Origin: a virus
Virus record (IMG/VR): IMGVR_UViG_3300044858_001379
Location: 1-35,956 of that record
DNA length: 35,956 nucleotides
Direction: 5' to 3' (one strand)
The notes beneath the pieces are model-generated. The model was not told the DNA's origin, did not search any database, and saw nothing but the letters and a program-made list of their open reading frames with translations. Positions 1 to 35,956 of the stretch are shown piece by piece. Numbering within the stretch: the stretch's first letter is position 1; every line of letters begins with the position of its first letter. The position numbers were made by a program, and so were the translations under genes.

Positions 1-123
1 CTACTATCGGAAGGTATCAAAACAGGAGAGTTAGCACCAATGCAAACTATCGCCATGTTAGAGCAGTTGAATCAGGCGCAGTGGTTGATTGAGCAGGGTA
101 TGAAACAGGCGGTAGCACAATGA
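1..123 (+). CDS. Partial hypothetical protein, C-terminal end
   Basis: The frame is open from the first base to a TGA at 121-123, giving about 40 residues with an amphipathic, Gln/Leu-rich end. It could be the tail of a longer gene cut by the window edge. Alternatively it starts at the ATG at 40-42, which has GGAGAG about 10 bases upstream and would make a 27-aa protein. The stop overlaps the next start as ATGA, as in the five following genes, so it belongs to the same transcript. No function can be assigned. Confidence 0.5.
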   Translation, partial: LLSEGIKTGELAPMQTIAMLEQLNQAQWLIEQGMKQAVAQ

Positions 124-308
124 GCACCGTGACCGAGACCCAATGGCAAGTTCAGTTTGTTGGTGATTACTTCACACTGACCACCTACATATCGGCAAGC
201 GAAGAAGACCAAGCAATAGCAAACGCTACTGCCCAACTTGAAGACCTTTACGGTATGGATATGGGCAGAGACGCCTACGAAGCAGAAGCATTGGAGACAG
301 AAGAATGA
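120..308 (+). CDS. Small acidic hypothetical protein (62 aa)
   Basis: This 62-aa acidic protein starts inside the previous stop (ATGA at 120-123) and ends inside the next start (ATGA at 305-308), which implies translational coupling. It opens with a predicted beta-rich stretch with aromatic residues (residues 8-25) followed by an Ala/Glu-rich helix. There is no Cys, membrane segment or motif I recognise. Phage early operons often hold such small accessory proteins. The function is unknown; the reading frame is supported mainly by the tight packing with its neighbours. Confidence 0.7.
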   Translation: MSTVTETQWQVQFVGDYFTLTTYISASEEDQAIANATAQLEDLYGMDMGRDAYEAEALETEE

Positions 309-532
309 GCAAGGTCAAATACATCATCGAACACTTAGAAGAAATGCCACACGACGAGAAAGTATGTGTCACATTGTGGACTAAAGAAGGGGTAGAGGAG
401 TTACTGGAAACCGAACTTACCGAAGACCAATGGGATAAGTGCATTGACATTTGGGATAACGACAACCAGTCAGACCAGTGGGGTTGGATAGTTACATACG
501 CTAAAGAACAAACAGAGGAGTCAGCACAATGA
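305..532 (+). CDS. Small acidic hypothetical protein (75 aa)
   Basis: A 75-aa acidic protein with many Glu, Asp and Trp residues and no membrane segment. It overlaps its upstream and downstream neighbours by ATGA, so it sits in the middle of a coupled six-gene chain. I recognise no domain. The high acidity would be compatible with a DNA-mimic or host-protein-binding role, as in some small early phage proteins, but nothing in the sequence shows this. Confidence 0.7.
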   Translation: MSKVKYIIEHLEEMPHDEKVCVTLWTKEGVEELLETELTEDQWDKCIDIWDNDNQSDQWGWIVTYAKEQTEESAQ

Positions 533-654
533 TATATCTAACAGTGGCAGTGTGGTTCTCAGTCGGATACGCACTAGCAACAGTACGCAACGACAAAAAA
601 CTACAGCGCCAACAGTCAATGAGAAACCACCCAACAAGGGAGAACAACAAATGA
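529..654 (+). CDS. Small single-pass membrane protein (41 aa)
   Basis: The ATG at 529-531 overlaps the preceding TGA, and the TGA at 652-654 overlaps the next ATG. The 41-aa product begins with a hydrophobic segment (residues 2-19, with a Gly-Tyr in the middle) followed by a basic, Gln-rich tail, so it looks like an N-terminally anchored membrane micro-protein with a cytoplasmic tail. It is short, but the perfect ATGA overlaps at both ends and the clear hydrophobic/basic pattern support it. Function unknown. Confidence 0.6.
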   Translation: MIYLTVAVWFSVGYALATVRNDKKLQRQQSMRNHPTRENNK

Positions 655-920
655 AAATCTATCCATTAGCAGACACACCACCAACAAAAGAACGTGCCAC
701 CCTGCACCACTTCGTTGTCACCTACGACACAGAACTAGGCAAGTGGTATCACAACGCAGACCTAGAAGAAGATGTATTTCCTCACGGGACTATCTTCAAC
801 TGGCTGTCAGGTGAATGGTTGAACGGGTATCTAGGTGACGGAAAGTTCGTTGAAGGTGAAGAACAAAACTGTTGGGACTTGAACACCGCCATCTTCCACC
901 TGAACAAACCGAAAGCATGA
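651..920 (+). CDS. Hypothetical protein (89 aa)
   Basis: I place the start at the ATG at 651, which overlaps the previous stop as ATGA and has AGGGAG about 8 bases upstream. A longer frame reaching back to 552 would overlap the membrane micro-protein almost completely and is less likely. The 89-aa product is rich in aromatic and acidic residues (several Trp, Tyr, His), suggesting a small globular fold. No family is recognised. It overlaps the next gene by ATGA (917-920). Confidence 0.68.
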   Translation: MKIYPLADTPPTKERATLHHFVVTYDTELGKWYHNADLEEDVFPHGTIFNWLSGEWLNGYLGDGKFVEGEEQNCWDLNTAIFHLNKPKA

Positions 921-1192
921 ACAGACTGACCGTCAAATATAAACTGCACAAACTACGCACCGCACAAAACAAAACTCTGAAACCCCCAAGGGTTCTGTTT
1001 GTGGTAGTGAGACTGATAGGGAAACGGGAGTACGGGTACTGGCGTGGCTCAGAACGCAACAAAGGAACCACCTTCACCCCGAACCCTGACCTAGCATCGA
1101 AGTACCGTACAGAGCAACAAGCACAAGCAAACGCAGATAACAGCATGTTGTGGCGACACTGCAATTACAGGGTCAAGCAACTCAAAAAATAA
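917..1192 (+). CDS. Small basic hypothetical protein (91 aa)
   Basis: The start at 917 overlaps the previous stop by ATGA; an in-frame ATG at 872 lies inside the preceding gene and is less likely. The 91-aa product is basic and beta-rich, with a central stretch of Val/Phe/Leu (about residues 25-35) and a Tyr/Trp/Gly motif after it, then an Asn/Gln-rich C-terminal helix ending in lysines. It is the last gene before a terminator. The composition would fit a nucleic-acid-binding protein, but no family is recognised. Confidence 0.65.
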   Translation: MNRLTVKYKLHKLRTAQNKTLKPPRVLFVVVRLIGKREYGYWRGSERNKGTTFTPNPDLASKYRTEQQAQANADNSMLWRHCNYRVKQLKK

Positions 1193-1215
1193 TCTGCTAA
1201 CCTAGAAAGTGAACT

Positions 1216-1264
1216 GCCCCATTCCGCAAAGGTTTCCCCTTCCCTTGCGTTGAGTGGGGCTTTT
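1216..1264. terminator. Terminator between convergent gene blocks
   Basis: GCCCCA at 1216-1221 pairs with TGGGGC at 1255-1260, and inside it CGCAA pairs with TTGCG, giving a two-tier hairpin followed on the plus strand by TTTT. It lies exactly between the last plus-strand gene (stop at 1192) and the end of the minus-strand WhiB gene (1267). It should end the plus-strand transcript and may also hinder the opposing one. Confidence 0.6.
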
Positions 1265-1266
1265 CG

Positions 1267-1524
1267 TTATCTCCGACCAGCCCGTGCGTCACGCTGACGC
1301 GGAGTCAAACCACCAAACATACCGTACCTACGTATCTCATTCTGCTCTGCTTCCATAGCGAACTCTAAACATTTGGTACGAACAGAACACCTACCACAAA
1401 TCTTCTTCGCTTCATCGAACAGTCCTGCATGGTTCACACCGATAGGAACTTCAGGGAAAAAGATGTCACCGTCCATGCTACGACACGCTGCTTCGTCATA
1501 CCAGCCCAGATATTGTAGTTTCAT
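1267..1524 (-). CDS. whiB: WhiB-family iron-sulfur transcriptional regulator
   Basis: The 85-aa protein has the WhiB cysteine pattern C14-X28-C43-X2-C46-X5-C52, which in this family ligates a 4Fe-4S cluster, then a G-M-F-G-G turn near residue 68 (usually GVWGG or GIWGG) and a basic C-terminal tail that in WhiB proteins contacts DNA. WhiB proteins bind the primary sigma factor and reprogram transcription; the mycobacteriophage TM4 homologue interferes with host WhiB2 and causes superinfection exclusion. A similar role here is inference. It overlaps the upstream gene by 4 bases. The family's restriction to actinobacteria and their phages is the best host evidence in the window. Confidence 0.93.
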   Translation of the reverse strand: MKLQYLGWYDEAACRSMDGDIFFPEVPIGVNHAGLFDEAKKICGRCSVRTKCLEFAMEAEQNEIRRYGMFGGLTPRQRDARAGRR

Positions 1525-1727
1525 TTTCGTTTTCCCCTTCGAGGTTGTTCGTTTGCATAAAGTTTTTTATGGTAATGACACATGCACGGGCATCCTTCTA
1601 TCTCGAAGTCTGTCCATATCGTTACCGCATTTTTGATTGTTCCGCAATGCGGGCAGATGCCCATAGGTTTATCAAAAGAAATGTCGGCTGTCAAATCGGT
1701 GCGTTCAACACGAACATGCTCACCCAT
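1521..1727 (-). CDS. Small zinc-ribbon-like protein (68 aa)
   Basis: The protein carries C-P-H-C-G followed about 19 residues later by C-P-C-M-C-H, a cysteine/histidine arrangement typical of a small zinc-binding ribbon, and ends in a basic tail. I choose the ATG at 1727, which slightly overlaps the stop of the small coiled-coil gene upstream; an in-frame ATG at 1760 gives 79 aa but overlaps that gene by about 40 bases. Its stop overlaps the WhiB start. It resembles the product of 1918-2121 in cysteine layout. A DNA- or protein-binding role is likely but unproven. Confidence 0.7.
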   Translation of the reverse strand: MGEHVRVERTDLTADISFDKPMGICPHCGTIKNAVTIWTDFEIEGCPCMCHYHKKLYANEQPRRGKRK

Positions 1728-1833
1728 GATGTAACTCGCGCATCGTTGCGAGTAGTTCACCCTTCAACTGTTCAATGATAAGTTCCAACTCTGCTATCTG
1801 TTGGCGTAGTTCTTGTGTCAGTTCAGTCGTCAT
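1720..1833 (-). CDS. Micro-protein, predicted coiled coil (37 aa)
   Basis: An ATG at 1831-1833 preceded by GAGGAGTGGA, a good ribosome-binding site, opens a 37-aa frame ending at TGA 1720-1722. The product is nearly all helix-forming, with Leu/Ile spaced in heptads (LRQQIAELELIIEQLKGELL region), so it probably forms a short coiled coil. It overlaps the next gene by 8 bases. It is short, but the strong Shine-Dalgarno sequence and regular heptads argue for a real gene. Function unknown. Confidence 0.55.
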   Translation of the reverse strand: MTTELTQELRQQIAELELIIEQLKGELLATMRELHHG

Positions 1834-1917
1834 CTTCCACTCCTCTTTCCCCACAAAACGGGGGTGTTGGTATCGGTGTGCGACATGCACAAGGGTTGTT
1901 GCGTCTACCTAAACTGG

Positions 1918-2121
1918 TCATGCTGTTTCCATGATGGTGTAATCGGCGTGAGACATTTTCAACATGCGTCCTGTTACATCTAACGCTATCCACGTTGGGG
2001 CATCAGGGTCACATAAACATCCCATGAGACGTACCTTGTTATAGCACACGGTCAGCCCACATTTGTTACAACGAACCTGTGTTATCTGTTCCACTGTGCT
2101 TCCCGTACCATAGCGAAACAT
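1918..2121 (-). CDS. Small zinc-ribbon-like protein (58-67 aa)
   Basis: The product contains C-N-K-C-G and, about 15 residues later, G-C-L-C-D, again a CxxC...CxC zinc-binding layout, followed by a beta-rich stretch. The ATG at 2121 overlaps the upstream gene by 40 bases. A GTG at 2092-2094 overlaps the upstream stop by only 13 bases, has GGGAAG just before it, and gives a 58-aa product; that start is at least as likely. Function unknown. About 85 bases without a clear gene separate it from the coiled-coil micro-protein. Confidence 0.65.
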   Translation of the reverse strand: MFRYGTGSTVEQITQVRCNKCGLTVCYNKVRLMGCLCDPDAPTWIALDVTGRMLKMSHADYTIMETA

Positions 2122-2381
2122 CCCAAGTACCCTGCCGCATCAACGAGACTGTCATGTGACCAGCGTCCTGCTTCCTGTGCCGTCCTGAGACGTGAAAGTT
2201 TGACAGAAACCATGAACATAATTGCCTGCTCAACGGTGAGATGTACGCCTGTTACTGCTTCGAAGATGTCACGGGTCTGTGTGTAGTCCTCTAACGGGTG
2301 TGCGTATTCATCGTGGCGGTCGCCTGTGATGAGGTTGTGTGCTTCTAAAAGTATTTCTGCGCCATCAGTTGATGTTGTCAT
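2082..2381 (-). CDS. DUF6378-like protein
   Basis: The helical protein carries the pattern I associate with DUF6378: an ILLEAHNLITGDRHDEYAHP segment, a central E-Q-A-I-M-F-M...K-L-S-R-L helix and a final D-A-A-G-Y-L motif. The conserved D/E and K/R residues recall MazG-like nucleotide pyrophosphohydrolases, so a role in nucleotide metabolism is possible but unproven. The start at 2381 has GGAGGA (complement of 2391-2396) at ideal spacing; a longer frame to 2423 lacks such support. It overlaps the upstream gene by 17 bases. Confidence 0.75.
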   Translation of the reverse strand: MTTSTDGAEILLEAHNLITGDRHDEYAHPLEDYTQTRDIFEAVTGVHLTVEQAIMFMVSVKLSRLRTAQEAGRWSHDSLVDAAGYLGCFAMVREAQWNR

Positions 2382-2616
2382 TGAAAGGGTTCCTCCATAA
2401 TGCTGGTGAATAATTTGATTCAATTGCTTCTTTGTGCTCTCGTGATTCGTAGCATCGCATCATATGGATGCAAGGGTCAGAGCCATCCTCGAACTCTGCT
2501 TCTTCTGTGATGGACATAGGTATCCCGTCATGTGTTGTGCACACTGGCGGAGATACATAGCCTGCACGTATGCCTATCTCTAACCATGTCTCAAAGTCGA
2601 ACGATACGAGTTCCAT
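2365..2616 (-). CDS. Conserved actinophage-type hypothetical protein (83 aa)
   Basis: The 83-aa protein has the pattern W-L-E-I-G-I-R-A-G-Y...P-V-C-T-T-H-D-G, then an acidic E-E-A-E-F-E-D-G-S-D-P-C-I-H stretch. I associate this kind of sequence with small hypothetical proteins common in actinobacteriophages. Two cysteines and several His could bind a metal. It starts one base inside the SSB stop, so both are co-transcribed. The function of the family is not known to me. Confidence 0.75.
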   Translation of the reverse strand: MELVSFDFETWLEIGIRAGYVSPPVCTTHDGIPMSITEEAEFEDGSDPCIHMMRCYESREHKEAIESNYSPALWRNPFNDNIN

Positions 2617-3014
2617 CAGAACGCTTCTTCGTCACCGAGGAACGGTAGCCCACCCAACTTCTGTGTCACTTGCTTCATGTTCTGCTCTGTCTTGTCAGCA
2701 AACACAGCGTTGAAACGCATTGTCAAACCTACTTCGTCAGCCAAGATTTTGGTTGTCCAAACTTTCGTGCCATCTTTCTCATAGGAAGAGATGTCTAGTT
2801 TGCCCATGACTAGGACACGTGAACCCTTCTCGATGGATGCTGCTGCGTGCTCTGCCATCTGTCCGAAGACGGTGACGTTGTGCCATGTGGTTTGTTTCTT
2901 TTCATCTTTGCCTGATGTTGTGGCAACAGTGAAGTTACCTACTGCTACCCCACCTGCACTGTATTTCAGTTCGATGGGTTTGCCTGCGTTGCCAATGATT
3001 GTTATGTTGTTCAT
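2616..3014 (-). CDS. ssb: Single-stranded DNA-binding protein
   Basis: The 132-aa protein matches bacterial SSB: an OB-fold starting MNNITIIGNAGKPIEL, the V-A-V-G-N-F-T-V-A-T strand, a W-H-N-V-T-V-F-G-Q-M-A-E motif near residues 44-55, and G-S-R-V-L-V-M-G-K-L followed by a Y-E-K-D-G turn. A short acidic tail ending D-E-E-A-F replaces the usual DDDIPF tip that recruits partner proteins. It coats single-stranded DNA during replication and recombination and sits near the annealing protein and exonuclease genes. The start overlaps the preceding stop as TAATG. Confidence 0.95.
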   Translation of the reverse strand: MNNITIIGNAGKPIELKYSAGGVAVGNFTVATTSGKDEKKQTTWHNVTVFGQMAEHAAASIEKGSRVLVMGKLDISSYEKDGTKVWTTKILADEVGLTMRFNAVFADKTEQNMKQVTQKLGGLPFLGDEEAF

Positions 3015-3172
3015 TATTTGCTTCTTTCTTTTAGTGGAAATATGTTTGTTGCGTTACTGTTGTTGGAACGTTTCGTGCATCGGTGTGTTGGTGGTTCGAT
3101 AACACGGACGTATGTGTATAGCCGCATACCGCATTGGTCGCAAAGCCATTCTGTCTTGGTGCTTCCCTTCAT
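3014..3172 (-). CDS. Small Cys-containing protein (52 aa)
   Basis: An ATG at 3170-3172 opens a 52-aa frame that stops at 3014-3016, overlapping the SSB start by one base (TAATG). It contains W-L-C-D-Q-C-G, then V-R-V-I-E-P-P-T-H-R-C, a pattern seen in small zinc-ribbon-like actinophage proteins, and a basic Asn/Ser-rich tail. No clear Shine-Dalgarno sequence precedes it. Function unknown; the CxxC...C motif and exact junction with ssb support it. Confidence 0.6.
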   Translation of the reverse strand: MKGSTKTEWLCDQCGMRLYTYVRVIEPPTHRCTKRSNNSNATNIFPLKERSK

Positions 3173-3184
3173 GGTTTGACTATA

Positions 3185-3658
3185 TCAGGGGGCTTGTATA
3201 GCCCACGGTCCCCAACCCCACCCGTATCTGTCCATCCCATACTGATGGATGGCAAGCCCTGCTGTGAGACAGATTCGTGGGATGAACAGGTCGGATGGTT
3301 TCAACAGAATGTTCTGCCGTCTCAACCATCCAGTCCAACTGCCATTGACCTGAACTAAGCAACGGCTCCCCCCATTGGGGTCTTGTTTGTTCCATGCTGT
3401 GCTGTCCCCTCTGCTCTCTCTGTAAATCACGTAGTCCAATGTTTCTAAATCTTCTTCAGCCCAACCGACTTCCCGTGCCAAAGCCCACCACTGTGGTGAT
3501 AACGCTGTGTCTGGTATTGGTGGGGTGGGGATGTGTTCCCTGATGTTGCGAATGTTCGCGGTCGACGATGGGTTCCCTTCGGCTGGCGCTTCCGCCATTA
3601 CTGCTGATGCCCCTATAAACATGAATCCTATGAGTATTGTGCTTGCACGTTTCAACAT
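3185..3658 (-). CDS. Secreted lysozyme-like (transglycosylase-fold) protein
   Basis: I choose the ATG at 3658 because it has AGGAG upstream and begins a classic signal peptide (MLKRASTILIGFMFIGASA...); the longer frame to 3859 overlaps the next gene. After a Pro-rich linker, a domain with Y-R-E-S-R-G-D-S (candidate catalytic Glu81), then D-P-N-G-G-S-R-C-L-V-Q-V-N-G-S-W and a C-terminal A-I-H-Q-Y-G...W-G-P-W resembles the lysozyme-like/SLT fold of secreted actinobacterial muralytic enzymes. Cys100 and Cys130 could form a disulfide. It lies in the replication block, far from the endolysin, and might act on the wall from outside. Enzyme activity is inferred. Confidence 0.8.
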   Translation of the reverse strand: MLKRASTILIGFMFIGASAVMAEAPAEGNPSSTANIRNIREHIPTPPIPDTALSPQWWALAREVGWAEEDLETLDYVIYRESRGDSTAWNKQDPNGGSRCLVQVNGSWTGWLRRQNILLKPSDLFIPRICLTAGLAIHQYGMDRYGWGWGPWAIQAP

Positions 3659-3666
3659 TGTTTCTC

Positions 3667-4104
3667 CTAATCGTAGGTGGATACTGTAAGCAACTCCTTC
3701 AGTTGTTCTGGGTATATGAGGAAACCTTTCGCTGGGTTGTCGGAGTGTTGCGCCGCAATGCGTACTGGTAGAACAGTGTGATTGGCTTTGATGTAGCGGC
3801 GTAATCTGCTGGTTTCTATTATAACAAATGCTGATGGTGCAAACAAATACACCCACCATTTCGCTTTACTTACAGCAATCCCTGACGGTTTCCACCCTGT
3901 GTTACGTGGGTTTTGTTCAAACTCTACGAACATACGTCCGTTGCGGTAACGGTCATACTTTACTTCGAATGAGCCGCCACTTAAATCAGAAAGAAACTGT
4001 CTAACAAGTTCTTCGCCTTCATGTCCGAACGCTAAATCTTTTGTGAAGTCAAACTGTTTAATGTCATGCGATGGTACATATCCTTCGGTGCGTTCAACTG
4101 TCAT
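3667..4104 (-). CDS. PD-(D/E)XK-like nuclease-fold protein
   Basis: The protein has G-H-E-G-E-E-L-V-R-Q-F-L, then F-E-V-K-Y-D, then M-F-V-E-F-E-Q-N followed by S-G-I-A-V-S-K-A-K-W-W. This order (Glu on helix 1, EVK-D, E-x-E, then a W-W helix) matches small phage proteins assigned to the PD-(D/E)XK nuclease-like fold. It could be an endonuclease or a resolvase-type protein, but no family is certain. The start is ambiguous: ATG at 4104 or 4116. It overlaps the end of the small gene upstream. Confidence 0.7.
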   Translation of the reverse strand: MTVERTEGYVPSHDIKQFDFTKDLAFGHEGEELVRQFLSDLSGGSFEVKYDRYRNGRMFVEFEQNPRNTGWKPSGIAVSKAKWWVYLFAPSAFVIIETSRLRRYIKANHTVLPVRIAAQHSDNPAKGFLIYPEQLKELLTVSTYD

Positions 4105-4273
4105 CACGCATAGCATCTTGATAGCGCTTCAATGCTCTGTGCATAGGAGCCTCATCACCTGTTGGTTCAAGCCATGCTTCGTAAAGTTCTGTGGCAATTT
4201 CTTTCCACAAAACAATCTCATCATCAAACTTGGTTATCAAGTCGTATGCTTCGTTCAGTTCGCTGTCGCTCAT
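4094..4273 (-). CDS. Small acidic helical protein (59 aa)
   Basis: An ATG at 4271-4273 overlaps the upstream stop (TGATG) and opens a 59-aa frame ending at TGA 4094-4096. The product is acidic and helical (MSDSELNEAYDLITKFDDEI...), with W-K-E-I-A and a basic M-H-R-A-L-K-R-Y helix near the end. No domain is recognised. It sits between two nuclease-like genes and may be a small partner of one of them, but this is only context. Confidence 0.6.
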   Translation of the reverse strand: MSDSELNEAYDLITKFDDEIVLWKEIATELYEAWLEPTGDEAPMHRALKRYQDAMRDDS

Positions 4274-4608
4274 CAGTAGCCTGCTTTCTTCAGTAGTAAT
4301 AAAAGTTCTTCGAGTCTTATGACCGCATACTGGTCAGCAGGATTACCGTAACTGCGGCGCTTCGCAACCACAATCCCCATCTCTGCACCAGCGTTGATGC
4401 GTTCCACCTCAGCCTCATGCAACCACCCCGAAAAGTTTAATGTCTTATGGTTCTTGCACTCGAACACCAGACGCGGGTCGCACCCTGTGATGTCACCCTT
4501 GTCTAAAGTTCCATGCAACGTGCGGCGTTCCGCATGAGGATAAAAGTTTTTTAGATAGTTAACTACAAAGGTTTCGAAACTGGTTCCTTTAGCGCGTTCC
4601 TTCGACAC
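4273..4608 (-). CDS. Holliday-junction-resolvase-like nuclease
   Basis: I place the start at a GTG at 4608, giving a 111-aa protein beginning V-S-K-E-R-A-K-G-T-S-F-E; the ATG at 4683 would bury the gene in its neighbour. Seen motifs: G-T-S-F-E on the first helix, A-E-R-R-T-L-H-G-T-L-D-K-G-D-I-T-G, then R-L-V-F-E-C-K-N-H, and V-V-A-K-R near the end. This E...GD...ECK order is that of PD-(D/E)XK Hjc/RusA-like phage resolvases, which cut branched DNA. It lies in the recombination module. The fold call is good; the exact substrate is inferred. Confidence 0.78.
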   Translation of the reverse strand: MSKERAKGTSFETFVVNYLKNFYPHAERRTLHGTLDKGDITGCDPRLVFECKNHKTLNFSGWLHEAEVERINAGAEMGIVVAKRRSYGNPADQYAVIRLEELLLLLKKAGY

Positions 4609-4774
4609 GTGCCCACTCCTCTGCCAGTAGTTGACGGAACAGTTTGCTTCTACCAATGCCACGTTCTTTGCACAGTTCAGCAATGTTTTCCATCTGGATG
4701 GTGGTCAACCTGAGCGACACCATCGCAGTGGAACGGTACTTACCTGACGGGTCTACGGTACGTGAAGCCGCCAT
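4589..4774 (-). CDS. Ribbon-helix-helix DNA-binding protein (61 aa)
   Basis: The 61-aa protein has a beta strand (M-V-S-L-R-L-T) followed by two predicted helices (IQMENIAELCKERG, SRKLFRQLLAEEW-like), the pattern of CopG/Arc-type ribbon-helix-helix repressors. Such proteins bind DNA as dimers and often autoregulate. It starts one base inside the stop of the annealing-protein gene and ends 20 bases inside the nuclease gene. It is a candidate ligand for the inverted repeat at 6456-6479, but this is inference. Confidence 0.7.
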   Translation of the reverse strand: MAASRTVDPSGKYRSTAMVSLRLTTIQMENIAELCKERGIGRSKLFRQLLAEEWARVEGTR

Positions 4775-5418
4775 TAGTTACCACCTCGCAGGCTGGTGAA
4801 CGCATCACGCAACAACGGTAGTTGTGACTGCAAGATTTGTCCTTCCCAGTTCAACTTTGCTTTCGATGCAACAATCGCAGGGTCCAAATTAACCTTGTCG
4901 CACGCATCAACAAACTGTTTCACCTGTTGCTGTGTGAGAGCAGAATCTTCTGCTGGTTCCACTGGTGCAGTTGGCTTCTCTACCACTGGTGCTTTCGGTG
5001 ATTTCTGCACAGGGATAGATGCAGGCTTGGATGTGTCATCCCATTCTTGTTTCGTCCACAACGACAGGCAGATACCGAAACGCATTGCGGAGTTACGTAG
5101 GAAATCTCCGATGAGTTCTTTATCTACGTCAGCCTTGTCATGTTTGACTGTGCCAACACCAATCATGTCTTTGCCGTGCACTGTGAGGATGCCCCACATC
5201 ACTGCCATACCGTTTACAACGGTGATTGCTGGTCGACCATTCTCCCAACCACATGGTTGCCATGACCACAACGGGTCAATCTCGATAAGGATTTTGGTGA
5301 TGTCGGCATGACCCACGAAATCGAGTTGTGTGCCGCCACGTGGGAGTTTGCCCACAATGTTTTTATCTGGTACCGCATACTTGGTGAGGATGTCGGCTAA
5401 CTGCTGTGATGTTTCCAT
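4774..5418 (-). CDS. Single-strand annealing protein (Sak/Rad52/Erf-like)
   Basis: The 214-aa protein has a core with K-L-P-R-G-G-T-Q-L-D-F-V-G-H-A-D-I-T-K, then D-P-L-W-S-W-Q-P, G-M-A-V-M-W-G-I-L-T-V-H-G, and I-G-D-F-L-R-N-S-A-M-R-F-G-I-C-L-S-L-W-T-K. This matches the Rad52/Sak/Erf-like family of phage annealing proteins, which pair complementary single strands made by an exonuclease. A Pro/Ala-rich linker (about 150-175) separates a small C-terminal helical domain. The ATG at 5418 has AAGGAG upstream; an earlier ATG at 5475 overlaps the exonuclease gene. It is paired with the YqaJ-type exonuclease immediately upstream. Confidence 0.83.
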   Translation of the reverse strand: METSQQLADILTKYAVPDKNIVGKLPRGGTQLDFVGHADITKILIEIDPLWSWQPCGWENGRPAITVVNGMAVMWGILTVHGKDMIGVGTVKHDKADVDKELIGDFLRNSAMRFGICLSLWTKQEWDDTSKPASIPVQKSPKAPVVEKPTAPVEPAEDSALTQQQVKQFVDACDKVNLDPAIVASKAKLNWEGQILQSQLPLLRDAFTSLRGGN

Positions 5419-5468
5419 TTCTTTCTCCTTCGTTAGTTTGTTTGATGTGTCTTTGAAACGATGATGGT

Positions 5469-6428
5469 CTACCATCGTTCACCCTTCAAAAGCAAGGTAC
5501 GGTTTGTCACCTGCTTCGAATACTTTTCTGCAATCGCTGGTTCCATTTGCTTCAACGTTTTAATATCCAACGATGACCACGACTTACCCTTCCATGTGGC
5601 AACGACTGTGCCATCGACTGTAGCAATTTCGTTTGGTCCAATCAAATCGCACAGTTCTGCTTTCAATCTGTCTTCCATCTCACCGTAAGATTTCAGTTCT
5701 GACTTCACATGTTTCAGTTGTGCTATCAGTTCTGTGGCAGTGGAAGGCAGTTCAATGCTGGTGTGTTCTACCTTTTGGTAGCGGGCAGTGATGGTTTCAT
5801 ACGACCAGTAGACACCCTCTGGTGTGATACCAAGGTCGATGTTTGCCAGCCATTGTCCGACCTTTGTGCAGTGTTCTTCTTTCTCAGCGTCAGTGATGGT
5901 TTGCACATAGATGTGAAGCACCATTGTGGAGTCGAAGATTGCCCATGTGATTTGGTCTACATCAGCACAGATGGCTTGTTGGATTCCTTGTATGCGCCAG
6001 TAGTCGGGGAGTGTGCCTTGCCATTCACGGTTTGATGTTTTGATTTCTAGGATTTGTCGTCCGTTGTCATCTTCTATGAAGCCGTCGAGGGTGGCTATCA
6101 TGCGTGCACCGTTGTCTGATTCTGCTACAAACATTTCTTCTGGTGTGCCGAAGTTGATGCCTGTCTTGTCGATTGCCCACTCCAACACGAATGGTTCGAG
6201 ACGGTTGCCGCGTTCCATTGCAGGGTTGGGTGGTATAGGTGCGGGGGGCACGTCACCTAAAAGTTCTGCCGCATATTTTTCTGCGGGTACGAATGGGTGC
6301 AGTCCGTAGATTGCTGCGACTGCTGATGCTGATACTCGTTTACGTTTCTGTTCATCCCAGAAGCGGTCGTTCAACCAGTCTTGTCCGCCGTGAGTGTTTT
6401 TGGTAATGCGGTAGCGTTTGATTTGCAT
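5469..6428 (-). CDS. YqaJ-type (RecB/lambda-exonuclease-like) exonuclease
   Basis: The 319-aa protein shows the YqaJ viral recombinase pattern: R-V-S-A-S-A-V-A-A-I-Y-G-L at 31-43, M-E-R-G-N-R-L-E-P at 71-79, L-D-G-F-I at 114-118 (metal ligand Asp115), L-E-I-K-T at 127-131 (Glu128, Lys130) and R-I-Q-G-I-Q-Q at 145-151. It should degrade one strand of DNA ends to feed the annealing protein next door. A coiled-coil-like stretch at about 225-265 precedes a C-terminal beta/helix region. It is the first gene after the promoter at 6461-6489, with GAAGGGA as ribosome-binding site. Confidence 0.9.
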   Translation of the reverse strand: MQIKRYRITKNTHGGQDWLNDRFWDEQKRKRVSASAVAAIYGLHPFVPAEKYAAELLGDVPPAPIPPNPAMERGNRLEPFVLEWAIDKTGINFGTPEEMFVAESDNGARMIATLDGFIEDDNGRQILEIKTSNREWQGTLPDYWRIQGIQQAICADVDQITWAIFDSTMVLHIYVQTITDAEKEEHCTKVGQWLANIDLGITPEGVYWSYETITARYQKVEHTSIELPSTATELIAQLKHVKSELKSYGEMEDRLKAELCDLIGPNEIATVDGTVVATWKGKSWSSLDIKTLKQMEPAIAEKYSKQVTNRTLLLKGERW

Positions 6429-6455
6429 TATTGTTTCCCTTCGTTGCTTGTTGAA

Positions 6456-6479
6456 GTATCACCATACAGGCTGTGATAC
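6456..6479. promoter_or_regulatory. Inverted repeat, probable repressor operator
   Basis: GTATCAC (6456-6462) and GTGATAC (6473-6479) form a perfect 7-base inverted repeat with a 10-base spacer. It covers the -10 hexamer and most of the spacer of the minus-strand promoter in front of the exonuclease gene. Such placement is typical of an operator where a dimeric regulator blocks RNA polymerase. The regulator is unknown; the ribbon-helix-helix protein encoded at 4589-4774 is one candidate. Confidence 0.55.
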
Positions 6480-6489
6480 CGTATGTCAA
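6461..6489 (-). promoter_or_regulatory. Sigma70-type promoter for recombination block
   Basis: On the minus strand TTGACA (complement of 6484-6489) is followed after 17 bases by TATGGT (complement of 6461-6466), a perfect -35 with a reasonable -10 at ideal spacing. It points at the exonuclease start at 6428. It likely drives the exonuclease-to-WhiB block. Confidence 0.65.
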
Positions 6490-6493
6490 GTAC

Positions 6494-6754
6494 CTATCCG
6501 AGAATTTTTATATCACGCACCATGCCAACAGGGATATGGATTGCGTGGATACCTTCATCTTTGCACAGTGTCTGCCACAACGTCATATGTTTCTCTTTTG
6601 AACCAGGGTCGCCGACAGGTATATGAAAACCAACAGATGCAACGATGCACTCGCCGTCATCTTCGTAATCTGGTAGGTCTAGCCATCCGCCTTCAGACAG
6701 GTGAGTATCAGCCCACGTCACAAGGACCATCGGGTATCTCTGACCACCTTCCAT
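6494..6754 (-). CDS. Conserved hypothetical phage protein (86 aa)
   Basis: This 86-aa protein has M-V-L-V-T-W-A-D-T near the start, then G-W-L-D-L-P, C-I-V-A-S-V-G-F and a C-terminal I-H-I-P-V-G-M-V-R-D-I-K-I-L, a beta-rich pattern I associate with small phage proteins of unknown function. It may start at 6754 or at the in-frame ATG eight codons later. It ends just before the promoter/operator region, so it belongs to the transcript upstream of it. Confidence 0.68.
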   Translation of the reverse strand: MEGGQRYPMVLVTWADTHLSEGGWLDLPDYEDDGECIVASVGFHIPVGDPGSKEKHMTLWQTLCKDEGIHAIHIPVGMVRDIKILG

Positions 6755-6758
6755 AGCA

Positions 6759-6911
6759 TCAGTGTAGGGCAGGGGTGCGGTCAGGTGACGGAGCCGCCAT
6801 GAGGAGACGGTCTAGTTCTTGTAATGCGCGAAAGAATTCGTCTTCTTCTGGGCGTGATACACGGGCTGTGACTAGGTATTTCCTTATTGTGTATAGCGTT
6901 TCGCGTGTCAT
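6759..6911 (-). CDS. Small helical hypothetical protein (50 aa)
   Basis: An ATG at 6909-6911 opens a 50-aa frame ending at TGA 6759-6761, four bases before the next gene. The product is helical and mixed-charge (MTRETLYTIRKYLVTARVSR..., then E-E-D-E-F-F-R-A-L-Q-E-L-D-R-L-L), with a Pro-rich end. No strong Shine-Dalgarno is seen. It fills the space between the glycosyltransferase and the 86-aa gene. Function unknown. Confidence 0.5.
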   Translation of the reverse strand: MTRETLYTIRKYLVTARVSRPEEDEFFRALQELDRLLMAAPSPDRTPALH

Positions 6912-6950
6912 AGGACTCGCTAAGTTACCACCGAAACGAACTGTTAGTCG

Positions 6951-6971
6951 ATTATTTTGGGTGATTTTCTA
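6951..6971. repeat. Direct repeat copy 1 flanking glycosyltransferase
   Basis: A 21-base sequence here matches 7684-7704 at 20 of 21 positions in the same orientation. It covers the last codons and stop of the glycosyltransferase. The other copy covers the same codons (L-E-N-H-P-K-stop) of the membrane-protein gene upstream in transcription. Confidence 0.85.
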
Positions 6972-7680
6972 ATGAAACACTCACAAAATTCCATCCATTT
7001 GCTTGACTTGAAAAGTCTATCGGTTTCGCACCAACAGCCCCACTCCAAGCCCAAATATATTCACCCATCACCAACGGGAAATATGAAAAATAATTATCTT
7101 GATGAATATAACCAACGGTAATCGTAGGTACTGGCATCACCTTAATGGTATCTATACCCAAACCAGCCCAAGCCAAAGGATACCTTGTGTCTAATTTATC
7201 TAAGCCCAAACTCAGGTTCATGGCATCTCTGCGCCACACAGTAGAAGTAATTGTTGTCGAAGCAACAAGAATAGATTTGTCGTTGAGGGAGTCCATGTAG
7301 TCACACATTTTCCCTGAGAACCCTGCGCCAACTTCACGACTGTTCGCAGTCCAATGCAACACCCGACCGACACCATCAAGCATAGGCAACAACATCTCAA
7401 TAGTCCCAGGCAACATTGTGTCATCGTCACCAAAAACCCAAACATATTTACCGCTACCTTGCGTAACCCCACGAAACACGTTCGGGTCGCCGTCAATGTT
7501 CTTTAGCCTTTTACTGTATTGAACCTGCGGGAACTTTCGGGCAAACGGTTCAGCGAAACCATCTGGGTCATTGTCGCTAACAATCAGTTCAACCCCATCA
7601 ACAATCTGTGGGACTATTGATTCTAAACACGGACCGATATCAAGTCTTTTGAATGTGGGAATATAAATTGTTAACAGCAC
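6952..7680 (-). CDS. GT2-type glycosyltransferase
   Basis: The 242-aa protein has the GT-A fold signatures of family 2: T-I-Y-I-P-T-F-K-R at 4-11, V-S-D-N-D-P-D at 34-40, and W-V-F-G-D-D-D at 81-87, the metal/nucleotide-sugar binding motif. It lacks membrane segments and should transfer a sugar from a nucleotide donor in the cytoplasm, perhaps onto cell-surface precursors, DNA or virion proteins. The last residues (L-E-N-H-P-K) are identical to those of the preceding gene, because the gene sits between two copies of a 21-base direct repeat. Its bases look more AT-rich than the neighbours, fitting a recently acquired cargo gene. Confidence 0.85.
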   Translation of the reverse strand: MLLTIYIPTFKRLDIGPCLESIVPQIVDGVELIVSDNDPDGFAEPFARKFPQVQYSKRLKNIDGDPNVFRGVTQGSGKYVWVFGDDDTMLPGTIEMLLPMLDGVGRVLHWTANSREVGAGFSGKMCDYMDSLNDKSILVASTTITSTVWRRDAMNLSLGLDKLDTRYPLAWAGLGIDTIKVMPVPTITVGYIHQDNYFSYFPLVMGEYIWAWSGAVGAKPIDFSSQANGWNFVSVSLENHPK

Positions 7681-7683
7681 TAT

Positions 7684-7704
7684 ATTATTTTGGATGATTT
7701 TCTA
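7684..7704. repeat. Direct repeat copy 2 flanking glycosyltransferase
   Basis: This 21-base segment is the second copy (20/21 identical) of 6951-6971, 733 bases away. It encodes the C-terminal L-E-N-H-P-K and stop of the small membrane protein. Recombination between the copies would remove the glycosyltransferase exactly and leave the membrane protein intact. Confidence 0.85.
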
Positions 7705-7960
7705 GGTGGTCAGACACTTTTTCTGACACTTTATCCAACTTGATTTCAGTCCTGTTAATGCCTTTGTTTATGTACTTCAACATGCCCATGACTACATCGT
7801 GGTCACGGCGGTTTTCTTTACGGAACTGGGAAACAACGACGGTCAGGAGACCGAAAGCACCAGTAACAGCAGCAGCGAGAACAAGGCTCCACCCTGCGTC
7901 CACAGCGTCATACCGTCTTTGCTGCGAGCCACGCCTTAACGCGCTCAGGGGTGTCGTCAC
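7685..7960 (-). CDS. Small membrane protein, possible holin or spanin-like
   Basis: The product has one strong hydrophobic segment (about residues 23-44, SLVLAAAVTGAFGLLTVVV) followed by a charged coiled-coil-like tail. Its place right after the endolysin gene and its shape fit a lysis-cassette membrane protein such as a holin. The ATG at 7960 gives 91 aa with a 53-base overlap into the endolysin gene; a GTG at 7903, just after the endolysin stop, gives 72 aa and may be the true start. The last codons lie in direct repeat copy 2. Confidence 0.65.
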   Translation of the reverse strand: MTTPLSALRRGSQQRRYDAVDAGWSLVLAAAVTGAFGLLTVVVSQFRKENRRDHDVVMGMLKYINKGINRTEIKLDKVSEKVSDHLENHPK

Positions 7961-8471
7961 CTGCTACATAACGAAGATGCCACGGCTCAGATGGGAGTGC
8001 TTCCCATGAGAAACCGAATGACACAGCGTTGTCAGCCAACCATCGCAAACGTTTCGGTTCAGTCGAGTTCTTAATATCAATAGCAATACCGAGGTTGTGC
8101 TTCGAGGTACCAGGGACCGCCATCATCGCATTACCTTTTTTGAGGTAGTACGGGATGCCTTTGTAGACGCGAGGCTTCTCGCCTTTCACTACTTCGGTGG
8201 TGTATCGCTGGTAGAAACCGTACTCTTGTACCGCAAGTGTGCGATATGTGTCCGCTGGGCTAGTTGGAGATAAATCAATTCCTTCTGCGTTTGCTGCCGC
8301 ATCCATCGCCTCGTATGCATCGGCGGCACAATGATGCAAGATACCTTTGCCTTCAATCGGGCGAAGAAGTTTTGGACCAAGCGCACCAGGTTTAGCGTTC
8401 TTCAGATGTGAACAAAGTTTGACTGGAATGATTGGCAGTTTAGAGATGTCTACCTTTTTCATTTTTGCCAT
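7908..8471 (-). CDS. M15-family peptidase endolysin (D,D-carboxypeptidase-like)
   Basis: The 187-aa protein carries the metal-site motifs of peptidase family M15 (VanY/L-alanyl-D-glutamate peptidase type): S-K-H-N-L-G-I-A-I-D-I at 123-133 with His125 and Asp132, and E-P-W-H-L-R-Y at 162-168 with Glu162 and His165. Such enzymes cut peptidoglycan peptides and act as phage endolysins. There is no signal peptide, so export would need the holin-like membrane proteins encoded on either side. It starts as TAATG with the preceding membrane gene. Confidence 0.9.
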   Translation of the reverse strand: MAKMKKVDISKLPIIPVKLCSHLKNAKPGALGPKLLRPIEGKGILHHCAADAYEAMDAAANAEGIDLSPTSPADTYRTLAVQEYGFYQRYTTEVVKGEKPRVYKGIPYYLKKGNAMMAVPGTSKHNLGIAIDIKNSTEPKRLRWLADNAVSFGFSWEALPSEPWHLRYVAGDDTPERVKAWLAAKTV

Positions 8472-8728
8472 TACTCTGTTACTTCTTCAGCCTTCTTCTT
8501 GACCGAGCCTGCACCTGCGAAAGCAAGTTCAATCTCTTCCTTGCTGAGTGAACCATCAACAGAGAAACGTAGCAACTTCTCGATAACTTGTGCACATGCC
8601 ATAAGTCCTGCAAGGGCAGCAGATTTCCAAAGTTCTACACCGATGAGCGCACCACCAGCGATAGCAGCCAATGCGGATGAGCCGAATAGTGCGCCGATAC
8701 GAAACAGGATGTTCTGAAGTTTTGCCAT
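8471..8728 (-). CDS. Holin-like membrane protein (85 aa)
   Basis: The start at 8728 (MAKLQNILFRIGALFGSSA) is chosen because the longer frame to 8860 covers another small membrane gene. Two adjacent hydrophobic segments (about 10-30 and 36-50) are followed by an acidic, Lys-rich tail, the layout of small phage holins. It lies directly before the endolysin gene with a one-base overlap, which strongly supports a role in timed membrane permeabilisation. The precise holin class cannot be told. Confidence 0.72.
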   Translation of the reverse strand: MAKLQNILFRIGALFGSSALAAIAGGALIGVELWKSAALAGLMACAQVIEKLLRFSVDGSLSKEEIELAFAGAGSVKKKAEEVTE

Positions 8729-8733
8729 TGCTA

Positions 8734-8895
8734 TTAGTCTTTCTGTCCGAGAGTGATTACCGAGTGTACAACAATCGCTATACCTGTGACCAGTAACGCT
8801 TGACGGAGGGTCGGTCCCGACAGGGTGATAAGAACCAGCCCTGTTCCAGCCCATGTCCACGTGTTGTCACCAAGGTACGAAAGTATCTTTTTCAT
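8734..8895 (-). CDS. Small two-helix membrane protein (53 aa)
   Basis: An ATG at 8893-8895 overlaps the stop of the large Thr-rich protein (TAATG) and opens a 53-aa frame ending at 8734, five bases before the holin-like gene. After MKKILSYLGDNTWTW it has two hydrophobic segments (about 17-26 and 34-49) joined by a Pro/Arg turn. It is a good candidate for a second holin or an antiholin. The frame is short but exactly fits the gap and has clear membrane character. Confidence 0.6.
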   Translation of the reverse strand: MKKILSYLGDNTWTWAGTGLVLITLSGPTLRQALLVTGIAIVVHSVITLGQKD

Positions 8896-10307
8896 TATCG
8901 TTTCATTCTAGTTGATGCTGCTGTGAGGGTTGCCCCCGCTGCGATAGCGATGAGGGTTTGGCGTTCGGATACAGGAATCTTGCTGTCTATTGGGACATAG
9001 GTGCCGAGTCCTTCAGAGAAGATGTCTACGGAATCTTCAAACGCTTCTTTGACTTCGGTTGGTGCATCGGTGACGGCTTCGGCTAGGGCTTCTAGTTGGG
9101 TGTTATCTAATTCGGTTACGTCTAATGCTTCAAAGACTTGGGTGGCTTGGTCGGATGTGAGTACGGCTAGGGCGGCTGGGCTGGATGCGATGGCTGTGGC
9201 TTGTTCTTGGGTTGGTTCTTCTTCCAAGATGGCTTCGATGAGTTGTTCAGCCTGTTCGGAGGTGAGTTCTTCTAGGGCTTCTGTGAGGGCTTCTACGGTT
9301 TCTATGGTGTCTAGGATGGTTTCTAGTTCTTCGACGCTTAGAGGGGCTTCTGGTGCGTCTGGGAGGGTGTCTGGGGGTGCAGGCTCAGTGTCAGGTGGGG
9401 CAGGTTCGGTGTCCTCAACTGGGGGTACGGTATCGGGTGGCAGGTCGGTAGTCTCTGGTGCTTCAGGTTCCGTATCAGGAGGGTCTAATGGGAGTGTTTC
9501 TTCAACTGGTTCTGTCTCTGGTGGACTGGGTTCCGTATCTGGTGGCGCTGGCTCTGTTGTGGGCGGTTGCTCAACCGTTGCAGGTGGCTGCGCTGGCGGT
9601 GGTGATACGGGTTCTGTGGTGGTTGTGGTTTCAACAACCGTCGAGGTGGTCGTAGTTGTTGTCGTTGTTGTTGACTGTTCTGGCATGGTCGGCTCTGGTG
9701 CTAACGATGTGCTGGTCGGTACGGAAGAAGTAGTAGTTGACTCCACTGTTGTAGTCACAGCCACAGTTGTTGTGGACACATCCGTTGTAGTAGTGGATTC
9801 CTGAACAGTTGTTGTGGACACTTCGGTGGTGGTTGTTGTTGCGGTGAACTCCCACAACGACAGGTTGCTGATAGTCAGATGCCCTGGTGAGCAACAGGTA
9901 TCTGTCGAGTATTGGCGGAACGTGAAAATGTCACCTTCGTTTACGGGTACAGACTTGGTTCCAGTCGCATTGTTCTGCTGAGTGATAAGCGTGTAGATGC
10001 CATTGATGCCGTACTGCGGCGGGTCATACACCCAACCATCAGTTGTCTGATACGACCAAGTGAAATCAACCGTGTTTACATCGGCGGGGATTGTGGTTTC
10101 AATCTTCACCCAATGCGCTGCACCTGAACATCCGTTCTGGTCGGGGCCGTGCAAGGTGATGGTGTTGTCTACAACTTCGACTGAGCCACCGCAGGCTGCT
10201 GACTGGCTGTATTCCCAGTCTCCTAAAACGTCGGCTTTAACAGGCTTCGCATAGATTGCGAATAGTGCTACGGGTATGAATATCAGCCAACGGGTATTGC
10301 GACCCAT
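8895..10307 (-). CDS. Secreted mucin-like protein with Thr- and Pro-rich repeats
   Basis: The 470-aa protein begins with a signal peptide (MGRNTRWLIFIPVALFAIYA, likely cut after V-K-A), then a beta-sandwich-like domain of about 130 residues with paired Cys. A long Thr/Ser-rich stretch (about 155-230, runs of Thr) and a Pro-rich stretch with repeats of P-P-D-T-E-P (about 235-325) follow. A helical acidic domain with S-V-E-E-L and T-S-E-Q-A repeats comes next, and a C-terminal weakly hydrophobic segment ends in R-M-K-R. It looks like an extended cell-surface or virion-surface protein, perhaps anchored at both ends. Location between tail and lysis genes could mean adhesin, superinfection barrier or lysis helper. 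Function unknown. Confidence 0.8.
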   Translation of the reverse strand: MGRNTRWLIFIPVALFAIYAKPVKADVLGDWEYSQSAACGGSVEVVDNTITLHGPDQNGCSGAAHWVKIETTIPADVNTVDFTWSYQTTDGWVYDPPQYGINGIYTLITQQNNATGTKSVPVNEGDIFTFRQYSTDTCCSPGHLTISNLSLWEFTATTTTTEVSTTTVQESTTTTDVSTTTVAVTTTVESTTTSSVPTSTSLAPEPTMPEQSTTTTTTTTTSTVVETTTTTEPVSPPPAQPPATVEQPPTTEPAPPDTEPSPPETEPVEETLPLDPPDTEPEAPETTDLPPDTVPPVEDTEPAPPDTEPAPPDTLPDAPEAPLSVEELETILDTIETVEALTEALEELTSEQAEQLIEAILEEEPTQEQATAIASSPAALAVLTSDQATQVFEALDVTELDNTQLEALAEAVTDAPTEVKEAFEDSVDIFSEGLGTYVPIDSKIPVSERQTLIAIAAGATLTAASTRMKR

Positions 10308-10648
10308 GCCAATGTTTCTTCATCCCACATGTAGTCACCTTCAGGTTTTGCTGTTGGTGCTTGCCAATCATTGTTAGCATCCAATGTCCATGATGCGTAT
10401 GGCTGTGGTGCTACAAACTGGTCTGCGTCAGCATCATAGGTGTAGCCAATACCTGCGTATTGTTTGCGAAAGTTGCTGTTAAATGATGTCTGTTTCCACA
10501 AGCCATCAAACTTCAAAGTGTTCGCTATAAACGCACGACCCGCCGCTTCAGTATCAGGAAAATCCAATGTCGGTTCACCGCACACTTCGTTACTAATACT
10601 AATAACTTGTGTAACAATGTTGTTTTCTAGTTTTGCAAAGTAAGCCAT
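10283..10648 (-). CDS. Conserved aquatic-phage protein, MAYFAKL type
   Basis: The ATG at 10648, overlapping the Gly-rich gene's stop as TAATG, starts M-A-Y-F-A-K-L-E-N-N, followed by V-T-Q-V-I-S, L-W-K-Q-T-S-F-N-S-N-F-R-K-Q-Y-A-G-I-G-Y-T-Y-D, P-Q-P-Y-A-S-W-T-L and W-D-E-E-T-L-A-W-V. This pattern is familiar from cyanophages and other marine phages, where it is a small protein near tail-fibre genes of unknown role. It suggests exchange with aquatic phages of other hosts. Function is probably structural or assembly related, by context only. It overlaps the next gene by 25 bases. Confidence 0.85.
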   Translation of the reverse strand: MAYFAKLENNIVTQVISISNEVCGEPTLDFPDTEAAGRAFIANTLKFDGLWKQTSFNSNFRKQYAGIGYTYDADADQFVAPQPYASWTLDANNDWQAPTAKPEGDYMWDEETLAWVAIPVG

Positions 10649-11592
10649 TATGAACCCCACTTAACTGTGCCGCTGTCATTGAAGGTATAATAAGCATAAG
10701 TTGCGTCAATACTTAGCGTTCCTCCTGTTACAGCCCCAATCAAAAGACTATCGCTGAGTGCCTGCCTGATAATAACTACACCTTTACCACCAGCGCCGCC
10801 AGTAGGGGTTGCGTTTTCACCACCACCACCACCACCACCACCAGTGTTTGCCGTACCACTTGTAGCACCACCAGCAGCACCACCTGCACCACCGCCACCT
10901 GCACCACCTGCACCAGCAGCACCAAATGGCGCATATGCACCAGAACCACCACCACCACCACGAGTAACAGAACTTCCAGTAATGCTGTTTGCTACACCTG
11001 CACCGCCAGCAACACCACCTCCAGCAGTTGAGTTCGCTCCAGCAGCACCAGCACCGCCACCGCTACCGCCCGAAAAACCTTCGCCTGCATTAGTACCGTT
11101 ACCACCTGCATAGCCTTCGTTTGCCGTTCCTGCTCCACCAGCGCCACCTGCACCTGGTGTGTTGCCACCACCGCCACCACCCGAACCGCCTAAGTTTCCA
11201 GCACCACTAAATAAGGCTGCACCACCGCCACCACCAACCGTACTAACCGTTAAACCTGTTCCAATAATTGAAGAAGAAGTACCATTTGTGGCAGCAGCGC
11301 CACCATTAATACCACCAGAACCACCACCACCTACAGTAATTGTGTAAGTAGTTCCAATTGTTACCGCTACTTTTGATTCCGCACTAGCACCACCACCAGA
11401 TGTTGCACCTGTTACCGAAGTTCTATAACCACCAGCACCGCCACCACCACCTCGTGAGTTACCACCACCGCCTCCGCCAGCAATAACAAGATATTCAAGC
11501 GCAGCAGGAGGAAGAACACCAACAGCAGCAGGTTTGCCCCAAGTAGCAACGCTAGGGTCAGATGCTGTTCTCGCAGGAAATCGTGCAGCCAT
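10648..11592 (-). CDS. Glycine-rich tail appendage protein
   Basis: The 314-aa protein has a short N-terminal segment, then L-E-Y-L-V-I-A-G-G-G-G-G-G leading into about 220 residues made mostly of Gly, Ala, Ser and Thr with many G-runs, ending in G-G-K-G-V-V-I-I-R and a small C-terminal domain (...Y-Y-T-F-N-D-S-G-T-V-K-W). This is the layout of Gly-rich phage tail proteins that can fold as polyglycine-II sandwiches and bind host receptors at the tail tip. It sits at the distal end of the tail gene block. The receptor is unknown. Confidence 0.82.
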   Translation of the reverse strand: MAARFPARTASDPSVATWGKPAAVGVLPPAALEYLVIAGGGGGGNSRGGGGGAGGYRTSVTGATSGGGASAESKVAVTIGTTYTITVGGGGSGGINGGAAATNGTSSSIIGTGLTVSTVGGGGGAALFSGAGNLGGSGGGGGGNTPGAGGAGGAGTANEGYAGGNGTNAGEGFSGGSGGGAGAAGANSTAGGGVAGGAGVANSITGSSVTRGGGGGSGAYAPFGAAGAGGAGGGGAGGAAGGATSGTANTGGGGGGGGENATPTGGAGGKGVVIIRQALSDSLLIGAVTGGTLSIDATYAYYTFNDSGTVKWGS

Positions 11593-11604
11593 TGTGATTC
11601 CTAG

Positions 11605-11967
11605 TTATGCTGTAATTCGGTTGACGTATCCAAAAATGTTGATAGCACTAGTCGTTGCAGCAAAAGCGGCAATAACCAATGGAGTGGCGTTACCCTTAAG
11701 AATAAGACCAGGAACAATCAAGTACAAACCGTTTTCCGCTTTTACTGTAAACTCGATAATGTCACCGCCAGCAGTTGCGCCGCCCCACTCAATCGTAAGT
11801 TTGCGGTCAGTAGAGTCATAGTTCGTTGCATACAACCAAACTTCGTCAATCGTGGTTGCCGTTGCAGAACCAGTATGAACCGTTTTACCTGGTGTCGCAC
11901 TGTCATCAATGTGGATGCCACGACCGTCTGTTGAACCGCTGAGTGGGATTTTTGTAAAAGTTGCCAT
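11605..11967 (-). CDS. Small structural protein (120 aa)
   Basis: The protein opens M-A-T-F-T-K-I-P-L-S-G-S-T-D-G-R-G-I, then has D-E-V-W-L-Y-A-T-N, L-T-I-E-W-G-G, L-I-V-P-G-L-I-L-K-G and a C-terminal I-F-G-Y-V-N-R-I. This beta-rich pattern occurs in small virion proteins of aquatic phages, often beside fibre genes. A decoration or tail-fibre-associated role is likely. It lies between the fibre-like gene 11980-12495 and the Gly-rich protein. Confidence 0.75.
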   Translation of the reverse strand: MATFTKIPLSGSTDGRGIHIDDSATPGKTVHTGSATATTIDEVWLYATNYDSTDRKLTIEWGGATAGGDIIEFTVKAENGLYLIVPGLILKGNATPLVIAAFAATTSAINIFGYVNRITA

Positions 11968-11979
11968 GATGTTATTCCT

Positions 11980-12495
11980 TTATCCGAATACTGCGTTGTT
12001 TAGAATGTTTTGGTCGCTAGAAAAATCAGGTGTCTGAGTAGGAATAGCAGCCCACTTTACACCATTAGTCGCAGCCGAATCAGCCGTCAACACATGGTCA
12101 TTCGTACCAACAGCCAAACGATTCAAAGCCGAACCATCAGTAGCAAGAATGTCACCCTTAGTGGTCAACGTAGATGCAACTTTGTTCGCTTGGTCAGCGT
12201 CAGTTGCCGTGAACACTGGGTAGCAGGTAGCGCCAGCAGAATGTGAAGAAGCAGTAGTGCCATCCACGCCACGAGTCAAAGATGACAACGAAGAACCCGA
12301 ACGTGACCCAACCAAAACCTTTTCCTCAGTGACCAAGCCTGGGTCGATAACCATAAAGAAAGCACCGTTAGTGGTGTTGTTCCAGTTGGTTACATCACCA
12401 GTGAGCAGCGCAGAAGAGTCGACAGACGTAATGGAGTTAGTCAGCGTGCAGGCAGGTGCCGCACCAGCGTAAGACCTTCTCGTTGCGTATGCCAT
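11980..12495 (-). CDS. Tail fibre-like protein
   Basis: This 171-aa protein has an N-terminal region with E-E-K-V-L-V-G-S-R-S and L-T-R-G-V-D-G-T-T-A-S-S-H-S-A-G-A, a fold found at phage baseplate/fibre N-termini. A short repeat-like segment T-L-T-T-K-G-D-I-L-A-T-D-G-S-A, then V-G-T-N-D-H-V-L-T-A-D-S, typical of tail fibre proteins, follows. It is short for a full fibre, so it may attach a separate tip protein such as the Gly-rich product. Its N-terminal segment recalls one in the 295-aa connector-like protein (R-G-Y-N-G-T-T-A-A-A-H). Confidence 0.8.
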   Translation of the reverse strand: MAYATRRSYAGAAPACTLTNSITSVDSSALLTGDVTNWNNTTNGAFFMVIDPGLVTEEKVLVGSRSGSSLSSLTRGVDGTTASSHSAGATCYPVFTATDADQANKVASTLTTKGDILATDGSALNRLAVGTNDHVLTADSAATNGVKWAAIPTQTPDFSSDQNILNNAVFG

Positions 12496-12503
12496 TTTAT
12501 CTC

Positions 12504-14363
12504 CTAATCTTGTACCGAACGCATTGTAACAGTACAGGTTCCTTCAAGGTCCCAGTTGGACTGGTACCCGTCAATCACCTGAAACTCTAAGTCTTCCACA
12601 ACCACGGAATACGTTTCAGTATTTTCTTGGTAGTTTATCACACGGGGGTTTGTCACCAAATCCCTCAACGCTTGTAGTTCGACTTCAACATCAAAATAGT
12701 ATTCGGTGTTCTGGACCTGCAAACGGTGATGCATGAGGATAGGGACACGGAACACTTGGCTACGGGCTGGCGAGGCGTATGCTCTAGCCATCCATCGGGT
12801 CAAAGTTGGTCCTGTGGTGGCTGTGCCTCTGGCGAACTCTAGTTTGAATTTCGCTTCAATGAACTTGGACTGTGGACCTGTGGCGACTGCTTCTGTTGAC
12901 AGAGAAACATCATGTGGGGACATTGTGGAATATGCACCAGAGTCCAACGAGATGGATGGGGTGATAGAGCCAGATAGCGGGGTGGTTCGCAAGTCGAACT
13001 TCGCTACAAACTTGCGGTCAGGGATACCCCAACGGTAGGTTCCCGTAACAAGTTCTGCTGAGGTGACAAGGTTCGCTGTGTCCTCAACATAGATGCCGTC
13101 ACCTGCAACCGAAAACAATCTTTTACTATTGAACGTTGCTACCGCCAAAACGTTTGAGGTTGATGTGTGCATCAGGTCTGAGGCGTGTGCTGGGGTGTTG
13201 CTCGCAATGAACGTGGCTAAATCTAAACGTCCCAATCCTGTGGATGTTCCGTCGTATTGTGACCAGTTGAACCACACGTAGCGTTCGTCTGCGGTGATAG
13301 AGGTGACTTCGCCTGTGGTTGGGATAAGCGCACCAGCAGTCAAGTTCGATGCGGCATCGGCAGTAGCGTAACGAATACCTTTGTTTGTTCCGATGATGAT
13401 TGCACCCAAATATCCGTAAACAACTGTAGGGATTTCCCCTGATGGAAGTTCCAAAGCAACAATAGGTATATCTAGTGTGCCGTCTGCTTTCATCGTGATT
13501 TTGTATATGGCTCCACGTGTACCCGCGTAACCCGCAGCATAAATGGCGTTTTGCCCAGCAGCGAAACTCACCCAATCCCATGTTGCTATAGGGTGCGCAT
13601 AATCGTTTTGAGTTACGTTCCCAGAAGGGTCGTAAAACAAATCTTTTGCGTGTCCACTGGCAGAATCACCAGAAGCAATTAAATGTCCTTTAACAAAATC
13701 AACATAGTAGAACTCTTCATCGAAGGCAACGTTTGATGCTACGTCTGCTGCCGTATATTTCCATATCCCGAAACTGTTAGTCAAGCCAGCGTAGGTCAGA
13801 TAGATGTTTGTTCCATCTGTAGCCATGTCACGTGGAGTGGCTGCTGGCAAACCTGTAGCAGAAGTCCATGTTGGGCTGGCAGCAAACGGGTCAGTACTGT
13901 ATTTAAGTGTTGCACCATCGGCGACATACACGCGGGTGTCAGTCACAGCAATAAGCAAGTTGGTGTTGGAAGAATTCAACGACTCTTTAACAGTATTAAG
14001 AAGCGTCACCTGACCTTTAGTCCAAGGATTCAAACCCTTAGATGTAAAGAACCTGTAATCCTGTGCTTCGGCGGTATCAGCGTAACGTTGCCCTGCACCA
14101 TAATGCCAAGAAGTTTCACCACGGCGCCACAGTCCTTGCGGGTTAATCGCTGCCTCGCCTGGGCTAGTTGATTGGTCAACAGAATCACGGACACGCGGTT
14201 CGAAACCTCTCGTGAACTGATTGGATTTCTGGTCGATGAGGAATGGTCTGCCGTTAATCGCGACAGGGAAAATGTCTGGTACGAGTTGTGTGGTTGTTCC
14301 ACCTGCAAAGAACTTTGGTGGCGGTGTGAACGCATCTGTGAAACGCAACAGTTGGTTGGACAC
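12504..14363 (-). CDS. Beta-propeller-like tail protein
   Basis: The 619-aa protein consists almost wholly of short beta-strand blocks with repeated aromatic and Gly turns (for example Y-L-T-Y-A-G, H-L-I-A-S-G, A-I-Y-A-A-G-Y, G-A-I-I-I-G-T-N-K-G-I-R), as in a beta-propeller, flanked by an N-terminal segment with W-R-R-G-E-T-S-W-H-Y-G-A-G-Q and a C-terminal beta domain. It follows the connector-like gene, the order seen for nozzle proteins of podoviruses (T7 gp12-like position). I infer a tail nozzle or hub role; a siphovirus-type minor tail protein is the alternative. Confidence 0.75.
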   Translation of the reverse strand: MSNQLLRFTDAFTPPPKFFAGGTTTQLVPDIFPVAINGRPFLIDQKSNQFTRGFEPRVRDSVDQSTSPGEAAINPQGLWRRGETSWHYGAGQRYADTAEAQDYRFFTSKGLNPWTKGQVTLLNTVKESLNSSNTNLLIAVTDTRVYVADGATLKYSTDPFAASPTWTSATGLPAATPRDMATDGTNIYLTYAGLTNSFGIWKYTAADVASNVAFDEEFYYVDFVKGHLIASGDSASGHAKDLFYDPSGNVTQNDYAHPIATWDWVSFAAGQNAIYAAGYAGTRGAIYKITMKADGTLDIPIVALELPSGEIPTVVYGYLGAIIIGTNKGIRYATADAASNLTAGALIPTTGEVTSITADERYVWFNWSQYDGTSTGLGRLDLATFIASNTPAHASDLMHTSTSNVLAVATFNSKRLFSVAGDGIYVEDTANLVTSAELVTGTYRWGIPDRKFVAKFDLRTTPLSGSITPSISLDSGAYSTMSPHDVSLSTEAVATGPQSKFIEAKFKLEFARGTATTGPTLTRWMARAYASPARSQVFRVPILMHHRLQVQNTEYYFDVEVELQALRDLVTNPRVINYQENTETYSVVVEDLEFQVIDGYQSNWDLEGTCTVTMRSVQD

Positions 14364-14366
14364 CGT

Positions 14367-15254
14367 TTAATCCTTAGATAAGAACGTTGGGTATGACCTT
14401 GCGAGACGTGCTGCTTCTGCTTGGATACGGTCACGTCGCAACCGTTGCAAGTTGGTGATGCTGCCACCAACTGCACCCGCCCCCACTTCATCAGCGCGGC
14501 GTGTATCGCCCTGTGATTCGGTGAAGTTACGTTTGATTTCACGTGGGGACATTAAACGGATTTGTGTACCGAGAGCAAGAATATCTGTGCAACTTTCCTG
14601 CAAACCACCAGTGGTATTTACATCCACTGATTCGGTTGCGGCAGTCCCGTATGCTGCTTTGTATACGATGCGTAGTCTGCCAGGGAATACACCTTGGTCG
14701 AAACGGACTGCGAACCCTGAAGCAAAGTCATCTGTTGGCAGGTCACGCATGAGACGCACCTTGCGTGCTATCGGATAGTCGTCGGTCATGTAGCGGACAG
14801 ACACATTGATGAGGTCAATGATGGATGTAACACCTGTCAGGTTGACCATTACATCTGAACCGTTGTAATCAAGGTTCAATGTTTTGATTTGGAACAGTCC
14901 GTGCATCGGTGAGGACAAGTCGGAGATTTCGTCGTTCAACGCTTCAAGGCATTGTGCCCGTGGGAAACGTGGGTTGACAGTAACGATGGCTCCTGCGGTG
15001 TGTGCGGCTGCTGTGGTGCCGTTGTATCCACGTTGCACTTCTAAAGTTTTGGTGCCTGTATCCGCCGCCCAAATATAAAACAGTTCTGAATCGATTTCAA
15101 AAACCTGTCCGACACGTAGACCTTCCAACGCATAGGTGACAGTGACACTTGTATCAGAACTGGTGATAGTTGAGACAAGTTTGTTGCGAGCCTCAACCGT
15201 TCCAGACAGTAGTTGCCGCAACGTCCTATCGATGACGGTTGCTGCTGTGGTCAT
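14367..15254 (-). CDS. Head-tail connector or tail tubular protein
   Basis: The 295-aa protein has an N-terminal helical start (TVIDRTLRQLLSG), a beta domain with R-V-G-Q-V-F-E-I-D-S-E-L-F-Y-I and V-Q-R-G-Y-N-G-T-T-A-A-A-H-T-A-G, then P-R-F-P-R-A-Q-C-L-E-A-L-N-D-E-I and a C-terminal basic helix. The pattern and place between the head genes and the propeller protein fit an adaptor/tail tubular A-like protein of a short-tailed phage. The identification is by pattern and order, not by a specific signature. Confidence 0.75.
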   Translation of the reverse strand: MTTAATVIDRTLRQLLSGTVEARNKLVSTITSSDTSVTVTYALEGLRVGQVFEIDSELFYIWAADTGTKTLEVQRGYNGTTAAAHTAGAIVTVNPRFPRAQCLEALNDEISDLSSPMHGLFQIKTLNLDYNGSDVMVNLTGVTSIIDLINVSVRYMTDDYPIARKVRLMRDLPTDDFASGFAVRFDQGVFPGRLRIVYKAAYGTAATESVDVNTTGGLQESCTDILALGTQIRLMSPREIKRNFTESQGDTRRADEVGAGAVGGSITNLQRLRRDRIQAEAARLARSYPTFLSKD

Positions 15255-15376
15255 TACTTCTTTTTCTTAGCCTTGGCTTTCATCTTCATCGGCTTGCCAG
15301 TTTTCTTGGCTTCCGCCTTAGCCATTGCCATACCTTTTGCACCATAACCGAATTCTTTTTTCCCGACCATTGGCAT
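15254..15376 (-). CDS. Very basic Lys/Ala-rich micro-protein (40 aa)
   Basis: An ATG at 15374-15376 with AAAGGAAAA upstream opens a 40-aa frame ending at 15254-15256, overlapping the next start as TAATG. It begins M-P-M-V-G-K-K-E-F-G-Y-G-A-K-G and ends in repeated K/A/M. Similar very basic small proteins with an M-P-x-V-G-K-K start are common in aquatic podoviruses near the head-tail genes. A DNA-packing or virion-internal role is plausible. The good ribosome site and exact junction support it. Confidence 0.7.
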   Translation of the reverse strand: MPMVGKKEFGYGAKGMAMAKAEAKKTGKPMKMKAKAKKKK

Positions 15377-15417
15377 AATTTTTCCTTTCAGAGATGAGAC
15401 GAATAGATTATCACGAA

Positions 15418-15678
15418 CTAGCAGTCCCATTTCCGCAAAGCCAAAGCCTTACGAGTAGGTCTACCTTTCGCATCCTTCATTGGACCTGGCATCCCGCCCA
15501 TCCGTGCGCAAAATGATTTACGGCGGGCAGCATCCTTTGGAGATTTCTTTGCCTGAGCAGCAGACACAGGTGGTTTCAGGTTCATGCCTTGCGCTTTAGC
15601 AGAGGCTCGACCCTTGGCGTTCAAGCCGCCAGCAGGGTTCTTGCCTTCTTTGCGTTGCCATGCGGCAGTCTTAGCCAC
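15418..15678 (-). CDS. DUF6321-like basic protein (86 aa)
   Basis: The protein begins M-A-K-T-A-A-W-Q-R-K-E-G-K-N-P-A-G-G-L-N and ends with R-R-K-S-F-C-A-R-M-G-G-M...L-R-K-W-D-C. I recognise this combination (WQRKEG-NP-GGLN plus RRKSFCARM and a final LRKW.C) as the DUF6321 type found in marine podoviruses. It is strongly basic and has two conserved cysteines. Function is unknown; location among structural genes suggests a virion or nucleic-acid-associated role. It overlaps the upstream gene by 8 bases. Confidence 0.82.
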   Translation of the reverse strand: MAKTAAWQRKEGKNPAGGLNAKGRASAKAQGMNLKPPVSAAQAKKSPKDAARRKSFCARMGGMPGPMKDAKGRPTRKALALRKWDC

Positions 15679-15832
15679 GTTTCATTCTCTTTGCGGCAGC
15701 GTTATCAACAAGGTTTGGATATGGGCGACCTGCCTTTTTCGCACGAGCCTTGGCAGCAGTCTTTTGTGCTGGTGTTAATGGGGTGGATTTTTTGTTTGGG
15801 TTTTTTTTGTCCCAAAATTCTTTCTTTTTCAC
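15671..15832 (-). CDS. Small basic protein (53 aa), GTG start
   Basis: The GTG at 15830-15832 overlaps the preceding TGA (GTGA) and has AGGAG 8 bases upstream, so the 53-aa product V-K-K-K-E-F-W-D-K-K-N-P is the likely gene; the in-frame ATG at 15982 lies far inside the glycosyltransferase. It continues L-T-P-A-Q-K...A-K-K-A-G-R-P-Y-P-N-L-V-D-N-A-A-A, a pattern familiar from small basic phage proteins adjacent to DUF6321-like genes. Three basic small genes in a row point to a shared DNA- or RNA-binding role in the virion. Confidence 0.72.
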   Translation of the reverse strand: MKKKEFWDKKNPNKKSTPLTPAQKTAAKARAKKAGRPYPNLVDNAAAKRMKRG

Positions 15833-16953
15833 AGCAAAACTCCTGATTCCTTTAACACGTTCCTGACATTCAACACTACAGTATACGTTTCCCCTGGAAC
15901 CATGCTCACATAATGACTGCCAATGGTGGCTTGGACACGGCGTGACACTTGTATTTCGCAGGTGGGTTCCAAGGGTTTCCAATCTGGGGTAATAAGTTTC
16001 GGGGATGGTTTGACGATTTGTAGGAGTTGGTCGGCTGACGTGTTCCAGTTGAACGCTTCTGTTTGGGGTGCTTTCAAATATGCTTGCTTACGGTATTTGT
16101 CACGGTTCAGGTAGATGTCTTTGATGGCTTCGGCTAATGCTTCCTGGTCGGGTTCGTCCCAGTCGCCCATGTTCTGCCAAACACCTTTGGCGGTGGGCAC
16201 TGATGTGGTGGGGATTCTGTGAGTGGCAAGATTCGAGAACTCTCTGTGACCGTGGGCATCAGAGATGATGGTTGGTACACCAGCAGAGATTGCTTGAAGT
16301 GGCATCAGCCCGAACCCTTCACCTCTGGATACGGATATGAAACAGTCTGCCGAGCGAACCAGGTCGCGTTCCTGTTCGACGGTTAACCATTCACGGTGCA
16401 CGATGACGTTGGGGAACTCTAGGTCTTTGGGTGCGAACAGATGTGGTGGAACTATTTTGATGTGGAGTTCGGTGTCTGGTAGTTGAAGTTTGTTGAATAC
16501 TTCTAGTACTACGTCGAGTCCTTTGCGGTACCATTCGGAGCCGCCGCACAAAATTTTGAACTTGTTGTTTGCTGGTCGGTCTGCTGGATGCCACATGGTT
16601 CGGTCTACGCCGAGGGGTATCATGTGCACTTCGTCGTGGAATTGTGAGAATAGTTCCCAGTTGTGCAGCGATGGGACTATGATTTTGTTGAAGTTTTGTA
16701 GGTAGTCTGAGAATTCTGGTGGCAACCAGTTTGTTTCCCACATGGTTAGCAGGTGTGGTACTTGTGTTTTGTGCCAGCCTTTTATCAGGTTTGGTCTTAA
16801 AGCGAAAACAACATGTTCTGCATCTTCGACAAGTGTTACCTTTTCTGATAACGCATTGCGTAGTCCGACAACCATTTTGCCGTAACCAACTTTTTCGATG
16901 TTGACACCAACAAGGTTTAGATAGTTGGAAGTATTCCTGTTTCCACTTGCCAT
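15829..16953 (-). CDS. GT4-type glycosyltransferase with C-terminal beta domain
   Basis: The 374-aa protein has a GT-B fold: N-terminal Rossmann half with V-G-Y-G-K-M and W-E-T-N-W-L, K-I-I-V-P-S, I-P-L-G-V-D at about 110-115, then K-I-L-C-G-G-S-E-W-Y-R-K-G-L-D and the donor-binding S-R-G-E-G-F-G-L-M-P-L-Q-A-I-S-A-G-V-P. It lacks membrane segments. The last 45 residues (C-E-I-Q-V-S-R-R...) form an extra beta segment not part of the catalytic core. It sits among virion genes, so it may glycosylate virion or host-surface molecules. It overlaps the upstream gene by 37 bases. Confidence 0.85.
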   Translation of the reverse strand: MASGNRNTSNYLNLVGVNIEKVGYGKMVVGLRNALSEKVTLVEDAEHVVFALRPNLIKGWHKTQVPHLLTMWETNWLPPEFSDYLQNFNKIIVPSLHNWELFSQFHDEVHMIPLGVDRTMWHPADRPANNKFKILCGGSEWYRKGLDVVLEVFNKLQLPDTELHIKIVPPHLFAPKDLEFPNVIVHREWLTVEQERDLVRSADCFISVSRGEGFGLMPLQAISAGVPTIISDAHGHREFSNLATHRIPTTSVPTAKGVWQNMGDWDEPDQEALAEAIKDIYLNRDKYRKQAYLKAPQTEAFNWNTSADQLLQIVKPSPKLITPDWKPLEPTCEIQVSRRVQATIGSHYVSMVPGETYTVVLNVRNVLKESGVLL

Positions 16954-17192
16954 CCTTCTTGTGCTCTTTTCTCTACGTTGGCAGCACCGTCAATCCTCTT
17001 TGGTTGTAATCCGTTTGCGCGAAGACGTTTGTATGCTGGCATATCTTTATTCCAGTTGCGTTCTGTTGTGTTGACTGCGGCTACCTTAGCCCCACGGGTG
17101 GTGGTGGTGTTGGTTCCCATTCTTACCCCTGCGACTCTGCATCCGAAACATCCTTCAACGTCTAAGTTGGGGTGTGTTTCTTGGTGTTTCAT
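16917..17192 (-). CDS. Small conserved actinophage-type protein (91 aa)
   Basis: The protein starts M-K-H-Q-E-T-H-P-N-L-D-V-E-G-C-F-G-C-R-V-A-G-V and later has R-N-W-N-K-D-M-P-A-Y-K-R-L-R-A-N-G-L-Q-P-K-R-I-D-G-A-A. I associate this paired motif (HPNLDVEGCFGC and QPKRIDG) with small hypothetical proteins near head genes of actinophages. The CxxC may bind metal. It overlaps the previous gene's stop by 4 bases. Function unknown. Confidence 0.72.
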   Translation of the reverse strand: MKHQETHPNLDVEGCFGCRVAGVRMGTNTTTTRGAKVAAVNTTERNWNKDMPAYKRLRANGLQPKRIDGAANVEKRAQEGWQVETGILPTI

Positions 17193-17485
17193 GTTATAAA
17201 TGCTCCGTATCCTGCGGCGGTTAGCGATGCTACTTCGGTTGCGTCGACTTCAATTTCGTGTCCACCGTAGTACACCTTGCTCACCGCGACAGCGTATGAC
17301 GGTTGGTTTTCTGTGTAAGAACCATCAGACAACAAATAGATATTGCGTCCACGCGGCGAAGGTTCAATGCGCCCACCCAAACGATTAGCAAGACGCTGGT
17401 CCTTAGACAAACGCATACCACCCATGTAATCGGAAACAATCACAGGCACAACAAAGTCGTCGGTTGGTGGTCGAAACGTAGCCAT
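17189..17485 (-). CDS. Small structural protein with GGH-AAG domain
   Basis: The 98-aa protein ends with I-Y-L-L-S-D-G-S-Y, then K-V-Y-Y-G-G-H and D-A-T-E-V-A-S-L-T-A-A-G-Y-G-A-F-I-T. The same domain closes the 321-aa protein encoded next door (YKLTDGTY, KVYLGGH, DATEIAELTAAGFG), so the two are paralogues with and without a repeat region. It is probably a virion or fibre-associated domain. The start overlaps the neighbour's stop by one base. Confidence 0.75.
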   Translation of the reverse strand: MATFRPPTDDFVVPVIVSDYMGGMRLSKDQRLANRLGGRIEPSPRGRNIYLLSDGSYTENQPSYAVAVSKVYYGGHEIEVDATEVASLTAAGYGAFIT

Positions 17486-18450
17486 CAGGTAATACTACTT
17501 CCGAACCCAGCAGCGGTCAGTTCAGCAATTTCGGTGGCATCCAAGAAGTTATCGTGCCCACCCAAATACACCTTGACAATACGCTCAGGGCGACGTGGGT
17601 CAGTTATCTGATATGTGCCATCAGTAAGTTTGTACAAGTTGTATGCCCTAATCCCTTGCGGTGTGAATGAGAACAGTCTGTCGGATGGTTCGGTAGAAAG
17701 CCGTTCAGCGAACGGATAGCCTGTAGTTGTTGGGACACGGAAGATGTGGGATTTATCCCAATCGGCGGTGCCTGTGCCTAATCCTGAACCTGTGCCCGTT
17801 CTGAATAATGCCCGTGCACCAATCGTCGTCGATGTTCCCTCGCCTGCACCCGACGATGTACGGATAGCCGTGACAACCCTCGTCGCCTCAGACGTTCCTT
17901 CACCTGCACCTGTGCTAGTTCTGACAACAACATGGATTGATATTGTAGTGGCTGAACCAACACCATTACCTGTGGCACTTCGCACAGGAAGAATTTTTCC
18001 AACTGTTGTATCTGAACCTAGTCCACTTCCAGATGCCGTGCGTGGAGCAATGTGAAGTCCTGTGGAATCCATTGTTCCCACACCCGAACCTGTAGCGTTA
18101 CGAATCCGTACAGATATTGCCACCGCAGTAGCATCACCAAGACCACTGCCCGATGCTTGGCGTTGGCGTAGCACTTGTGCGACAGATGACGCTGTACCCA
18201 AACCTGATGCTGTAGCAGTAACCGTGAGAACTGCACGAACACCTAGATAGTAACGACCGCCGAAACGGTACGGGAAACTGAAGTCAGTTAACTGACCTAA
18301 ACGAACCTGAGCAGAACCATGCGCGACAGAGGATGTTCCGTTACCCGAACCAGTAGCAGTACGACCAACAACCCGAAAATAGGTTGCACGATAAAACGGG
18401 TGCGTATCATAAAACGGTTCTGTGAAACCTGTGACTGCTGTTTGCGCCAT
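17485..18450 (-). CDS. Structural protein with 20-residue tandem repeats
   Basis: The 321-aa protein has an N-terminal region rich in Tyr/Phe (1-70), at least seven tandem repeats of exactly 20 residues with core A-[ST]-G-[SNA]-G-x-G-[TSD] and an R near each end (about 79-226), then a C-terminal domain shared with the 98-aa neighbour. The repeats probably form an elongated beta structure, such as a fibre shaft. It lies between capsid and tail genes. A virion surface or fibre role is inferred. No repeat is frameshifted. Confidence 0.78.
   Translation of the reverse strand: MAQTAVTGFTEPFYDTHPFYRATYFRVVGRTATGSGNGTSSVAHGSAQVRLGQLTDFSFPYRFGGRYYLGVRAVLTVTATASGLGTASSVAQVLRQRQASGSGLGDATAVAISVRIRNATGSGVGTMDSTGLHIAPRTASGSGLGSDTTVGKILPVRSATGNGVGSATTISIHVVVRTSTGAGEGTSEATRVVTAIRTSSGAGEGTSTTIGARALFRTGTGSGLGTGTADWDKSHIFRVPTTTGYPFAERLSTEPSDRLFSFTPQGIRAYNLYKLTDGTYQITDPRRPERIVKVYLGGHDNFLDATEIAELTAAGFGSSIT
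17773..18216 (-). repeat. Tandem 60-base coding repeats (20-aa units)
   Basis: The repeat units start with Ala/Ser-Thr/Ser-Gly-x-Gly-x-Gly at residues spaced exactly 20 apart in the encoded protein. At the DNA level the units differ considerably, so the array is old or kept diverse; the copy number can change by recombination without breaking the frame. Confidence 0.75.
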
Positions 18451-18470
18451 GAGGGGTTATCCCCTAACGG

Positions 18471-18839
18471 CTAGTCGAGCGACAGGGTGAGCGAAGTGAT
18501 TTGAAAGGTGTCGCCCGCAGTTACCGCTGCCGAAGAAGACAACGCACCAGTCCACAAACAGTTACCAGCAGTAGAAGCATCCCACATAGACCAATGCGTA
18601 TAGGTTTCTGTAGCAGCAACGTTCGTCCATTCCAAAGTGGCGGAGGTAGCAATAGAACCAGAAGCGGCTGTAGCCCACGCAGCCTCTTTGCGGGTCGCTT
18701 CAGTAGCAGCGGCAGTAGTGCCAGCCTCACCAGCATCAGCCGTATGCAACTTGATATACACGTTGGTTGGCATGGTCCACGCAGTCTTGCCCGTGGTGTG
18801 TTCAAGAATTTTTAGTTCTGCATAGTTAGAAATGGACAT
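18471..18839 (-). CDS. Tail fibre/decoration-like protein (Gp80-like)
   Basis: The 122-aa protein opens M-S-I-S-N-Y-A-E-L-K-I-L-E-H-T-T-G-K-T-A-W, then N-V-Y-I-K-L-H-T-A-D, A-T-R-K-E-A-A-W, L-E-W-T-N and Y-T-H-W-S-M-W-D-A-S-T-A-G-N-C-L-W-T-G-A-L. This order is typical of the small phage tail-fibre/structural family I know as Gp80-like. It follows the major capsid gene across a terminator, so a head decoration role is also possible. Confidence 0.78.
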   Translation of the reverse strand: MSISNYAELKILEHTTGKTAWTMPTNVYIKLHTADAGEAGTTAAATEATRKEAAWATAASGSIATSATLEWTNVAATETYTHWSMWDASTAGNCLWTGALSSSAAVTAGDTFQITSLTLSLD

Positions 18840-18867
18840 ACAAACCTTTCGACCTGTGAATACTATA

Positions 18868-18903
18868 CCAAAAGCAAAAGCCCCCCGCCGAAGCAGGGGG
18901 CTG
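18868..18903 (-). terminator. Rho-independent terminator after major capsid gene
   Basis: On the minus strand AGCCCCC (complement of 18896-18902) and GGGGGCT (complement of 18879-18885) form a 7-base stem with a short loop, followed by TTTTGCTTTT. It lies 18 bases after the capsid stop. It probably lets the capsid message be made in excess of the tail genes, with partial read-through. Confidence 0.85.
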
Positions 18904-18920
18904 AAGCCTCATCTAACTAA

Positions 18921-19889
18921 TTAGGAGTTTGTTCCAATTGAAGATGCTGACTCAATTCGACGAAGCGAAGCCTCGCGGAAGCGACCATAGCCGCCAAGCC
19001 AGTACCAACCCAATGGCTGCAAACGCATCAAAAGGTCGGTCACGTTGCCGCGAACAATCTTCGGAACTGCGCCGTTGCCATCTTGTGCCGAGAACGCCTT
19101 GGCAAGAGCCTGGCGACCCATGATGTGCGTGCAATAAGCATCAATGGTTCCAGTTGAACTGGTACCGTTCGATGCGTTCGTGAACACCTTGGCACGTGGA
19201 GTCTCAATGAAACGAACCGACTCAAACAAGCCGATTTCGCCATTGTAGATACCTTCTGGGTTTACGTAGTTAGCAGGGGTACGCCATGCTGATACGTCGG
19301 TGTTGGAACGGAAGTCATACGACACGTCTGGGTGGATGAAGCCGATGTAAGAACCGTTGAAGGTTGCTACGTTTGCTCCACGCAACTGGGCGACAGTCCT
19401 ACGAACATCGTCAGCGTGCAGAATGTCATCTGTTGAGATTGACTCACGGCTCGTTGGTGTGGTTGTGCCACCTGTTGCGTAAATGACGTTGGTTCCACCA
19501 GCAAGAACTTCACGGACAACCTGGTCGATTGAATCGCCTGCGTTATATCCGATGATGTTTGCTGCTGCTGAGTCAACATCCAAGAACGCTGTTCCGCGCA
19601 ACTTGGCTGTGGTGACAACTGCGTTACCGTATTCGTTAAGAGTTACGGTTACTTGGCTGTCGGACAATGCGGTTGGGGTGACGTCAGTTACCTCGTTCAG
19701 CGTTGACGTTGCTGCTGCAATGTCGCTGAAAATGGTGAATGTGACACCCGTACCTGGCATTGCCTGCTGTACTGGTTGTACGTCTGCTGCCTGGTCGAAC
19801 AAGAGTTCTGAACGCAACGCAAAATATGCGAGACGGTCAAATGCTACCTGGTCTACGGACAGAGACGAGAGTTGGGTTTCGCCTGCCAT
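18921..19889 (-). CDS. Major capsid protein, N4-gp56-like
   Basis: The 322-aa protein has the pattern of N4-gp56-type HK97-fold capsid proteins: F-T-I-F-S-D-I-A-A-A-T-S-T-L-N-E, then V-T-V-T-L-N-E-Y-G-N-A-V-V-T-T-A-K-L-R-G, a helix with Q-V-V-R-E-V-L-A-G, S-Y-I-G-F-I-H-P-D-V-S-Y-D and a C-terminal G-W-Y-W-L-G-G-Y-G-R-F. A scaffold-like gene precedes it and a strong terminator follows. AAAGGAAAAA precedes the start. The assignment is based on pattern, and order agrees. Confidence 0.9.
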   Translation of the reverse strand: MAGETQLSSLSVDQVAFDRLAYFALRSELLFDQAADVQPVQQAMPGTGVTFTIFSDIAAATSTLNEVTDVTPTALSDSQVTVTLNEYGNAVVTTAKLRGTAFLDVDSAAANIIGYNAGDSIDQVVREVLAGGTNVIYATGGTTTPTSRESISTDDILHADDVRRTVAQLRGANVATFNGSYIGFIHPDVSYDFRSNTDVSAWRTPANYVNPEGIYNGEIGLFESVRFIETPRAKVFTNASNGTSSTGTIDAYCTHIMGRQALAKAFSAQDGNGAVPKIVRGNVTDLLMRLQPLGWYWLGGYGRFREASLRRIESASSIGTNS

Positions 19890-19916
19890 GATTATTTTTC
19901 CTTTAAGTAGAAGTTG

Positions 19917-20372
19917 TTACGAATTTTGTAATGCTATTCGTGCTTCTGACAGGATTGCATCTACTTCTTGAGGCGACCTTGCTTCGTTTAACCTTCGGCT
20001 CCAGTCAACTGGTGGTTGCGCTGTTTGGCTTCCTGCACCGATTTTCGCGGTTCGGGACCAAGCGTTCGCTTCATCTGCTGACGGTTTGGAATCTGGGGGA
20101 CTAATCAATTGCGCCTCTACAGCGGCTTCCCTGATGGCTTCTGGTGAAAGTTCTCCGTCATATGCTTTAACAAAGTACTTTGACATTGGTGAGGCTGGGT
20201 CTATCCCTGCTTTCACAAATGCGAGTTCTCGTTTGGCTGCTTCGGATTCCGCTACCTGCTTGCGTAGGTCGGCGGTTTCTTTCTCCAGTTGTTTCATCCT
20301 TGCCCGAACTGGGTTGCGGGTGTCGGAATCTTCCGTCTGGTATTCGCTTTCGTAGTTGTCAATATCTGACAT
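19917..20372 (-). CDS. Capsid scaffolding protein
   Basis: The ATG at 20372 has AGGAG at good spacing; a longer GTG-started frame to 20438 is less likely. The 151-aa product is acidic at its N-terminus, has a central charged coiled coil (M-K-Q-L-E-K-E-T-A-D-L-R-K-Q-V-A-E) and a Pro/Gln-rich linker, then a helical end. This composition and its place directly before the major capsid gene are typical of podo- and siphovirus scaffolds, which guide procapsid assembly and then leave. Confidence 0.82.
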   Translation of the reverse strand: MSDIDNYESEYQTEDSDTRNPVRARMKQLEKETADLRKQVAESEAAKRELAFVKAGIDPASPMSKYFVKAYDGELSPEAIREAAVEAQLISPPDSKPSADEANAWSRTAKIGAGSQTAQPPVDWSRRLNEARSPQEVDAILSEARIALQNS

Positions 20373-20513
20373 ATGGCACGCTCCTGTTTCTGCCCACACC
20401 ACAACGGAGGGTTGTGATGGCTGCTGTTGATTTGTCACCCCATATTGCTCCGCACGGTTCGGGGGTTATCCGTGAAGGTAATGTCAATATACCACAGACT
20501 TTTTTGTTATGTG

Positions 20514-21545
20514 TTACTGACCGACTGTTGATAGACCTATGTTGGATTGTTGGGCGGCGGCTAATGTTCCGCCTACTTCGAATGTTGCTTGGCGCCCACG
20601 TCGACGTTTGGCGATGCGTTGGGCTGCGGCTTGTTCGTTTGTGAATGTTCCAGCGAGGATGTCTTCTTGGGTTAGGGTTTGTTCGCCTTGGAGTGGTCGG
20701 AACAGTTGGGATTGTTGACCGATTTGTCCGAACGCTTGCTGGGCTTCTTGGGTGGTTACGCCCTGTTTGGCTAGTCCTGTCGCTTGGCTGGCGGTGAGTT
20801 GCATCCCGCTTTGGGTTTTTGCGGCAGCGGCGATGGTCGCTGCGCGGGCGCGTTGTTCTATTTCTATTCCAGATTTTTGTGGGTCTAGGAAGTAGGCGGC
20901 TAGGTCTGAGTCGGTTAGGTCTGGGACCATCATTTTGAGTTGGGTTAGAACTTCTGGTGAGGCTTGGGTGACTGCGTTGTAACCTTGTTGGACGCGGTTG
21001 CCGAGTTCGACTGGGGAGATGTCGTTGGCGATGAAGTTGGCGAAGTTGTCTTGGGAGTCGTAGAAGCCTCTTGGCATACCGAGGTTTTTCAACACTGTAG
21101 CGTATGACTGTTCTTGGTTGACATACTCAGCCTCAGACAATTCAGCCAAACCCTTCTTCACACGCTCAGCGTTACCTTTGAAACGTTGCTGATAGATAGG
21201 GTTCTGACGGACAGCACCAAACAAAGCATCAGCGTTCTTGACCAATGTGCTATCAGCAATAACCGCAGCGTTCAAGTCATTGAACAATCCATCCAAACCA
21301 TACCGCCGCAAAACAGCACGAAGTTCATCGGCGGCTGCACCACCACGAGGGAGAACGACACTGCCACCGCCACCGCCGCTTGTGGTCACAACGGGCGGGA
21401 TAACTGGGATGGTCGAAACAGGTGAATCAACTGGGTTGGCTAGTTCTTTCTCACTTGAAACAATGACAGGAATCTCAGCAGCCGCTTGACGTTCAGCCAT
21501 AATGCGAGCCTGACCAGGGTTGTCAGCAAAATTCATGTCAGACAT
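20514..21545 (-). CDS. Probable internal virion (ejection) protein, 343 aa
   Basis: This 343-aa protein has a Pro/Ser-rich N-terminus, a run of Gly (about 57-61) and a long helical body. Its C-terminal region (Q-S-Q-L-F-R-P-L-Q-G-E, then A-K-R-R-R-G-R-Q-A-T-F-E-V-G-G) resembles the basic/Gly ends of internal proteins of actinophages. It follows three other likely ejection genes. I infer it travels with the DNA or forms part of the inner core. No enzymatic motif is seen. About 140 bases without a gene separate it from the scaffold gene. Confidence 0.62.
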   Translation of the reverse strand: MSDMNFADNPGQARIMAERQAAAEIPVIVSSEKELANPVDSPVSTIPVIPPVVTTSGGGGGSVVLPRGGAAADELRAVLRRYGLDGLFNDLNAAVIADSTLVKNADALFGAVRQNPIYQQRFKGNAERVKKGLAELSEAEYVNQEQSYATVLKNLGMPRGFYDSQDNFANFIANDISPVELGNRVQQGYNAVTQASPEVLTQLKMMVPDLTDSDLAAYFLDPQKSGIEIEQRARAATIAAAAKTQSGMQLTASQATGLAKQGVTTQEAQQAFGQIGQQSQLFRPLQGEQTLTQEDILAGTFTNEQAAAQRIAKRRRGRQATFEVGGTLAAAQQSNIGLSTVGQ

Positions 21546-21550
21546 AACTA

Positions 21551-22462
21551 CTAACCTCTAATCTTTCCAAAGCCACGAGTAATCGTACTTGCAACATCCC
21601 TATACAAAGTCTTCGCCTCATTAGTTTCCTGCCACTCATCCATGCCACGAAGGAACCTACCCCACTCAGAAACATTCATCAACCGTGCCTCATTGGTATT
21701 CGGGTCCTGGTATGACAACAGTTTGCCCCACTTGTTTGGGTCGGTGAAATCGATAGTGTTCGCATCGATACCCAAAGTGCTTGCAGCAATAGCCCTATAA
21801 CCAGCAGTAGCCTGAGCAACAGTACGACCAGACTCCAACTGACCCTTCAACGCTGGATAAAGATTCTCAGCCGACTGACGGAAAGATTCCTTAACCTGCT
21901 CAGCAGTCAAAGTCTTGTTAATAAGACCTTTAGTAAAGGCTTCCGTTGTTGCATCATCCAGTTTTAAACCGTAATCAGAAGCATAACCAGCAATGGTTGT
22001 CGCATCTGCACCCTCAGTGATGGGTTCCCCAGCAGCAGTCCTACCAGTTTTAAGTAACTCAGCACCAACATAACGTGCAGTTTCGTTAACATCCCAAGCA
22101 TATTTAACTGCCTGAGTAGCAAGATTCATCGAAACGTTTTTGTCAACCTGATAACCCTGCTTGCCAATGTATGTTTCAATCTCAATCTGTTTAGCGCTGA
22201 TGTCGTTGGCAAGGGTGGTTGGGTCACTGTTCTGTTTTTCAATATAGGCACGCTCTTTAGCGTCCTTTGTTGACCACCAAACAGTTGATTTAATAACATT
22301 TTGAAAACGTTCTGGGGTATATTTTTCTTTAACAGCAGCATCAATAATTTTCTGCAACTCTGGTACAGCCTGATACAGGTCTGCTATCCAACCGAATTGT
22401 TCCTTGGCGTAATCGAACCATGCGGCGGTTCCCTTTGCTGGTGTAGATGTTTCTGTTGCCAT
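21551..22462 (-). CDS. Probable internal virion (ejection) protein, 303 aa
   Basis: The 303-aa protein is almost entirely helical, with A-W-F-D-Y-A-K-E-Q-F-G-W-I near the start and a C-terminal V-S-E-W-G-R-F-L-R-G-M-D-E-W-Q-E-T-N-E-A motif that I have seen at the ends of internal or tail-associated actinophage proteins. It lies between the 244-aa and 343-aa genes with gaps of only a few bases. The likely role is in the ejectosome that brings DNA into the host; a tape-measure-like role is the main alternative. Confidence 0.62.
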   Translation of the reverse strand: MATETSTPAKGTAAWFDYAKEQFGWIADLYQAVPELQKIIDAAVKEKYTPERFQNVIKSTVWWSTKDAKERAYIEKQNSDPTTLANDISAKQIEIETYIGKQGYQVDKNVSMNLATQAVKYAWDVNETARYVGAELLKTGRTAAGEPITEGADATTIAGYASDYGLKLDDATTEAFTKGLINKTLTAEQVKESFRQSAENLYPALKGQLESGRTVAQATAGYRAIAASTLGIDANTIDFTDPNKWGKLLSYQDPNTNEARLMNVSEWGRFLRGMDEWQETNEAKTLYRDVASTITRGFGKIRG

Positions 22463-22464
22463 GA

Positions 22465-23199
22465 TTATCCTTGCATCAAATCTGATAACGAACTAATATA
22501 CGAAAGATAGTCGCTTGCTTCAGCCTCAACAGGTGCCGCTTTGCGGGTTTGTTCTTGGGCGAACACCCCAGCATCGGGAGCCTGAGTAACGGTTCCACCA
22601 ACAGCGGCTTGTTGTTGATACGTTTTTTCTAAACCTTGATAGGTGGTAACAAGTTTCATCAAATCCTGCTCAGGCAAAGTCCTGCCGATAACGGACTGTG
22701 AGGCTTTAGTAAACACGGTTTTCAAATCTTCTGGGTTTGTCAAACGATATGTTGGCAAACTTGTTCCAGCGCCAGTTAGTTGAGGAACTGTTGTTAAATA
22801 TGTTAAAGCATCATCAACGTTTTTCCCTCTTGTCGGACTGTTTGGGTCGACGTTTAAAGCGTTGATTCTACCTAGCGCAAGTTTAAAATATTTGATGGTG
22901 TTTGAATCGAATCGGTCGCCCAGTGTTCTTGGTTTGAATCCAGGGAAAGCAACCTGTAATTGGCTTTGGAGTGCAATCACTTTGTCTTTTGAAAGGGTAT
23001 TGAGAATCTGCCAGTCGTCGTTGGTGAAGGCGTAAGGTGTCGTTGGGTCTGAAAATTTGTCGGATGCAGGCGGTTTATAGTTTGGGTCTATACCACCCGC
23101 GAAACCACCACCAGCGACATCAATCGATGCAGTTGATTTTACAGGTTCGCAGACACCAGTAATTGGGTTTGCTACAAATCCCTCTGGACATTCAGCCAT
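22465..23199 (-). CDS. Probable internal virion protein with Cys-motif N-terminus
   Basis: The 244-aa protein begins M-A-E-C-P-E-G-F-V-A-N-P-I-T-G-V-C-E-P-V, a CPxGFxxxPxTGxC motif seen at the start of some phage structural proteins, then a Gly-rich linker. A helical region with W-Q-I-L-N-T-L-S and K-A-S-Q-S-V-I-G-R-T-L-P-E-Q-D-L-M-K-L-V-T-T-Y-Q follows. It is tightly placed after the giant 1826-aa gene. It probably forms a complex with it and the next two proteins. Confidence 0.62.
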   Translation of the reverse strand: MAECPEGFVANPITGVCEPVKSTASIDVAGGGFAGGIDPNYKPPASDKFSDPTTPYAFTNDDWQILNTLSKDKVIALQSQLQVAFPGFKPRTLGDRFDSNTIKYFKLALGRINALNVDPNSPTRGKNVDDALTYLTTVPQLTGAGTSLPTYRLTNPEDLKTVFTKASQSVIGRTLPEQDLMKLVTTYQGLEKTYQQQAAVGGTVTQAPDAGVFAQEQTRKAAPVEAEASDYLSYISSLSDLMQG

Positions 23200-23201
23200 A
23201 T

Positions 23202-26200
23202 CTACATTCCTATTTCTACTGGGTCAAATTCGCGTGAAAGAACATTCTCCCACAAACCAAGAAATTCAGGATACTTTACCGCTAGAGCAGCGCCATTGGT
23301 GGTCAAGTCGGCACGCATATCAAGAGATGCTTTGACCGTTTTCCAACTCTCGTTAGCCAAAGCAGGGTTGTCTTTGATGGCTTGAGCAATATAGGAAGTG
23401 CGGTAATCCCAATACTTTTTGAGAGCCTCACCCGCAGGCAGTTTGGTAATTTTAGGGTCAAGCACCATTTCGGACAGTTGACGCAACTGGTTTTTCGCAT
23501 CCATTTCCCTGGCATTAGCCTTGCTATCCCACATAGGGAACTGTTGTTTAAGACCTTCTGATGTCATTTTCATTTCCGACGTATAGGTTTCAGACCTCAT
23601 GGTTTGCTGTGGGGTCAAGCCCTGCTCCCTGCCACGAGCCAACAAACTGTCTTTTGCGTTGTTGTATACGGTCCAAGCAAGACCATTCAAAGCATCATCT
23701 TGGCGTTTCTTCAGTTCTTTAGGGGTACGCTTGCCGACAGCACGCTGTTCACCGTAGGCTTTAGGGTCGTACTCGCCTTCTTGTGGTCCGAGGTAGCCAG
23801 CCACCAGCGGATACTTGTCAAGAAGGTCAGAGTTCTTTCTGTTCCATTCAGCGAACTCTTTGGTTGCTTGCATGCCTGGCAGGGATTTGGTTGAACCTGC
23901 CAAATAAATCCAAGCGTCGTTACCGTATTTGGTCAAAAACTCTAGGACACCATCAGCATATGTTCCGCCCGCTTCCATGCGTTTGTCGGTGATGGCTCGC
24001 AGGTCATCCATGACCGCACCAGAGGTGACGTTTTCTGAACCGAGGTCGGTGTAGTACTTGGTCATTGATGCACCTGGCAACATGATTTTGAAGAAAGACT
24101 TCAGTGCCAGCGCAACGTCTGCTTTGGTTTGGGTATTATCAAGAAGCGTATTACGTTCATCGATTGTCAAAGGCGTATTGCTGCTGTTCGATGCGATGTT
24201 GGTAAGCACAGCATTCAACGTTGTTGCCCGAATACTGTCATTTTGTTCTGTGGCGAACATCGCCTGAAGGTTGGTTATTAGGTCGAACTCTGTTCCGCCA
24301 CGTGCCAACGATGCACCCGAAGCAATCAAACCCTGACCCCATGCAGGGACAAGATAGTCAGCCAAATTAGACCGAACCGCTGGGTCGCCAAACGGAAACA
24401 CAAGATTCCTCGTTGCAGCAAATGCCTCGTTCTTTGGCAAAACAGAGTCCATAACCATCGCACCAAGACCAAAGAATCCTGGGACAGCAGAGCCAAGCAG
24501 CGTCAAGTTCTTTGTTGATATTTGTTCTTGGGCGTTTAAGCCAAGCATCCTGTACACCTCACGAGAAAACGGCAAAGCAACCGCCTGCTGATTGGTGTCT
24601 TCGTCTGTGTAGATAATTCCTCTGCCTGGTTCTCCACCAGCCCAAGATGGAAGTTCAGCGCCCGTTAATCCCTCTTTGGCTAAGCGTGCCTTTTCAAGCA
24701 ACGTTGGCTGTGTCGCCATTTGACGCATCCATACCGACCATTGTTCACGCCACGCATCGAAGAACCCAAACAACAGGGAGTGCCGTGCACCGAAATAGGA
24801 TTTCTTTGCGGAGTCATATAGCACATCTGACATGAACTTGTCACCGTACATTGTTCCAAGAATTTCCACTTGTTTGCGTGTCGCAGTTCCTTGCGCTAAT
24901 GACAGTTGTGATTCAATGGAATCTTTCAAAAATTTGGGTGCATCACTGGCATCGATAGCCTCAAACATTTTTTGTGCTTCTGCTGGGTCCATAGCAGGAA
25001 TAAGTTCTTGAATACGCTTCCATTTCATGTACTGTTCAAGCGGACCGCGAGCATATTTTGCTGACACATCACGATAAAGACTAAAGTTTTTGGTAAGAAA
25101 ATTAGATTTCATCGCTTGTTGAGCCTGCATTTCAACGCGATTAAACGGCGCCGCTTTTGCTGACTCTGGATTGGTCAAAAGATTCTGTTTAACCCACAGT
25201 TTGAACTCTTCCGTAGCCTCATAGATGTGACGTGAAGTAGATGTCCTATCAGCCCAACTAAGTTTTGCCGCGATTCTTTGACCATCTAGTTCGCCAGTAG
25301 CAATTGTTTCAATAAGTTTCGGGTCGTTTGCAACTCTGGTTGTGATGTCCGAATAGATTGTTGCCACCCACTGGGTGTTGCCATCTATCTGTGTTAACGG
25401 GAACATGGTGCTCATAGCATCAGCGCCTTGTGCTTTAAGAACTTTTTTGTAGTAACGGTCAAATAATGGTTTAAGGTCGCCGTTGAGGAATCGTTCTGGT
25501 AGTTGGTCGATTGCGGCTTTGCCACCAGCCAACAATGTTTTTGCTACTTCACGATAAATCGGGTCTTCGGACATGGAAACAATATCGCGTGATGTCCCAG
25601 TAACCCAGTTTTTGTTCTGCTTGCTATTTGGGTTGATGACCATACCGTTAATATCAACGTCTTTAAACGCTGCTTCGGTAATGTTCGAACGTTCGTAACG
25701 TGCTATCCGTGGGTCAAGACGGTCCCTAGCCATCAAACCTTCAGCCAGTTCGGTAAGTTTTCTTCCAGTTCCAGGGAGTGATTCTGTAGCCCTGTTTTCG
25801 AATACGGCAATTTGTTTAAGAATATCTTGCCTTGTGCCGTAACTTGCTTCAATAGCGTCAATAAGTTGCTGTGTTTGGGAAACTGTGTTTGTTTCACCGA
25901 TGGCAGCGCGACTCATTTCGTTTTTTAGTTTTGAATACAAAGTATCAAGATGGTCGGCAATTGGAATAAGTTTGTGGGCTTCTTTGCTGGAAATGAGTAG
26001 GTCGCCAGCGGTGTTGTAGTTGACATATCCGTATGCTCCCCATACTTTGAATGTGTCCATACCAAAAGATTGTGTGGCAGCGATACGCAGCATTTCGTCT
26101 GGGAGGATTCTTGTTACCATTCGTATTGGCAGTGGTGCTCCAAGGGCAATCGGTTTTAAATAACCAGTTTGGATTCTTTGAAGTTTTTCTATCAGTGTTG

Positions 26201-28682
26201 GTTGCAACAACTTTTCTATTTTCGGGTCGCCACGAAAAGGTTTAAAAACTTTCCACAAGTTTGTTGTTTCGCGGATAACTTGTTGCAGGTTTTCTGGGGA
26301 AACCATCATAAAACCTTTTGCCATAAAATCATTTAGTCGAATGACTTCACCAGTACCATCATCGAACCACGGTGTTGGGTATGCCTGACCGATGGCGTCC
26401 ATTGACCACTGTTCTACGCCGTCGTTCCATCCAGACCATTTAGCAACGTCATCAATCCATTCTTCTGGAACACCATTTTTTCTTAATACTGGGGCGATAA
26501 CCGTTTTCTGAAACTTGTCTGCCAATTCAAAACGTCGTGATGTTTCCCCGTTGACAGACGCTTTGATGAGGTCGGAAAGCATTTCATACTTTTCTTTCTT
26601 GGGGACCTTCATAATGGTCATCAAACGATTAGCGTCGTTCACTGAAGCCATCGGGTCTTCGAAAGAAAAGAATGTGCTTTGTGGCATGGTCGCAAATTGG
26701 CGTGTTCTGCCAGATGACCATTGTGCTATTTGTGTTCCTGTTTGCTGAATGATTGGTTTAAGAACACCTGGAACTTCAAATACGCTGTATAGCGGGTCGC
26801 CACTATATACTGCTTCACGCAATACTTTGTGTACCTCTTTCAGGTCAACGGCTTTCCCTGCTGCCTTTGCAACGTCAACAATTTCTTGAATTTTTGCTGC
26901 GGCACCAATCGGAACGTTGCCAAGGAACGCATCGTATAGTTGCCCAACGTTGTCAAATGATGAAAGTTTTTCTAATGCTCTGCGACCATCAGCGTAGAAC
27001 GGCATGTAGTCAATGTTCTTTGGGTTGATGCGCATTGTTCCATCAGCCTGGTCGATGATGCCCATGTTTTCCCTGATTGCCACTCTGCTACCTGCTGGGG
27101 AAAGGTATTTGGGGGAAGGTGGCATGTCGAGTGCTTTGAGGGTTTGACCTCCAATCGATTGCTGTGCAAGTTCTTCTGCTGCCATCTGCACATCGCGAGG
27201 AAGCATTGTTCCCCTTGGAAGAATATCTACACCTGGGGAGATGTTAACGATGTCGCCAACATCGTCGGAAAGTCCTGCTGCTCGACGTTCTGCCGCCCAT
27301 GCTTCTCTAACAATTTCTGCTGCCTTACCTTCAAGTACGCCAAGTGCTGCAACCCTGGAAAGTTTGTAGGTGTCCATGAGCAACCTGAGTGGGTCGCCAA
27401 AAAGCGATGGGTCAGTTGCCGCAGTGAAAGTTCCATCGACAATTCCAGAAAGCATGTTTGCCGCGTAGCCATTGCGGTCTATGTAGCCTTCTTTGATAAA
27501 AGGTTCTGCTACTGCCCGTCCAACAGTGAAGGTCTTTCCACCGACCTGTGGGAGACCAGCATCGTGAGCACGAATTGCTTCTTCCATTGCTTTGCCTTCT
27601 GGGAAGAATCCGCTACCAATATCAATTTTTTCTCCCGCGAAAGCCTGCATAGCAATTTGGCTTAATATGTTTCCCTTGATAACTATGTTGTTGTAGTCGT
27701 CCCATGTTTCTTCATCCATGATTGGGAGACTTTGTACACCAAGAGATGACAGTGCACCTGGGTGTGTCATTGCAAATTCGAGAGTTCCTTTTGTGTATTG
27801 TGCGGCAGCAGCAAGACCAGTTGTGACTGCCCGCGTCACAGCCTTTCCTGGTTTACTTAACTGACCAACAGTGCCAGCAATATCAACTGGACCAATCGAG
27901 TCGGGGACAGCATAGGAAACAATTTTTGGGACCACACCCAATGCGGCGACAGTCCCCGATAATTGGGATTTAAATGTTTCTGTTAACGAGCCAGCCATCG
28001 AGTCCAAACTCCATGCGTTTGGTCGTGCCGAAGAAGAAATTTCTGCGTCAAAGATTTCTTTTAATTTAGGAAACTTTGCTCCCAGGTCCTCATACGGGAA
28101 AAAGGAACCAGGTATTCTTTTGCCTTCCATATCAACATATTGTTGAGAAACGTTTTTGGTTGTAAGTTCTTGCCACTCTTCTGGCGTTTTAGACAAATAC
28201 AGTTTGACAATTTGGGGTTGCGTTAAAGATAAAAGGTCTGTTGCTTTTTCTACGGTTTCTGGTACAGGGATTCTGCGTACGTATCCACCTGGGTCTACCT
28301 CGTCCCACCAGTCTGGAATGTTTTCGTGGCGGGTAGCCATTTCTCGTTGGTCGATTTGCAACAAGTCATACAAGGTAAAATTGGGTTTTGCTTTTGGTGT
28401 TGGGGTTGCGCCTTTTACAAGGTCGTAACGATTGTTTAATTCCAGGTGGGCAAGTTGTGCTTGTTTGGCAGCGTTCCTGTGGACCAGACTCATGTCAATT
28501 TTTGTTTCTGACAATCCCAGTGCGGCTGTCACTTCTGGGTTGGTGTAATAGCCGCCGTTGGCTGCTTTGCCTAAACGGTCTGCTGTGTCTGCCGTGAACT
28601 GCTGTGGGTATTGTTCGCGTTTTGCGCGGAGTGCTACCGCTTCGTTGTGTTCGGCTTCAAGTTGTTGCTGAGTTTTTCTCAT
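23202..28682 (-). CDS. Giant internal virion (ejection) protein, 1826 aa
   Basis: One uninterrupted frame of 1826 residues, the largest gene here (15% of the window). It is mostly helical with scattered amphipathic stretches (for example about 225-310, including G-T-V-A-A-L-G-V-V-P-K-I) and a hydrophobic stretch near the C-terminus (L-L-G-S-A-V-P-G-F-F-G-L-G-A-M). I see no catalytic motif, no Walker box and no T7-like RNA polymerase signatures. Its size and position after portal resemble large ejection proteins (T7 gp16 type) or giant virion proteins co-injected with DNA. A tape measure is less likely because no long-tail genes (tail tube, chaperones) are present. Confidence 0.7.
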   Translation of the reverse strand: MRKTQQQLEAEHNEAVALRAKREQYPQQFTADTADRLGKAANGGYYTNPEVTAALGLSETKIDMSLVHRNAAKQAQLAHLELNNRYDLVKGATPTPKAKPNFTLYDLLQIDQREMATRHENIPDWWDEVDPGGYVRRIPVPETVEKATDLLSLTQPQIVKLYLSKTPEEWQELTTKNVSQQYVDMEGKRIPGSFFPYEDLGAKFPKLKEIFDAEISSSARPNAWSLDSMAGSLTETFKSQLSGTVAALGVVPKIVSYAVPDSIGPVDIAGTVGQLSKPGKAVTRAVTTGLAAAAQYTKGTLEFAMTHPGALSSLGVQSLPIMDEETWDDYNNIVIKGNILSQIAMQAFAGEKIDIGSGFFPEGKAMEEAIRAHDAGLPQVGGKTFTVGRAVAEPFIKEGYIDRNGYAANMLSGIVDGTFTAATDPSLFGDPLRLLMDTYKLSRVAALGVLEGKAAEIVREAWAAERRAAGLSDDVGDIVNISPGVDILPRGTMLPRDVQMAAEELAQQSIGGQTLKALDMPPSPKYLSPAGSRVAIRENMGIIDQADGTMRINPKNIDYMPFYADGRRALEKLSSFDNVGQLYDAFLGNVPIGAAAKIQEIVDVAKAAGKAVDLKEVHKVLREAVYSGDPLYSVFEVPGVLKPIIQQTGTQIAQWSSGRTRQFATMPQSTFFSFEDPMASVNDANRLMTIMKVPKKEKYEMLSDLIKASVNGETSRRFELADKFQKTVIAPVLRKNGVPEEWIDDVAKWSGWNDGVEQWSMDAIGQAYPTPWFDDGTGEVIRLNDFMAKGFMMVSPENLQQVIRETTNLWKVFKPFRGDPKIEKLLQPTLIEKLQRIQTGYLKPIALGAPLPIRMVTRILPDEMLRIAATQSFGMDTFKVWGAYGYVNYNTAGDLLISSKEAHKLIPIADHLDTLYSKLKNEMSRAAIGETNTVSQTQQLIDAIEASYGTRQDILKQIAVFENRATESLPGTGRKLTELAEGLMARDRLDPRIARYERSNITEAAFKDVDINGMVINPNSKQNKNWVTGTSRDIVSMSEDPIYREVAKTLLAGGKAAIDQLPERFLNGDLKPLFDRYYKKVLKAQGADAMSTMFPLTQIDGNTQWVATIYSDITTRVANDPKLIETIATGELDGQRIAAKLSWADRTSTSRHIYEATEEFKLWVKQNLLTNPESAKAAPFNRVEMQAQQAMKSNFLTKNFSLYRDVSAKYARGPLEQYMKWKRIQELIPAMDPAEAQKMFEAIDASDAPKFLKDSIESQLSLAQGTATRKQVEILGTMYGDKFMSDVLYDSAKKSYFGARHSLLFGFFDAWREQWSVWMRQMATQPTLLEKARLAKEGLTGAELPSWAGGEPGRGIIYTDEDTNQQAVALPFSREVYRMLGLNAQEQISTKNLTLLGSAVPGFFGLGAMVMDSVLPKNEAFAATRNLVFPFGDPAVRSNLADYLVPAWGQGLIASGASLARGGTEFDLITNLQAMFATEQNDSIRATTLNAVLTNIASNSSNTPLTIDERNTLLDNTQTKADVALALKSFFKIMLPGASMTKYYTDLGSENVTSGAVMDDLRAITDKRMEAGGTYADGVLEFLTKYGNDAWIYLAGSTKSLPGMQATKEFAEWNRKNSDLLDKYPLVAGYLGPQEGEYDPKAYGEQRAVGKRTPKELKKRQDDALNGLAWTVYNNAKDSLLARGREQGLTPQQTMRSETYTSEMKMTSEGLKQQFPMWDSKANAREMDAKNQLRQLSEMVLDPKITKLPAGEALKKYWDYRTSYIAQAIKDNPALANESWKTVKASLDMRADLTTNGAALAVKYPEFLGLWENVLSREFDPVEIGM

Positions 28683-29080
28683 TAGATAGGTTGGTTCTCT
28701 AGTTCAAGCAGCAATTGAAACACTGCTGTGTTTGGGAACTTAGAGTACACGTATCGAACTTGGTTAATGAGGTCTTCTCGTGAGCCAGGTTGCAACGATG
28801 CGGGCATCGCAGGTGGTAATGCCTCCATCCCTGCGCCCATGCCCATCGGGTTTCCCATTGTTACTGGTTCTGTTGGACGTTCCGTTGGTCGGTCTAGTGG
28901 TCCGAACGCGCCTGGTGCAATAGTTGGTCGTTGTGTAGCGGTTGGTGCTACAGGTGCGGCTGGTGCCCCCATTGGTACTGCGCGTTGTGCAGCGATTTGT
29001 TTTCCTGCTTCACCGTAGGTTTGTCCTGGGACTGCTGTTGCTGCCATGTTCAAATCTGTCCGCTGTCCGTATGCTGCCAT
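28682..29080 (-). CDS. Small Pro/Ala/Met-rich virion-associated protein (132 aa)
   Basis: The protein has Q-T-Y-G-E-A-G-K-Q-I-A-A-Q-R-A-V-P-M-G near the start, a disordered Pro/Ala/Gly/Met stretch with R-P-T-E-R-P-T-E-P-V-T, and a C-terminal helix V-R-Y-V-Y-S-K-F-P-N-T-A-V-F-Q-L-L-L-E-L. The YGEAG-Q-AAQRAVP start and the RPTEPVT segment are familiar from small genes next to portal in aquatic podoviruses. It probably bridges portal and internal proteins, by context only. Confidence 0.7.
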   Translation of the reverse strand: MAAYGQRTDLNMAATAVPGQTYGEAGKQIAAQRAVPMGAPAAPVAPTATQRPTIAPGAFGPLDRPTERPTEPVTMGNPMGMGAGMEALPPAMPASLQPGSREDLINQVRYVYSKFPNTAVFQLLLELENQPI

Positions 29081-30904
29081 TTATAGTCTCCCTCCTAAAC
29101 TTAATACTGCTCCTGGTGTTCCTGGTTGTGCCATAGCACCTGCTGGTGCACCGCCGCCAAGTTGTGCAAGTAGTCCTTGGATTCCTTGTGGTGCTGCTGG
29201 TGCTGCTGGTACTTCTGCACCCATCCCTGGCATTGCTAAACCTGGCATAGTTTCTGGTGCACCTTGCGGTGCCATCGCTGCTTGGCGTTCTTGTGCACGT
29301 TTCTGTGTCATCTGTACTGCTTCGTATATTGAAACATTTTTTTCAACGGTAAGCATAGTGAGATATGCAAGGTCGTCTGGTTGGTAAGGTCCATTCGGGT
29401 CCGCTGCTTGTGCTTGGATGCTGGACAGTAATGCTGCTTCCAACGATTCTGATGTGATGCGGTCTTTTTCCAACTCAGGGTCAGTGATGAGCGGGTCAGC
29501 CTCACGTGCAGATTCTTTCGACATAAGACCAGTACCCAAACGCTGACCCAAACCAACAATAAGCCCGTTAACATCTGAACCAGAAGAAGGATACGAGACG
29601 TAGTGGAAGTCGGTTTCGAATACTTTGTTCGGAACATAATGGGTCATCCCGCCTGATACTCGCCCTGGGATAAAGAACGATTTCTTTTGCGCACCCCAAT
29701 AGGCTTGCTCAATAGCGATAGCAATTTTATCTTCTTCGTAGAGTGCTTGTTCAAACACTGCTTGTGCTTCTTGCACACGGAAGTCGACTGTTGCCGACAG
29801 GACGTTTTCTCCGCGACGACCCGTACGAATGTTGGTGCCTGATTCGCCACCGAACTCTGCTGGGATAGCACCCTCTAAACGCTCTTGGCGTTCGAGGCGG
29901 TCGAGGGCTGTGTCGGTTTTGTAGCCTGGGTTTGTTTGTAGTTGTTGGATGTCGCCACCTTTTACTACACCCAACTGCCCTGTTTTGCCGTCAGCCATCT
30001 GAATGATTTCAGGGTTCTCACCAGCGCGTGCCACCAAGTATTCGTCTGGGAAGATGCCGCGTTCGATAGCGATTTCGGTGAGTGCCTGCAAGCGTGCACG
30101 TGTGAAGTACATGCCGAGCACACCGTCGTACTGTCCTTTGGGGGTGTCGAGTGAGATGCGTTGTGGCATTACTGCTAGTGGCATACCTGTGCGGTTTGGC
30201 ATCCGTTCTAGTTCTACGGTTTCCATGCCTGCACGTTCTGGCGGGGTAAGTCCTTCAGCGAGTGGTGCACCCATCACGCAGATAACAAGTTCTTGGTCGT
30301 CAACATATTCGAGGAGGGTGAACTTGGTGTCGAAGACGATGCGTCCCATGCGGAGTTTGCCGATGACTTGTTCACCGTAGTTATCGATAAGCCATTGGGC
30401 GGTCTTTGTGTAGGTGAAGATGCAGTCGTCTGGTACTAGGTTGTCTGGGTCTTCGGATGGTGCAGGGTAGGTGTCTAGTGGGTTGCGTACGGACCAGGTT
30501 GGTTGTAGTTTGCGGAAATCTGGGCGCAGCATCACTGGGCTGGATGAGTATGCGAGGAAGTGTCGTGCACGTCGACGCATTTTCAGGTTCATTTTGTTGT
30601 GGTCCCAGTATGAGAGAATGATTTTTTTGCGCAGGCGTGCCATCTCTTGTGAGTCGATGTTGCCTTGTTTGATTGGTGGGAAGAACGGCATTGGCATGGT
30701 TGATGCGATGCGCATAGAGGTTTGGTCTAAGCCTTGTACCAAAAGGTTTGCTACGTTGGTGCGGGCGTTGCGGTCTAGTTCTGAGAGTGGGATTACTACG
30801 TCGCCGTTTGCGAGGTCGCGTACTTCACGCATACGACGCATGATTGGTCCTTGTGCTTCACGTCTTGCGTTATACAGTGAGACTATTTGTTCGACGGAAA
30901 GCAC
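29081..30904 (-). CDS. Portal protein
   Basis: The 607-aa protein starts at a GTG with TAGGAG upstream. It has the layout of a podovirus portal/head-tail connector: N-terminal helices, central M-R-R-R-A-R-H-F-L and N-P-L-D-T-Y-P-A-P region, a clip/stem-like middle, helices with F-R-V-Q-E-A-Q-A-V-F-E-Q-A-L-Y, and a Pro/Ala/Gly/Met-rich disordered tail (about 540-607). It lies directly after the large terminase, with which it forms the packaging motor. The assignment rests on order, length and fold-like pattern. Confidence 0.85.
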   Translation of the reverse strand: MLSVEQIVSLYNARREAQGPIMRRMREVRDLANGDVVIPLSELDRNARTNVANLLVQGLDQTSMRIASTMPMPFFPPIKQGNIDSQEMARLRKKIILSYWDHNKMNLKMRRRARHFLAYSSSPVMLRPDFRKLQPTWSVRNPLDTYPAPSEDPDNLVPDDCIFTYTKTAQWLIDNYGEQVIGKLRMGRIVFDTKFTLLEYVDDQELVICVMGAPLAEGLTPPERAGMETVELERMPNRTGMPLAVMPQRISLDTPKGQYDGVLGMYFTRARLQALTEIAIERGIFPDEYLVARAGENPEIIQMADGKTGQLGVVKGGDIQQLQTNPGYKTDTALDRLERQERLEGAIPAEFGGESGTNIRTGRRGENVLSATVDFRVQEAQAVFEQALYEEDKIAIAIEQAYWGAQKKSFFIPGRVSGGMTHYVPNKVFETDFHYVSYPSSGSDVNGLIVGLGQRLGTGLMSKESAREADPLITDPELEKDRITSESLEAALLSSIQAQAADPNGPYQPDDLAYLTMLTVEKNVSIYEAVQMTQKRAQERQAAMAPQGAPETMPGLAMPGMGAEVPAAPAAPQGIQGLLAQLGGGAPAGAMAQPGTPGAVLSLGGRL

Positions 30905-30944
30905 TTGACAGAAAACTCCTACAGTAGACGACTACTAGACAATA

Positions 30945-32924
30945 CTACGTTAGCATCCATGTGGGTCGCCATTGTCTTGGTGGGAGTTTTATTCCGCCGA
31001 CTGTTGGGAAGTGTAGTTCCGCAAACCAGTTTGCCATTACGAGGTCGGTACCGTTTTTTTTGTCGGGGGTCCATTTGGTGAGTTCGTCTACGAGTGCGAG
31101 TGTTTTCCAGTTGCCGCGCATTGATGGGAGTCGGACTGCGCCTGAACGGTAGAGGGGTGGGAGTAGTGCTTCGATGCCGAGTTTTTCGTCGAATTTGTTT
31201 CGGTGTGTGGTGTGGGGGATGATGTTGACCATTTGTCGTGATTGCCATTTGCGTACGAAGTCGTGGGCGAGGAGGAAGCGTTGGGCTGCGTTGACTTCAA
31301 CAACGATGTGTGATACAGGGTAGCCGTAGGAGAAAGCCCTATTCGTCCAATCTTCTAGTAACCCAGAGTATTCGCCACTGGTTGTGTCATATCCGAGTAG
31401 TTCTTCGGCTGTGAGTTTCACTCGTTCGACATCTATCAAATATCTGAGGTTTGTTGACGGCTGATAGAGCCACCATTGGATTCCCCAGAACTGGGATGGG
31501 GATGGGTCAACCGAAATGATGGAAATGACGGGTGGTGCGAGTCCTTCAGGGATTTGTCCTGGCAAACGGTCGTTATCGATGCAACCTTGGTACAGTACCC
31601 CGTCGTCTCCTAGCCCACCTGTTATCCATGTTCGTGAGATTAGGTTTATGTCTGACGCATCATCTTCTTGTTGATATACAACCTTAAAAGTTCTTGGGTT
31701 CGAATACCGAATGTACGACAAATCTTTCCAAGAGAGACGCTGAGGGTCAAGCAACGGACCTTTAGGGTACGGTTTGGAGTCGAATCGTCTGCTTTTTGGA
31801 CCATCATCTAGTTCAGGATAATACGCTTTGTACACAATGTGTTTGTATTTAGAGGATTTGACGGGTTCCATAGCGTTCACTGCTTCTGGTGTGGTCATGT
31901 CCATGCCGTCGTAGTCTTCATCGTCAAGGTCATAGGTGATTTTGTTGAGGCAATGGGCGTAAAGGTCGCCTGAACCCAGTCTTTGCCCCACTACTGCAAG
32001 TAATCCTGATGGGTCTACACGGGCTTCGGCTACTTGGTCCCAGCGTTCCAACAGTTTGTCGCGAGTATTGCCTTCACGAGCATTATCTACGGACGCTACG
32101 TCGTCGAATAGGCACAGGTCGGCGCGGTGTCCAATGTATTCTGAGTCAATACCATAGGCGCGTACCGTTGGTTCTTTGTTGTCTAGCCCGTTTCCGTCTA
32201 GTTGTTCCACTACGAACTCTTCTGCACGCCACAAAGCACCTTTGTCGGATGGTTTGAACCTGCCGTAGTCCACAGACAGGCATCCCTCAGCATCAACTGC
32301 TAACCCTTTGCGAACTATTTCTGGGTCTGGCTGGATTGGTTGCTGCCGTTCCAGGGTTTCTCGGATTCGGCGACTGTATTGTTTTGCCATTGCCTGTGAA
32401 ATGGAGCCAATCATTACACGGATGGCACGGTTGCGTACGATTGCCCATACTGCAACATCGTGGAACAGGGTGGATTTGCCTGCTCCTGGTGGGACGTTTA
32501 GGACAACGAATTCTTTTTCGGGGTGTTCCAACATTTCTACAAGTTTGAGGGCTGCCTCTACTTGCCACGGGGAAGGTACCCGTCCTAGATAGTGTTTGCG
32601 GAAGAAGTCGAAATCGTCTAAGCCGCGTTGAGCATTTTCGCAGAGACGATGATGGGGGATGGCTGGGAGAAGATTGTTGGCTTCGTCTAGGTCTTGTTCG
32701 TATGCTCGGTGTTGTGCGCCGCCTTCACGTGATTTGGTTTTAGTAACAGCGAGTACGGCTGCGTCTAGTTTGGCTTTGGCTGCTTTGGATTGGGCTAACC
32801 AGCGTGACCCTGTGTTGATGTGTACGCCTGAGATGCGGGATGCTTCGGTGATTGAGGAGCCTGCTGCTATGGCTGCGAAGAATCGTTGTTTGTCTTCTGG
32901 TGCTACTTTTCGTTTGGTTCCCAT
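30945..32924 (-). CDS. Terminase large subunit with N-terminal HTH domain
   Basis: The 659-aa protein has an ATPase domain with W-Q-V-E (120-123, adenine-binding Gln), Walker A V-P-P-G-A-G-K-S (144-151), Walker B L-C-L-F-D-D (270-275) and a C-terminal nuclease domain with S-V-D-P-S and E-V-N-A. It packages phage DNA into the procapsid through the portal. Residues 10-55 form a helix-turn-helix (A-G-S-S-I-T-E-A-S-R-I-S-G-V-H-I-N-T-G-S-R-W-L) of the kind normally found in the separate small terminase. No separate small terminase gene was found. AAGG precedes the start. Confidence 0.93.
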   Translation of the reverse strand: MGTKRKVAPEDKQRFFAAIAAGSSITEASRISGVHINTGSRWLAQSKAAKAKLDAAVLAVTKTKSREGGAQHRAYEQDLDEANNLLPAIPHHRLCENAQRGLDDFDFFRKHYLGRVPSPWQVEAALKLVEMLEHPEKEFVVLNVPPGAGKSTLFHDVAVWAIVRNRAIRVMIGSISQAMAKQYSRRIRETLERQQPIQPDPEIVRKGLAVDAEGCLSVDYGRFKPSDKGALWRAEEFVVEQLDGNGLDNKEPTVRAYGIDSEYIGHRADLCLFDDVASVDNAREGNTRDKLLERWDQVAEARVDPSGLLAVVGQRLGSGDLYAHCLNKITYDLDDEDYDGMDMTTPEAVNAMEPVKSSKYKHIVYKAYYPELDDGPKSRRFDSKPYPKGPLLDPQRLSWKDLSYIRYSNPRTFKVVYQQEDDASDINLISRTWITGGLGDDGVLYQGCIDNDRLPGQIPEGLAPPVISIISVDPSPSQFWGIQWWLYQPSTNLRYLIDVERVKLTAEELLGYDTTSGEYSGLLEDWTNRAFSYGYPVSHIVVEVNAAQRFLLAHDFVRKWQSRQMVNIIPHTTHRNKFDEKLGIEALLPPLYRSGAVRLPSMRGNWKTLALVDELTKWTPDKKNGTDLVMANWFAELHFPTVGGIKLPPRQWRPTWMLT

Positions 32925-32936
32925 GCAGGGACAACC

Positions 32937-33824
32937 TTATACGACTGAAGGGTTGTTTTTGTTGTACTTCTTAGATGCTCGTTCTCTCAACAATCTTTCA
33001 ATAGCCTTTTCTCTGGTTGAGTCACGCAAAGGTGCACCCGCAAGTTTAAGTTCTTTTGCCAATTGGTTTTTGAAATCGCCGCCAGCAACAGGAACCTTTG
33101 CAACAATTCTTGCTGGGCTTTTAGAAAGAACCCAAGGAGGATTTTTAGGGTCAAGAGGGTTCCCTTTTGCCGCCATCTGGTTAACTAAACCAGCATTGCT
33201 TTCTTGATACTCCAAGTTTTTCAAACTCTTTTTAGGAAACTTCGCGATGATTGCCCCACCTTTTGGACCTGTGTACTGCTTGACGCTTCCTTCGAGATAG
33301 TCGGCGCTGCCGCTTCCTTTAAATTGTGGGTTGTATCCGAACACAACTTTTTCGGTTGGGGAGCCAGGGCTTCCTGCTTTTGGCATCAACTTGTTTCCAA
33401 TCAACTTTTCAAAATCTGGTGTTCCATGAACAAGAACTTTTTGACCTGTGACCTTGTTGCTGATTCGGGCTGGTAGACCAGTGCCAACCACGGCACCAAC
33501 GCCTCTTTGTAGGGCTTTCCCTGTGCCGTAACTGATAACTTCGGATGCTATTTGTAGTCCAGCAATTTTTGCTTGCTGTGTTACTGCTGCTTTGTAACCT
33601 TTGTTTTGGTAGGTTGCTGCACCTTTTGCTGCGGTTTGGGCGGCTATACCTAACGGTGTTGATTTGACTACGTTGAGCAGGTTGTTTGCTGCACGTTGCG
33701 GGGTGTTGAGTACAACTTTTTTAAAATCTGCAAGGTTGGAACCAGATGTGTCAGCCATCGCTTTTTGTGCGACGGGTTTACGTGCTTGGTTCTCTTTTGC
33801 TTTAGGGTCTTTCCTTGATGCCAT
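32937..33824 (-). CDS. LAD[FY]K-cassette protein 3, possible ART-like domain
   Basis: The 295-aa protein has a basic N-terminus ending D-T-S-G-S-N-L-A-D-F-K, a motif shared with the next two genes. A Gly/Ala-rich helical middle follows (about 60-120). Then comes a domain with V-L-V-H-G-T-P-D (about 128-135), K-V-V-F-G-Y-N-P, S-A-D-Y, then G-G-A-I-I-A-K-F, and a basic tail. The H-G-[TS]-P...VF.Y.P...S.DY...G...V/I.K order is shared with the 292-aa protein, and recalls ADP-ribosyltransferase-like folds (His-Gly-Thr at the NAD site). The activity is unproven. It sits just before terminase. Confidence 0.65.
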   Translation of the reverse strand: MASRKDPKAKENQARKPVAQKAMADTSGSNLADFKKVVLNTPQRAANNLLNVVKSTPLGIAAQTAAKGAATYQNKGYKAAVTQQAKIAGLQIASEVISYGTGKALQRGVGAVVGTGLPARISNKVTGQKVLVHGTPDFEKLIGNKLMPKAGSPGSPTEKVVFGYNPQFKGSGSADYLEGSVKQYTGPKGGAIIAKFPKKSLKNLEYQESNAGLVNQMAAKGNPLDPKNPPWVLSKSPARIVAKVPVAGGDFKNQLAKELKLAGAPLRDSTREKAIERLLRERASKKYNKNNPSVV

Positions 33825-33826
33825 GA

Positions 33827-34504
33827 TTATTTGTTCCTCAATGAATACAACGGTCCAAGAAGTGCTGCACCTTTAAGAACTCTTTTGCCTGTTTTAATAT
33901 CTTTAAGCATGTTCATGCCGCCTGCTGTCGCGCCGCGTGCTGCTGCGGTGGAGATTCGTGCTGCGTTGGCTTCTAGCCCTGTGAGGCGTGCAGCGGTTTG
34001 TGCTGGAGAAGCAAGTTGAGTTGAAGCCAAAGTTTTGCCGAACACAGTGTTTGAAATGTAGGTTCTGCCACCTTCACGAATTGACCCTAATCCTTTGGTT
34101 GCTGAAGTCCATGCGGCGTTCCCTGCGCCTTCAATGGCTGGTGCTACGTAACGTCCTAACAGTTTTGATGTTACTTTTCCTGTGGCAATAACGGGTATTG
34201 ACCCTGCTTTGGCTGGCAATGAGATACCGATGAGGGCTGCGTTAATTACGTTTCCTTTAGAAAGATTCGAACCAGCCAACGAGGTACCTAATGGCGTTGA
34301 ACTTCCAGCGAACATACCTTTGTCTGCGCCTTTAGGTGTTGTTCCAACATAACTTGGTCCTGAACCTTTAGCAACATACGTTTTTCCTGGGGAACCAATA
34401 GTTGCGGATGACACTGCGGCTGGTTTGTATTTTGCTTTGAAATCTGCAAGCGACATACCGCTAGTGTCTGATGTTGCTGCTGTCGATTTTTTCTTCGATG
34501 CCAT
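33827..34504 (-). CDS. LAD[FY]K-cassette protein 2 (no HG motif)
   Basis: The 225-aa protein starts M-A-S-K-K-K-S-T-A-A-T-S-D-T-S-G-M-S-L-A-D-F-K, the same N-terminal module as its neighbours, but then is low-complexity, rich in Gly, Ala, Ser and Thr, with a hydrophobic segment (I-N-A-A-L-I-G-I-S-L-P-A-K-A) and a basic end. It lacks the H-G-[TS]-P motif. It may be a scaffold or chaperone-like partner of the other two, or a membrane-interacting virion protein. Function unknown. Confidence 0.6.
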   Translation of the reverse strand: MASKKKSTAATSDTSGMSLADFKAKYKPAAVSSATIGSPGKTYVAKGSGPSYVGTTPKGADKGMFAGSSTPLGTSLAGSNLSKGNVINAALIGISLPAKAGSIPVIATGKVTSKLLGRYVAPAIEGAGNAAWTSATKGLGSIREGGRTYISNTVFGKTLASTQLASPAQTAARLTGLEANAARISTAAARGATAGGMNMLKDIKTGKRVLKGAALLGPLYSLRNK

Positions 34505-34513
34505 CAGTTAACC

Positions 34514-35392
34514 TTACTTGTTTCTGCGGGCTTTGATTGGACTGAAAGTAAATTTCTTGTCTGACTGTATTGCTTGTTGGATTTGCTTGGAAAGGGGTGA
34601 AAAGTTTTGTGTTGTTTCCCATGCCCCCTCCATGCTGTCAAAAGTCTTTTTCGTATAGTTACCCATAGGGAACTCTTTAACTACTTTCATTGCCTTGCTG
34701 GACATTTGTTCCATGCTTAACCCTGTTGCCATAAAGGCATCAGAACCAGAAACAGCCTTACTGGTATCAACAGTGTTTGGAAGAATGTTTTTTGCTTTGG
34801 TTTTCACCACATAGAGTGAGCCTGTTCCGCTACCAGCGCGCTGCGCGTAATCTGTAGATGACAAAATGGTGGCTGGGTCTGGCTTGTAACTGAACACTTT
34901 TGGTGATGTTACTGATTGGTCCTTGCCAAGCATCTTTGAAATGTTTGTATTGTAACTTTGTGTGTTTCGTCCTGTTTGCGGAACAATTTTTGACAACCCA
35001 GTTGTTGGGCTTCCGTGCACTCCGTAATACATTTTTTGAGAGTTTGAAACAGTTTGTATTCCCTTGCCAATGGCTTTTCCTGCGCCGTATCCTGCGCCAG
35101 CAGCCAACAAGTTGATTCCAGCCTGTTTCGCTAAAGCACCTCGACCTTTCGCGCCAGCGCTTATCATGCCACCTGCAAGTGATTGGTCTAACTGTTTTGC
35201 GCCTTCACGAATAACGGCTTTAGTGGTTGTAACTTGTGACAGTTCACCAGGTTTTGTTGATTGCCATGGTGCTGTAAGGTTTTTGATTCCACCAACAATG
35301 TCTTCTGCGATACCTTTAGGTTTTGCTACAGATGCTTTATAATCTGCAAGCGAACCAGTGAAGTTTGGTTTAGCAGGTTTCTTTGATGGCAT
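34514..35392 (-). CDS. LAD[FY]K-cassette protein 1, possible ART-like domain
   Basis: The 292-aa protein starts M-P-S-K-K-P-A-K-P-N-F-T-G-S-L-A-D-Y-K, then a Gly/Ala-rich segment (about 75-110), then Y-Y-G-V-H-G-S-P-T-T-G-L-S-K-I-V-P, K-V-F-S-Y-K-P, S-T-D-Y-A-Q-R-A-G and S-L-Y-V-V-K-T-K-A-K-N. The last part matches the 295-aa protein in order and spacing. ADP-ribosyltransferase-like folds often have H-G-T near the start and S-T-x or Y-A near the second strand, but catalytic residues cannot be fixed by eye. No Shine-Dalgarno precedes the ATG; a promoter just upstream suggests a leaderless start. Confidence 0.65.
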   Translation of the reverse strand: MPSKKPAKPNFTGSLADYKASVAKPKGIAEDIVGGIKNLTAPWQSTKPGELSQVTTTKAVIREGAKQLDQSLAGGMISAGAKGRGALAKQAGINLLAAGAGYGAGKAIGKGIQTVSNSQKMYYGVHGSPTTGLSKIVPQTGRNTQSYNTNISKMLGKDQSVTSPKVFSYKPDPATILSSTDYAQRAGSGTGSLYVVKTKAKNILPNTVDTSKAVSGSDAFMATGLSMEQMSSKAMKVVKEFPMGNYTKKTFDSMEGAWETTQNFSPLSKQIQQAIQSDKKFTFSPIKARRNK

Positions 35393-35393
35393 G

Positions 35394-35423
35394 TTGTAAG
35401 AGTAACATAATGTCTGCTATCAT
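35394..35423 (+). promoter_or_regulatory. Candidate promoter of the plus-strand RNA
   Basis: TTGTAA (35394-35399) and TATCAT (35418-35423) are 18 bases apart on the plus strand. The -10 matches TATAAT at 5 of 6 positions. Transcription would start near 35430, about ten bases before the first hairpin of the structured non-coding region. It overlaps the opposing late promoter, so the two may compete. Confidence 0.4.
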
Positions 35424-35431
35424 CTAACCAA
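35404..35431 (-). promoter_or_regulatory. Candidate promoter of the late operon
   Basis: On the minus strand TTGGTT (complement of 35426-35431) and TATGTT (complement of 35404-35409) are 16 bases apart. The -10 hexamer ends 11 bases before the ATG at 35392, so transcription would begin about 4-5 bases before the start codon, giving a leaderless message as is common in actinobacteria. The -35 match is weak (3 of 6). Confidence 0.35.
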
Positions 35432-35440
35432 CTTCATCAA

Positions 35441-35830
35441 GACCCTCATGTCGGGAAGACACAGGGCACCCAAGGTCGTACACCTGTTGCATGGTGCGGG
35501 ACGTAAACAGGGGAACCTGGGTAGGTATCTATTCTTTGAAATAGGTAAGCAGCGTGATGAACGTCATCTCATCAAATTAAAGGTGTCGGCTTGAATTAGC
35601 CACGGCAGCCTTCTGCGGGTGCGGGAAATGTGGGGGAGGGCATCTTACTGTTTTAGGTTTTGTTGTTGTTTAGTTTTAATGATGCTGGCGCGGCGCAAGC
35701 GCCTTGCCCACAGTTAACTTGACACCCCAGTCTGAACATCTGTTCCTCTGCGGCGAAACACAAATGATGCTCTCAAAACGAGAGGCGTCAAAAACTGTCA
35801 TACAAACCTCTGCCACCCTGCCAAGGGCAT
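35441..35830 (+). ncRNA. Candidate structured non-coding RNA
   Basis: No gene is visible here. Back-to-back stems are: CCCT/AGGG with TGTC/GACA (35443-35466); an 8-pair stem with one bulge, 35468-35476 with 35515-35522, enclosing CCTGTT/AACAGG (35483-35511); TATCTATT with AATAGGTA (35526-35547); GATGA/TCATC (35556-35568); GGCT/AGCC (35588-35601); GCAG/CTGC (35605-35616). A U-rich loop (35646-35680) lies between GCATC and GATGC, and a bulged 9-pair hairpin is at 35766-35789. In TATCTATT/AATAGGTA one pair is T-G, a valid U-G only if the plus strand is transcribed. Short stems can occur by chance; the ordered long stems are less likely to. The ends are uncertain. Confidence 0.42.
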
Positions 35831-35956
35831 GAGTAAAAGCCGAAACGTATCACAAGTTACAAGCGCCACCCCAAACAACCAAAAGAGTGAAAACATCTCG
35901 CAACACTAACCACCCCCCCAACCCCCCACCACCCGGCGGCACACCCCCCGGCCGGC

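Follow-up and report, generated by a model that had tools for sequence, protein, structure and literature searches.

Gain of a glycosyltransferase gene behind a duplicated gene end in an actinophage-type genome: the probable history of a 733-base insert

The glycosyltransferase gene that stands between two 21-base direct repeats in the viral DNA analysed here (a stretch of 35,956 nucleotides, hereafter the window) belongs to a 733-base unit which was very probably gained, as a cargo gene at an empty site, by recombination with a phage of the type represented by a sister clade. The way in which a single cargo gene entered a phage genome is mostly deduced from one junction; in the present case the empty, the filled and a donor-like state are all available, which makes insertion and deletion distinguishable for one case.

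Along the minus strand the order is endolysin, a small membrane protein gene (mem), the glycosyltransferase (GT2), a 40-base spacer, two small ORFs, a RecE-like exonuclease and an annealing protein, so that the last two genes adjoin the slot:

7908-8471, minus strand: endolysin (VanY)
7685-7903, minus strand: mem, 72 aa, one transmembrane segment; phrog_32850, no assigned function; last gene of the endolysin-mem block, its 3' end being the repeat
7684-7704, no strand: repeat copy 1, which closes mem with its stop codon (minus strand TAGAAAATCATCCAAAATAAT), the same as the single copy of the empty genome L001
6952-7680, minus strand: GT2 glycosyltransferase ORF, 242 aa, PF00535; GTG start 4 bases past the mem stop
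6968-7683, minus strand: donor-like segment, a 716-base blastn match (88%) to the sister-clade contig L077
6951-6971, no strand: repeat copy 2, which closes GT2 with its stop codon (minus strand TAGAAAATCACCCAAAATAAT), the same as the single copy of the empty genome L003
6912-6951, minus strand: conserved 40-base spacer before the next ORF, untouched by the insertion
6759-6911, minus strand: small ORF (MTRETLY...), nearest ORF to the right of the slot in 50 of 50 contigs
6494-6754, minus strand: 86-aa ORF, two alleles, filled versus empty genomes
5469-6428, minus strand: RecE-like/YqaJ exonuclease (PF09588, 2.6e-14; phrog_434, 1.1e-61)
4774-5475, minus strand: single-strand annealing protein (phrog_3290, 1e-67)

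For mem the ORF lister gives a GTG start at 7960; its homologues and its overlap with the endolysin gene favour the GTG at 7903, which leaves one hydrophobic stretch.

The two repeat copies, ATTATTTTGGGTGATTTTCTA (6951-6971) and ATTATTTTGGATGATTTTCTA (7684-7704), agree at 20 of 21 bases and lie 733 bases apart from start to start. Read on the minus strand, both encode L-E-N-H-P-K and a stop, closing the mem ORF and the GT2 ORF; the earlier note had described the repeats around the glycosyltransferase gene and the C-terminus shared with the membrane protein in these terms, and sequence comparison bears out both. The variable base is T in copy 1 and C in copy 2, and both variants are present among empty genomes. 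The whole window holds two pairs of 21-mers with at most one mismatch, the second of them inside a glycine-rich low-complexity gene. In 60 simulated first-order Markov copies such pairs averaged 0.017 per 36 kb, 500 simulated 4-kb stretches contained none, and a chance origin of the repeat is ruled out by these simulations. A scan of all viral contigs for the repeat motif returned 13 stretches: four come from the window's species (L002, L123, L124 and L125, which are contigs of L002, L003, L004 and L001), and the other nine (L115-L122 and L126) match none of the twelve locus proteins and were excluded as unrelated.

Four relatives (L001, L002, L003 and L004; 91-96% mean identity over aligned parts) belong, as we judge from sequence, to the window's own phage species. 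Two of them, L001 and L003, have an exact empty site, with mem, a single repeat copy and the 40-base spacer following one another and nothing between; L002 and L004 carry the same insert as the window. A further scan with a spacer pattern turned up no additional close relative, and one with a pattern from the 3' end of GT2 returned contigs already known and no others. In a wider search the mem scan yielded 75 viral loci and the GT2 scan 40. The 78 loci with both flanking genes were merged by identical flanks into 50 distinct contigs, the window included and loci without either flank (e.g. L083, L087-L113) left aside. Forty of these are empty (33 with the 40-base spacer and 7 with a 44-base spacer), three are filled with the 733-base insert (773 bases, that is, 733 + 40), and seven belong to the sister clade and have GT2 together with a Zn-ribbon-like ORF at the slot (926-927 bases). 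Because 40 of 50 contigs are empty, outgroups included, the empty state is the older one.

The suggestion that GT2 is an exchangeable cargo gene is upheld: it is absent with the predicted joint in L001 and L003 and present in L002 and L004, contrary to the refuting outcome named in the earlier note, that no relative lacks the gene. Replacement of the gene found no example: no other single gene has been swapped in between the same two flanks among the surveyed contigs; the contents seen are GT2 alone or, in the sister clade, GT2 with the Zn-ribbon ORF. A different arrangement was observed in L005-L009, where the endolysin resembles that of the window and mem is 76-82% identical. Judging from the ORFs of L005 (region 783-3823), a different downstream gene set is joined straight after mem, and the 3' end of mem is therefore a module boundary.

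The donor-like state is found in the sister clade (L077-L086), in which a diverged mem and GT2 overlap at the mem stop (TAGTG). The window GT2 shares 82-88% DNA identity with seven sister contigs. Endolysin and mem reach only 49-56% (the endolysin comparison for L081 covers 151 bases only), the first right ORF with its spacer 67-69%, and the sequence further right 67-68%. The tails of the sister-clade GT2s read LEGK, LEKNRG, LEKSR or LEKSKG and never LENHPK, and no repeats of at least 13 bases surround GT2 in L077 and L085. Even the closest donor-like GT2 reaches no more than 88% identity, so the sequences compared do not include the true donor.

The breakpoints can be placed to within a few bases. 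Matches to the empty genomes end on the left at 7684 and resume on the right at 6974 (L001) or 6971 (L003). The donor-like part begins right after copy 1 and reaches into copy 2 by 4 bases, which makes the repeat 21 bases of recipient sequence present twice; as the donor-like sequence ends inside the right repeat, the C-terminal LENHPK of GT2 is borrowed from mem. Donor and recipient matches overlap by 4 bases at the right junction and by none at the left, where three extra bases, ATA, lie beside a shared CAAAATA. Given this lack of overlap, we regard the left junction as illegitimate and not a case of clean homology.

What could be the course of events behind such a structure? Gain in the window's lineage is the simplest reading, because the outgroups are empty, the repeats occur only in one clade of three near-identical inserts, and the sister copies show no such repeat. 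An ancestor of the window lineage would have recombined with a diverged sister-clade phage that had GT2 directly behind the homologous mem. One junction would have formed at the mem stop and GT2 start, the other inside the last GT2 codons through a short match (TAGA) to mem's own tail. The exchange would have returned into the recipient 21 bases before its exit point, so that the tail of mem was duplicated; the duplicated tail would supply the last residues and the stop of GT2, leaving the promoter-like spacer of the next operon intact. We infer the order of the two junctions, a coinfection by the two phages, and a machinery consisting of the phage's own RecE-like exonuclease and annealing protein. 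Window-type and sister-type contigs stand under one metagenome number twice (L133 and L083 in 3300005805, L134 and L077 in 3300046010).

Two other histories of the insert were weighed against this one. A 21-base stretch that is duplicated and derived from the recipient looks like a target-site duplication, as would be left by a mobile element using a transposase, an integrase or a homing nuclease. According to the ORF list and the family search, however, the insert is a single ORF with a GT2 domain, free of any recombinase or nuclease; its ends coincide with gene ends and short homology; of the sister-clade copies, L077 and L085 lack comparable repeats and L080 has only an unrelated 27-base pair (74%) in the surroundings of its GT2; and GT2 also occurs elsewhere between other genes. 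We consider such an insertion highly improbable. The same low standing is given to an ancestral GT2 behind mem that was lost from most lineages by deletion between tail repeats. The sister clade does have GT2 in the same place, but the ancestral scenario needs losses in all the lineages that the 40 empty contigs represent, with a spacer of 40 or 44 bases remaining every time, and leaves unexplained how GT2 can be 82-88% identical between clades whose neighbouring genes stand at 49-69%.

The conserved spacer bears on how the slot is read out. The 50 contigs contain 27 different spacers, with a TATCTT/TAACTT-like element 10 bases before the ATG in which TA and T are invariant; we read the spacer as the probable promoter of the next operon. 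A consensus scan for promoters of GT2 itself gave 4 promoter-like sites against 4.9 expected from shuffles, no better than chance, and a similar scan found no terminator-like site behind the gene. With its start 4 bases past the mem stop, GT2 is probably expressed as the last gene of the mem operon.

Once gained in one lineage, the insert would have passed between backbones of its species through ordinary homologous recombination. In the left 1.3 kb of the five contigs, 3 of the 47 sites that divide them two against three follow the presence of the insert; L002 groups with L004 at 14 sites, the window with L001 at 13, and 20 show other groupings. The right 1 kb differs: of its 63 informative sites, 58 set L001 and L003 apart from the three filled genomes, and these two also have a common spacer allele that differs from that of the filled genomes. 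The incongruent flanks reflect homologous exchange, in which GT2 and the right flank moved as one piece onto different left backbones. Among the right-flank sites, 38 of the first 40 listed lie 200-360 bases out, within the 86-aa ORF. As a separate observation, the two alleles of this ORF (6494-6754, minus strand) share 72% DNA identity in a 200-base bin and track the presence or absence of GT2 in the five contigs. Another allelic difference concerns a 59-aa ORF at 4094-4273: for the stretch 4106-4268 blastn finds no counterpart in L001 and L131; these two have 166 other bases there, an allelic replacement of a small gene.

The same flanks bear on the idea, raised in the earlier note, that recombination between the repeats switches GT2 on and off. 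Recombination by RecA or an annealing protein would in that case act on the repeats as a reversible cassette and maintain the two forms side by side within one population. If 733 bases were removed from the window, exactly GT2 would go, mem would stay and, as had been foreseen, the very joint of L001 and L003 would result; each variant of the variable repeat base is found among empty genomes; and an annealing protein and an exonuclease are encoded next to the slot. A phase-variable gene should show both states on one haplotype, however, and the filled and empty contigs differ in their downstream allele (n = 5, three filled and two empty, all that the window's species offers at the slot, and thus a thin population picture). 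With spacer and 86-aa ORF alleles unlike those of all three filled genomes, L001 and L003 are therefore not simple deletions of the sampled filled genomes. Moreover, 40 of 50 contigs are empty, distant outgroups among them, and regain from the empty state has no route except a new cross. On/off variation is accordingly not supported, and we hold it to be unlikely. Repeat-mediated deletion as such is possible, with no instance seen among the five contigs, and it is also possible that an older gain was followed by loss in L001 and L003 and a later exchange of the right flank.

The GT2 protein matches Glycos_transf_2 (PF00535) at 1.5e-8, with 35.2 bits against a curated Pfam cut-off of 23.3, and its acidic metal-binding motif GDDD (residues 84-87) is invariant in all 18 aligned sequences. 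Its GC content is 43.5% versus 48.6% for the window, and its GC3 0.41 versus 0.48-0.52 in six other genes. From a poor structure model (mean pLDDT 50.4) only the GT-A-like N-terminal half was used, which in a fold search resembles GT-A-type enzymes such as WrtF. In the GT2 tree the filled GT2s form one clade (100/99), and 12 of the 23 forks are open. Cellular genomes contributed 13 loci at 28-38% identity, mostly N-terminal matches of about 100 residues, and no close source among them. No annotated phage has a DNA match to the region 5469-10307. As to its use, GT2 likely modifies a glycan of the virion or of the host surface; the roles proposed for phage glycosyltransferases in PMC10202952 are DNA protection and superinfection exclusion. 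As a glycosyltransferase whose presence varies within a single phage species, GT2 is also a candidate for differences in host range or surface modification.

GT2 is also found at several sites between other genes and is therefore a travelling gene. In 14 of 84 loci of related phages it stands between a small ORF and a GT4-type glycosyltransferase; the 84 loci are those distinct after identical small-ORF copies were merged, and since the set was fetched partly with the window's GT4, the proportion is not a natural frequency. The window has both neighbours:

16917-17192, minus strand: small ORF that precedes GT2 at the other site, phrog_24600
15829-16953, minus strand: GT4-type glycosyltransferase, which follows GT2 in the same 14 loci

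These two genes overlap in the window with no GT2 between, so that the other site is empty. In L106, GT2 is placed before that small ORF. An unrelated phage (L097-L100) has common sequence around GT2, and in L099, the only one of the four whose neighbours are listed, the adjacent ORF is one that we take, from its N-terminus, to be DnaE-like.

Another gene of the window that appears to have been gained stands after the 3' end of the 2082-2423 gene:

1918-2121, minus strand: Zn-ribbon-like ORF

The name reflects paired cysteines read by eye, the family search having given no match. The window, L129, L131 and L133 have the ORF, and L134 and L135 do not (gap 1932-2076); by eye, over 90 bases each, no Zn-ribbon stands behind the upstream gene in eight outgroup or sister loci (L022, L028, L033, L012, L013, L114, L077 and L078, after L011 was dropped as too distant and L271 and L267 as re-fetched copies). 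Between the 3' ends of the upstream gene (TGGAACAGAT) and of the Zn-ribbon ORF (TGGAAACAGCAT) there is a weak match, perhaps fortuitous. A homologue adjoins GT2 in the sister clade, with 49% identity between the two types. It is tempting to regard the operon ends of these actinophages as general acquisition sites for foreign genes, an idea we find doubtful. If it were true, a foreign gene would be joined behind the last gene by annealing over a few bases, and re-entry upstream would duplicate the resident tail; each newcomer would gain an in-frame end and a stop, and the promoter of the next operon would survive. This phage species would then offer another example in the Zn-ribbon ORF, which L134 and L135 lack, and the tail repeat left in place would make a later clean loss of the gene possible.

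The architecture is already known from the mycobacteriophages Island3 and LRRHood; new are the donor-like clade and the direction. According to PMC3029335, the gene inserted in Island3 (gene 67/68) relative to Brujita has the same 3' end as the upstream gene (about 60 bp, 18 residues), and Brujita, which lacks the inserted gene, has a single copy of that end. Here, too, the 3' end of the insert repeats that of the upstream gene (21 bases, 20 of 21 identical), and the relatives without the gene, L001 and L003, have a single copy at a seamless joint. The Island3 case differs in that the partner was not known and insertion could not be told from deletion, whereas here the sister clade and the outgroups give the direction. 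The repeat is also shorter in our case, and it is probably the result of the exchange and not prior sequence common to donor and recipient. As to recombination through shared sequence, donor and recipient overlap by 4 bases on the right and 0 on the left, and both 21-base copies stem from the recipient. In the section on LRRHood (PMC3029335), a 1.35-kb insert of four genes, including a repressor, lies between 29-bp direct repeats whose sequence has no outside match, so that its acquisition could not be reconstructed there. The likeness lies in a cargo found in one phage, with flanking direct repeats whose sequence occurs once in close relatives, and in the position of one repeat at the end of the upstream gene; the difference lies in four genes there against a single GT2 ORF here. 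GT2 resembles a moron, as defined in PMC3029335, in being present or absent between genes that neighbour each other in relatives, but differs in having no promoter or terminator of its own in our consensus scan.

With freshwater actinophages such as the Planktophila phages E7 and F5 (PMC10202952), the window shares an actinophage-type genome, a WhiB gene and glycosyltransferases. Its capsid protein is 46.5% identical to that of OX376640/OX376641, but these two records, like the rest of the 50,697 phage records searched, have no protein match to this GT2. A broader, read-based account of variable regions in phage populations is that of metaviromic islands (PMC3909814). No description of this GT2 slot turned up in the searches made of open-licence papers. 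Duplication of a gene tail as seen here may serve as a searchable signature of recent gene gain.

Two further features of the window deserve mention. The WhiB gene (1267-1524, minus strand; PF02467, 5.1e-17) points to an actinobacterial host. Near the other end, three consecutive ORFs on the minus strand (32937-35392) have no Pfam match and a common N-terminal L-A-D-(F/Y)-K motif, whose DNA is identical at 19 of 21 bases at 34433 and 35333; they are possibly related virion proteins sharing an N-terminal tag.

What the first reader, a model, noticed from the sequence alone, without database searches (positions are those of the whole stretch)
32937..35392. Three adjacent genes share a basic N-terminus and a LAD[FY]K motif
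All three products open with a short Lys/Arg-rich stretch then (D-T/F-T)-[S/T]-G-x-[SN]-L-A-D-[FY]-K. The DNA also shares AATCTGCAAG (plus strand) at 33725, 34441 and 35341. After the motif the proteins differ: two have a H-G-[TS]-P domain, one a low-complexity region. A shared N-terminal tag on variable bodies, placed first in the late operon just before terminase, suggests a targeting signal, perhaps for loading into the virion or for injection. I know of no described system with this tag.
Basis: partly seen in the sequence, partly recalled or inferred. Interest (0 to 1): 0.78.

Follow-up and report, generated by a model that had tools for sequence, protein, structure and literature searches.

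The report
Shared tag on swappable phage proteins
A group of aquatic viruses that infect actinobacteria carries, just before the DNA-packaging gene, one to four small basic proteins that share the same ten-residue start but have interchangeable bodies (several predicted ADP-ribosylating enzymes, a likely cell-wall peptidase and others), which looks like an address label for cargo loaded into the virus particle and delivered into the host.

Summary
Three adjacent minus-strand genes just upstream of terminase begin with a basic stretch followed by [SN]LAD[FY]K; chance predicts 0.0035 copies in the window. The tag is not confined to these genes. Related IMG/VR contigs gave 79 distinct tagged proteins, in a 1-4 gene island directly before terminase. 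In 39 islands read completely, 55 of 67 genes carry it.

Bodies are exchanged both ways: same N-terminus with a different C-terminus, and the reverse. At least six body types are not linked by any sequence search here. The tag is kept at the protein level: all six leucine codons occur, and identity falls to background just past it.

Two window proteins end in a domain predicted to have the ADP-ribosyltransferase fold. Other tagged bodies include an M15-like peptidase and a domain shared with a 'head protein' of Salmonella phage SPN1S. All 79 are strongly basic (median pI 10.2); nine other packaging and structural proteins of this phage are not (pI 4.8-6.3).

Best reading: a loading tag on virion-packaged, injected effectors, working like T4's capsid-targeting sequence. 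Packaging itself is inferred, not shown.

The parts
34514..35392 (-). 292-aa tagged protein, first gene of the late operon; C-terminal domain of predicted ART fold (HGSP type)
35336..35365 (-). Tag NFTGSLADYK (residues 10-19 of the 292-aa protein)
34517..35041 (-). C-terminal domain (residues 118-292) with predicted ADP-ribosyltransferase fold; H126, Y194 and E240 invariant in its nearest nine-member family
33827..34504 (-). 225-aa tagged protein with Gly/Ala-rich body of unknown fold
   Evidence: structure prediction failed, pLDDT 32
34436..34468 (-). Tag DTSGMSLADFK (residues 13-23 of the 225-aa protein)
32937..33824 (-). 295-aa tagged protein, last before TerL; C-terminal HGTP domain related to that of the 292-aa protein
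33720..33752 (-). Tag DTSGSNLADFK (residues 25-35 of the 295-aa protein)
32940..33467 (-). HGTP domain (residues 120-295); keeps the histidine, lacks the tyrosine and glutamate of the other type, so activity is doubtful
35393..35467 (-). Leader before the first tagged gene, shared with relatives; ends TTATGTTACTCTTACAAC directly before the ATG
30945..32924 (-). Terminase large subunit, the anchor of the island
   Evidence: phrog_38 E 4e-63

Best explanation
The three genes are part of a cargo island of an actinophage clade. A short N-terminal tag (a basic stretch, then about ten residues ending in [SN]LAD[FY]K, probably the start of a short amphipathic helix) marks otherwise unrelated, strongly basic proteins for loading into the prohead during assembly, perhaps by binding the scaffold, portal or another head protein. 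The loaded proteins lie with the DNA and enter the host with it, where the C-terminal bodies act: domains of ART fold on host molecules, an M15-like peptidase on the cell wall, Gly/Ala-rich bodies perhaps at the membrane. Shown here: the tag, its spread over unrelated bodies at one locus, its conservation as protein, body swapping, uniform basic charge, predicted ART fold. Inferred: binding partner, packaging, injection, enzyme activity.
For: 79 distinct tagged proteins, all in genes directly upstream of TerL; 55 of 67 genes in 39 complete islands. Body swaps in both directions. L, D and K invariant over representatives of 19 body clusters while flanks fall to background, and codons agree only 43% of the time where the residue agrees. 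Predicted ART fold and related second domain; ARTs encoded near terminase and portal are proposed to be head-packaged in many phages (PMC9503650). One tagged body matches a 'head protein' of phage SPN1S beside two annotated internal virion proteins; another resembles an M15 peptidase and a tape-measure PHROG. Tagged proteins all basic, other packaging and structural proteins of the phage acidic or near neutral.
Against: No virion proteomics. Some island genes lack the tag, including an HGSP protein, L065, and most more distant relatives have untagged basic proteins at the same place, so the tag cannot be the only route. No clear prohead protease was found, unlike T4. The SPN1S match is weak (E 0.01), as are the VanY matches (E 0.03-0.08).
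Confidence: 0.55

Rival explanations
1. The tagged proteins are late-made effectors that act in the infected cell, or on grazers that eat it, and are not packaged; the tag docks them to a host or phage partner.
For: ART toxins of the VIP2 type have been reported in freshwater phages, some predicted to infect actinobacteria, and proposed to hit eukaryotic grazers (PMC6802176). The genes are first in the late operon.
Against: No VIP2 or other ART family profile matches. An M15-like peptidase and a body shared with a 'head protein' fit entry better. Uniform positive charge is not needed for this role.
Confidence: 0.13
2. The tag is a structural docking element: the proteins are scaffold helpers, minor head proteins or terminase partners, and the bodies matter little.
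For: Position directly before TerL and the portal; basic proteins could help condense DNA.
Against: The bodies are diverse, swap between phages, and include enzyme-like folds with conserved residues in one family. TerL itself carries a weak terminase-small-subunit-like N-terminus, so a missing small subunit need not be sought here.
Confidence: 0.15
3. The shared N-terminus is mere common descent: duplicated genes whose 5' ends serve as recombination sites for new bodies, with no function of the tag itself.
For: Some neighbours share long N-terminal stretches (L005:606 and L005:1392); swaps need some shared sequence.
Against: The flanks have diverged to background while L, D and K stay fixed, and synonymous codons vary. 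Tag distance from the start codon varies from 5 to 29 residues.
Confidence: 0.1

Closest known systems
Phage T4 capsid-targeting sequence (CTS) on Alt and the internal proteins
   Same: Short N-terminal sequence shared by several different proteins, one of them an ADP-ribosyltransferase; 10-20 residues; T4's version is enough to package foreign proteins (PMC5694885)
   Different: Different phage type and size. T4's CTS is removed by a prohead protease, and no clear protease was found here. Many exchangeable bodies here; packaging not shown. I did not compare the sequences.
MuF polymorphic toxins of phages
   Same: Constant N-terminal part with exchangeable effector bodies, ARTs among them, encoded by head genes (PMC5512222, PMC9503650)
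   Different: MuF is a folded head domain; here the constant part is a short motif of about ten residues, and no Pfam or PHROG family matches
Rhs toxins TreX/TreTu and rifampin ADP-ribosyltransferase Arr
   Same: Best solved-structure matches of the C-terminal domain: TreX Z 7.3, rmsd 5.0 over 120 residues; Arr Foldseek E 0.01
   Different: About 10-16% identity; no Arr-ms profile match in the window. A shared fold does not show the same substrate.
Polyvalent virion proteins (large injected multidomain proteins)
   Same: Proposed delivery of ART and other effector domains with phage DNA (PMC5512222)
   Different: Here the effectors are separate small proteins carrying a common tag rather than one large polypeptide

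Membership tests
ADP-ribosyltransferase superfamily (292-aa protein, C-domain) | ART fold | tested here: met
   Predicted model only (pLDDT 71, pTM 0.67). Rows of the VIA-align list are ART-type proteins such as TreX, pertussis S1, Tpt1, PARP15 and Arr, Z up to 7.3; Foldseek top hits E 0.0025 and 0.01. Z under 8, so the fold is likely, not certain.
ADP-ribosyltransferase superfamily (292-aa protein, C-domain) | Conserved catalytic-type residues (His or Arg, Tyr or Ser, acidic residue) | tested here: inconclusive
   H126, Y194 and E240 are invariant in the nine nearest relatives, but their geometry in the model could not be checked.
ADP-ribosyltransferase superfamily (292-aa protein, C-domain) | Match to a known ART sequence profile | tested here: not met
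   No ART family in Pfam, PHROGs or NCBIfam; no Arr-ms match. A new branch would also miss these profiles.
ADP-ribosyltransferase superfamily (292-aa protein, C-domain) | NAD-dependent activity | not testable with these tools
   Needs purified protein
ADP-ribosyltransferase superfamily (295-aa protein, C-domain) | Conserved catalytic-type residues | tested here: not met
   Homologous domain (hhalign probability 95.4) and the His is kept, but the aligned Tyr is Ile and the aligned Glu is Lys; activity is doubtful.
T4-type capsid-targeting sequence | Short N-terminal sequence shared by proteins with different bodies | tested here: met
T4-type capsid-targeting sequence | Directs the protein into the prohead | not testable with these tools
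   Needs virion proteomics or a packaging assay
T4-type capsid-targeting sequence | Removed by a phage prohead protease | tested here: inconclusive
   No convincing protease among ten structural-region proteins; only a weak phrog_530 match, E 0.028
MuF polymorphic toxins | N-terminal MuF domain | tested here: not met
   No Pfam or PHROG match in the tagged proteins scanned
MuF polymorphic toxins | Constant N-terminus with exchangeable C-terminal bodies | tested here: met
   met as architecture only
VIP2-type ADP-ribosyltransferase toxins of freshwater phages | Match to the VIP2/ADP-ribosyltransferase exoenzyme profile | tested here: not met
   Pfam scan at E 1 gave no ART family

The most novel reading that the evidence does not exclude
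A general encapsulation peptide, independent of T4's, by which a clade of small aquatic actinophages loads a changing set of exchangeable effectors into its head, so that entry and host-takeover functions evolve by putting the tag on new domains.
Probability: 0.35. Interest if true: 0.82.

Novelty: new variant of a known kind. Interest (0 to 1): 0.62.

Why it matters
If right, the tag would predict virion cargo and injected effectors straight from sequence in a poorly annotated group of aquatic phages, and the peptide could be tested as a way to load proteins into small phage heads. It also adds a compact route, a short tag instead of a fused head domain, to the known ways in which phages deliver effectors at infection. 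The question becomes directly testable by virion proteomics.

Tried and rejected
DNA-level reading of AATCTGCAAG: rejected, it is one codon version of L-A-D. Translation or leader signal: rejected, because the tag's distance from the start varies and internal genes carry it. Links between the HG[ST]P domain and the HHS or HFS bodies: none found by profile comparison, so their folds stay open. Sequence search of the HG[ST]P profile against the PDB: only chance hits to designed proteins. Structure of the 225-aa protein: failed, pLDDT 32. TerL or ART-domain relatives in bacterial genomes: none found, so no host link beyond WhiB. INPHARED: no match to the 292- or 295-aa protein. KU886271, a published freshwater actinophage, is not held.

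Full report
What is there. The window is one 35,956-base virus record with a WhiB gene at 1288-1503 (61.6 bits), which points to an actinobacterial host. The late genes run on the minus strand. The operon begins with the three genes of the finding (34514-35392, 33827-34504, 32937-33824), followed by TerL, portal and further structural genes. The shared N-terminal motif is real and far beyond chance (3 copies against 0.0035 expected).

Spread. With TerL as anchor I collected 78 IMG/VR loci. A search for [SN]L[ASD][DSG][FYW]K near an N-terminus gave 79 distinct proteins, in one to four genes immediately upstream of TerL. In 39 loci where the island could be read from its leader to TerL, 55 of 67 genes carry the tag and 35 islands have at least one. 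My rule for untagged island genes demanded a net positive charge, so that share is conditional. A second TerL clade at about 69% identity also has tagged genes. In most more distant relatives the same place holds proteins with a lysine-rich start but no LAD[FY]K, and some share parts with tagged proteins (the HGS domain of L067; L079 against L052:7143). The tag is thus a clade feature; that it was added to an older habit of basic proteins at this locus is inference.

Bodies. Clustering gives 19 groups, several joined by partial matches that mark swaps. L001:291 and L011:641 agree over about the first 100 residues and then diverge. L011:1520 and the 295-aa window protein agree over the last 175 residues and differ before. 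L046:1770 shares its N-terminal part with L044:521 and its C-terminal part with L037:1187. Body types include the HG[ST]P domain, the HHS body, the HFS body, an M15-like peptidase (SxHxxGxAxD and EPWHF seen in the sequence; weak VanY-type hits at E 0.03-0.08 and a tape-measure PHROG at 1.7e-4), a 132-aa type whose body matches a Rhizobium phage protein (39%, E 1e-7) and the SPN1S 'head protein' beside two 'internal virion proteins' (E 0.01), Gly/Ala-rich bodies (one with a sub-threshold glycine-zipper hit), and a 113-aa type.

The HG[ST]P domain. The C-terminal 175 residues of the 292-aa protein were modelled with 22 sequences (pLDDT 71, pTM 0.67). Foldseek's best solved structures are the Rhs toxin TreX (E 0.0025) and rifampin ADP-ribosyltransferase (0.01). 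In the VIA-align second look the rows listed are ART-type proteins, Z up to 7.3. A Z below 8 alone can be a common arrangement; the uniformity of the list and the conserved H, Y and E argue for the ART fold. The nearest predicted viral structure is a 288-aa protein at 67% identity without a name. Profile comparison joins the 295-aa protein's domain to it (probability 95.4, E 1.8e-8), but that protein lacks the Y and E and may be inactive.

Selection on the tag. Across representatives of 19 body clusters L, D and K are invariant, and identity drops to 0.05-0.29 past the tag (L and K were required by the search pattern, D was not). Where L, A or D agree between two proteins the codon agrees only 43% of the time, and all six leucine codons occur. 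The [SN]L.. core starts 5 to 29 residues after the start. [SN]-L-A-D resembles a helix capping box, and W/Y, L and F/Y would lie on one helical face; this is my reading, only weakly echoed by the failed model of the 225-aa protein, where the tag is the least uncertain part and is drawn as a short helix.

Charge. All 79 tagged proteins are basic (pI at least 9.2, median 10.2, median charge +20.6), while TerL, portal, capsid and six neighbouring proteins have pI 4.8-6.3. This suits proteins packed with DNA.

Mechanism. I favour loading into the prohead by the tag and delivery with the DNA. T4's CTS shows that a short N-terminal sequence can do this (PMC5694885), and ARTs encoded near terminase and portal are proposed to be head-packaged in many phages (PMC9503650). 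Nothing here shows packaging directly, and the tag cannot be the only route because some island genes lack it. Paper searches found no description of this tag, within the limits of an open-access library.

Noticed in passing
35393-35467 and the first island gene of relatives (L001, L014, L037, L051 and others): The first island gene is preceded by a shared leader ending in sequences such as TGCTATTCTTGCAAC directly before the ATG; it looks like an extended -10 box about six bases from the start codon, which would give a leaderless late mRNA. Similar endings occur before untagged island genes of more distant relatives.
   Followed up: partly
30945-32924: The N-terminal part of TerL (about residues 4-74) weakly matches terminase small subunit families (phrog_4102 E 0.001) and HTH families, as if a small-subunit-like domain were fused to TerL.
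   Followed up: no
17189-17485 and 17485-18450: Two adjacent proteins share a C-terminal module: VYYGGHEIEVDATEVASLTAAGYGAFIT and VYLGGHDNFLDATEIAELTAAGFGSSIT.
   Followed up: no
15829-16953 and 6952-7680: Two glycosyltransferases, the first matching the GT4-conflict family, lie among tail and lysis genes.
   Followed up: no
23202-28682: An 1826-aa protein between portal and capsid genes with only one weak PHROG match of unknown function; a candidate large ejected protein.
   Followed up: no
L041:1109-1849: Tagged M15-like peptidase; the same body was found in only one further contig, also tagged locus L064/L296. The window has a separate VanY-type peptidase at 7908-8471.
   Followed up: partly
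8895-10307 and 10648-11592: A Thr/Pro-rich repetitive protein (TTTTTVVETTTT, PPDTEP repeats) and a Gly-rich protein in the tail region.
   Followed up: no
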